Shown here: one piece after another, positions 1 to 37,452 of the stretch
How the letters are laid out: the number at the start of each line of letters is the position of its first letter
Numbering within the stretch: the stretch's first letter is position 1
NCBI GenBank assembly: GCA_913058185.1
Contig: CAJXQX010000036.1
Span: 1-37,452 of the forward strand
Source: an uncultured Verrucomicrobiota bacterium
GTDB lineage: Bacteria > Verrucomicrobiota > Verrucomicrobiia > Opitutales > Opitutaceae
Direction: 5' to 3'
Length of the DNA: 37,452 bases
Made by a program: the position numbers and the translations under genes
The notes under the pieces: model-generated
Told to the model about the DNA's origin: nothing
What the model saw: only the letters and a program-made list of their open reading frames with translations
The model's database searches: none

Positions 1-50
1 GATCTACACGTAAGGAGTCGTCGGCAGCGTCAGATGTGTATAAGAGACAG
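1..50 (+). other. Illumina Nextera i5 adapter (artefact)
   Basis: The first 50 bases match the Nextera read-1 adapter: the end of the P5 sequence (1-9), an 8-base index GTAAGGAG (10-17), the TCGTCGGCAGCGTC primer part (18-31) and the 19-base Tn5 mosaic end AGATGTGTATAAGAGACAG (32-50). It is untrimmed library sequence at a contig end, not biology. Genomic sequence starts at base 51. Confidence 0.98.
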
Positions 51-73
51 CCCTCTGATTCTACCCGTGAAAA

Positions 74-97
74 TTCGTGCCTTTCGTGGCATTCGTG
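74..97 (+). repeat. 9-bp-period TTCGTG triplicate repeat
   Basis: TTCGTG occurs at 74, 83 and 92 with an exact 9-base period (TTCGTGCCT, TTCGTGGCA, TTCGTGGTT). It lies directly before the cytidine deaminase gene and is in frame with it, offering spurious GTG starts. It looks like a short dispersed repeat rather than coding sequence; that is an inference, because only one copy is in the window. Confidence 0.5.
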
Positions 98-112
98 GTT
101 AACAAAATAGCC

Positions 113-511
113 GTGCCCACCGCTGACCTCGAACAAGCCGCCCGCGCTGCCGCGGCCCATGCCTACGCGCCCTACTCCAAGTTCCCCGTCGGTGCCGCGC
201 TGCAAACCGCCGACGGAACCGTCTTCACCGGTTGCAACGTTGAGAACGCTTCCTTCGGTCTGACCAACTGCGCCGAGCGAACGGCGGTCTTCAAAGCCAT
301 CGCTGCCGGCCACCGCGAGATCACCTGCGTCGCAGTTTACACTCCGACTATGGCTGCCACGGCTCCCTGTGGTGCCTGCCGCCAAGTCCTCCGCGAATTC
401 GGTAAAGATATGAAAGTCATCTCCACCTGTGATGGCACCGGCCGATCTGAGACGACATTGAGCGCCCTGTTACCCGACTCATTCGGCCCAGAAGCACTGA
501 GCGCGCGCTGA
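113..511 (+). CDS. cdd: Cytidine deaminase
   Basis: A zinc enzyme that deaminates cytidine and deoxycytidine to uridine and deoxyuridine in pyrimidine salvage; cytosolic. The open frame reaches back to GTG 77. I choose GTG 113 because it puts the AYAPYSKF substrate motif at residues 17-24, as in Bacillus-type Cdd, and gives 132 residues, the usual homotetrameric size; the earlier GTGs (77, 86, 95) fall in the TTCGTG repeat. Visible motifs, numbered from GTG 113: GCNVENASFG (about 40-49) with the substrate-binding Glu, NCAERTAV (C53, catalytic E55) and PCGACRQ (C86, C89). These supply the three Cys zinc ligands and the proton-shuttling Glu. The C-terminal LLPDSFGP is also typical. No Shine-Dalgarno is visible. 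The gene stands alone, with a GC hairpin across its stop codon. Confidence 0.93.
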   Translation: MPTADLEQAARAAAAHAYAPYSKFPVGAALQTADGTVFTGCNVENASFGLTNCAERTAVFKAIAAGHREITCVAVYTPTMAATAPCGACRQVLREFGKDMKVISTCDGTGRSETTLSALLPDSFGPEALSAR

Positions 512-519
512 TGCGCGCG
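502..519 (+). terminator. GC hairpin across the cdd stop codon
   Basis: CGCGCGC, a TGAT loop and GCGCGCG form a 7-bp perfect stem with a 4-nt loop that contains the cdd stop codon. There is no T-run after it, so it is at best a weak or factor-assisted terminator or an mRNA 3'-end stabiliser. Confidence 0.4.
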
Positions 520-563
520 AAGTAACAAGTTCCAAGTATCAAGTGACAAGGAAACTAACCGCC

Positions 564-626
564 GGGGTCATGTCGTAGACAAGTTCTACGCAGCGGAGCG
601 CAGTAAACTTATCCCGACGTGACCCC
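564..626. repeat. 63-bp imperfect palindrome GGGGTCA...TGACCCC (copy 1)
   Basis: The ends GGGGTCATGTCG and CGACGTGACCCC are inverted repeats, with inner arms AAGTTCTACGC and GCGCAGTAAACTT. A second copy of the same 63-bp length lies at 10277-10339 and differs at only a few positions. Both are followed by a CCCCAAAACCG-like tail and preceded by CAAGT-rich short repeats. The form fits a REP/MITE-like element mobilised in trans; no transposase is in the window. Confidence 0.75.
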
Positions 627-762
627 TTCCCCAAAACCGTTCAAATCATCAACAATCGCCACCCACACGGAGCCGTCTACCGCTACCCTGCAGGATGGTT
701 GTTCTGTCCCATATTTTATCATGCTTGGTTCTCCAATCGGGGACTCTCACTCCATTTACAGC

Positions 763-779
763 GCGCCCATGCAGGGCGC
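763..779 (+). promoter_or_regulatory. Small hairpin 24 bases before the DUF6090-like gene
   Basis: GCGCCC, an ATGCA loop and GCGCCC's complement GGGCGC form a 6-bp stem just upstream of the ATG at 804. The following bases are A-rich rather than T-rich, so a terminator is unlikely on this strand. Function unknown. The rest of 512-803, outside the 63-bp palindrome, shows no gene. Confidence 0.25.
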
Positions 780-803
780 ACATAAAACACTGAACGAAAA
801 ATC

Positions 804-1541
804 ATGAAAAACACTCTTATTGCAGTTGGATTGATCCTAGTTGGCAGCATTTGCATCCTTCTAAATTCCTTCCTAAATCAATCTAACCAAAACCGTCTAA
901 ATACTGAAAGAGAACACCGGGCTGTTGATGACATCGGAACAGAAATTTCTCTCTACAAATTTCATCACAAGTATGGCACCGAGAGAATGGGTGAGGTGAT
1001 CGCTTCGGCCGAACGATTGCTGAACGCAATGAGGAATCCGGAGATCCATCTTTCTAAAGAAGAAATTGATCTCGACCTGCATAAACTTACATGGCTCTGG
1101 CTCGCAGCCACCCCAACAACAGAATATGTTGCTCTAAATGCTTCCGGCGATTTTGGCCTTATTACATCCCTATCACTTCGAAAGAAACTTAAGGAGCTGA
1201 ATTCTGACCAGGAAAAGCTATTACAATTTGAAGCAATTCAAGTTCGATATGTAGATCAACAACTGAAGCCTTTTCTCAATCGGCACGTAGACAGAACAGC
1301 GATCGATACATATCAAAAAGCTGACCGATTGATCACTTCACATCATTCTTCTCCACTTGAAAACGCATCACGCGATCTGCTGACGAATAGAGAATTTGCC
1401 AATATCCTTGGTGATCTCCTATTTTGCACCAAAAGGATCATGCTTCCCTACAAAAGGATGGCGGTCATCATCAAGGAGATGGAGGGAATCATTTCCACTG
1501 AGTATCCGTCAGTTAGAGTAGAACCATACGATCCTTTTTAG
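804..1541 (+). CDS. Membrane-anchored protein of unknown function (DUF6090-like)
   Basis: This 245-residue protein has one N-terminal membrane segment (residues about 4-22, very hydrophobic) followed by an acidic, helical soluble part. The pattern of one TM helix, then a helix-rich region with LNASGDFGLI and LRKKLKEL near residues 112-131, resembles DUF6090-type proteins, where a conserved 'sGdl.li.n..LR..l' block follows the TM segment. That match is by eye only and no function is known for the family. The gene is visibly more AT-rich than all its neighbours and uses A/T-ending codons, which suggests acquisition from outside or relaxed selection. It stands alone between two repeat-bearing spacers. 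ATG 804 is the only sensible start, as it places the TM helix at the N terminus. Confidence 0.6.
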   Translation: MKNTLIAVGLILVGSICILLNSFLNQSNQNRLNTEREHRAVDDIGTEISLYKFHHKYGTERMGEVIASAERLLNAMRNPEIHLSKEEIDLDLHKLTWLWLAATPTTEYVALNASGDFGLITSLSLRKKLKELNSDQEKLLQFEAIQVRYVDQQLKPFLNRHVDRTAIDTYQKADRLITSHHSSPLENASRDLLTNREFANILGDLLFCTKRIMLPYKRMAVIIKEMEGIISTEYPSVRVEPYDPF

Positions 1542-1718
1542 AAAAAACGCGTATCTGCCTTTCTGGTAAATACCTAACCCTGAGAATTAGGATGCCGCGA
1601 AGCCAACAACCTGACTCCTGATGAACAAGTCCCCAAGCACCGATGAAGGTGTTGTCTCCGCTACAGGCTATCCAACCGTTGACTACCGAGCTGAACGAAA
1701 AACCCTAACCAGTCGCAG

Positions 1719-1746
1719 CAGGCAGGTCCACAAGTGGCCCTGCCTG
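1719..1746 (+). promoter_or_regulatory. 28-bp near-perfect palindrome before the hydrolase gene
   Basis: CAGGCAGG and CCTGCCTG arms, with inner CCAC/GTGG and one internal mismatch, give a 12-bp paired stem with a 2-base apex. It ends 34 bases before the ATG at 1781. It could be an operator for a dimeric regulator or a 5'-UTR hairpin. No T-run follows, so a terminator is less likely. The remainder of 1542-1780 shows no convincing gene. Confidence 0.4.
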
Positions 1747-1780
1747 AGTTCAACCCTTCGCCTAAACACGCGTAGATTAA

Positions 1781-2788
1781 ATGAGAAATTCAAAAATCGT
1801 CATCACTCTAATATATGTAATTTCCGTCTGCGTGTTTCTGACTTGGTCTCAAGTGCACGCAGCGAATACCACAATGCTCTCGGAGCCGCTGTATGAAACG
1901 CGAGTTTCTGCAAGTAGCGATCCGCTTGTTGCGCAATGCGATTACAGTCTCTGGATTCCGGAAGATACCCCGATCGTTAAATTCGTTTTTGTCATCAATA
2001 TGCGCGCGGCCGGAAAGCATCTCTTTTACCAGGATCTCGAATGGCGTGCCTTGGCCTCAAAGAATGCGGCTGCCATCATGTATTGTAAATTCGAAGCCCA
2101 TGGGGTTCGCGAAAACGGTTATGGTCTGTCGATCATGGCCGCGTGTGATCAATTCGCCGACGAACTGGATCGTCCCGAACTGAAGCATGCACCTTTTGTT
2201 CTTTGGGGACACTCGATGGGCGGGCGGGTTGCGCAGGATTTTGTTCGTTTCAGGCCATCACGGGTCTTGGCCTTTCATATTGGATTAAGAGGGAACCCGA
2301 GTGACGAGGAATTCATGGATGAAGAACCCGACGCAATGCGTGTTCCCGGCCTCTATTTGATGGGAGAGGAAGACAAAAAGCCTAGGGACATTCGTGCACA
2401 CTTCCTTCGGGCGCGTAAGCAAGGATCTCCCCGGGCCTGGATCTGGCTACCGGGACAGGACCACTGGCCGAAGGGCATGGGATTTCGGGAAGACAACACA
2501 ACCCCCGAGGACTGGAGAGCATGGGTTGCCAATGACATCGTCATTCCTTGGACAGATGAAATGATCAGACTCCGCCTACCGAAAAATGCGGATCCCCGAG
2601 AAGGTCCGGTAAAATTGCTCGAAATAAATTCTAAGAGAGGATGGTTGGGAAACATCCAAAGCGGTCAGATTGCTCCCTCTAAAAAATTCCTGGGCAGTAA
2701 ATCAGACGCATCGTGGTTCCCGAGTGAAGAGGTGGCCAAAGCATGGGTTGATTTTTCATTCGTTGCCCCCCCGACCCATCTTCAATGA
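1781..2788 (+). CDS. Secreted alpha/beta hydrolase
   Basis: This 335-residue protein has a signal peptide (residues 1-28, hydrophobic core then VHA-A) and an alpha/beta-hydrolase fold. The nucleophile elbow is GHSMGG with Ser145. An oxyanion-side segment VFVINMRAAGKH lies near 69-80. The catalytic His is probably His228 in GQDHWP and the acid is Glu196 or Asp198 in MGEEDKK. Such proteins are usually esterases acting on acyl groups; the substrate cannot be read from sequence. About 100 residues follow the His, longer than a minimal hydrolase, ending in a Trp/Phe-rich tail that may be a small accessory domain. No Shine-Dalgarno precedes ATG 1781. It converges with the ketone-body operon. A role in glycan deacylation would fit the wider locus, but this is inference from location. 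Confidence 0.8.
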   Translation: MRNSKIVITLIYVISVCVFLTWSQVHAANTTMLSEPLYETRVSASSDPLVAQCDYSLWIPEDTPIVKFVFVINMRAAGKHLFYQDLEWRALASKNAAAIMYCKFEAHGVRENGYGLSIMAACDQFADELDRPELKHAPFVLWGHSMGGRVAQDFVRFRPSRVLAFHIGLRGNPSDEEFMDEEPDAMRVPGLYLMGEEDKKPRDIRAHFLRARKQGSPRAWIWLPGQDHWPKGMGFREDNTTPEDWRAWVANDIVIPWTDEMIRLRLPKNADPREGPVKLLEINSKRGWLGNIQSGQIAPSKKFLGSKSDASWFPSEEVAKAWVDFSFVAPPTHLQ

Positions 2789-3030
2789 AGCAACCCAAAG
2801 GGGTCAGTCTTTGTGGGGCTGTTGCTCAACTGGGGGCTGAGAGGGACAAGGGAACGACTAAAATCGTTCTCAAGCGAGCAGTGTCGGTATCCAGTTATTA
2901 CACACTATTCGAAGCATCTTGTTCAGATGGGCGTTGAGGGGGCCGATTTGGTCACGATAAGTAGAGAAATTAGCTCTTTTACTGAGTTGCCACAATCTTA
3001 GCACCAGTTTCCGCGCTGTCAGTGTCCGTT
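2789..3030. other. Convergent intergenic spacer with repeat remnant
   Basis: This 242-bp spacer lies between two genes that end towards each other. It contains a lone GGGGTCAGTCTTTG (from 2801), resembling one arm of the 63-bp palindrome's outer end or a transposon terminus, and a small hairpin GAACGA/TCGTTC at 2852-2869 with an A/T-rich loop that could terminate either strand weakly. No gene is supported. Confidence 0.35.
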
Positions 3031-3810
3031 TCAGCGGGCGGTCCAGCCGCCATCAATCGGGATACTCGCACCGGTGATTGATCCCGCCTGATCACCGCTC
3101 AAGTAGACCGCGAGGGCAGCCACTTCTTCTACGGTGATAAATCGTTTGGTCGGTTGGGCCGCGAGAATCACCTCTTTGATGACCCGCTCTCGGGGCATAT
3201 CATGCACCTTTGCTTGAGCCTCGATCTGTGCCTCCACCAACGGCGTGAGCACATAGCCCGGGCAGATCGCATTACAAGTAATTGAAGTTTCGGCCAACTC
3301 GAGCGCCACACTCTTGGTGAATCCAACCTGCGCATGTTTGGCCGCCACGTAGGCCGACTTGAACGGAGAGGCCACCAACCCATGCGCGGAGACCAAATTA
3401 ATAATTCTTCCCCACCCGCGTTGCTTCATGCCGGGAATCGCCGCCTTGGTCGCATGGAAGGTCGCGCCGATAATAACATCTTGAATCTGAGTCCATCGTT
3501 CCTCGGGGAAATCTTCCACCGGAGAGACAAACTGCACGCCGGCATTGTTAATCAGGATGTCGAGTGAACCCAACTGAACTTCGGTCGCCGCCACCAACTC
3601 CGTCATCTCGGTGGCAACCCGCGCGTCGGCACTGTGATAACCCACCGTAACGCCGTAGGTTTCGGCCAAACTCAACTGCTGTTGTTCGATTTCCGCGGGA
3701 TCACCCAAGCCGTGCAGCATGACATGCGCACCTTCCCGGGCAAAGGCGTGAGCCATGCCGAGACCAATGCCGCTGGTGGATCCGGTGATAAGGACAACGC
3801 GATTTTTCAT
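3031..3810 (-). CDS. bdhA: 3-hydroxybutyrate dehydrogenase (SDR family)
   Basis: NAD-dependent oxidation of (R)-3-hydroxybutyrate to acetoacetate; cytosolic tetramer. The 259 residues match classical short-chain dehydrogenase length. Seen: the nucleotide-binding TGSTSGIG (9-16), NNAG (88-91), catalytic Ser141, Tyr154 and Lys158 (YVAAK), PGYVLTPL (near 184-191) and a late AAQPTKRFITVEEVA segment that is characteristic of bacterial 3-hydroxybutyrate dehydrogenases. It begins 14 bases after the CoA-transferase gene and is the last gene of a minus-strand run (HAD-like, thiolase, CoA-transferase, this gene), so co-transcription is likely. Its product acetoacetate is the substrate of the neighbouring CoA-transferase, which supports the substrate call beyond family level. 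Confidence 0.88.
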   Translation of the reverse strand: MKNRVVLITGSTSGIGLGMAHAFAREGAHVMLHGLGDPAEIEQQQLSLAETYGVTVGYHSADARVATEMTELVAATEVQLGSLDILINNAGVQFVSPVEDFPEERWTQIQDVIIGATFHATKAAIPGMKQRGWGRIINLVSAHGLVASPFKSAYVAAKHAQVGFTKSVALELAETSITCNAICPGYVLTPLVEAQIEAQAKVHDMPRERVIKEVILAAQPTKRFITVEEVAALAVYLSGDQAGSITGASIPIDGGWTAR

Positions 3811-3824
3811 CAGAATTTTTTGAA

Positions 3825-5195
3825 TTAGCTGGTTCCGTCGCTCGAAAGATTCACCGAAAAGGCAGCAGCCGTTTTTTCCTGCACGTCCTCCAAGGTGACG
3901 CCCGGATGCAGTTCGATGAGAACGAGTCCCGCTCCGTTCGGTTTCACTTCAAACACACAAAGGTTCGTGATGATCAGACCGATCACTTCCTTGCCGGTCA
4001 GCGGCAAGCTGCATTGCTCCACAATCTTTGAGCGACCGTCTTTGGCGCAGTGGTCCATCACTGCAACCACCCGCTTGACTCCAGCGACCAAGTCCATGGC
4101 GCCTCCGGGACCTTTCATCATTTTCCCCGGCACCATCCAGTTGGCGATGTCACCATTGGCGGCAACTTCCAGAGCACCCAGAATGGAGAGGTCAATATGG
4201 CCACCCCGAATCATGGCAAAGGAATCGGCACTCGAAAAGAACGCTGATCCCGACGCGGCTGTGACGGTTTGTTTGCCGGCATTGATGAGATCCGGATCCA
4301 CGGTGTCCTCGTCCGGAAAGGGCCCGATACCGAAGAGTCCGTTCTCGGACTGCAAGGTGACGTTCATGCCATCGGGAATGAAGTTCGCGACCAGCGTCGG
4401 GATGCCGATGCCTAGGTTCACGGCATACCCATCGCGTAATTCCTGCGCAGCGCGGCGAGCCATAAGCTCCCGAATCGGTGAAGCCGTCTTGGCGGTGCCA
4501 GCACCTTGCACGGTGCGGAATTCCACCCGCTTCTCGTAGTCCACTCCCTTGAAAATGCGGTCGACGTAGATACCGGGCGTGTGGATCTCATCCGGATCCA
4601 GTTCTCCGATTTCCACCAACTCCTCAACTTCGGCGATGCAGGTCGCACCACACGTCGCGATCATAGGGTTAAAGTTTCGGGCCGTTTTTCGAAATACCAA
4701 ATTACCAGATCGGTCGCCTTTCCACGCCTTGACGAGGGACACCTCGGCTTTGATGCCGGTCTCGAGCACATACTCCATGCCGTTCATTTCCCGCGTGGGT
4801 TTACCCTCCGCCAACTGCGTGCCAAATCCGGTGCGGGTATAGAACCCAGGAATGCCCGCGCCGCCGGCCCGCAGCCGTTCCGCGAGCGTGCCTTGGGGAA
4901 TGAGTTCCAGTTCCAGCTCGCCCGCCAAAACCTGCCGTTCGAACTCCTTATTCTCGCCCACGTAGGAAGCGAGCACGCGCTTGATCTGACGGGTCTTGAG
5001 CAGGAGACCCATGCCAAAGTCATCCACGCCAGCGTTGTTACCAACAATGGTCAGATCCTTCACCCCGCTGTCCCTCAGTGCAGCGATGAGGTTTTCCGGA
5101 ATGCCGCATAAACCAAAACCGCCGGCGGCAATAGTCATGCCATCCTTCAACAGTCCGGCCATTGCAGCAGGGGCATCAGAGTAAACTTTGTTCAT
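3825..5195 (-). CDS. 3-oxoacid CoA-transferase, fused A-B subunits (SCOT type)
   Basis: Transfers CoA from succinyl-CoA or acetyl-CoA to acetoacetate, giving acetoacetyl-CoA. The single 456-residue chain carries both domains. The A part (about 1-232) has the GGFGLCGIPE signature (25-34). The B part (about 238-456) has the catalytic Glu284 in QSENGLFG and the GIGIPTLV motif (262-269). Most bacteria encode the two as separate ScoA and ScoB/AtoD-AtoA subunits, while the fused form is the mitochondrial OXCT layout; here the linker is only a few residues. The gene sits between thiolase (60-base gap) and 3-hydroxybutyrate dehydrogenase (14-base gap). The natural CoA donor cannot be decided from sequence. 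Family call very secure. Confidence 0.92.
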   Translation of the reverse strand: MNKVYSDAPAAMAGLLKDGMTIAAGGFGLCGIPENLIAALRDSGVKDLTIVGNNAGVDDFGMGLLLKTRQIKRVLASYVGENKEFERQVLAGELELELIPQGTLAERLRAGGAGIPGFYTRTGFGTQLAEGKPTREMNGMEYVLETGIKAEVSLVKAWKGDRSGNLVFRKTARNFNPMIATCGATCIAEVEELVEIGELDPDEIHTPGIYVDRIFKGVDYEKRVEFRTVQGAGTAKTASPIRELMARRAAQELRDGYAVNLGIGIPTLVANFIPDGMNVTLQSENGLFGIGPFPDEDTVDPDLINAGKQTVTAASGSAFFSSADSFAMIRGGHIDLSILGALEVAANGDIANWMVPGKMMKGPGGAMDLVAGVKRVVAVMDHCAKDGRSKIVEQCSLPLTGKEVIGLIITNLCVFEVKPNGAGLVLIELHPGVTLEDVQEKTAAAFSVNLSSDGTS

Positions 5196-5255
5196 GAAAA
5201 TATGGGGCTAAAACGACGGGTATCTAATTAGTGTATACGAAAACAATGAGGCAGA

Positions 5256-6434
5256 TCAGACGAGCTCGACACAGATGGCTAGACCCTCGCCTCCGCCGAT
5301 ACAGATCGTGGCGACACCACGCGTAAGCCCCCGTTCTCGCAATGCCGCCAACAACGTGACTACGATCCGGACCCCGGAGCAGCCGATCGGGTGACCGAGG
5401 GCGATCGCGCCGCCTCGCACATTGAGTTTCTCGTGAGGCACCCCCAGCTCACGCATGAAGGCCAGAGGCACGACGGCGAAGGCTTCGTTGACCTCCCATA
5501 AATCGATCTCATCGATTTTCCATCCGGCCTGATCGAGCGCCTGCCGCGTGGCTTGCACCGGGGCCGTGGTGAACCACTCCGGGTCCTGAGCGTGCGTGCC
5601 AAACGCCACTATGCGGGCAATCGAGGTGAGATCGTGGGTTTTGGCGTAGGCGGCAGTCGTCACCACCATGGCGGCAGCTCCATCATTGATGGAAGATGCA
5701 TTGGCAGGAGTGATCGTGCCGTCCTTTTGGAAGGCCGGACGCAACTGCGGAATTTTTTCATAACGCACCCGGCCCGGAGATTCGTCCTGGTCGATCACGG
5801 TTGTTTTTCCCTTCGCCCCGGTGACTTCGACCGGTGTGATTTCCGTCTTAAACTGCTCGGCCGCCTGGGCGGCATTGGCCCGACGAAAGGACTCCACTGC
5901 AAACGCATCCTGTTCCTCTCGCGTAAACCCGTAGTGAGCCGCACACACCTCCGCGCAGTTGCCCATGTGTTTGTCACCGTGCGGATCCCACAAGCCATCG
6001 TGGATCATAGAGTCGATCATTTGTTGATGACCGATACGTAAACCCGCCCGGGCCTTAGGCATCAAGTAAGGCGCTTGGGTCATGTTCTCCATGCCCCCAG
6101 CGACGAACACATTCCCCATGCCGGCCTGTAAACTGTGGGTAGCCTGCATCAAGGCCTGCAGGCTCGAACCACAAACCTTGTTAATCGTCGCGGTTCGCAC
6201 GGACGGGGGTAAGCCAGCCTCAAGCGCGGCTTGGCGCGCGGGGGCCTGTCCCTGCCCTGCCTGGAGCACATTACCCATCAACACCTCATCGACATCGGCC
6301 GACTCAATGTGGGCTTGCGCCACCGCTCCCCGGATCGCGGTCGCGCCGAGTTGAGTCGCGGGAGTCTGAGCATAGGCACCTTGAAATGCGCCGATGGGCG
6401 TGCGGGTGGCAGAGAGTATTACAATATCAGACAT
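5256..6434 (-). CDS. Acetyl-CoA C-acetyltransferase (thiolase)
   Basis: Interconverts acetoacetyl-CoA plus CoA with two acetyl-CoA. The 392 residues and all catalytic landmarks fit biosynthetic-type thiolases: acylated Cys88 in NKVCGSSLQA, His348 in GHPIGCSG and Cys378 in CIGGGEG, with the conserved NEAFAVVPLA region before them. With the CoA-transferase and dehydrogenase beside it, the direction is probably degradative (acetoacetyl-CoA to acetyl-CoA), but the same enzyme could work in polyhydroxybutyrate synthesis. No PhaB or PhaC gene is in the window. The 60-base gap to the CoA-transferase gene is consistent with one operon. Confidence 0.92.
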   Translation of the reverse strand: MSDIVILSATRTPIGAFQGAYAQTPATQLGATAIRGAVAQAHIESADVDEVLMGNVLQAGQGQAPARQAALEAGLPPSVRTATINKVCGSSLQALMQATHSLQAGMGNVFVAGGMENMTQAPYLMPKARAGLRIGHQQMIDSMIHDGLWDPHGDKHMGNCAEVCAAHYGFTREEQDAFAVESFRRANAAQAAEQFKTEITPVEVTGAKGKTTVIDQDESPGRVRYEKIPQLRPAFQKDGTITPANASSINDGAAAMVVTTAAYAKTHDLTSIARIVAFGTHAQDPEWFTTAPVQATRQALDQAGWKIDEIDLWEVNEAFAVVPLAFMRELGVPHEKLNVRGGAIALGHPIGCSGVRIVVTLLAALRERGLTRGVATICIGGGEGLAICVELV

Positions 6435-6637
6435 CAGATCAGGACGCGGTGCGATGGGGGTATGGGAGGCACAAGGTGGATCCGCTGGAAGTTACGGATC
6501 GCTGAAAAACGGTTAAGCTTCTCCGTTCGGATCACGAGTCAATTGCACGACATGAGCCAAATAGAACCCGTGAAATTTCATGTGCCGGTCTCAACCGATC
6601 AGGTGCATCGCCAAAGCACGGCCCGTTGCCCCATAGT

Positions 6638-7576
6638 TTAACTTTTGGCCTGATCCAACTTTGCCTGCCGGATCAATTCCTCCGCCACCGCAACGCGCAG
6701 CGCATCAGCGGATGCAGCATCATACCGATTCCATCCTTCGCCTGTCTTCACGCCCAATTGATTCGCGGCCACCCGTTCCGCTAAAGCGGCGGGCACTTCC
6801 TTCTGATCACAAAGATTGGGGAAGAGGGATTGGCAGACAGCTTGATAGACATCCAGTCCGCCCAAGTCAGCGGTGCCAAACACGCCACTCACCGGCATGC
6901 GGCGGCCAAAGCCGGTTTTTACCACCGTGTCGATATCCTCGGGGGTGGCGATTCCTTGAGCCACCAGGTCCATCGCCTCCCGTTGGATCGCAAACGCCAA
7001 CCGATTCCCAATGAAGCCAACCACCTCCTGCTTGAGCACGACGGGACGCTTCTGGCAGGCCTCCAGCAGGATTCTGCTCCGCTCCACCACGGTCGGCAAC
7101 GTGCCCGCATGCGGAACGACCTCAACCAGCGGCACCAAGTGGGCCGGATTCCAATAATGTAAAACCAACAGTCGCTCAGGGTGCGTCAGTCCCGCCGACA
7201 GTTTGGAAGGCATGAAGGTAGACGTGTTACTAGCCAGGATGACATCCGGCGGACATTGCCGATCAAGTTCGGTGAATACTTTTTGTTTGATCGCTAGATT
7301 TTCCGAGACCGCTTCGATCACCACCGAAGCTCCAGCGGCGACTTGCGGCAAATCCGCCGTGAATACAATGTCAGACACCCGGGATGTCTCGTGATCCAAG
7401 AGACCATGCTGCGTCAGTAACTGGGCATTGGTTTCAATCGTGGTGCGCGCAATCTCGAGTTGAGCAGCGTTCACATCCGCCAGTTTCACGGTAAATCCAT
7501 GGCCGGCGAAATCGAGCGCGATATTGGCTCCCATAGTTCCTGCACCCACAATGGCGATAGTCGCGGTATTCGGCAT
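6638..7576 (-). CDS. 3-hydroxyacyl-CoA dehydrogenase family protein
   Basis: This NAD-dependent oxidoreductase has a Rossmann GAGTMG (11-16), an acidic Asp34 that favours NAD over NADP, an SNTS segment (116-119), His140 and Glu152 as the catalytic dyad (HYWNP and LVEVV) and a C-terminal helical domain with VGFIGNRLAFA. Its 312 residues match HbdA/PaaH size. The HYWNPAHLVPLVEVVP block is closer to the branch that includes L-gulonate dehydrogenase-like enzymes than to classical HFFNP 3-hydroxybutyryl-CoA dehydrogenases, so a non-CoA hydroxyacid substrate is possible. It is the first gene of the C4-acid run; the 203-base gap to thiolase shows no clear terminator. It is divergent from the SGNH gene at 7853. 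Confidence 0.82.
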   Translation of the reverse strand: MPNTATIAIVGAGTMGANIALDFAGHGFTVKLADVNAAQLEIARTTIETNAQLLTQHGLLDHETSRVSDIVFTADLPQVAAGASVVIEAVSENLAIKQKVFTELDRQCPPDVILASNTSTFMPSKLSAGLTHPERLLVLHYWNPAHLVPLVEVVPHAGTLPTVVERSRILLEACQKRPVVLKQEVVGFIGNRLAFAIQREAMDLVAQGIATPEDIDTVVKTGFGRRMPVSGVFGTADLGGLDVYQAVCQSLFPNLCDQKEVPAALAERVAANQLGVKTGEGWNRYDAASADALRVAVAEELIRQAKLDQAKS

Positions 7577-7852
7577 ACCCCACGCTGTCGGCCCGATGCA
7601 CGGCTGTCACGCTGAGTTTCAGAAGATGGGTGGTTTCGCCCGCGTTTCCAAACACCAAACCAGTGTTCCCCACCGTCGGGGTCGGGTTGGTGACGCTTTG
7701 CGATAGTAAATTAGTCACGACCTGTTCCCTTCCCCAAACACGATCGCCGCCTCCAAGCTAATTCCCACCCATTCATACGCCCCGAATCGGGTCGGCGATT
7801 CGCGCTAGGAAGCTTGCGACGCCGTGCAATTACAGATTTTGTGTGTCAGCTT

Positions 7853-8593
7853 ATGGACGGATTCCTCATACTGAAGATCGGACTGATCGGATCATTACTG
7901 GGACTTGCCCAAACTCCTGCGGTCGAAACGCTCCCCAGCGAAGCCGAACTCTACACTGGAGACGAATACTCCGACGCATTCTCAAATCCATCCGACGATC
8001 CGGATCGGCCCAACGTGCTGTTGATTGGCGACTCGATTTCCATCGGTTACACCGTTGAGGTTCGCCAACTCCTATCCGGCCGCGCCGATGTTTTCCGCAT
8101 CCCTACCAACGGGCGCTACGCATCATATGGACTCGAGCATCTCGCCGAATGGTTGGGTCAAACAGAGTGGGATGTCATTCACTTCAACTGGGGTTTGTGG
8201 GACATATGCTACCGGCATCCAGAATCACCGAACCAAGGTCACCGCGACAAAGAGAACGGCACCCTCACCGCCCTGCCCGAGCAATACGAAGAAAGCCTCT
8301 CGGAAATTGTCTCGGTGCTAAAAAATATGGATGCCCAACTCATCTGGTGCGCGACCACCCCGGTGCCCGAATCCGAGTTCGGTCGATTCGTAGGAGATGA
8401 GATCACCTACAATAAAATCGCGGCTGATATCATGCGTAAAAATGACATTCGGATCAATGACCTGCATACCCATGCCCGCTCAAAGTTACCCGAGATTCAA
8501 AAAGCAAAAGGAGATGTGCACTTCACCACCGAGGGTTACGAATACTTAGCCATCCAAGTCGCTCGAAGTATTTCTCAAAGACTCGCGGAATAG
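7853..8593 (+). CDS. Secreted SGNH/GDSL hydrolase
   Basis: The frame is open from a TTG at 7814. I choose ATG 7853 because it starts a clean signal peptide (hydrophobic FLILKIGLIGSLLGLA). The product is 246 residues. Block I is IGDSISIG with nucleophile Ser61; a central block is VIHFNWGLWD (Gly/Asn oxyanion region); block V is DVHFTTEGY with His223. Such enzymes are usually carbohydrate esterases or acetylesterases. The same architecture and block spellings recur in the gene at 34223-35011, so the two are distant paralogues within one locus. There is no Shine-Dalgarno. It lies divergent to the C4-acid operon and convergent with the xylanase; the substrate is unknown, but an acetyl or acyl group on xylan or a sulfated glycan is the obvious candidate. 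Confidence 0.8.
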   Translation: MDGFLILKIGLIGSLLGLAQTPAVETLPSEAELYTGDEYSDAFSNPSDDPDRPNVLLIGDSISIGYTVEVRQLLSGRADVFRIPTNGRYASYGLEHLAEWLGQTEWDVIHFNWGLWDICYRHPESPNQGHRDKENGTLTALPEQYEESLSEIVSVLKNMDAQLIWCATTPVPESEFGRFVGDEITYNKIAADIMRKNDIRINDLHTHARSKLPEIQKAKGDVHFTTEGYEYLAIQVARSISQRLAE

Positions 8594-8931
8594 AAATCGG
8601 GAAACTGCGATCATTCGCGCCACCTCCGCCAGCCGGGAAACAGTAGTTCTCGTTTCAATCCCCTGCCCTGACTCTCCTAATCGTATCAGTCCGAGGGCCG
8701 ATCTCCTAAATTATCCCAAAAACAGAGCCTAGTCATTCGAATCTGAAGTCCGCGCTTGTCGCTCCTGGCACATGTTACGGAACCTGAATCGCGGAATGAA
8801 GGGAGCGAATAGATATGACCTCACCAGATAGCAAACCAGACTGCATTCTTTGAGCGACGGCTCGATGTGATGCTTGGTCGCAGCATGAGCCTCAGGGTCA
8901 GTCTCCAATGCAACCCGCAGAATCACGAAAT
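8594..8931. other. Non-coding spacer, 338 bp
   Basis: This convergent spacer lies between the SGNH hydrolase and the xylanase. It holds only a 65-codon minus-strand frame without recognisable composition or start signal, and no strong hairpin or repeat. I see nothing functional in it. Confidence 0.4.
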
Positions 8932-10071
8932 CTAGTCACCGATCATCAGTATCTCTTCGACCGCAGGTTTAGGCTTTTGGGACCGATCCCAGAGTAGCGG
9001 GTAATTCGTTCGATCGGGGATGGGGTAGCCGTTCTTCCAAGACATATCGTCGGTGACTCCCCAGAGCGTCACTCGGTCGATTTTCTCGCGACGATCGTAA
9101 AACAGGGAGAACAACTCGACGTAGCGCTGGGTAAACTGTGCTTCGATGTCGGACGGTAACCCGGCGGTATAGGGATCGAGATGGATCTTAAATTCCTCCA
9201 GCTGAAACTGTGGGTGCATCATGCCCTGCCCGATGATCTGCCCTTCCTTGGTCAGTGGAAGAACATCAACATCGAGCTCCGTGATCATGACTTTGACTCC
9301 CAGCGCCGAGAAGGCATCGATCGCCGCGGTGATGTATTCGTTCTTCGGGTAATGAAGCCCCCAGTGGCCTTGCATTCCAACCCCGTCAATTCGGATGCCT
9401 TCGCGCTGCAGCATCTTCACCAGTCGCACGATTCCGTCACGCTTCTCTGGGCGCCATGCGTTGAAATCATTGTAATACAATTCGGTATCGGGTGCATACT
9501 TCTCGGCAAAGCGAAAGGCATTCTTCACCAACGCATCGCCCCCACCGACCCCATTGACCCAGGTCGTGGGACGGTAGGAGCCGTCATTATCGATCACTTC
9601 ATTGACGACATCCCAAGCATGGACGCGGCCAGCATATCGACCCGCCACTTTTTCGATGTGAGCTCGCATGACTTCGATCTGTTCGACCGGAGAGTTCGAC
9701 TCACCCTGTTCGTTTTGGAAAAACCACTCCGGAGTTTGGTTATGCCAAACCAAGGTGTGCCCCACGATGAACATGCCATTAGCCTCACCAAACTCTACAA
9801 ACTGATCACCCGCTGCAAAATCGTAAACCCCGGGCTCCGGGCAGAGTGGACCCGCCTTCAGTTCATTCTCCACCGTAATGGTATTAAACTGCTCCAAAAC
9901 GATCCGCTGCGTCGCCCCGTCTCGGCCTGAGTCGATCGCGTTATTTGTAGCAGAGCCCACCAAAAATGCCCCGTCAAAGGCCGACTTAAAGGTGGCCGAA
10001 GGCGCGTCACTCGCCTGCAGCGCGACTGCGCTGCCAACTCCAAGCGCGAAGAGTATGTTGAAAGAGTTCAT
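8932..10071 (-). CDS. GH10 endo-1,4-beta-xylanase
   Basis: A retaining endo-xylanase that cuts beta-1,4-xylan; exported. The 379 residues contain a signal peptide (1-20) and a single GH10 TIM barrel. Diagnostic motifs are FNTITVENELK (62-72), GHTLVWHNQTPEW (104-116), acid/base Glu158 in WDVVNE, ND near 201, VGMQGHWG (231-238), nucleophile Glu265 in ITELDV and LWGVTDDMSW near the C terminus. All glycone-subsite residues expected for a working GH10 are present and no carbohydrate-binding module is attached. It is the only classical glycoside hydrolase in the window and links the locus to xylan or a xylose-containing sulfated glycan. Its upstream region carries a hairpin and two repeats. Confidence 0.95.
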   Translation of the reverse strand: MNSFNILFALGVGSAVALQASDAPSATFKSAFDGAFLVGSATNNAIDSGRDGATQRIVLEQFNTITVENELKAGPLCPEPGVYDFAAGDQFVEFGEANGMFIVGHTLVWHNQTPEWFFQNEQGESNSPVEQIEVMRAHIEKVAGRYAGRVHAWDVVNEVIDNDGSYRPTTWVNGVGGGDALVKNAFRFAEKYAPDTELYYNDFNAWRPEKRDGIVRLVKMLQREGIRIDGVGMQGHWGLHYPKNEYITAAIDAFSALGVKVMITELDVDVLPLTKEGQIIGQGMMHPQFQLEEFKIHLDPYTAGLPSDIEAQFTQRYVELFSLFYDRREKIDRVTLWGVTDDMSWKNGYPIPDRTNYPLLWDRSQKPKPAVEEILMIGD

Positions 10072-10230
10072 CTGAAATCAAAGGGGTAGGTCACTGCAGT
10101 TTTGGAAATGTCGCAGGATGCGACTTTTATCCCTCATTCATGCTGGATCACGGTTACCTTCGCGAGCCGCCGATTGGGTCTATCTATAGTCCACCTGGGT
10201 CGCTGCGCTCCAAGTTACAAGTAATCCTCC

Positions 10231-10250
10231 TCCGCCAAGGCTCCGGCGGA
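10231..10250. repeat. TCCGCC...GGCGGA hairpin repeat (copy 1)
   Basis: A perfect 6-bp stem TCCGCC/GGCGGA around AAGGCTCC. The core CGCCAAGGCT followed by GGCGGACA recurs at 33393-33420, also between genes. This is a second small dispersed palindromic family, distinct from the 63-bp one lying 26 bases further on. Confidence 0.5.
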
Positions 10251-10276
10251 CATGCAAGAACCAGCAACCGCTCAAC

Positions 10277-10339
10277 GGGGTCATGTCGCAAATAAGTTCT
10301 ACGCAGCGCAGCGTAGTAAACTTATTGCGACGTGACCCT
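10277..10339. repeat. 63-bp imperfect palindrome GGGGTCA...TGACCC (copy 2)
   Basis: Same length and order of blocks as 564-626: GGGGTCATGTCG, AAGTTCTACGCAGCG, AGTAAACTTAT, CGACGTGACCC. The differing bases lie mainly in loops or are partly compensated. The identical length and shared flanks make a mobile REP/MITE origin likely. Confidence 0.75.
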
Positions 10340-10453
10340 TTCCCGAAAACCGCACGACCTAATCCTCTTCGCTCGCGCTAACACGCTACGACTTGCCCCC
10401 CATGTCCGACGAAACCTTGGCGAAGTCGGATTTCAAGAATCGTCCGCCCATCC

Positions 10454-11338
10454 CTACTCGCTCGGCACCAATCGCTCCGACTCTGCCGGAATCGTCAGGG
10501 TTGGCAGCCCCTCCAGAAACCCCAATTCGTTTAAAAACTCATCCGCCGCGATCAGCGTCAGGTCCTTCCAAGGTTGTTGATTGAAAAATCCATGACCCGC
10601 TCCGGGCGCAAGCTGATGATCGATGGAGTCAACGTCCATTGACTCGAGTTTTTGCTGCACGGCGTTCCAGCCTGGACTCCATTTTTCATCTTCGGTGCCA
10701 AAGAACACGATCACGGGTGGCATGTCGGCGTCGAGGTGTTGCAGCATGTCCACCTCTGGGTCGCTTTGGTCGGCGGAAATAAACGCCGGATTGAACAACA
10801 CGTAAGCCGCCACCGAGGTGTCGACGTTAGTCGGATCACCGGGATCGTTCAGTCCCGGATTGTGCGTAGCCAACATGCTCACATGTCCCCCGGCCGATCC
10901 ACCACCCGCAATCAATCGATCAGGATCCAAACCCAACACTTCCGCATTCGATTTCATCCATCGTATCGCACTCTTGGCATCCGTAATACACACCCGCTTC
11001 CGCGAGCCTTCACCGGTGTATTCTTTGCTTTTGACTAAAGTATAATTTGAGGTCGCCGCGACCAAACCCCGACTGGCGAAATATTGACACTGGTATTGAA
11101 ACGCCGCCAACGAACCATTGCCCCAAGCTCCACCGTGAAAGAGAATAATCCCGGGATATTTGCGCTTTGCCGGATCCCATCCCTCCGGGAAATAGATCTC
11201 CATCTCGAGCGGTTTCCCATCGATCTCTTTGTAGACAAAACGCTTCCCCGGAACCGGACTCGTTTCGATCTCATTATCTTCGCCCATCAGCGGCGACAGA
11301 AAAGACAAGAGTATCAATGGGGCTAGAAATCGTCGCAT
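10454..11338 (-). CDS. Secreted alpha/beta hydrolase, BD-FAE-like esterase
   Basis: This 294-residue protein has a signal peptide (1-19) and the hormone-sensitive-lipase/BD-FAE type fold. The oxyanion motif is HGGAWGNGS (68-76), the nucleophile Ser148 lies in GGGSAGGH, the acid is Asp217 (FFGTEDEKW) and the catalytic His249 lies in GAGHGFFN. Proteins of this group in glycan loci remove feruloyl or acetyl esters from xylan side chains, and the neighbouring GH10 xylanase supports such a role; the exact ester is inference. The segment ITDAKSAIRWMKSNAEVLGLDP is the usual helix before the elbow. Sulfatase 1 lies 48 bases upstream on the same strand, so the two may be co-transcribed. Confidence 0.85.
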   Translation of the reverse strand: MRRFLAPLILLSFLSPLMGEDNEIETSPVPGKRFVYKEIDGKPLEMEIYFPEGWDPAKRKYPGIILFHGGAWGNGSLAAFQYQCQYFASRGLVAATSNYTLVKSKEYTGEGSRKRVCITDAKSAIRWMKSNAEVLGLDPDRLIAGGGSAGGHVSMLATHNPGLNDPGDPTNVDTSVAAYVLFNPAFISADQSDPEVDMLQHLDADMPPVIVFFGTEDEKWSPGWNAVQQKLESMDVDSIDHQLAPGAGHGFFNQQPWKDLTLIAADEFLNELGFLEGLPTLTIPAESERLVPSE

Positions 11339-11386
11339 ACCTCACCCTAGAACCATGTGACGGGCACACAAGTATTTGAACCCAAA

Positions 11387-12775
11387 TCACCAGACATTCA
11401 CCCCGGCATCAAATTCCAGCATGCGCCGGCGCAGTTTTTCAGCGAGCACGGGATACTTCTCGATCACGTTGTGTTTCTCTCCGATGTCGTCGCGCAGGTT
11501 GTAGAGCTTGGGCACTTCGACTTCGGGCCGAGCTCTGGGATGATCGCCCCACGTTTGATACTTCCACCCACCAACCCGGATACCATTGATGGTTCCGGAG
11601 TTAGCGGCGTAGTAGAAAATCTCGTGGCGGGGAGACTGGGCTGAACGGCCCTCAATTAAGTCCTTCAGGCTGAAACCATCGTAGATCCGATCCTCGGGTA
11701 GATCAGCGCCAACCCAATGCGCGATGGTCGGTAGCAGATCCAGAGTGGACGCAATCTCATCACTCTCGCCGCCCGCCGCGATCGTGCCGGGAGCCCACAG
11801 CACCGCCGGCACGCGCAGGCCGCCTTCGAAGGTGGTGAACTTACCGCCTTTCATCGGACCGGCGGAGCCCTCTGGGATCGGCCCATTGTCCGATAGAAAC
11901 ATCACGAACGTATCTTCCGATAGACCGTGCTCGTGCAGCGCATTCAAGACTTCGCCTACGCTCCAATCGATCTGTTGCACGATATCGCCAAAGATCCCCG
12001 CCTCACTCTTACCCGCATACTCCTCTTCGATGTGATGCGGCTTATGCGGCATGGTGTGCGGCATATAGAGAAAGAACGGCTCCTCCTTGTGCTCCGCGAT
12101 AAACTCAACGGCTTTCTCAGTGTAGCGTCGGGTCAAAGTCTTCTGGTCCACCGGATACTCAATGATCATATTATCTTCCAGCAGCGGGACCCGATTACGC
12201 AGCTCTCGATAATGTTGGAGGTAGCGGGCCCGGTCGCTCTGCATCTGCTCCGGCGTGTATCCCTCGTTGAGTTGCACAACAGGCGAGATATCGAACTCCG
12301 CCGAAATCGACATATCGTTGCTGTAGGGAACGCCATAATAAGAATCGAAACCCTGATTCATAGGCATGAACTGCGCTTGATGCCCCAGGTGCCACTTGCC
12401 CACGATGCCCGTGGCATAGCCCTGCCTCTTCAGCAATTCAGCGATGGTGAGTTCCGCCGGCGGCAGGCCCGTAGTTGAGCGGGGAAACAAGACCCCCGGG
12501 ACGCCCACCCGGACCGGCATGCGGCCCGTGAGTAGGGCAGCCCGCGACGGAGAGCATACCGAGGAAGCCACATAGAAACTCGTCATGCGCAGCCCCTCGC
12601 TTGCCATGCGGTCGATGTGCGGCGTGGCAATGATCTCGGAACCAAAACAACTCAAGTCGCCCCACCCCTGATCATCGGTCATGATGATGATGAAATTTTT
12701 AGGGGCCGCAAACGCACCGTTGCCGAAACAAATCACTCCAAGGAACAGAATGATTCTTAGTAATTCTCGTGTCAT
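11387..12775 (-). CDS. Sulfatase 1 (type I, FGly-dependent)
   Basis: Hydrolyses sulfate esters; periplasmic or secreted. ATG 12775 is preferred over 12835 because it begins a signal peptide (RIILFLGVICFGNGAFA). The product is 462 residues. Metal-binding Asp34-Asp35 (MTDDQGWGD), the formylglycine site Cys74 in VCSPSRAALLTG (canonical CxPSR), GKWHLGH and the second metal site SDNG (FLSDNGPIPEGS) are all present. The C-terminal subdomain keeps the LYNLRDDIGEKHNV block typical of sulfatases acting on sugars. Similarity is to the arylsulfatase A / GALNS side of the family. A good promoter-like pair lies 90 bases upstream. The frameshifted esterase gene follows on the same strand upstream. Confidence 0.93.
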   Translation of the reverse strand: MTRELLRIILFLGVICFGNGAFAAPKNFIIIMTDDQGWGDLSCFGSEIIATPHIDRMASEGLRMTSFYVASSVCSPSRAALLTGRMPVRVGVPGVLFPRSTTGLPPAELTIAELLKRQGYATGIVGKWHLGHQAQFMPMNQGFDSYYGVPYSNDMSISAEFDISPVVQLNEGYTPEQMQSDRARYLQHYRELRNRVPLLEDNMIIEYPVDQKTLTRRYTEKAVEFIAEHKEEPFFLYMPHTMPHKPHHIEEEYAGKSEAGIFGDIVQQIDWSVGEVLNALHEHGLSEDTFVMFLSDNGPIPEGSAGPMKGGKFTTFEGGLRVPAVLWAPGTIAAGGESDEIASTLDLLPTIAHWVGADLPEDRIYDGFSLKDLIEGRSAQSPRHEIFYYAANSGTINGIRVGGWKYQTWGDHPRARPEVEVPKLYNLRDDIGEKHNVIEKYPVLAEKLRRRMLEFDAGVNVW

Positions 12776-12864
12776 AAGTTTCAAATCATCCACTAAACTG
12801 CCGAATTTACTACCCAACAAAGTCGCAAAGAGCATTTGGCAGGGTCTTTACTTAACGGGAGTAA

Positions 12865-12893
12865 ATTATATATCTTCGATACTGTATTATTAA
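12865..12893 (-). promoter_or_regulatory. Candidate sigma70-type promoter of sulfatase 1
   Basis: On the minus strand, TTAATA (12893-12888) and a consensus TATAAT (12870-12865) are 17 bases apart in an unusually AT-rich stretch. The -10 end is 90 bases from the chosen start. This is consensus matching by eye. Confidence 0.45.
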
Positions 12894-12919
12894 ATCAAAT
12901 ACAGATTTTAAGCAAAAAA

Positions 12920-13754
12920 TCAGTTTCCTTGGAGAAGAAACTTTACCGATTCGGGGATCCACCCACTGGTCCAACTGTGGCGGCGAGGGGGTTCAAAGAG
13001 ATATCGATGAGGCAGCTCGTTTTCGATCATCAATTGATGAAGTTTTGCCCCTCCGGCAGCGCGCACTCCGGCTGGAACGTAGTAGAAAATTCTGGCATTT
13101 GGCCCCAGTTTGGAACCATGCGATTTCACCAAATTCGATAAACGATAATGAGCGAAGTTCTCTGCGCTGCCCCAAAACTGCATCATCCGCTCAGTTCGAT
13201 CCGCTTCTTCAATCGGTCCCAGGTCCACCCGAATTCCCGTATCCCAAGCCGCTGCTTTGCCAAACGTATCCGGATGCCGGAGAAGAAGCGATAGTGCCCC
13301 CCCAGCCTGATTTACTGAATCCGAGTAATAATTTCCCCGCTGCATCGGTCCGCACCGGGTAATTCGCCTCCACAAACGGGATGATCGTTTTCAGGAGATG
13401 GCTTTCATCCTGACGTTCCGAATCCGAAGCGTGATCGTTATACCACGGCATTTCAGAGAAGGCCGGGGCGATGCAGATCACATCGTAGCGATTGGGTATA
13501 TCCAGATCCCAAATTTCCTGCAGTCCTTGGCCATGCCGCTCATCACTCTCCTCTCTTACTGGTAACACATACAGCGTTCGATAGAGCCGTCCTTCAACGA
13601 TCTGATCAGGCGACAACACCCGAAGTGTCGTTTCACTGGCCTGATAAGGGGACGAAATCCGATGTTCGATAATCTCTGAGGGCATCTCTCCGAATCCCAT
13701 ACTCCCGCCCACGGCCAGGAAAGAAATCGCACGGAATGGAGAAAGGAAATTCAT
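12920..13754 (-). pseudogene. Secreted esterase-like hydrolase, one-base frameshift
   Basis: Two overlapping minus-strand frames together make one protein. The first, from ATG 13754 with a signal peptide, runs to GFSKSGWGG. The other frame continues as ALSLLLRHPDTFGK to the stop at 12920. Dropping one G from the run of seven (13297-13303) joins them into a continuous 277-residue alpha/beta hydrolase with GFSKSGWGA as nucleophile elbow (Ser147 likely), a WDTG acid region and RRHSW near the C terminus as the catalytic His. Reading straight through instead gives a truncated 181-residue product. The break in a homopolymer suggests a sequencing or assembly error, a recent mutation or slippage-controlled expression. 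The intact remainder argues against old decay. Confidence 0.8.
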
Positions 13755-13843
13755 GGAAAACTCAGATGGGATGGGAAGACGAAAGCCTACCCCGGCCCGA
13801 GGAGATACCAAACCCTTTTCGCGCACTCCTCATAAGAAGAAAT

Positions 13844-13873
13844 TTGACACTTTAACGTTTTAACGTTTTAGTG
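13844..13873 (+). promoter_or_regulatory. Toxin-antitoxin promoter with overlapping palindromic operator
   Basis: A consensus -35 TTGACA (13844-13849), a 17-base spacer and a -10-like TTTAGT (13867-13872) precede the antitoxin ATG at 13879. The spacer is filled by a 26-bp palindrome (13848-13873): CACT-TT-AACGTT-TT-AACGTT-TT-AGTG. Two identical AACGTT half-sites spaced by 8 bp fit a ribbon-helix-helix antitoxin binding as cooperating dimers and blocking the promoter. With transcription starting about 7 bases after the -10, the mRNA would be leaderless. Confidence 0.75.
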
Positions 13874-13878
13874 CTTAC

Positions 13879-14100
13879 ATGAAACGAGCGACGGTTTATT
13901 TCGAAGAAGATCTCCATCGGGCACTCAAAATGAAGTCCGCTGAGATATCATCTCCTGTATCGGACCTGGTGAATGATGCGGTAAGATCGGCACTGCTAAA
14001 AGACGCTGAAGATCTGGAAGCATTTAAAGAACGAGAGCATGAGCCTGTAATCGATTTCGAAGCTTTCGTCGCATCCCTGAAAAAAGATGGTAAGCTATAA
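13879..14100 (+). CDS. Antitoxin, ribbon-helix-helix family
   Basis: This 73-residue protein is the first gene of a two-gene type II toxin-antitoxin operon. The N-terminal KRATVYFEEDLHRALKMKSA segment has the beta strand and helix A of a MetJ/Arc/CopG fold, and SSPVSDLVNDAVRSAL supplies helix B. The acidic C-terminal tail (about 45-73) would wrap and neutralise the toxin. It probably also represses its own operon through the AACGTT operator directly upstream. No Shine-Dalgarno lies before ATG 13879, and the promoter position predicts a leaderless transcript. The gene overlaps the toxin gene by 14 bases, the usual coupled arrangement. Confidence 0.85.
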   Translation: MKRATVYFEEDLHRALKMKSAEISSPVSDLVNDAVRSALLKDAEDLEAFKEREHEPVIDFEAFVASLKKDGKL

Positions 14101-14347
14101 AATCGTCATCAAAAAATCGGCGGCGAAAGAAATCGAACGGATCGAAAAGAAGGGCCGAGTTCGTATTATTGAGAAGATTCGAAGCCTAGCGACAGACCCT
14201 CGGCCATCAGGCAGCAAGAAATTATCCGGACAAGAGAAATTCCGAGTCAGGCAAGGGAACTACCGAATCCTCTACCAGATAATCGATGACGAATTAATCG
14301 TATCCGTTGTCAGAGTTGGACACCGTCGGGAAGTCTACAAAAACTGA
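14087..14347 (+). CDS. Toxin, RelE/ParE superfamily
   Basis: This basic 86-residue protein has the RelE fold pattern: an N-terminal strand MVSYKIVIKKSAAKEIERI, two helices, and the signature strand block RVRQGNYRILYQIIDDELIVSVVRVGHRREVY near the C terminus (residues about 53-84). RelE-like members cleave ribosome-bound mRNA and ParE-like ones poison gyrase. The RxGxYRxxY and GHRxxVY features are closer to RelE, where Arg and Tyr residues act in mRNA cleavage, so an mRNA interferase is favoured but not proven. It overlaps the antitoxin gene by 14 bases and is followed by a terminator-like hairpin. No sign of degeneration. Confidence 0.88.
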   Translation: MVSYKIVIKKSAAKEIERIEKKGRVRIIEKIRSLATDPRPSGSKKLSGQEKFRVRQGNYRILYQIIDDELIVSVVRVGHRREVYKN

Positions 14348-14356
14348 TGAAGACGC

Positions 14357-14381
14357 CAGTAAGGGCTACCCCTTACTGTTT
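14357..14381 (+). terminator. Rho-independent terminator of the toxin-antitoxin operon
   Basis: CAGTAAGGG (14357-14365), a 4-base CTAC loop and CCCTTACTG (14370-14378) form a perfect 9-bp stem followed by TTT, 10 bases after the toxin stop codon. The U-tract is short. Confidence 0.65.
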
Positions 14382-14592
14382 CGGTGCCATCAGAGGTGCT
14401 AGTTTTGCAGTTTGTGTTCGATACCGTTGCTCAGAGAAAATCCTAAAAAGGGTCAATCCAACTGTTTGATATAGGCTGGACGTCAAATTCGGCACAGAAA
14501 CCTGAGGCTCCCTAAGTTGGTTAAATGCTGTTAGGGACTTCACCGTTTACGCTGGGGGCGTAGCGCACTTGGATTGGGTTATCCCCTATCCC

Positions 14593-15201
14593 ATGACTGC
14601 ACTTCGATGTTCACTTTTCATCGGCATTCTTGCCGCTTTGGTCAGTTGTCTTTCGGCTAAGCCGGTTGCCGTAACCCTCGAGACCCCAGTGGGTATCATC
14701 GAGATTGAGGTGCTGATTGATCAGGCACCCATTTCCGGAGCAGGCTTCCTCGCCCACGTGGATACCGGACTACTCAACGACGGGGGATTCTACCGGACCG
14801 TCTATCCTAAGAACGACAATGGCTCGCCCAAGATCAGCGTTATCCAAGGCGGTCTACTGCCAGACACCGAAGGACTAACACCCATCGAGCATGAAACCAC
14901 CGAACAAACCGGCATCCTTCACCGCGATGGGGTAATTTCACTGGCTCGCAGCGAAGTGGGTTCTGCGACCGGTGGCACGTTCTTCATCTGCATCGGTGAT
15001 CAACCCTCCCTCGATATGGGCGGAGGCCGCGCCGTATCCGGAGACGGACAAGGCTTCGCCGCATTTGGACGGGTGACCAAGGGAATGGATATCGTGCTTA
15101 AAATTCATCGCACCAAAACCAATTCCGACAGCGAAGACGCCTACACTGCCGGACAACTCATTGCTCCTCCCGTCCGTATTCTCAGAGCGTATCGGCAATA
15201 G
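14593..15201 (+). CDS. Exported cyclophilin-type peptidyl-prolyl isomerase
   Basis: Catalyses cis-trans isomerisation of Xaa-Pro bonds in folding proteins. The frame extends back to TTG 14569; ATG 14593 is preferred because it begins a signal sequence, ending in LVSC (residues 16-19), which fits a lipobox, so the mature protein may be lipid-anchored at Cys19. The cyclophilin core follows: FYRTV (catalytic Arg), VIQGG, GVISLARSEVGSATGGTFFICIGDQPSLD (split as GVISLAR, GGTFFICIG, QPSLD) and FGRVTKGMDIV. Length is 202 residues, the single-domain size with a short extra C-terminal tail. It has no clear operon partner. An envelope foldase would suit a region exporting many large enzymes, though cyclophilins of this type are general housekeeping proteins. 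Confidence 0.88.
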   Translation: MTALRCSLFIGILAALVSCLSAKPVAVTLETPVGIIEIEVLIDQAPISGAGFLAHVDTGLLNDGGFYRTVYPKNDNGSPKISVIQGGLLPDTEGLTPIEHETTEQTGILHRDGVISLARSEVGSATGGTFFICIGDQPSLDMGGGRAVSGDGQGFAAFGRVTKGMDIVLKIHRTKTNSDSEDAYTAGQLIAPPVRILRAYRQ

Positions 15202-15222
15202 CACGCAGCAGACACAACTCCT

Positions 15223-15993
15223 TTATTTGAGCCGTTCAATCATTTCATCCGCTCGGTCCAAATTCACCATGTCCGCGGCCGAATCGATGATTTCTTGATA
15301 CTTCGTTTCGAAACCTTCCCCCAGCGCGTGCGCCATAAGTCTCAGGTCATGCTCTCGACAAAAAGCGATGAACTCCGGCGTCAGATGCTCAAGCCGGTAT
15401 TCGATGATTTGCGGGTTGTAATCCATCACGCGACGAAGTCCCGCCACATCAACGGCGTTCATTTTCAAGGGAATATGCCGATCGAGCGCCCGCAGTTCCC
15501 GAGCCTGCTCGTCCTTAGAAAACCAAAAGAAACAGTCCCGGGCAAAGCCGGCCTCGTGCACCAGCGCAAGGAGTTCGGCGAGATCCGCGGCTTTCACATC
15601 GAAGTAGATCTTAACCTTCCCTTTGAACTGCCGCAGATAGGGCTTTAGCCGAGGGACTCTCTGATCCGCAAACTCGGATCCAAACCAACTGCCGGCGTCC
15701 AACTGTTCGATATACTCCGAACTGCGTTCCTTGATTTCGCCGCTGCCATTGGTCGTTCGATCGAGGGTCTTGTCGTGCAGAATATACATAACACCGTCCT
15801 TACTCGTGCGGACATCAATTTCCACGTAGTCCACCCCGAGATCCACGCATTTCTGAGTAGCTGCGATCGTATTTTCGGGAGCCAAATGATTCGCCCCGCG
15901 ATGGGCGACGATGAGGAGCTCTTTGGCTTCGAGCGAACTCGCCAGCAAAAATGCCAATACCAAGAAAGGAGCGATCCTGAGATTAAGAGCCAT
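15223..15993 (-). CDS. Exported glycerophosphodiester phosphodiesterase
   Basis: Hydrolyses glycerophosphodiesters to glycerol-3-phosphate and an alcohol. The 256 residues comprise a signal peptide (1-23) and one GDPD TIM barrel. Catalytic and metal residues are visible: His31-Arg32 (AHRGANHLAPENT), Glu40, Asn41, Glu58 and Asp60 (VEIDVR) and His73-Asp74 (LHDKTLDRTT). The GSWFG small-insertion block and a Lys in FDVKA (near 132-136) complete the family pattern. It converges on the cyclophilin gene with 21 bases between stops. A role in phosphate or glycerol scavenging is the default; its presence beside glycan genes does not by itself change that. Confidence 0.92.
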   Translation of the reverse strand: MALNLRIAPFLVLAFLLASSLEAKELLIVAHRGANHLAPENTIAATQKCVDLGVDYVEIDVRTSKDGVMYILHDKTLDRTTNGSGEIKERSSEYIEQLDAGSWFGSEFADQRVPRLKPYLRQFKGKVKIYFDVKAADLAELLALVHEAGFARDCFFWFSKDEQARELRALDRHIPLKMNAVDVAGLRRVMDYNPQIIEYRLEHLTPEFIAFCREHDLRLMAHALGEGFETKYQEIIDSAADMVNLDRADEMIERLK

Positions 15994-16193
15994 AAGTGAA
16001 CTAGAGCCTACTTAACCTCCCAATGGCACCTAAAATACCGGGGATTCAGAGGGGAATCTGAAGCTCCCGATTGAGGCTGCCGATTATATCCAATACCGAC
16101 TCTTTTGTAGTTAGTCTTGGATACTTATTCCGTAAGTCTCTATATTCCTATGTGCCCCTAACCGCTCTCAATCGAGCGTTAGCATCGAATCTC

Positions 16194-19100
16194 ATGAAAC
16201 TCGTGTTCTTGTCCTCCCCAGCAACTAAACTATCCGCCGGTATTATCTGCGCTTTGGCGATTGGCAGTTTCGTCTTTGGCCAGCCAACGACCACCGCCGC
16301 TGATCAAACTAAAAATACCTTTCACGGCGGAATTCAGTCCAAGAATGCCACCGAGGTTCCTCATAAGTTGAAGGACGCCAAAAGCCTGCCTTCGGGCAAA
16401 ACCCCACCGCCGCAGGATCCAGAACTCGAGGAGTATGGGATCTATTTCGATCAGGCACCGACCGCGATGATCACGCATCCGGTGCCCACGGAATTACCCC
16501 TTCAGCTCAACGCCGGAGACCGCATCGCGTTTATCGGGAACACCCTACTGGATCGCGCTCAAATTTTTGGCCACTTCGAAGCCAACCTCCAACTCGCCCA
16601 TCCGGGGGAAAAACTAGTGATTCGTAATCTCGCTTGGTCAGCCGATGAGGTCGACCTGCAGCCGCGCCCGGCAAACTTCGCAACCGTCGAGCAACACCTC
16701 ACCCGTGAGAACGTGGACGTCATTTTCGCGGCGTTCGGCTACAACGAATCTTTTGACGGACTGGAGGCGGTCGAGTCCTTCAAGGCCCGTCTCGCCCGCT
16801 TCTTGCTGGATCTGAAATCGAAGGCCTACAACGGCACCGATGCACCTCAGATTGTGCTGATCTCCCCCATCGCCAACGAAAACACCGCCAAGGTTCCGGC
16901 GGCAGATTTAAACAACGAACGCCTCGCGGCCTACACCGCCGCCATGGCGGAAGTCGCTGAACGCCTTCAGGTCGGCTTCGCCAATGTCTTCGCCTCCACT
17001 CAGGTTGCTATGGCCGACGAAACCTCCGACCTCACCATCAATGGGGCCCACCTGACCGAGATCGGTTACAAAGTATTCGCCGATGCCTTGTTCCATGCGG
17101 TGTTCGATTCCCCGGTCCCCACACCCAACGAGGAATTGCGCGCGACCATCATCGACAAGAATACGCAGTATTTCCGCCGCTACCGCCCGCTCAACACCTA
17201 CTATTACACCGGAGCCCGCAACAAGAGTTACGGCTATTTGGATTTCCTCCCTGCCATGCGGAATCTGGAAATCATGACCGCAAATCGCGATGAGCGGATT
17301 TGGGCCATCGCCCAAGGTCAGACCTTCGCTGCTCAACCGATTGATGATTCGAATGTGCCGGAGTTGGATGAGATAGAAGAATCGCGCGGCGCCAACGAAT
17401 GGCTCTCTCCCGCTGACGAGATGGCGGCCTTCCGGGTCGATCCCCGATTCGAAGTCAATCTGTTCGCGAGTGAAGAAGAGTTCCCCGAAATCGCCTGCCC
17501 TATCACCATGCGCTGGGATGCGAAGGGCCGCCTTTGGGTGAGTTGCTCCGTCACTTATCCTCATGTCTATCCTGGTCAAAAACCGCGCGATAAGATCGTC
17601 ATCCTAGAGGACACCGATAACGATGGGCGCGCCGACAAATCTACGATCTGGGCCGACGATATTAGCATCCCGTTATCCTATGAACTCTATAAGGACGGCA
17701 TCATCGTTTCGGAAGAGCCTCACCTCAGTTACATCTACGATAGTGATGGCGACGGAAAGGCCGACTCTCGCGAGTATCTCTACACCGGATTTGGTTGCGA
17801 AGACTCGCACCACGCCTTGCACGACTTCGTTTGGGCTCCCGATGGCGATCTCCTTTTCCGCGAATCAATCTTCCACAACTCGCAGGTCGAAACACCCTAC
17901 GGTCCGATCCGCGCCAAGAACTCCGCGTGGTTCAAATACTCCCCGCTCAATCAGTCTCTCGTCACCTTCGGCAGCTACCCCAATACCAACCCATGGGGAG
18001 TGACTTACTCGGACTGGGGACATCACGTCGCGAGCCACCCGGTTTTCGCCAGTGCGTTTCACGCCACCAACCCAGCGTTCCCCGAGCAACATCCCAAGGC
18101 TTCCGGCATTCCGGCCTACTCCGGTGTCTGCGGGCATGAATTTGTCGACTTCCCCATGTGGCCTGACGCGCTCCAAGGCGGATTCATAAAAGTGCGCTAC
18201 AAACCAACCAACCGGGTCGAAATTCACAAGTGGATCGAAAACGATGATCACTTCGCAGAGGAGTATGTCTCGGACCTCATCTTCTCCGAAAACCTGAGTT
18301 TTATCCCCGTCGACATAAAATTCGGCCCGCGGGGCGCGATCTATATCTGCGATTGGTATAACCCCGTCAAAGGTCACGCCCAATACTCGCTCCGAGATCC
18401 CCGCCGTGATCGCAAAAGCGGCCGCATATGGCGCGTCGTGCCTAAGGGTGCCCAACTGCAAGACGCCCCCTCGATCGCCGACACCGAACTCGATCAACTC
18501 CTCGATAATCTGAAGCGCCGCGAATACCGTTACCGCTACTGGACCAAACGCGAGTTGCGGGACACCCATGATTCCGCCGACGTAGCTACCGCTCTCGACT
18601 CTTGGGTCGCAAAACTCGATTCCTCCGACGAGCGATTCCGCCATCATCAAGTCGAAGCTATGTGGGTCTACCGCAGCATCGGCGTCAGCCGCCCCGCTCT
18701 CCTGCGTGAACTGCTGACCTGCGAGAATCACCACGCCCGAGCCGCCGCGACGCGACAACTCCGCTACACCATCGGCGCGACCGGCATGCCCGCGATGCCT
18801 AACCTCGCCGACAATGGTCTCACCCTGGCGCAAGCATTGAGTCTGCTGGCAAAACGCACCAACGATGTGAACGGAATCGTGCGCCTCGAAGCAGCCAACA
18901 CCGCGAGTTACTTGGGCACAGCCGATGCCCTCAAATCACTTTTGGACATATTCCAATACCCCATGCAGGAGCACTTGAAGTTCGCTGTCCGGTGCGCGAT
19001 CGGATCAGAGGCCCTCGCGCCCTTCTGGCAAGGAGACGATTCGGCATTGGATGATTCTGAGCGGAAGACTCTCAGCGATTTTTACGAAAACTGGGACCAA

Positions 19101-19544
19101 GAGAACACCAAGGCTGATGCCCTCCTCGCCGGCGGTGCGGTGGCCTCCGGATTCGATCGTCAAGAGGATCTGTTTAGCATCGAGATCTCTACCATCCCCG
19201 AACGCATGTTATTCGACGTGGAAAAGTTCACGGTGCGAGCCGGACAACCCGTGCGACTGATTTTCACTAATCCAGATGCGACGCAACACAACCTCGTGAT
19301 CATCGAACCGGGTCGCAATGAGGCCATCGGAGTCGCCGCCAACGAAATGGCCAAGGACCCAAGTGGCGTGGAGAAGGATTTCATCCCCACTGTGCCCGGA
19401 ATCCTACACTACACCAAACTCCTCGGCCCGGATGGGCTGGAGATCCTACGCTTCAACGCACCCGAGAAGCCCGGGGTGTATCCTTACATCTGCACCTTCC
19501 CGGGCCACTGGTTTATGATGAAGGGCGAGATGATCGTCGAATAG
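16194..19544 (+). CDS. SGNH-like / PVC beta-propeller / azurin-like cupredoxin fusion
   Basis: ATG 16194 (1116 residues) is chosen over TTG 16071 because it gives a signal peptide. Domains in order: SGNH-like (about 95-310), where block I reads FIGNTLLDR instead of GDS (115-117 is GNT) while the late His286 in NGAHLTEIGY stays; a PVC-type 'membrane-bound dehydrogenase' beta-propeller (about 405-750) with two Ca-type loops DTDNDGRAD and DSDGDGKAD and the closing RDRKSGRIWRV; helical repeats (about 760-970); and a C-terminal type 1 copper domain (about 990-1116). Copper ligands are His1032 (QHNLV), Cys1100, His1105 and Met1109 in CTFPGHWFMMKG, the azurin spelling and spacing. Planctomycete/verrucomicrobial relatives usually end in a CxxCH cytochrome; no CxxCH occurs here. 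It probably oxidises a sugar or derivative and passes electrons to copper (inference). Confidence 0.85.
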   Translation: MKLVFLSSPATKLSAGIICALAIGSFVFGQPTTTAADQTKNTFHGGIQSKNATEVPHKLKDAKSLPSGKTPPPQDPELEEYGIYFDQAPTAMITHPVPTELPLQLNAGDRIAFIGNTLLDRAQIFGHFEANLQLAHPGEKLVIRNLAWSADEVDLQPRPANFATVEQHLTRENVDVIFAAFGYNESFDGLEAVESFKARLARFLLDLKSKAYNGTDAPQIVLISPIANENTAKVPAADLNNERLAAYTAAMAEVAERLQVGFANVFASTQVAMADETSDLTINGAHLTEIGYKVFADALFHAVFDSPVPTPNEELRATIIDKNTQYFRRYRPLNTYYYTGARNKSYGYLDFLPAMRNLEIMTANRDERIWAIAQGQTFAAQPIDDSNVPELDEIEESRGANEWLSPADEMAAFRVDPRFEVNLFASEEEFPEIACPITMRWDAKGRLWVSCSVTYPHVYPGQKPRDKIVILEDTDNDGRADKSTIWADDISIPLSYELYKDGIIVSEEPHLSYIYDSDGDGKADSREYLYTGFGCEDSHHALHDFVWAPDGDLLFRESIFHNSQVETPYGPIRAKNSAWFKYSPLNQSLVTFGSYPNTNPWGVTYSDWGHHVASHPVFASAFHATNPAFPEQHPKASGIPAYSGVCGHEFVDFPMWPDALQGGFIKVRYKPTNRVEIHKWIENDDHFAEEYVSDLIFSENLSFIPVDIKFGPRGAIYICDWYNPVKGHAQYSLRDPRRDRKSGRIWRVVPKGAQLQDAPSIADTELDQLLDNLKRREYRYRYWTKRELRDTHDSADVATALDSWVAKLDSSDERFRHHQVEAMWVYRSIGVSRPALLRELLTCENHHARAAATRQLRYTIGATGMPAMPNLADNGLTLAQALSLLAKRTNDVNGIVRLEAANTASYLGTADALKSLLDIFQYPMQEHLKFAVRCAIGSEALAPFWQGDDSALDDSERKTLSDFYENWDQENTKADALLAGGAVASGFDRQEDLFSIEISTIPERMLFDVEKFTVRAGQPVRLIFTNPDATQHNLVIIEPGRNEAIGVAANEMAKDPSGVEKDFIPTVPGILHYTKLLGPDGLEILRFNAPEKPGVYPYICTFPGHWFMMKGEMIVE

Positions 19545-19565
19545 GTGATCGGCTCCCACCGACAT

Positions 19566-20765
19566 TCAGCGAAAGAAATCCTGGAGATTAAACGAAACCT
19601 CGCTGGCGACGGCCTGCCCGTCGACCAGAGCCGGCATAAACGTAATGTCCTCGACGATGGAGCGGATATGATCGGGCAAGATCGCATCTTCAGAAATTTC
19701 CACAATGCGACCCCGGTCATCAACGCTCACCTTAACGGCATAATCGAACGCCTCTGGCGCATCGGCCGCCAGTAATACGGCTGGGGCGATTTCCCAAGCT
19801 GGCTCGGCCGCCAGAGTGGCATTTCGGTTCTGGGCCATGCGATCGAGCGTGACATATTCATGGGCTTCATCGCGACTCAGTCCGAACTGCTTATCGGACA
19901 TATTTGTCACGAATTCGCGACCACCACGGTAAATATGGATATCAACCTCCAGCACCTCCAAACTGCGGGGCAGGCTTTCCTTGCGCAGGAGGACTTTTTG
20001 AGGCTCTGGGCCGATATACTCAAGTTTCTCGAAGAGAATAAGGTCCTTCTGCTGCGCCTGTGCTACCACGCGGACGATACCCACCGCATAGGCATCAACA
20101 ATCGGCTGTGGTGATGACAAGAGCGCCTCAACGACCAGGGCTGTCTTATCTTTAGATGTCTGTTTCCCATCGTCCGCATAAAACTTCTCATCGAGCTGTA
20201 TCTGAATATCGGCGTTTTGGGACGCGTCGATTCTCTCATCCATACTGGTAGATGGCTCATAGAACGTGCTCGGCGTGTTGTTTCGTTGTCCCCGACCGGA
20301 CGGATTGCTTCTGGTCTTCAGATCTCCCGTCAGTCGACTCTTAGCTTCTCCGGATTCCACCGTCGCCTGTTGCACCGCCCAATTCTGCGAAGAATTATCG
20401 ATGACCGAGTAGTCCCGATGCGTATCAACTTCACTGATATTCAACGACGTGAGCCCCACCTTGGGCACGTGTTCGAATCGAGTGCGGTGCTCCGCTCGCA
20501 CATCGACCACCGCGCCATTGGCGCCATCGAGCTGAGCTCGGTGATCCCTGTAGTTCGTTAATCTACCAAATTCCTCTTGGTGTAAGATCGTCAGGTCCAA
20601 ACCGACGAACAAACGGTAGTCCTTCTTCGGCACGTTCTTCGATTCGACGGAGCGCGGCGTGGACTGCGCTGAAAGTCCCGTGGCAGACACCACGATACTC
20701 AGGATGGCAACGAACCTCCGGGTGTTTGAATTCAGGTTGTCGAATGATGGGGGTAATATCGGCAT
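19566..20765 (-). CDS. Secreted protein with TonB-C-like C-terminal domain
   Basis: This 399-residue protein has a signal peptide (cleavage near residue 33, LSAQ) and no further membrane segment. The last 60 residues (YAVKVSVDDRGRIVEIS ... FMPALVDGQAVASEVSF) follow the TonB C-terminal pattern of strand, dG-turn, helix and 'f.Pa..nG.pv' strand. The middle (about 110-200) is polar and low complexity, the rest unrecognised beta-rich sequence. A true TonB needs an N-terminal inner-membrane anchor and a Pro-rich spacer, both missing, so energy transduction is unlikely; a periplasmic binding role is more plausible. Its stop is 21 bases from that of the cupredoxin fusion gene, convergent. Function unknown. 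Confidence 0.65.
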   Translation of the reverse strand: MPILPPSFDNLNSNTRRFVAILSIVVSATGLSAQSTPRSVESKNVPKKDYRLFVGLDLTILHQEEFGRLTNYRDHRAQLDGANGAVVDVRAEHRTRFEHVPKVGLTSLNISEVDTHRDYSVIDNSSQNWAVQQATVESGEAKSRLTGDLKTRSNPSGRGQRNNTPSTFYEPSTSMDERIDASQNADIQIQLDEKFYADDGKQTSKDKTALVVEALLSSPQPIVDAYAVGIVRVVAQAQQKDLILFEKLEYIGPEPQKVLLRKESLPRSLEVLEVDIHIYRGGREFVTNMSDKQFGLSRDEAHEYVTLDRMAQNRNATLAAEPAWEIAPAVLLAADAPEAFDYAVKVSVDDRGRIVEISEDAILPDHIRSIVEDITFMPALVDGQAVASEVSFNLQDFFR

Positions 20766-20900
20766 GTTATTAACTAGTGAATTTTGATCACATTATTGTC
20801 CAAAATCACAAAAATGCGAACCGAACGATGGGATCAAACGGTAGGGGCGTTCTAAGCACACGACCGAAACGGTGTTCTGAACCAGCCCCAGGAAACTCCT

Positions 20901-22376
20901 CTACTTCTCGGGAGTTAAAAACTGTTTTTGATTTTTGATAAACTCGGCGGGTTTGTCGTGATTTGCCTGATAGGTGGTTGCAAGAGGGAGTCCGAGCCAA
21001 TCAGGACCCTCGGCGCGTGATTCTTCAAAAAGCACCCAGAACCGGGTTTTCATATCGGCCAGTTTCCCCGGCATCGATGCGGCAAGGTCGTTACGCTGCC
21101 CGGGATCCTCAGTTAGGTCGTAGAGTTCGAAAAACTCCGGCTTCACTGTTTTAACAAATGGCATGTCTTCTGCGACGATGGGATGCGTTCGTGGCTTATT
21201 GTCGCTCGATCGCGCGACTAGGCTGTAGTCACCGTGACGCATCGAAGCCTCCGGTGAACTTCGATAAAAATACCACATCAGAGGTTGATCGCGCGCGGGG
21301 GCGGCCCGGCCCTTAAGCAAGGGACCGAGATCAATTCCATCCAGCGCCAACCCAACCGGAACCTTGGCCCCCGTGAGGGCGCTGATGGTCGGCAATAAGT
21401 CAGGGAACCACATCGGCGTATCCAAGACTCGGTTACCTTTGAATTTCTTGGGGAAATGAAAGATGCCCGGCACCTTGATGCCTCCGTCGTAGACGCCACC
21501 TTTCAGTCCCCGCAGGTTTCCGTTGGAGCCCATGCGATAGGAGCCGTTGTCCGAGCCGAAGAAAATCATGGTATTGTCGGAAACCCCTTGGGCTTCGAGC
21601 GCGGCCAATACCCGCCCTACCGCGGAATCCATGTGTTGAATATTCCCAAAGTATTCGGCCGATTTCTTATCTAGATCCGGATACTGCGCGACGAGCTCGG
21701 GTGGCGTCGCAATCTTCGCATGAGGTTCATGAAACGGCACATAGAGTAAGAACGGTTTTTCATCATCGTAGACTGTGCCAAACCAGGTCTCGACTTCGTC
21801 GGCCAGGAGTTGGCACGAGTAACCTTTTTGCTCACCGATCGCAACTCCGTTTCGCACGTAGTTAACTGGGTTAAGATGCGAAGGCTCGGCATTGTTTTCT
21901 GTGCCCAAGGAATATTCAAACCCCTGGTCGATCGGCTGTGCCTGGTTCAACGCCGGGTCCTGCGGCAGGCAGCTGAGATGCCACTTCCCGACATGAGCCG
22001 TCTGGTAGCCGTCGGCCTGCAGCACTTCCGCCATGGTGATCTCTTCCCCACGCAGGTGCATGGTGCTTCCAGGCGGGCGGTAACTATACATGCCCGCACG
22101 GGTCGGCATGCGGCCGGTCATGAGGCTCACTCGAGCCGGCGAACAATTCGGCGCACCAGAATAACACTCATCAAACTTGATCCCCTCGGCAGCCAATCGA
22201 TCGATGTTAGGTGTGATCGCGCGACCACCATAAGAACCGAGATCGCCGTATCCCATGTCGTCCGCCAGCATAATAAGAATGTTGGGACGACTTTCGGACG
22301 CAGCCGTGGCGAACAGTCCCGTGAGGGCAAACAACGACGCGCAGAACAGCGTTTGGCACAGTTTGAGGTGATTCAT
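20901..22376 (-). CDS. Sulfatase 2 (type I)
   Basis: Exported sulfatase of 491 residues from ATG 22376, chosen because it gives the signal peptide (CQTLFCASLFALTGLFATA); a longer start at 22397 is possible. Metal ligands Asp39-Asp40 lie in LADDMGYGDLG, the formylglycine site Cys78 in NCSPARVSLMTG (CxPAR, canonical), with GKWHLS and GSDNGSYRMGSNGNLRG as later metal and substrate blocks. The C-terminal part has LYDLTEDPGQRNDLA. It reads downstream of the FG-GAP gene (92-base gap) and sulfatase 3 on the same strand, so a three-gene transcript is likely. Substrate cannot be read from sequence; overall similarity is to arylsulfatase A/N-acetylgalactosamine-6-sulfatase-like proteins. Confidence 0.92.
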   Translation of the reverse strand: MNHLKLCQTLFCASLFALTGLFATAASESRPNILIMLADDMGYGDLGSYGGRAITPNIDRLAAEGIKFDECYSGAPNCSPARVSLMTGRMPTRAGMYSYRPPGSTMHLRGEEITMAEVLQADGYQTAHVGKWHLSCLPQDPALNQAQPIDQGFEYSLGTENNAEPSHLNPVNYVRNGVAIGEQKGYSCQLLADEVETWFGTVYDDEKPFLLYVPFHEPHAKIATPPELVAQYPDLDKKSAEYFGNIQHMDSAVGRVLAALEAQGVSDNTMIFFGSDNGSYRMGSNGNLRGLKGGVYDGGIKVPGIFHFPKKFKGNRVLDTPMWFPDLLPTISALTGAKVPVGLALDGIDLGPLLKGRAAPARDQPLMWYFYRSSPEASMRHGDYSLVARSSDNKPRTHPIVAEDMPFVKTVKPEFFELYDLTEDPGQRNDLAASMPGKLADMKTRFWVLFEESRAEGPDWLGLPLATTYQANHDKPAEFIKNQKQFLTPEK

Positions 22377-22468
22377 AATAGGGTTAGCGTGGCGCATGGG
22401 GAACTTATACAGGGGCAGCGATGATCTAAGAGGGAACGTCGAGGAGTGGGGGGCAATACGGAGACTGA

Positions 22469-23716
22469 CTACTTGGTCGTAGGGTTTTCAAACCAAACCA
22501 CGCCCCACCCGCCATTCTCTTCGGTCGTCGCGATGTCCATATCGCCGTCACCGTCGAGATCGGCCAAAAATGCGTTATCCATCTTCTTACGTGATTCTGG
22601 ACCCGGCAGGTCCATCAGATTGTTGGCCCAGTTCTCCGAGGACATACCGTCGCCGGTCATCGTCAAATACCACAACTGTGCCTCAAATTCAGGGATCAGC
22701 ACGATTTCGGGAGTGGTCGGATCTCCGTTCATCTCGATAAACGCCACACCCTTGGACCTAGCATTGTCTCCCTTAGCTGTTAGCCCATCCGGCTGCACGG
22801 GTATGGGCACCTCCACTCGGTGATACTTCGGCGGCCCCGTGTCGTTGGTGCGTAGGTAGAGGAAAACCTCTCCCTTCTTGCTGGCCTTCACCAAATCGGG
22901 ACGACCATCAGCATTCGCGTCGCCGAGGATCATGAACAATCCTTCGATCTCCGTATCAATCACTCTCACGGGCCAAGGTTGAGTCACATATTCCGCGCCC
23001 AAGTTCTCATAGTAAAAGGTCCCCTGCTTCTTCCGTTCCTGCACGATGATGTCTTGGTCCCCATCACCGTCGATGTCATTGACGATCGTGCTCATGGGCC
23101 AATCGGCGACGCCGAGTTCATAGCGTTTCCATTGAGTTGCCTCATGTTTGTTCTCAGCCGGCTGTTTATACCAAGCCTCCGCCCCTACGATAAGATCGTT
23201 GAGACCGTCGCCATCGACATCGCTAACAATCGGGTTACGCGCCTCCTGCTCGAAGAGGGTCATTCGAACCCACTTTGTCGGATCCCTAAGATCGCCCTGA
23301 CCCGGATTGAAAAACACGTGACCACCATTCGCGATGTAGTCGATGTCTCCGTCGTGATCGAGGTCACCAATCCCGGAGTCTTCGCATTTCCCATGCTTCT
23401 CCAGTTCGATATAGTCTGTCCAAAGCCCCCGAATCTCATCCGGACCAGGATTGAAATAGAGCCGACTGTATCCTCCCTCTTCAAAATTCACGAATACATC
23501 GAGGTCACCATCCGCATCCCAATCGTGGAAATTTACGCCGTCCGGACCATCATCATGTGGATCTGGCTGAATGACGTTAGCTCGCCAGCCACTGGGGCCA
23601 GTCTTACCCACAAATTGCTTCCACGCGTTAGCATCGCCCGTCTGATTCGCTTGGGCCCACCCCGCGCCCAGCGCAAACAGGCCCATCATCATGATTCGCA
23701 ATACCGTCTTCATCAT
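22469..23716 (-). CDS. Secreted FG-GAP/VCBS repeat protein
   Basis: This 415-residue protein has a signal peptide (1-24) and an integrin-alpha-like beta-propeller with six calcium-loop motifs of the DxDxDGxxD type, at about residues 65-73, 118-126, 166-174, 214-222, 266-274 and 386-394. There is no catalytic signature. Such proteins bind calcium, and in glycan loci they are suspected of binding polysaccharide or tethering enzymes; the latter is inference. It lies between sulfatase 3 (51 bases upstream) and sulfatase 2 on the same strand. Spacing of the first four loops is near 50 residues, then less regular, so one blade or two may have lost the motif. Confidence 0.87.
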   Translation of the reverse strand: MMKTVLRIMMMGLFALGAGWAQANQTGDANAWKQFVGKTGPSGWRANVIQPDPHDDGPDGVNFHDWDADGDLDVFVNFEEGGYSRLYFNPGPDEIRGLWTDYIELEKHGKCEDSGIGDLDHDGDIDYIANGGHVFFNPGQGDLRDPTKWVRMTLFEQEARNPIVSDVDGDGLNDLIVGAEAWYKQPAENKHEATQWKRYELGVADWPMSTIVNDIDGDGDQDIIVQERKKQGTFYYENLGAEYVTQPWPVRVIDTEIEGLFMILGDANADGRPDLVKASKKGEVFLYLRTNDTGPPKYHRVEVPIPVQPDGLTAKGDNARSKGVAFIEMNGDPTTPEIVLIPEFEAQLWYLTMTGDGMSSENWANNLMDLPGPESRKKMDNAFLADLDGDGDMDIATTEENGGWGVVWFENPTTK

Positions 23717-23767
23717 CCTAAAGACTTCCTGCCCTTCATGCCCAAGTCACGCAATGACGATTCGGAA

Positions 23768-25114
23768 TCATGGTAAGAGTGGTTCCCCAAATTCGGTTTC
23801 AACATCCGGAAGCCGGGGGTAACGATCTAATACCGCCTGAAGTTCTTCGCGCCGATCGGATTCAACTCCCGCTGCGGATACCGGTGACTCTTCCATGAAG
23901 TCTGATCTCACTTCAAAGTAGTCCCCGTTCTGATACAGTTTAAACTGACCATCATAGACATACTTATCACGATGAACTCTCGCTTGTCCCCACCGAGCGT
24001 CGTAATAGCCAAACACCCACTCGCGCTCCGGTCCGGACTTGCCCACTAATGTCGGGAGAAAACTGACCCCCTCGAGTTGCAGCTCCTCTCGTTTGGACTG
24101 AGGCAACGTGACGATGTCGGCCAAAGTTTGATGGAAGTCGGTAAAATCCACTAACTGTTGGCTCACCTGCCCGACGGGTGTCTGTCCCTTCCAGTAGGCA
24201 ATGAGCGGCACGTGAATTCCCGCATCAATCGTATTGGCTTTGCCCCCCGGCACCGTGCGATGAGGCAACTCCGAGACAATTGACCGATCCGTGCCATTAT
24301 CACCCGTGAAGAGGATAAGCGTATTCTCCAACAGCCCCTCTTCCTCCAGTTTGTCATGGATGCGTCCGACCAATTTATCGCAATACGCCATCATATCTCC
24401 AAATGCCTCCTGCCGACTCAACTCCTGAGTCTCACTATCGGGCGTGGGTAAAAATGGGCTATGCACCAAAACCATCGGGTAATACACGAAGAACAGCTCG
24501 TCCTTTTTTCGTTCAATGAAATCGCAGATGTAATCCGTGAAGTGGTCCGGTCCATATTTGCCGTCCATCGCTTCGTCGATGACCTCACCATTTTGCTCGA
24601 TATACGGATCCCAAAATCGCTCGCCGTAGGACTTTCCCTTGGTGACCTGCCAGAGGCTGTATTCGTCGAACCCGGCATCGTGCAGCCGGGTGGTATCATT
24701 CGATCGGTCAAACTTACCGTCACCATGCGAAATTCCGTTCAACTGCCATTTACCGGCAATCATCGTCGCATAGCCTGAGTCGCGCATGAGATTACCAAAT
24801 GTCGGATACTTTGGATTGAGGTAACCGAACTCCTCATAGGTAAAACAGTTGTAGCGACCGGTCATAATTTGCACCCGCGATGACGTGCAGACCGGCGTGG
24901 AGTAGCAGTTATCAAAACGAACTCCGTCCGCCGCCAAACGATCCAATCGCGGCGTCTCGTAGGACTGACTCCCGTAAGTGCTCAGGCATTCAAAACCCAT
25001 ATCATCGGCCATAATGAGGATGACGTTGGGACGGTCGACCGCCGCTGCCGCGACGGCACTGAATCCCCCGAAACAAACGGCTGCAATAAAACGAAAGAGG
25101 GGTGACGATAACAT
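23768..25114 (-). CDS. Sulfatase 3 (type I) with CTSSR active-site motif
   Basis: Exported sulfatase, 448 residues, signal peptide 1-25. The fold landmarks are intact: Asp37-Asp38 (IMADDMGFECL), GKWQL, FTGDNGTD (second metal site) and YPMVLVHSP. The formylglycine motif, however, is Cys76-Thr-Ser-Ser-Arg: the proline of CxPxR is serine (codon TCA). The closest relative in this window, sulfatase 7 (31211-32542), keeps CTPSR in an otherwise very similar block (STPLCTPSRVNLMSG versus STPVCTSSRVQIMTG). Either maturation tolerates the change, or a different maturase is used, or the enzyme is inactive. It heads a minus-strand run with the FG-GAP gene and sulfatase 2. Divergent from sulfatase 4 across an AT-rich 208-bp region. 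Confidence 0.9.
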   Translation of the reverse strand: MLSSPLFRFIAAVCFGGFSAVAAAAVDRPNVILIMADDMGFECLSTYGSQSYETPRLDRLAADGVRFDNCYSTPVCTSSRVQIMTGRYNCFTYEEFGYLNPKYPTFGNLMRDSGYATMIAGKWQLNGISHGDGKFDRSNDTTRLHDAGFDEYSLWQVTKGKSYGERFWDPYIEQNGEVIDEAMDGKYGPDHFTDYICDFIERKKDELFFVYYPMVLVHSPFLPTPDSETQELSRQEAFGDMMAYCDKLVGRIHDKLEEEGLLENTLILFTGDNGTDRSIVSELPHRTVPGGKANTIDAGIHVPLIAYWKGQTPVGQVSQQLVDFTDFHQTLADIVTLPQSKREELQLEGVSFLPTLVGKSGPEREWVFGYYDARWGQARVHRDKYVYDGQFKLYQNGDYFEVRSDFMEESPVSAAGVESDRREELQAVLDRYPRLPDVETEFGEPLLP

Positions 25115-25322
25115 AGAGAGAATTGGGCGAAATTTTACGTCTAAATACGATGCATATTAAAGCTTATCTAAATTAATGTCATCAAGCACTACCTGACGAC
25201 CGCCCGCGCTGATTCGGGATACGGGGCAGTAGCAGATCTCGATTGATGGAAAGAAGGAAGATCGCTAAGTTTTCAAATTGTTCTCCCCTCCTCACTGCCC
25301 CGCCATCACGTTTATCGAGACC

Positions 25323-27074
25323 ATGCGAAACCTCCTCTGTTTGCTCGCCCTGCACATTGCCGCCAGCGCGAGCATTTTTGCCGCTACTCAACCCAACGTC
25401 ATCGTCATCCTCACCGACGATCAGGGCTGGGGTGATTTGAGCGTTAGCGGGAACCCCAACCTCTCCACGCCGAACATCGATACCCTCGCCCGCGACGGGG
25501 CAACATTCGACAATTTCTATGTCTGCCAGGTGTGTGCGCCTACCCGCGCCGAATTCCTCACCGGCCGCTACTATCCTCGCACCGGCGTGAGTGGAGTCAG
25601 TTCCGGACAAGGTCGGCTTAATCCCGACGAGACCACCATCGCCGACGTGTTTAAGGCCAACGGCTACACCACCGGCGCATTCGGCAAATGGCACAACGGC
25701 ACCCAGTCCCCCTATCACCCCAACGATCGTGGCTTCGACGAATACTACGGATTCACCTCCGGACACTGGGGCCACTACTTCAGCCCTCCGCTCGATCACA
25801 ATGGCCGCAAGGTTCGGGGCAACGGCTTCGTGGTCGACGACTTCACCGACCACGCGCTGGAATTCATCGAAGACAATCGCGACAATCCGTTCTTCTGCTA
25901 CCTGCCCTACAACACGCCGCATTCCCCGATGATGATTAGCGACGAGTTCTACGACAAATTCAGAGACGTCGACCCTGCCATGATGAACCGCGAACCAAAG
26001 CGCGAGGACGTGATGATGACCCGCGCCGCCCTCGCGATGTGCGAGAACATTGACTGGAATGTCGGCCGTATCCTCCAGCGGCTCGAAGAACTGAACCTGC
26101 AGAACGATACCATCGTCATCTATTTCTCTGACAATGGACCCAACTCCATTCGTTGGAACGGCGGCATGAAAGGCCGCAAAGGCTCCATCGATGAAGGCGG
26201 CCTGCGTTCGCCTTTCTTCATCCGCTGGCCGGACCAAATCGCCGCTGGCCTCCGCGTGCCTCAAGTCACCGCAGCAATCGACCTGCTGCCCACGCTGGCC
26301 GAACTCGCCGGCGCAGAGGTTGCCACGGCCAAGCCGATCGATGGTCAAAGTTTCCAGTCCCTCCTCGCTGGTCAGTCCAGTGCGTGGAACTACCGCCCCA
26401 TATTCAGCATCAAAAACAAGCAGGTCAGTGTGCGTAATCAACGCTACCGGCTCGATGCTACCGGCAAGCTCTTCGACATCACCGCCGACCGGGGCCAACA
26501 CCACGATGTCGCGGCGGAACACCCGGAGGTCCACGCGCGATTGACCAAGCTCGCCACTCGGCACAACGCGGCGATGCAACAGGATTTCGCCGCCTATCGC
26601 GATCGCCCGTTCACCGTCGGTTATGCCCCCGCGACCACCCTGCCCGCTCGGGACGGCATTCCTCACGGCACGATCATTCGCAGCTCCAAGGCCCCGAACA
26701 ACTCCTTCTTCAAAAACTGGACGAGCGAAGACGACGCAATCACCTGGAGCATCGATGTCGGCGAAGCCGGTGAATACGAGGCCACCGTGCATTACACCTG
26801 CGCCGAGGAAAACCTCGGCACCACCATCCAACTCGCCATGGAGCAAGGCGACAAAACCACCGCGCCCGTCACAATCGCGTTCAACCCGCCGCTCTACGAC
26901 AAGTCGATGGAACGCGTCGCCAATTCTCACTACTTTGTGAAGGATTTCCAGGCCCTTGATTTGGGCTCACTCCACCTTGAAAAAGGACGCGGCCAACTCC
27001 GACTCACCGCGCCCAATATCATTGGCCAATTGGCCATCGACGTGCACTCAGTCGAGCTGGTGAGAAAACCCTAA
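25323..27074 (+). CDS. Sulfatase 4 (type I) with C-terminal beta-sandwich domain
   Basis: Exported sulfatase, 583 residues from ATG 25323, which begins a signal peptide (RNLLCLLALHIAASASIFA); the frame is open from TTG 25278. Asp32-Asp33 (LTDDQGWGD), formylglycine Cys71 in VCAPTRAEFLTG (CxPTR, canonical), GKWHNG and FSDNGPNSIRWNGGMKG are all present. After the sulfatase fold (to about 430) comes an extra domain of about 150 residues (about 431-583) rich in beta strands (ITWSIDVGEAGEYEATVHY...), of the carbohydrate-binding type often attached to planctomycete/verrucomicrobial sulfatases. The gene has a higher GC third position than its neighbours, enough that the antisense strand is open for 582 codons. 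Confidence 0.92.
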   Translation: MRNLLCLLALHIAASASIFAATQPNVIVILTDDQGWGDLSVSGNPNLSTPNIDTLARDGATFDNFYVCQVCAPTRAEFLTGRYYPRTGVSGVSSGQGRLNPDETTIADVFKANGYTTGAFGKWHNGTQSPYHPNDRGFDEYYGFTSGHWGHYFSPPLDHNGRKVRGNGFVVDDFTDHALEFIEDNRDNPFFCYLPYNTPHSPMMISDEFYDKFRDVDPAMMNREPKREDVMMTRAALAMCENIDWNVGRILQRLEELNLQNDTIVIYFSDNGPNSIRWNGGMKGRKGSIDEGGLRSPFFIRWPDQIAAGLRVPQVTAAIDLLPTLAELAGAEVATAKPIDGQSFQSLLAGQSSAWNYRPIFSIKNKQVSVRNQRYRLDATGKLFDITADRGQHHDVAAEHPEVHARLTKLATRHNAAMQQDFAAYRDRPFTVGYAPATTLPARDGIPHGTIIRSSKAPNNSFFKNWTSEDDAITWSIDVGEAGEYEATVHYTCAEENLGTTIQLAMEQGDKTTAPVTIAFNPPLYDKSMERVANSHYFVKDFQALDLGSLHLEKGRGQLRLTAPNIIGQLAIDVHSVELVRKP

Positions 27075-27134
27075 TAAGGTTCGATACGTGCTCCCCCCAT
27101 CAAACGGGTTGATCGAAGGAAGGACGGACCGCCG

Positions 27135-27158
27135 CTGCTTGGTGCTAGCTCCAAGCAG
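27135..27158. terminator. Hairpin between convergent genes
   Basis: CTGCTTGG (27135-27142), an 8-base loop and CCAAGCAG (27151-27158) form a perfect 8-bp stem in the 137-bp gap between sulfatase 4 and the small secreted protein, which end towards each other. It is probably a bidirectional terminator, although neither side has a clear T-run. Confidence 0.5.
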
Positions 27159-27211
27159 ATCCTCCCCTAATACATTATAAAGCCCAAAGGAGGTCGATCT
27201 ACCCAAGGGAA

Positions 27212-27622
27212 TTAACCGGAACGTTTCGACGTCCAAGTCCCACTGGAGGACACCCTGCCCTTACGATTCAACACTTCGTAACCGCCGACCAGAAATTTCG
27301 AGGTCACCGCTCCTTTCAATTTAACGGTGCTGGTTTGACCTTCAGCTCTGAAGTCGAAAACGATCTCTACCTTGCTCCCGTCAATCGCGACGGATTTCAT
27401 GGTCACGGGAATGCTATCCCCATCGGCCCACAACTTAACCTCAGCCGACCACGAGTCCGCCACCGAATCGACCAACGCAATATCAATATTGCCCGTGCTG
27501 CCATCGTTGCTGCTCCAGCTTCCGGAATACTCTCCGGTAACTTGTGGTTCCGCTGCGGCGAGAGAAGTCGAGGTGGCGCAAATAACGGCAAGGGTCAGGG
27601 CGAGAAAGATCAGTTTTTTCAT
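27212..27622 (-). CDS. Small secreted beta-rich protein, function unknown
   Basis: This 136-residue protein has a signal peptide (1-23, ending SLAAAE). The mature part alternates short strands: VTGEYSGSWSSNDGSTG, WSAEVKLWADGDSIPVTMKSVAIDG, KVEIVFDFRAEGQTSTVKLKGAV and FLVGGYEVLNRKGRVSSSGTWTSKR, described here as separate segments. The pattern of repeated 'G.y.G.w' starts and a closing SSGTWT resembles a small lipocalin-like or fatty-acid-binding-like barrel. I do not recognise a named family. It sits between sulfatases 4 and 5 and is divergent from sulfatase 5, so it may share control with it. A periplasmic ligand-binding role is conceivable but not shown. Confidence 0.7.
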   Translation of the reverse strand: MKKLIFLALTLAVICATSTSLAAAEPQVTGEYSGSWSSNDGSTGNIDIALVDSVADSWSAEVKLWADGDSIPVTMKSVAIDGSKVEIVFDFRAEGQTSTVKLKGAVTSKFLVGGYEVLNRKGRVSSSGTWTSKRSG

Positions 27623-27973
27623 GCTATTTCTGGGGAGTGGAGATGAACTACAGATTTGTGAACGGGGTTATAACGAGGTATTTGACTCACCCTCGACCTC
27701 AAGACGAATCTCCCTCTCATTTCGGTGAAAAGATTCTGCCCAAATACACCATGAATCGCCGGATGCTCCGGCGCGTGGCCCCCCCCTCCATAGACGGAAT
27801 ACGCTCTTCCCGTTCTTTTACCGAAGCCTCTTTGAATATTCCGCAACACTCTCGTCGAGGTGAGATCTTGATCCGACTCGGAAAGCTTCCGACATTATCC
27901 GTCCCCGATTTTAACCGAAGCGGCGCTCTCATTCGTCTCTAGTATAGAACCCTGCCTCCGCCCCTCCATCCGC
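27623..27973. other. Divergent promoter region, 351 bp
   Basis: This gap lies between the starts of the small secreted protein (minus) and sulfatase 5 (plus). Short frames exist on both strands but have no signal peptide, family match or favourable start, so I reject them as genes. No strong palindrome or consensus promoter stands out; both genes presumably initiate here. Confidence 0.4.
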
Positions 27974-29341
27974 ATGCACGCATTCAAACAATTCCGGACC
28001 AGATTTTTCCTGTTAATGCTGTCTGCATTTGGCCTGTCGGCCCTCTCGATGGGGGCTGAGACCCGCCCCAACATAATTTTCATCATGGCCGATGATCTCG
28101 GCTACGGAGATCTCGGTTCCTACGGCCAAACGGTGATTCAAACGCCGCATCTCGATCACATGGCCGCGGAAGGCATCCGCTTCACCGATTTCTACGCCGG
28201 ATCTCCGGTTTGCGCACCTTCGCGGAGTGTGCTCATGACGGGACAGCACACCGGGCATACCACAGTCCGAGGAAACTTCGGAAAGTTCGGCGTGCTCGGA
28301 TTGGCCGGAAACAAGGGACGTGTCCCCCTATTCGCGGAAGATGTGACGATCGCTGAGGTTTTGAAATCAGCGGGCTATGCCACCGGAATCACCGGCAAGT
28401 GGGGTTTAGGCGAACCCGCCACCACCGGAGTTCCGAACGACCAAGGTTTCGACGAATGGTTCGGCTACCTCAATCAGCGGCGAGCGCACAGTTATTTCCC
28501 CGAGTATATTTGGAAGAACCGGGACCGCTTCGATCTCCCGGGAAACGCAAACGGTGACCAAAAAACTTATACTCATGATCTCTTCACCGAATTTGCGCTA
28601 GACTTCGTCGAACGCCACCAAGCCGGCCCGTTCTTTCTCTACCTCCCGTATACCGTGCCTCACTCCAAGTATGAGATTCCGGATACCGCGCCCTACTCCG
28701 ATAAACCGTGGACGGACGACGAGAAAGTGCACGCGGCTATGATCACCCGACTCGATCGTGACATCGGACAATTATTCGCCCTTTTAAAATCACTGGAAAT
28801 CGATGAAAAAACCATCGTGTTTTTCTGCTCCGACAACGGAGCCGCCGAACGTTGGGAAGGTCGATTTGACAGCTCCGGTCCATTGCGTGGTCGTAAACGA
28901 GACGTCTACGAGGGCGGCATTCGCTCACCGATGATCGTGCGCTGGCCCGGCCAGATTGCCTCTGGTTCAACCAATGACACCCCGTGGTATTTGGCGGATG
29001 TTTTGCCCACCCTTGCTGGCGTCGCGCAAACTTCAGTTCCAGAATCCATCGACGGCGTAAATGTCATGCCGGTAATCCGTGGCGAAGTGACCGAGCTCGG
29101 TGATCGATTCCTGTATTGGGAGTTCTTTGAAAATGGTTTCCAGCAAGCCGTGCGCTGGGGCGGCTGGAAGGCTGTTCGTCCCCAGCCGGGTGAACCCTTG
29201 GAAATCTATCACCTCTCCCGTGATCTCGGAGAAACCACGAATATTGCTCCCAGCTCCCCCGCAATCGTGCGGACTATTGAGGACTACTTGGCGACTGCCC
29301 GAACGACTTCCAAGAATTGGCCGATTGAATCACTCGACTGA
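27974..29341 (+). CDS. Sulfatase 5 (type I)
   Basis: Exported sulfatase, 455 residues, signal peptide to about 28 (LSALSMGAE). Asp40-Asp41 in IMADDLGYGDLGSYG, formylglycine Cys80 in VCAPSRSVLMTG (canonical CxPSR), GKWGLGEP, then RRAHSYFPEYIW and CSDNGAAERWEG as the second metal block. The GLGEP in place of GLHLG and the NQRRAHSYFP insertion mark it as a different subfamily from sulfatases 1, 3 and 7; similar proteins are annotated as arylsulfatases acting on sulfated marine glycans. The C terminus has YHLSRDLGETTNIA. It converges with sulfatase 6, with 27 bases between their stops. Confidence 0.92.
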   Translation: MHAFKQFRTRFFLLMLSAFGLSALSMGAETRPNIIFIMADDLGYGDLGSYGQTVIQTPHLDHMAAEGIRFTDFYAGSPVCAPSRSVLMTGQHTGHTTVRGNFGKFGVLGLAGNKGRVPLFAEDVTIAEVLKSAGYATGITGKWGLGEPATTGVPNDQGFDEWFGYLNQRRAHSYFPEYIWKNRDRFDLPGNANGDQKTYTHDLFTEFALDFVERHQAGPFFLYLPYTVPHSKYEIPDTAPYSDKPWTDDEKVHAAMITRLDRDIGQLFALLKSLEIDEKTIVFFCSDNGAAERWEGRFDSSGPLRGRKRDVYEGGIRSPMIVRWPGQIASGSTNDTPWYLADVLPTLAGVAQTSVPESIDGVNVMPVIRGEVTELGDRFLYWEFFENGFQQAVRWGGWKAVRPQPGEPLEIYHLSRDLGETTNIAPSSPAIVRTIEDYLATARTTSKNWPIESLD

Positions 29342-29368
29342 GATTCACCCGCAGTCTCGAAAACGCGG

Positions 29369-31087
29369 TTAAAGCACATTCATGTTAAGATGCTTCTCGG
29401 GGCCATTGTGGTCCTTCAGAAACGCTTCAATCTTCGCGGTGATGGCGGGGTATTGCGGTGCGACATCCTTCGCTTCCGCGAACATTTCGACCTTGGGGCC
29501 ATAGAGCATCAGCGGAGAACCATCGCTAGGAACGACCGCCTTAAAGTCACCATAGCGCACGAAGTGTTTGTAGTTCGGATCGTCGGGAATCGCCTTTGCG
29601 AGTCGTTTCACGGTTTTGGCGTGCGCGGGGTCGTCGATCAGATTGGTCCATTCCTGCGGATCAGTCTTGAGATTGTAGAGCTCTTGCGAGCCGTCAAAAT
29701 AACGAGTATAGCGCCAATTCCACACCCGAACGGTATGGGTCCCTCGGCCGACGGTTGAGATCGCGCCTTTCTTCCAATCCGCAGTGTCTCCCGCCAAGAG
29801 CTTCACCATGGAACTGCCATCTAAATCCGGACGCTGCTCCAATCCGAGCATTTCAATAACAGTAGGATAAACATCCAATAATGAGACGGGGGCTCGAACG
29901 GGTTTGCTGGCGTTGAACTTGATCGACGCATCGTTGGTCGCCGGCGCGATGATCAACGGCACGCGAGTCGAACGTTCCCAGGGCGTGAATTTCCCCCAGT
30001 GCTCTTTTTCACCCAACTGCCACCCGTGGTCGGACCAGAGCACGATCATGGTATTGTCGGCATGCTCAGAAGCCTCCAACGCATCGAGAACCTTGCCGAG
30101 CTGTGCATCCACAAAAGAAATGCAGGCGAGATAGGCGCTGACCGCGTTGCGCCACTGGCCATTTTCTACCGTCGTGTCGTGTCGACCACTGGTGAGCGCG
30201 TAGCGGCCTAAGTCTTGAGCCGTGCGCGAAAGATCATCTAAATCGTTAGCCAATACTTCCGGTAATACGACCGACTCGGGCGGATACATATCGTGATATT
30301 TTTTAGGCGCCCACAGCGGTTGGTGGGGCCGATAAAAGCCGACCGCCAACATGAAGGGTTGGTTGTAAGATTCGCCGAGCTTTTCCACCGCCCAATCCGC
30401 ACTTTGGGTATCGGTCCACTCCGACTCTGGTCGATCGATCACGCCCCAATCAAAGGAGTCGATGGTTGAGGAATTGGGCTTTCGATCACGCGGCATTTGA
30501 TTGAGCGGCATGGTGATACCGAGACGCGGAATCTCGTGTCGCACATAGGGTTCCGAATCCGCCAGTTCCTCCGCTGTGATGGTTTTCTCATCATCGAGGA
30601 TCGGCCGCCATTTATTGTAGTCCGGACCATACTCATCAAAATACGACTGACTCTTCCCGTGGATAAGTTTGCCCGTGCCCATCGTGTAGTAGCCCTGCGC
30701 CGCCAAGTCCTCGGGCAACACCGAGGCATCTGGATTCGTCTGCTCCAGCTTCTGCCCATTGCCGTAAACTCCGGTGTGCATCGGCAACAGACCCGTCCAA
30801 TTGGAAGCGCGTGAGCCGCTGCAAGCGGGCACCACACAATGCGCATTGGTGAACAGCATCCCGCGTTCGGCCAACCGATCGATATTTGGCGTCTGCACCT
30901 GTGGGTGGCCTTGTAGCGCGCCCACCCAATCGTTCAGATCATCGATCGTGATGTAGAGAATGTTGGTTTTCGTCGGCCCATCGCCCATCGGTTTTGCCGC
31001 CGAAAGAGACGGCTGAGCAAGTAGCAATAAGACGGCAGTTAGAAGAGGCGCAATGCATGCGACGGTAAAGCGAGGGGGGCGCGACAT
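29369..31087 (-). CDS. Sulfatase 6 (iduronate-2-sulfatase-like) with CSGSR motif
   Basis: The largest plain sulfatase here, 572 residues, signal peptide 1-31. ITIDDLNDW (metal Asp49-Asp50), GTGKLIHG, FYRPHQPLWAPKKY and WSDHGWQLGEKEHWGK are hallmarks of the iduronate-2-sulfatase/choline-sulfatase side of family S1. The formylglycine motif reads Cys89-Ser-Gly-Ser-Arg: glycine replaces the proline of CxPxR, and the following RASNWTG differs from the usual R.ALLTG. All other active-site blocks are intact. Some planctomycete relatives may share this spelling, so it could be a subfamily trait rather than a lesion. The C terminus is extended by about 70 residues after LYNLKTDPQEWTNL. Convergent with sulfatase 5, divergent from sulfatase 7. 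Confidence 0.9.
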   Translation of the reverse strand: MSRPPRFTVACIAPLLTAVLLLLAQPSLSAAKPMGDGPTKTNILYITIDDLNDWVGALQGHPQVQTPNIDRLAERGMLFTNAHCVVPACSGSRASNWTGLLPMHTGVYGNGQKLEQTNPDASVLPEDLAAQGYYTMGTGKLIHGKSQSYFDEYGPDYNKWRPILDDEKTITAEELADSEPYVRHEIPRLGITMPLNQMPRDRKPNSSTIDSFDWGVIDRPESEWTDTQSADWAVEKLGESYNQPFMLAVGFYRPHQPLWAPKKYHDMYPPESVVLPEVLANDLDDLSRTAQDLGRYALTSGRHDTTVENGQWRNAVSAYLACISFVDAQLGKVLDALEASEHADNTMIVLWSDHGWQLGEKEHWGKFTPWERSTRVPLIIAPATNDASIKFNASKPVRAPVSLLDVYPTVIEMLGLEQRPDLDGSSMVKLLAGDTADWKKGAISTVGRGTHTVRVWNWRYTRYFDGSQELYNLKTDPQEWTNLIDDPAHAKTVKRLAKAIPDDPNYKHFVRYGDFKAVVPSDGSPLMLYGPKVEMFAEAKDVAPQYPAITAKIEAFLKDHNGPEKHLNMNVL

Positions 31088-31210
31088 ATCAATAGGAAAA
31101 CTGGGTCACTATTCGCAGAAATCAACCTTCCCGTTTCTTGCTATTTCCCCATCGTGTAAGGACCACGCGTGTCGCTCAATGCGGTGCGTAGTCAATTGAT
31201 CGTCCACCCC

Positions 31211-32542
31211 ATGAAATCACTGATAACCTTCCTCAGTCTTCTGACCCTCGCTTCAGCCGCCGAGAAACCGGTAAACGTGTTACTGATCATGGCCGACGAT
31301 ATCGGTTTTGAATGCTTCAGCAGTTACGGCAGCGAGGAATACTCAACCCCACGACTCGATGCCCTCGCGGCTGCGGGTATCCGATTCGAGAACTGCCACT
31401 CCACGCCGCTGTGCACTCCCAGTCGCGTCAATCTCATGTCCGGCAAGTCCAACGTTTTTAACTATCAGGACTTTGGTTTGTATCCCAACGGCGAACCCAC
31501 CTTCGCGAACCATTTCAAAGAATCCGGCTACGCCACTGCGGCCGCGGGCAAATGGCAGCTCAAAACCGAGGACGGCGGAACGACACCACAAGAAGCCGGC
31601 TTCGATTCCTACTGCCTATGGAATACCCCCATGACCAGTCGAGCGCGTTATTGGGATCCTTCGCTCGAAAGTGATGGAACGTTGCTCGATCTTCCCGAGG
31701 GAGCTTACGGCCCTGATGTCTGCACGGACTTCCTCGCCGACTTCATCGAGTCATGCGCCGAAACCGACACTCCGTTTCTCGCCTACTATCCGATGATTCT
31801 GGTGCACAACCCGTTTCCTGTCGCCCCAAACAGCGCGGACATGAATGAAACCGACGACAAAAAGAATTTCATCGATATGGTGAACTACATGGATGCGCTC
31901 GTTGGACGTCTCGTGGATACGCTCGAAGCCAATGGCCTGCGCGATAATACCCTCATCATATTCACCGGCGACAATGGCACGAACGCTGATCTTGTATCCG
32001 AGTTTGAAGGGCAACCGCTGCGCGGTGGTAAAGGCTACACCTACGATCACGGCACCCACGTGCCCCTGGTCGCCAACTGGCCGAACCACATTCCCGCCGG
32101 ACAGATCAACCGCGACCTGATCGCGTTTTCCGATTTCTTCCCGACCATGGTGGAGGCTACGGGACTACCTCCGAAAAAAATCACCGACAGCGATGGCACA
32201 AGTTTCTGGCCTCAGTGTGTGGGTGAAGCCGGTTCCCCGCGGGAGTGGATTTACGGTTACTACTTCCCTCGTCCTTACGCCGAGGGTTACGACGACAAGT
32301 ATCGGCACTGGGAAGTGCGTTATGCGCGGGATCACCGCTTCAAGCTTTACGATAGTGGCGATCTATATGACACCCAGTTAGACGTGCTGGAAACCACCCG
32401 ACTCAATCCCCACCACCTCGACCACGAAGCTCAAGCCGCGCGCAAAAAACTCCAAGCCGTGCTCGACGCCCACCCTCAGCAGGGTGCCATGGTCGACTAC
32501 TCGCGGGTCAACGGAGTCCTCCCGTCGAACACCAAACTTTAA
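31211..32542 (+). CDS. Sulfatase 7 (type I)
   Basis: Exported sulfatase, 443 residues from ATG 31211, which starts a short signal peptide (KSLITFLSLLTLASA); the frame is open from GTG 31169. Asp29-Asp30 in IMADDIGFECFSSYG, Cys68 in LCTPSRVNLMSG (canonical CxPSR), GKWQLK, MILVHNPF and FTGDNGTNAD are visible. It is a paralogue of sulfatase 3, sharing IGFEC.SSYGS, the order of blocks and a similar length, but it keeps the active-site proline. The first DUF1080 gene follows 13 bases downstream on the same strand, so the two form an operon. Divergent from sulfatase 6 across 123 bases. Confidence 0.92.
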   Translation: MKSLITFLSLLTLASAAEKPVNVLLIMADDIGFECFSSYGSEEYSTPRLDALAAAGIRFENCHSTPLCTPSRVNLMSGKSNVFNYQDFGLYPNGEPTFANHFKESGYATAAAGKWQLKTEDGGTTPQEAGFDSYCLWNTPMTSRARYWDPSLESDGTLLDLPEGAYGPDVCTDFLADFIESCAETDTPFLAYYPMILVHNPFPVAPNSADMNETDDKKNFIDMVNYMDALVGRLVDTLEANGLRDNTLIIFTGDNGTNADLVSEFEGQPLRGGKGYTYDHGTHVPLVANWPNHIPAGQINRDLIAFSDFFPTMVEATGLPPKKITDSDGTSFWPQCVGEAGSPREWIYGYYFPRPYAEGYDDKYRHWEVRYARDHRFKLYDSGDLYDTQLDVLETTRLNPHHLDHEAQAARKKLQAVLDAHPQQGAMVDYSRVNGVLPSNTKL

Positions 32543-32555
32543 CCATTCCCCTATC

Positions 32556-33305
32556 ATGAAATCCCCTATCCTCCTCATTCTGGCGTGCCTTTCCATCCCT
32601 CTCTTCGCGGGTGAACTCGATCCCGGACCCAATCAACAAAAATGGTTCAAGCACTACGAAAAACAGAAGAATCTGCCTGTCCCAGGCGAGATGCTGATCA
32701 ACAAAAAAGATGAGCCTAACCTCACCGGAAAAGGATTCATCGATCTGTTTAATGGTAAGAATCTGGACGACTGGGAAGCCATCGGCGGCACCTGCAAATT
32801 CACGGTGCAAGGAGACTCCATTCGCGGGGTAACCGTGCCTGGATCAGAGAGCACCTACCTTTATACCAAGAAGGCTGACTTCGCGGATTTCATTTTTACG
32901 TGTGATCTGAAATGGGAGGTGGAAGGAAACACGGGCGTAATGTTCCGCGCGACTCGCACGGAGGGTAAAACCGGCCCCACTGCTTACGGTCCACAAATGG
33001 AGATGGAACCCTTTTCGCACGGACGCGGATGGTCTGGTGGCATCTACGGACAAGCGGCTGGTGGCTGGTTCTACCCGGTTTGGCTGGCGGAACACGCCGA
33101 GACGCGTAAAGCCCAAATCCAGCATGGTTGGAACCGTATGACCATCGAAGCCCGTGGCGCCAAGGTGCGCACCTGGCTCAACGGTGTGCCCGTCTCCAAC
33201 TGGAGAACCGACACCTTTCTCTCCGGCGCATTTGGCCTTCAAGTCCACAAGGGTGAAGCAGGGACAATCTATTGGCGGAACCTGAAGGTGAAGTCGCTGG
33301 ATTGA
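32556..33305 (+). CDS. DUF1080 protein (3-keto-disaccharide hydrolase domain) 1
   Basis: ATG 32556 begins a signal peptide (KSPILLILACLSIPLFAGE); 249 residues. A spacer of about 40 residues precedes the concanavalin-like DUF1080 fold (about 55-249): FIDLFNGKNLDDWEAIGG, FTCDLKWEVEGNTGVMFR, and a C-terminal AFGLQVHKGEAGTIYWRNLKVK. In the family these beta-sandwich proteins are secreted glycan-processing enzymes; some hydrolyse 3-keto-glycosides produced by sugar 3-dehydrogenases, so pairing with an oxidoreductase is expected, and the cupredoxin fusion at 16194 would be a candidate partner (inference). It is 13 bases downstream of sulfatase 7 with no terminator between. Confidence 0.88.
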   Translation: MKSPILLILACLSIPLFAGELDPGPNQQKWFKHYEKQKNLPVPGEMLINKKDEPNLTGKGFIDLFNGKNLDDWEAIGGTCKFTVQGDSIRGVTVPGSESTYLYTKKADFADFIFTCDLKWEVEGNTGVMFRATRTEGKTGPTAYGPQMEMEPFSHGRGWSGGIYGQAAGGWFYPVWLAEHAETRKAQIQHGWNRMTIEARGAKVRTWLNGVPVSNWRTDTFLSGAFGLQVHKGEAGTIYWRNLKVKSLD

Positions 33306-33339
33306 GCGAGTAGCGGGATCGCTCCGCGCCTCAAGGTAG

Positions 33340-33437
33340 GGTCGGACCGCTGGGCCGACCGCAGTTGCTTCAAAGTAGGACACGGACGGCCATCCGCCTT
33401 CGCCAAGGCTATGGCGGACAAGGCGGTCCGTCCCTAC
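33340..33437. repeat. Nested palindromic repeat region between convergent genes
   Basis: Hairpin 1 is GGTCGG/CCGACC at 33340-33360. A larger cruciform follows: GTAGG (33375-33379) with CCTAC (33433-33437), GGACGG (33384-33389) with CCGTCC (33428-33433, sharing one base with the outer arm), and an inner TCCGCC (33393-33398) with GGCGGA (33413-33418). The inner core matches 10231-10250. It lies between two DUF1080 genes that end towards each other, so it may also stop transcription. Confidence 0.6.
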
Positions 33438-33448
33438 CATTGTCCAAG

Positions 33449-34093
33449 CTACGGTAGGCGCTTGATCCGGATATTCCGGAACCATACGGGATCATGATGA
33501 TCTTGGAGCAGAATGTGCCCTGCCCCAAAACCAAAGCCTTCGCGCTTGGCATACTTACTGGCCGCAAACCGCTCGTTCCAATCATCGGTGGACTGTTCGA
33601 CACTCATGACTTTAACGCCGTTGACCCAATGTTCGAGGAAGCGACCCTTCGCAACGATGCGGGCAGAATTCCATTCTCCAATTGGACTCACCGGTTTGCT
33701 GTCAGGCGCGGCAACGAGATCGTAAAGTCCAGCCGCCCGGCGACTGGGTTTTTTACCATCCGCATGTTTGGCGTCATCGAGAATTTGATATTCGAGCCCT
33801 AGCTTACCTCGCGCGCGATATTTAACCCCGCTATTCCCCACTTCGGAAACCTTCCATTCGAATTCTAGGATGAAGTTCTCATAGGTTTTACGTGAAATGA
33901 TGTCTCCCCCTCCCTCTTCGTGACGATGAATCGTTCCGTCCGAAATTCTCCAACCTTTCTCAACCGATTCGCCCTCCAGACTGGTCCAATGTTTCAGTGA
34001 TGCTCCGTCGAATAGCACGGTCCACTTATCCTCTGCCGCTAGGGTCGTGGAGATACTGAAAACTAAGACGAAAAATAACCGGGGTAATTTCAT
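33449..34093 (-). CDS. DUF1080 protein (3-keto-disaccharide hydrolase domain) 2
   Basis: ATG 34093 is preferred because it starts a signal peptide (KLPRLFFVLVFSISTTLAAE); 214 residues, so only the bare domain without the N-terminal spacer of copy 1. Blocks: WTVLFDGASLKHWTSLEG, ILEFEWKVSEVGNSGVKYR, LEYQILDD, GEWNSARIVAKG, HWVNGVKV and FRNIRIKRLP. LEYQILDD with a following HADG is the more common DUF1080 type, whereas copy 1 has a different central segment, so the two probably act on different substrates. Convergent with copy 1; divergent from the second SGNH gene. Confidence 0.88.
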   Translation of the reverse strand: MKLPRLFFVLVFSISTTLAAEDKWTVLFDGASLKHWTSLEGESVEKGWRISDGTIHRHEEGGGDIISRKTYENFILEFEWKVSEVGNSGVKYRARGKLGLEYQILDDAKHADGKKPSRRAAGLYDLVAAPDSKPVSPIGEWNSARIVAKGRFLEHWVNGVKVMSVEQSTDDWNERFAASKYAKREGFGFGAGHILLQDHHDPVWFRNIRIKRLP

Positions 34094-34222
34094 GGAGAAG
34101 ATTAAAAGCAGAACGCTCACCGGTCATCTAGCCTGAATTATCCAGAATCCACAAATAACTAACACCGTATATCTTTGCGGAGCCATTGACGTTCAATAAC
34201 TCCCTTCCAAATTGAAACACCT

Positions 34223-35011
34223 ATGGTGAAATATTGCGGCTGTATCCCAGCAACGATCTTAGGATCTCTATTTCTATTCGGAGCACTATTGGTGGCGCAG
34301 GGTGCCGACACGTTGTCGGAACAGGAACTTTGGAACAGCCTCGTCGGCGAGGAAAATCGTGACACCCCGGCTCACCAACTTCCGGTGAGAGATGAACGAC
34401 TGCCCAATGTGCTTTTGTTCGGCGACAGCATCAGCAGCGACTACCACCTATTCGTTTCAATGGCTCTGAACGGGAAGGTGAATCTTTATCGTATGCCGCC
34501 AGGCGAAGACTGGGATTCATCCACTTTTGTCCCGCATCTGAAAAACCTGACTTCAACCATGGCTCCCGCCTGGCGATTCCAATGGGACGTCATCCATTTC
34601 AACTTCGGGCTGCACGACATGAAACGCTACAACACCCTCGGCAAAAAGGACCGCGACAACGGCTCCATGCAGGTAAACTACGAGGACTATACCCAGAACC
34701 TGACTGCCGGGTTGCGCTGGCTGAAAGAGAACGCTCCAAACGCTAAGCTAATCTTCGCGACCACCACGCCCGTGCCAGCAGGCGAACCCCGGCGGCGCAC
34801 CGCCGATAGCATTCTCCTGAATGAGATTGCCCGAAAAATCCTCTCGAACTATCCAGACGTAATAATCAACGACCTCTACGCCCTGACCTTGCCTCACTTC
34901 GATAAGTGGACCCTAAAACCCCGTAATGTTCACTTCAATCCAACCGGCAGCCAAGCGCAGAGCGAGGCCGTAGCCCAGGCGATCCTCAGGTCATTAGCCG
35001 GGCGTAAGTGA
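34223..35011 (+). CDS. Secreted SGNH/GDSL hydrolase 2
   Basis: 262 residues, signal peptide 1-27 (TILGSLFLFGALLVAQGA). Block I is FGDSISSD with Ser69, a central VIHFNFGLHDMK, an ATTTPVPAGE block and NVHFNPTG with His237. The same four blocks in the same order occur in the SGNH gene at 7853, making these distant paralogues. The Asp usually a few residues before the late His is not obvious here (PRNVH), so the catalytic triad may differ. It is likely a carbohydrate esterase. It lies divergent to the second DUF1080 gene and convergent with the beta-propeller gene. Confidence 0.8.
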   Translation: MVKYCGCIPATILGSLFLFGALLVAQGADTLSEQELWNSLVGEENRDTPAHQLPVRDERLPNVLLFGDSISSDYHLFVSMALNGKVNLYRMPPGEDWDSSTFVPHLKNLTSTMAPAWRFQWDVIHFNFGLHDMKRYNTLGKKDRDNGSMQVNYEDYTQNLTAGLRWLKENAPNAKLIFATTTPVPAGEPRRRTADSILLNEIARKILSNYPDVIINDLYALTLPHFDKWTLKPRNVHFNPTGSQAQSEAVAQAILRSLAGRK

Positions 35012-35063
35012 AGCGCCCGCTAGGCGTATAATTCCTAAAACCCTCAAGGTAAATAAACGGGAC

Positions 35064-36446
35064 TCAGGGCCCCTCATTTACGTTTAAGACAAAGAGTTGG
35101 CGGGTGCCATCCTCGGTCCATCCCGGCACCAATATTGCATTACTGGCTCGATTCCAGCGCGGAGCCGGATCGGTGCGGAGGTCGCCCTTGGTATAGGGAC
35201 CGCGGTCAAACCACTCCGAGCGCACATACGCACCATCGGACAGCCGCATCACAACATATCTGATCGCACCCCGCTCGTTATTGGAATACCCATTCACAAA
35301 CCACTTCCCGTCGGGAGACAAAGAAACATCTCCCTCGGGATTCGGGAAAATGGAGCGGTCGCCCATTGTCCGTTCAGGCAGCAGTTTCTGCTGAACCACA
35401 TCGTAAACAACCTGCTGGCCATCATGTGCGCCAATGATCACATCGCCCTCGCCCCACTCCGGATGCCCGCCGACTGAGGTGGTGTGCGCGACTAACTCCG
35501 TTCCATCCGTCTTGATTGAACAAGGGACATTCAGCCAGATGGATTGTTTTCCCTTCCGACCTCGGGCGATGAAATAGAGACGATCTCCGCCCCGGTTGAA
35601 CAAGGTGTGGTTGATATAAAGCGCCGCTTCGGCGGTATCGGGTTGCTCTACTCCCGGCTCGGACGATTTTACCGGCGTCCATCGCTTTTTGATCACTTCC
35701 CAATGAGCGACCGTTTTTAGCAATTTCGCGATCCGGCTAAAGGAAACCAAAATTCGTTCTTCTCCTGTTTCACTATCGATGAGGAAAATGCCATCGTTCT
35801 CTGGAGCATTTTTACCCTTCGTTTCATCCATGGCACCGGCATAACCCGTTACCGGCCGCAGACTCCCCATGCGGCCGTAATTAATCGCGGCGAAAGTAGT
35901 GCCGACGGGCGCGACCCCCGAGTTCCCGACCGAGTAATTCTCATACCGGAATTCACGGATACGTTTCCGCGCCTCGATATCATAGAGCACCGTAAAGACG
36001 CGCCCATCGATCGGGTCACGGTCATTGAAGAAAAACTGCGTCGCTGGTTTCGCCGGGTTCCAATAGAGCATCGTTCCCTGTTGCAGGTTCCAGCCAAAGG
36101 TCTGATCCAACACCACCATGGCGTTATCGTTATGAGTATCGATCAAGACCACATCGGCCGCATCACCCGGGCCGGGAAGTCGATCATGAAAGTCAGTTTG
36201 CAGCGCGACGATATACCGGTCGCTCGCATTCCAGGGGATCGTCAGTGATTGGCCGATATAGCCAAACAAATGATGGGCGTCCCCGCTTGATACTTGAGTC
36301 TTTGTAAGCTGTATACCTCCGGGGGAGTGATTTTTTTCGCCGCCAAACAAGGTCGTCACGATCACGCAGGAAAGAACGCTTAACATCTGACGTGAAATCG
36401 AATTTATGCGTAACCGGGACACGCAGTGAGGGATTATATTTTCCAT
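35064..36446 (-). CDS. Exported beta-propeller protein, candidate polysaccharide lyase
   Basis: 460 residues; ATG 36446 overlaps the upstream lyase stop (TGATG), while ATG 36386 would give a cleaner signal peptide (MLSVLSCVIVTTLFGG). Recurrent motifs: HHLFGYIG (58-65), PWNASDRYIVALQ (71-83), WNLQQGTMLYWNP (119-131), FFNDRD (139-144), a YGRMGSLRPVTGYAG block, GHPEWGEGDVIIG and LSPDGKWFVNGYS. This is a family I know mainly as unannotated beta-propellers; the seven-bladed oligogalacturonate (PL22) and ulvan (PL24/25) lyases share the fold and the HHFFGY...PWN start style as I remember them. The assignment is inferential. One-base overlap with a heparinase-like gene supports a joint function. Confidence 0.55.
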   Translation of the reverse strand: MENIIPHCVSRLRINSISRQMLSVLSCVIVTTLFGGEKNHSPGGIQLTKTQVSSGDAHHLFGYIGQSLTIPWNASDRYIVALQTDFHDRLPGPGDAADVVLIDTHNDNAMVVLDQTFGWNLQQGTMLYWNPAKPATQFFFNDRDPIDGRVFTVLYDIEARKRIREFRYENYSVGNSGVAPVGTTFAAINYGRMGSLRPVTGYAGAMDETKGKNAPENDGIFLIDSETGEERILVSFSRIAKLLKTVAHWEVIKKRWTPVKSSEPGVEQPDTAEAALYINHTLFNRGGDRLYFIARGRKGKQSIWLNVPCSIKTDGTELVAHTTSVGGHPEWGEGDVIIGAHDGQQVVYDVVQQKLLPERTMGDRSIFPNPEGDVSLSPDGKWFVNGYSNNERGAIRYVVMRLSDGAYVRSEWFDRGPYTKGDLRTDPAPRWNRASNAILVPGWTEDGTRQLFVLNVNEGP

Positions 36447-37452
36447 CAGTTATCTCCGAGGATAGATCGTGAGTAATGCATGAGTGCGGGACGGGCTGCT
36501 GGCGGAATCTCCGGTGACGATTCTTGGACCCGCAGACTCGTTTCGCCTTTCTCGATCAACAATGCCCCTCCGGCATCGCTGCCAGTGAAGGTTTGGCCGG
36601 CCAATTCCAAGGCACCGCCATCGCTATTAAAGGCCACGCCATCCACCGTATTAACAATCTCGATGCGAGCGGGATCAGCCACATTCAAAGCTGCCGTGAT
36701 TTTCCACTTCCCGACCCGGACGGTATCGGGCCCGGGGAATTGCAGAAAATTAAAGACCGGATCGGTTTCACCATTTTTGGGACGCACCTGATACACCGCG
36801 AGAAAGCGCATCTTACGGGCCTTCTTACTCTTCGCGGCGAAATGCCACGCGTTGTTGGAGTATTCCGTAAGCTGTCCGTTCTCATCCTTAATCATCCGCC
36901 AATTTTCCGCAGGAACCTCGTATTCATCGGTGACGGACCAATCCAACTCGCTGGAGCCGGTCAGGTAGACGCGGGCATGACCCGTCCGATTGGCGGTGGT
37001 GAGAATCTGATTCTTCTCATCGAGTGAGATTTCGTTGTAGGCATGGAGTAAGTAGGACCATTCCACCGGCTCCTGCGCTTCCAGTTCATCATAAATTACC
37101 ACGACATCGGGGCGGAGCATGATCATATGACGCCGGAAGGTTTTCAGGCCGGCGTCAAATTTCTCGTCTAGGCTATCGTAAGCATTCGAGGCATTGCCCA
37201 CCGCATAACTGAGTTTATCGCCGTTCAGGAAGTTCTCCACCCAGCCGTAGGCTTCCGTGTGATAGGGCTGCCCTTCCCCATCGACCAGGATCCCATTATG
37301 ACTCTTGGTGTGTTTGTAATACTCCAACCGATGAGGCGCGCTCATCGAGACCTTAAAACCGGTGTGGTAGAACAGGCGATCGCCTCCGTAGACCATGTTG
37401 AAGGTATTGTTATCCGAGAGCATGTGGCTGTAGGTCCCGAAAGGACTGGCCC
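36446..37452 (-). CDS. Heparinase II/III-like polysaccharide lyase, 5' end beyond window
   Basis: The frame is open to the window edge, so only the last 335 residues are present and the ATG at 37423 is internal. The first visible residues are FGTYSHMLSDNNTFNMVYGGD, here split as FGTYSH, SDNNTF and YGGD. The SHxxxDxNxF pattern is the start of the heparinase II/III C-terminal beta-sandwich, where His and Tyr residues contribute to beta-elimination of uronic-acid polymers. RRHMIMLRPDVVVIYDEL and EWSYLLHA are the next family blocks. The N-terminal toroid domain is outside the window. Families PL12, 15, 17, 21 and relatives share this part, so the polymer cannot be named. It overlaps the beta-propeller gene by one base (TGATG). 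Confidence 0.82.
   Translation of the reverse strand, partial: ASPFGTYSHMLSDNNTFNMVYGGDRLFYHTGFKVSMSAPHRLEYYKHTKSHNGILVDGEGQPYHTEAYGWVENFLNGDKLSYAVGNASNAYDSLDEKFDAGLKTFRRHMIMLRPDVVVIYDELEAQEPVEWSYLLHAYNEISLDEKNQILTTANRTGHARVYLTGSSELDWSVTDEYEVPAENWRMIKDENGQLTEYSNNAWHFAAKSKKARKMRFLAVYQVRPKNGETDPVFNFLQFPGPDTVRVGKWKITAALNVADPARIEIVNTVDGVAFNSDGGALELAGQTFTGSDAGGALLIEKGETSLRVQESSPEIPPAARPALMHYSRSILGDN

Follow-up and report, generated by a model that had tools for sequence, protein, structure and literature searches.

A TIGR02604-type propeller protein of an uncultured Opitutaceae bacterium that ends in a predicted type 1 copper domain, and its possible role in glycoside oxidation

The NCBI family TIGR02604 (PF23500) bears the name "PVC-type heme-binding CxxCH protein". 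What does a protein of this type do when it ends in a copper domain and has no haem motif, and where would its electrons go? The question is raised by a gene in a stretch of 37,452 nt, here called the window (contig CAJXQX010000036.1 of assembly GCA_913058185.1, positions 1-37,452), from an uncultured Verrucomicrobiota bacterium (Opitutaceae). The gene runs from the ATG at 16194 to the stop codon ending at 19544 and encodes 1116 aa, just where a sequence-only reading of the window had placed it. The product is probably secreted and looks like a multidomain oxidoreductase. Its features are listed with the neighbouring genes in Table 1; the AlphaFold2 model has a mean pLDDT of 90 and a pTM of 0.86.

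Table 1. Features of the propeller-copper protein and genes of interest around it in the window
Feature	Position	Strand	Basis
GH10 glycoside hydrolase	8932..10071	-	Pfam
BD-FAE type esterase	10454..11338	-	Pfam
Sulfatase	11387..12835	-	profile search
Whole gene, 1116 aa: SGNH-like / DUF7133 propeller / HEAT-like helices / auracyanin-like cupredoxin	16194..19544	+	profile searches, AlphaFold2
Probable export signal, residues 1-27, predicted helix 10-27	16194..16274	+	inferred from secondary structure, sequence
SGNH-like domain, about residues 100-330	16491..17183	+	Pfam; structure match 7br2 Z 20.2; alignment
Propeller DUF7133/TIGR02604, about residues 405-760, sugar-dehydrogenase fold	17406..18473	+	profiles, propeller-alone model
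His540, probable counterpart of sGDH/AA12 catalytic His	17811..17813	+	alignment; equated by motif spacing
Thr598-Asn599 at place of PQQ-contacting Arg-Asn dyad; Asn kept, Arg lost	17985..17990	+	profile alignment to 2g8s
HEAT-like helical linker, about residues 764-990	18483..19163	+	Pfam match below cut-off; AlphaFold2
Cupredoxin domain, residues 991-1116, auracyanin-like	19164..19541	+	profile and structure matches
His1032, predicted copper ligand	19287..19289	+	alignment, sequence
Cys1100, His1105, Met1109, predicted copper ligand loop	19491..19520	+	sequence
Sulfatase; closest window match to sulfatase domain of orthologues L097, L103	20901..22397	-	profile search
Sulfatase	23768..25114	-	profile search
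Sulfatase	25278..27074	+	profile search
Sulfatase	27974..29341	+	profile search
Sulfatase	29369..31087	-	profile search
Sulfatase	31169..32542	+	profile search
PF06439 3-keto-disaccharide hydrolase, candidate partner enzyme	32484..33305	+	profile search
Second PF06439 gene, candidate partner enzyme	33449..34120	-	profile search

By its fold and its His-Cys-His-Met set, the tail is a predicted type 1 copper protein (cupredoxin). The complete ligand set recognised earlier is present, residues 1032, 1100, 1105 and 1109 being H, C, H and M in CTFPGHWFMMKG, and all but one of 56 aligned fused homologues (55 of 56) share it, the exception (L089) having R for the first His. The resemblance of the tail sequence to cupredoxins is far above chance: profile matches include a Roseiflexus auracyanin (6kol, E 4.5e-17), auracyanin A (2aan, 1.7e-13) and azurin (1gr7, 5.5e-6), and the modelled tail superposes on 2aan with Z 19.6 and rmsd 1.2 over 119 residues. 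The sequence-only reading had called the tail an azurin domain and proposed a profile scan for TIGR02604, TIGR02603 and cupredoxin families. In that scan TIGR02604 was found and TIGR02603 was not, and both the TIGR02695 azurin equivalog (28.2 bits, cut-off 105.1) and Pfam Cupredoxin_1 (24.2 bits, cut-off 27) stayed under their cut-offs. A cupredoxin with type 1 ligands is therefore retained and a true azurin is not, since auracyanin is closer and the TIGR02695 cut-off was missed. The tail shares fold and ligands with auracyanin and azurin, but here it is the fused end of a large protein.

The propeller itself belongs clearly to the family, with 190.8 bits against a curated cut-off of 122.2 for TIGR02604 (Piru_Ver_Nterm) and 199.5 against 27 for PF23500 (DUF7133), which bears out the earlier description of a TIGR02604-type propeller joined to copper without haem. 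CxxCH is absent from the protein, from the longer open frame, from all window frames of at least 100 aa and from three frames of the 700 bp that follow the gene, and the TIGR02603 haem domain is not among the families reported for the protein at E up to 10. With neither CxxCH nor a TIGR02603 match, assignment as a "PVC-type heme-binding CxxCH protein" failed. The family layout is otherwise shared: a propeller over the cut-offs, HEAT-like helices after it and a C-terminal redox domain, which here is a cupredoxin.

Relatives of this propeller had been expected usually to carry haem. This holds in the protein's own genome, where 12 of the 13 other recovered propeller ORFs have CxxCH and none has copper; a fourteenth, weak relative (L151) carries copper. 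Elsewhere, however, copper-bearing relatives are common. A genome scan gave 502 tblastn hits at 1e-3, possibly including stand-alone cupredoxins, and 68 of the 80 loci kept and examined combine propeller and cupredoxin, in a scan biased towards copper. A tally of 130 propeller ORFs, biased because the scan pattern contained the copper motif and including some duplicates (e.g. L059 and L029), gave copper in 50, haem in 35, both in 25 and neither in 20, nine of these being cut by a contig end; neither domain was found in frame in L101, L105 and L112. A less biased search matched 16 of 57 genomes and yielded 30 loci, six with copper, 19 with haem and five with neither (split, broken or cut). The propeller-cupredoxin architecture is thus not unique to this protein. 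The sequence-only reading had held that many already described close relatives would count against it; relatives with this architecture do exist in the databases, and a literature search found no description of it.

Copper and haem also occur in tandem, in 25 of the 130 propeller ORFs by CxxCH motif and in 26 with L083, whose haem domain lies behind ambiguous bases (next frames read); haem family models confirmed the domain in the scanned tandem relatives L078, L104 and L148. Within the orthologue clade, where frames past breaks were read (tree labels give L083 as copper-only), copper and a haem motif stand in tandem in 11 of 11 Planctomycetota readable to the end, and copper stands alone in 17 of 17 Verrucomicrobiota. 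This count omits the contig-end-cut orthologues L095 (planctomycete), L043, L071 and L096, and takes L088 and L044, which have one propeller between them, once. The planctomycete orthologues (L078, L080, L083-L087, L091, L092, L097 and L103) show the same order of SGNH-like domain, propeller, HEAT and cupredoxin at 51-58% identity, with a CxxCH haem domain added after the cupredoxin. The earlier phrase "instead of cytochrome c" accordingly has to be amended: the present protein has no CxxCH, but these 11 orthologues carry both domains, and for that reason we rejected a simple replacement of haem by copper in the lineage. The tree favours a loss of haem that followed transfer to Verrucomicrobiota (support 93/88 and 91/89), but the data do not reject a topology in which the rows from planctomycetes are constrained to one group (p-AU 0.055 with 10 rows, 0.078 with 11).

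Outside this clade, the haem-bearing L060 and the copper-bearing L128 share 88-94% identity in the propeller and 56-58% along most of the helices, falling to about a quarter from alignment column 901 on, and the same pattern is seen between L063 (haem) and both L137 and L144 (copper). Because near-identical propellers end in either domain, copper and haem look interchangeable as electron outlets. This natural exchange further speaks for a propeller that depends on an electron outlet and would hence be a redox enzyme, and an electron route through copper, as proposed earlier, is the natural reading of the sequence.

The gene neighbourhood suggests what might be oxidised. The locus looks like a cluster for the degradation of sulfated sugars: the window contains seven sulfatase genes and two genes for 3-keto-disaccharide hydrolases (PF06439), the latter about 13 kb from the propeller gene and not adjoining it. 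In four relatives (L153, L154, L155 and L089) PF06439 is fused to the propeller, as confirmed by Pfam, and two of these fusions have the order PF06439-SGNH-DUF7133. In the close pair of orthologues L079 and L081, a PF06439-sulfatase fusion gene lies head to head with the copper propeller gene; PF06439 directly adjoins the copper propellers L156 and L157, and beside L151 of the own genome PF06439 is followed by a sulfatase. A sulfatase is fused at the start of the planctomycete orthologues L097 and L103, and the contig-end-cut L091 retains part of one. Propeller fusions with a 3-keto-disaccharide hydrolase and with a sulfatase thus define a specific, testable substrate class.

Proximity statistics agree in part. 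The multi-genome figures rest on 150 and 149 matches listed, with 12 genomes chosen because they held matches. PF06439 lies on the same strand within 3 kb of 9 of 149 TIGR02604 matches listed, three of them fusions, against 1.82 expected (P 1e-4); for the own genome the count on either strand is 4 of 22, against 0.84 expected (P 0.009). Other settings give a weaker signal: PF06439 lies on either strand within 1.5 kb of 4 of 149 listed, against 2.2 expected (P 0.18), and for the own genome within 10 kb P is 0.056. A profile search, which found several sulfatases that a motif search missed, placed a sulfatase match within or next to 13 of 28 orthologue loci, three times inside the main ORF (many flanks are short). 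PF06439-like matches were seen at 3 of 28 other orthologue loci (flanks up to 10 kb, many short). A conserved orthologue neighbourhood was not found, non-sulfatase families recurring in at most 5 of 29 loci, close pairs aside. In a control search of 14 named genomes, TIGR02604 matched in five (one over cut-off), PF06439 in four (three over cut-off) and PqqD in three.

We propose, at a probability of roughly 0.4, that the protein is a periplasmic glycoside dehydrogenase that forms a 3-keto glycoside for cleavage by PF06439 enzymes and passes its electrons through copper to respiration. The propeller would oxidise a glycoside that the sulfatases and glycosidases of the locus set free or lay bare; the most likely product would be a 3-keto glycoside, which the PF06439 enzymes encoded nearby may then cleave. 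Sugar oxidation is supported indirectly by the fold, the two PF06439 genes of the window and the PF06439-propeller fusions. We infer that the protein is exported and loaded with copper, and electrons would leave by the tethered type 1 domain to a soluble carrier and finally to oxygen. A candidate carrier is a separate azurin-like protein, whose gene adjoins that of cytochrome oxidase subunit II in the own genome; in the planctomycete orthologues the haem c domain after copper may be the next relay. A precedent for the 3-keto route is the lactose 3-dehydrogenase LacABC, described with DUF1080/PF06439 in the available text of PMC9007349. The likeness lies in gene context only, a presumed periplasmic dehydrogenase encoded near PF06439, and LacABC is a different, three-component enzyme. 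The own genome also has 47 GFO_IDH_MocA and four GMC matches, possible alternative C3 oxidisers.

The fold of the propeller is compatible with such a role. Taken alone, it superposes best on the AA12 structure 6i1q (Z 26.3, rmsd 3.1, 290 aligned) and sGDH 1qbi (Z 25.6), the top 15 structure rows having Z 24.4-26.3 against at most 21.1 for SMP30/DFPase-type propellers. Between these groups lie the PQQ-bound dehydrogenase 3das (Z 22.4) and the non-enzymatic hedgehog-interacting protein (HHIP, Z 22.0), and as these two are almost equal, fold alone is no proof of catalysis. The whole-model search gave a tie between sugar dehydrogenases and SMP30/DFPase types, and Foldseek E-values for the propeller alone do not separate them, luciferin-regenerating enzyme and DFPase being mixed with 3a9g.

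An alternative suggested by the same comparison is a PQQ-dependent aldose C1 dehydrogenase, which would convert a reducing sugar to a lactone with scavenged PQQ, the reduced cofactor being oxidised by copper. The 16 best-scoring structures all belong to PQQ sugar or glucose dehydrogenases or to relatives of these, and the propeller matches the E. coli aldose dehydrogenase 2g8s by profile (E 3.5e-5). His540, which we take to be the catalytic His of sGDH/AA12 from the sGDH motif spacing rather than from residue-level superposition, and Asn599 are each invariant in 56 of 56 aligned relatives, as would fit sGDH. The pyranose dehydrogenase of Coprinopsis, which has a cytochrome domain, likewise combines a PQQ propeller with a domain that carries electrons. 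However, the PQQ-contacting Arg, about 94% conserved in AA12 according to the available text of PMC6881810, is replaced: the position of Thr598, set by profile alignment to 2g8s, has Arg in 0 of 56 relatives (5 of 41 in a wider set), and at the other Arg places the protein has Ile (residue 704, Arg in 30 of 56 relatives) and Val (residue 706). PqqD was not found in the own genome by profile search. With the Arg replaced and PqqD not found, no cofactor for the oxidation was identified, which counts against the glycoside dehydrogenase proposed above as well; we consider the C1 reaction rather unlikely. Overall, the protein shares with AA12 and sGDH the propeller fold and, judged by motif, probably the active-site His and Asn, but it differs in the lost Arg, the added SGNH and cupredoxin domains and an identity of 11-14%.

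Somewhat harder to sustain is the idea that the propeller is a glycoside hydrolase or lyase whose tail, be it copper or haem, is used for sensing, for docking or in a different reaction. Apart from one protein reported as a beta-galactosidase rather than a dehydrogenase, Lac161_ORF7 (AGW45552), our literature search found no assayed TIGR02604 member. In the available text of PMC5342196, this protein, alike in domain make-up (TIGR02604, HEAT and an electron-carrier tail) but with a haem (cytochrome c) tail instead of copper, cleaved lactose with release of glucose (Km 1.8 mM, kcat 13.2 per s), and it was produced in E. coli, a host with no PQQ synthesis of its own (PMC6881810, available text). 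The host, however, was BL21(DE3)pLysS with IPTG, and the available text gives no host LacZ control; the authors themselves remark that the Km resembles that of LacZ, and the printed kcat/Km is 7.3e4 against about 7.3e3 recalculated from the printed kcat and Km (PMC5342196). Moreover, hydrolysis leaves the swap of two unlike electron carriers on one propeller unexplained.

The N-terminal SGNH domain (PF13472, 36.8 bits against a Pfam cut-off of 32.9), absent from the sequence-only reading, bears on a third alternative. In the alignment, the Ser of its GDS block is replaced by Thr117 and the Asp of DxxH by Asn283, and across relatives Ser is present in 4 of 54 letters and Asp in 7 of 55. As both catalytic residues are lost, the domain is probably no hydrolase. 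This loss and that of the PQQ arginine would suit a scaffold that binds glycans without catalysis and whose copper domain is redundant, as would HHIP, which has this fold (one entry with heparin), and the HEAT repeats, which generally bind proteins. A scaffold is nevertheless improbable, because the propeller is the most conserved part between L060 and L128 and the copper ligands are so widely kept. Least probable of all is an inward electron flow, in which the cupredoxin feeds the active site of the propeller, on the pattern of nitrous oxide reductase with its own propeller and cupredoxin, or in which the protein feeds another enzyme such as a monooxygenase: Foldseek matches the nitrous oxide reductase 1fwx over propeller and cupredoxin (E 1.6e-5), but poorly (TM 0.13, rmsd 27), the motif contains one Cys, as type 1 sites do, where CuA has two, and the family neighbours are sulfatases and PF06439.

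Returning to the glycoside dehydrogenase with a copper outlet, if this reading is true, the breakdown of sulfated glycans in these phyla would have a respiratory oxidative arm. TIGR02604 match stretches number 31 in the own genome and between 19 and 55 per genome in 12 others, with some proteins counted twice. A broader and more doubtful proposal is that the SGNH-DUF7133 propellers make up a large and so far undescribed group of glycan oxidases tied to respiration, lacking the usual PQQ-binding arginine, making 3-keto products for PF06439 and fitted with plug-in outlets (haem c, blue copper, or copper then haem). Were it correct, PVC and Bacteroidota would gain an oxidative route for sulfated glycans wired straight to respiration. 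The NCBI family name "heme-binding CxxCH" is, in any case, unfit for the copper-only members.

The sequence-only reading of the main protein, as a propeller that ends in a type 1 copper domain, is right. All four ligands that it had named (H1032, C1100, H1105 and M1109) are present, and 55 of the 56 fused homologues in the alignment retain the whole set. Likewise, the CxxCH motif is absent, as it had held, from the protein, from all window frames of at least 100 aa and from the region just downstream. The tail had been called an azurin domain; it is a cupredoxin, but the nearest solved structures are auracyanins (6kol, E = 4.5e-17; 2aan, 1.7e-13), and azurins rank after them (best 5.5e-6). Of the two TIGR models suggested in that reading, TIGR02604 matches and TIGR02603 does not (NCBIfam). 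The NCBIfam azurin model and two Pfam models, Cupredoxin_1 (24.2 bits, cut-off 27) and HEAT_2 (18.8 bits), match only below their cut-offs.

Coordinates of the main protein, its domains and related loci
Feature	Location	Strand	Details
Main gene	16194-19544	+	encodes 1116 residues
GDSL/SGNH domain	residues 139-294 of main protein		Pfam
DUF7133	residues 405-616 and a second stretch of main protein		Pfam
FG-GAP repeat protein	window 22469-23716	-	among sulfatase genes
Copper-propeller row, own genome (contig C95)	L151:1068-7014	one strand	sulfatase, PF06439-PA14, 673-aa propeller-cupredoxin
Azurin-like gene locus, own genome (contig C1)	L152:2113-5707		
PF06439, sulfatase domain and HEAT repeats in one gene	L079:7244-9859		
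PF06439, sulfatase domain and HEAT repeats in one gene	L081:7262-9823		

An AlphaFold2 model built from a 56-sequence alignment (pLDDT 90.0, pTM 0.86) contains an SGNH fold (7br2, Z 20.2, rmsd 2.9, 255 aligned) and an auracyanin-like fold (2aan, Z 19.6, rmsd 1.2, 119 aligned), and the propeller is the third fold matched. Taken alone, the propeller finds its best superpositions among AA12 and sGDH enzymes, which are PQQ sugar dehydrogenases (6i1q, Z 26.3, rmsd 3.1, 290 aligned; 6jt5, 25.9; 1qbi, 25.6; 2g8s, 24.6). SMP30/DFPase types reach at most 21.1, that is, 3 to 5 Z units less; two entries fall in the gap, PQQ-bound 3das at 22.4 and the hedgehog-interacting protein, which is not an enzyme, at 22.0. 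Foldseek's own ranking for the propeller alone does not separate these two groups. A search with a profile built from 41 propellers finds the E. coli aldose dehydrogenase 2g8s at 3.5e-5, ranked below two teneurin-like chains that match repeatedly over short stretches.

A His is the proposed base in sGDH and AA12, and conservation of the Arg/Asx pair adjoining PQQ reaches about 94% across AA12 (PMC6881810). The main protein has the fold of these enzymes and, in His540, a probable counterpart of their His, whereas the Arg of the pair is missing: His540, Asp537 and Asn599 are invariant in 56/56 aligned homologues, and the position before Asn599 varies (Thr, Pro, Ala and others), being Arg in 0/56 and in 5/41 of the wider propeller set. 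The propeller is thus a PQQ-enzyme fold from which the canonical PQQ contact is gone. PqqD has no match in the own genome. The SGNH domain lacks both the nucleophile Ser (Thr117) and the Asp (Asn283).

A scan of 84,980 species, one genome each, gave at least 590 pattern-matched stretches; at least 502 of the 590 listed encode some relative at a tblastn threshold of 1e-3, and the best 80 were retained. Propeller and cupredoxin share one ORF in 68 of these best 80 of the 502 (37 Verrucomicrobiota, 22 Planctomycetota, 8 Bacteroidota and 1 Hydrogenedentota). A match at E <=1e-40 occurs in 16 of 57 related genomes. The cupredoxin profile matches at <=1e-15 in 46 of the 288 genomes of the window's phylum; among the matches listed, at least 37 in at least 17 genomes lie within open frames of at least 800 aa, a hand count of cupredoxins and not of propellers. 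From 20 stretches of the own genome, 13 further propeller ORFs were recovered (12 with CxxCH, one with neither tail, none with copper); that genome also has a weak relative at L151 that joins propeller (DUF7133, 27.9 against 27 bits) and cupredoxin in one protein. Three planctomycete propellers of the DUF7133/TIGR02604 family (L101, L105, L112) have no in-frame copper or haem domain. At another locus, a DUF7133 propeller gene without a redox domain of its own is directly followed by a gene (L062:3859-5205) for a 449-aa protein that ends in a cupredoxin; the front of this protein is propeller-like and unassigned, SMP-30-like by our reading.

When haem is called from a CxxCH motif behind the propeller, the 130 propeller ORFs of the fetched loci, a biased sample that includes duplicates, divide into 50 copper, 35 haem, 25 both and 20 neither, with L083 later shifted to "both". 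Haem family models confirm haem alongside copper where scanned (L078, L104, L148). A tree of 104 propellers, in which L083 is still coded copper-only, requires 12 changes among three tail states. The orthologue clade (28 rows, support 100/100) does not support copper as a simple stand-in for cytochrome c: 17/17 Verrucomicrobiota carry copper alone and no haem motif within the next 700 bp, but the 11 Planctomycetota carry copper and then haem (the L083 frame is broken by ambiguous bases). Because the Verrucomicrobiota form a single clade (98/96) nested among Planctomycetota (93/88 and 91/89), the tree suggests transfer followed by haem loss; the alternative was not rejected (p = 0.055 and 0.078).

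Tails also swap on near-identical propellers. A haem protein (L060) and a copper protein (L128) are 88-94% identical over propeller columns 401-750, 70% over columns 751-800 and 56-58% over 801-900; the tails differ from column 901 on, and identity there is about a quarter. The same pattern separates L063 (haem) from L137 and L144 (copper). Contig misassembly could mimic one such case, and both less easily. Given these swaps, the simplest reading of the sequences is that the propeller would hand electrons to whichever carrier is attached. In the own genome, an azurin-like gene of 151 residues, which scores 56.7 bits with Copper-bind (cut-off 21.2), adjoins genes for a UbiA-type prenyltransferase and for a cytochrome oxidase subunit II that includes a cytochrome c domain. 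Its product makes a copper-based carrier available, no more, and is a possible copper donor to the oxidase.

The window encodes seven sulfatases, a GH10, a BD-FAE esterase, a heparinase II/III-like gene and two genes of the 3-keto-disaccharide hydrolase family PF06439. A long frame at 25182-26930 (-), which has no Pfam match and overlaps the + strand sulfatase at 25278-27074, is probably not a gene. Genes for a short-chain dehydrogenase, CoA transferase, thiolase and 3-hydroxyacyl-CoA dehydrogenase stand in a row at 3031-7576 (-), by our reading a separate short-chain ketoacid pathway. In two planctomycete orthologues, L097 and L103, the chain itself begins with a sulfatase domain; part of such a domain survives in L091, which ends at a contig edge. 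Adjoining the L103 orthologue is an 1820-aa frame (L103:1490-6949) in which BLAST matches alone mark about three sulfatase-like stretches in tandem along a single chain.

DUF7133 propellers are fused to PF06439 in L153, L154, L155 (PF06439-SGNH-DUF7133-HEAT-cytochrome c) and L089, a paralogue frame ending at a contig edge. In a close pair of verrucomicrobial orthologues (L079, L081), the copper propeller gene stands head to head with a gene that fuses PF06439 to a sulfatase, and a further sulfatase-like gene lies behind. PF06439 also follows a copper propeller (L156) and a propeller/cupredoxin gene pair (L157), and L151 is a compact second copper-propeller locus in the own genome. Among 149 TIGR02604 matches listed in 12 genomes chosen for having matches, 9 have PF06439 within 3 kb on the same strand, 3 being fusions (expected 1.82, P = 1e-4), 10 have it at that distance on either strand (expected 3.63, P = 0.004) and 4 within 1.5 kb (expected 2.2, P = 0.18). 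In the own genome, PF06439 lies within 3 kb of 4/22 matches when both strands are counted (expected 0.84, P = 0.009) and within 10 kb of 5/22 (P = 0.056). PF06439 proteins beside the lactose 3-dehydrogenase LacABC are genetically linked to lactose use, and 3-keto-lactose hydrolysis has been proposed for them (PMC9007349). The earlier idea that the main protein may oxidise sugars gains indirect support.

Lac161_ORF7, of the same propeller family with a haem tail, was reported as a beta-galactosidase (PMC5342196); its printed kcat/Km (7.3e4) is 10 times the value from the printed kcat and Km (Table 3 there). A comparative genome paper counted eighteen homologous propeller proteins of one planctomycete among putative glycosidases (PMC5352709). 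In freshwater Verrucomicrobia, other planctomycete-specific cytochrome genes lie near sulfatases, their functions being called wholly obscure there (PMC5615132). An azurin survey reported azurin genes in Verrucomicrobia; the words fusion, multidomain and domain architecture are all absent from its main text (PMC8779525). Our literature search, with most subscription journals outside its reach, found no paper describing a propeller-cupredoxin fusion. Copper members without a haem motif would also receive the product name 'PVC-type heme-binding CxxCH protein', whose source is the TIGR02604 propeller model.

Copper is better described as one of several electron outlets, interchangeable or in series, of a propeller protein that is widespread and little characterised. 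The main protein would be more notable if the 3-keto route were confirmed.
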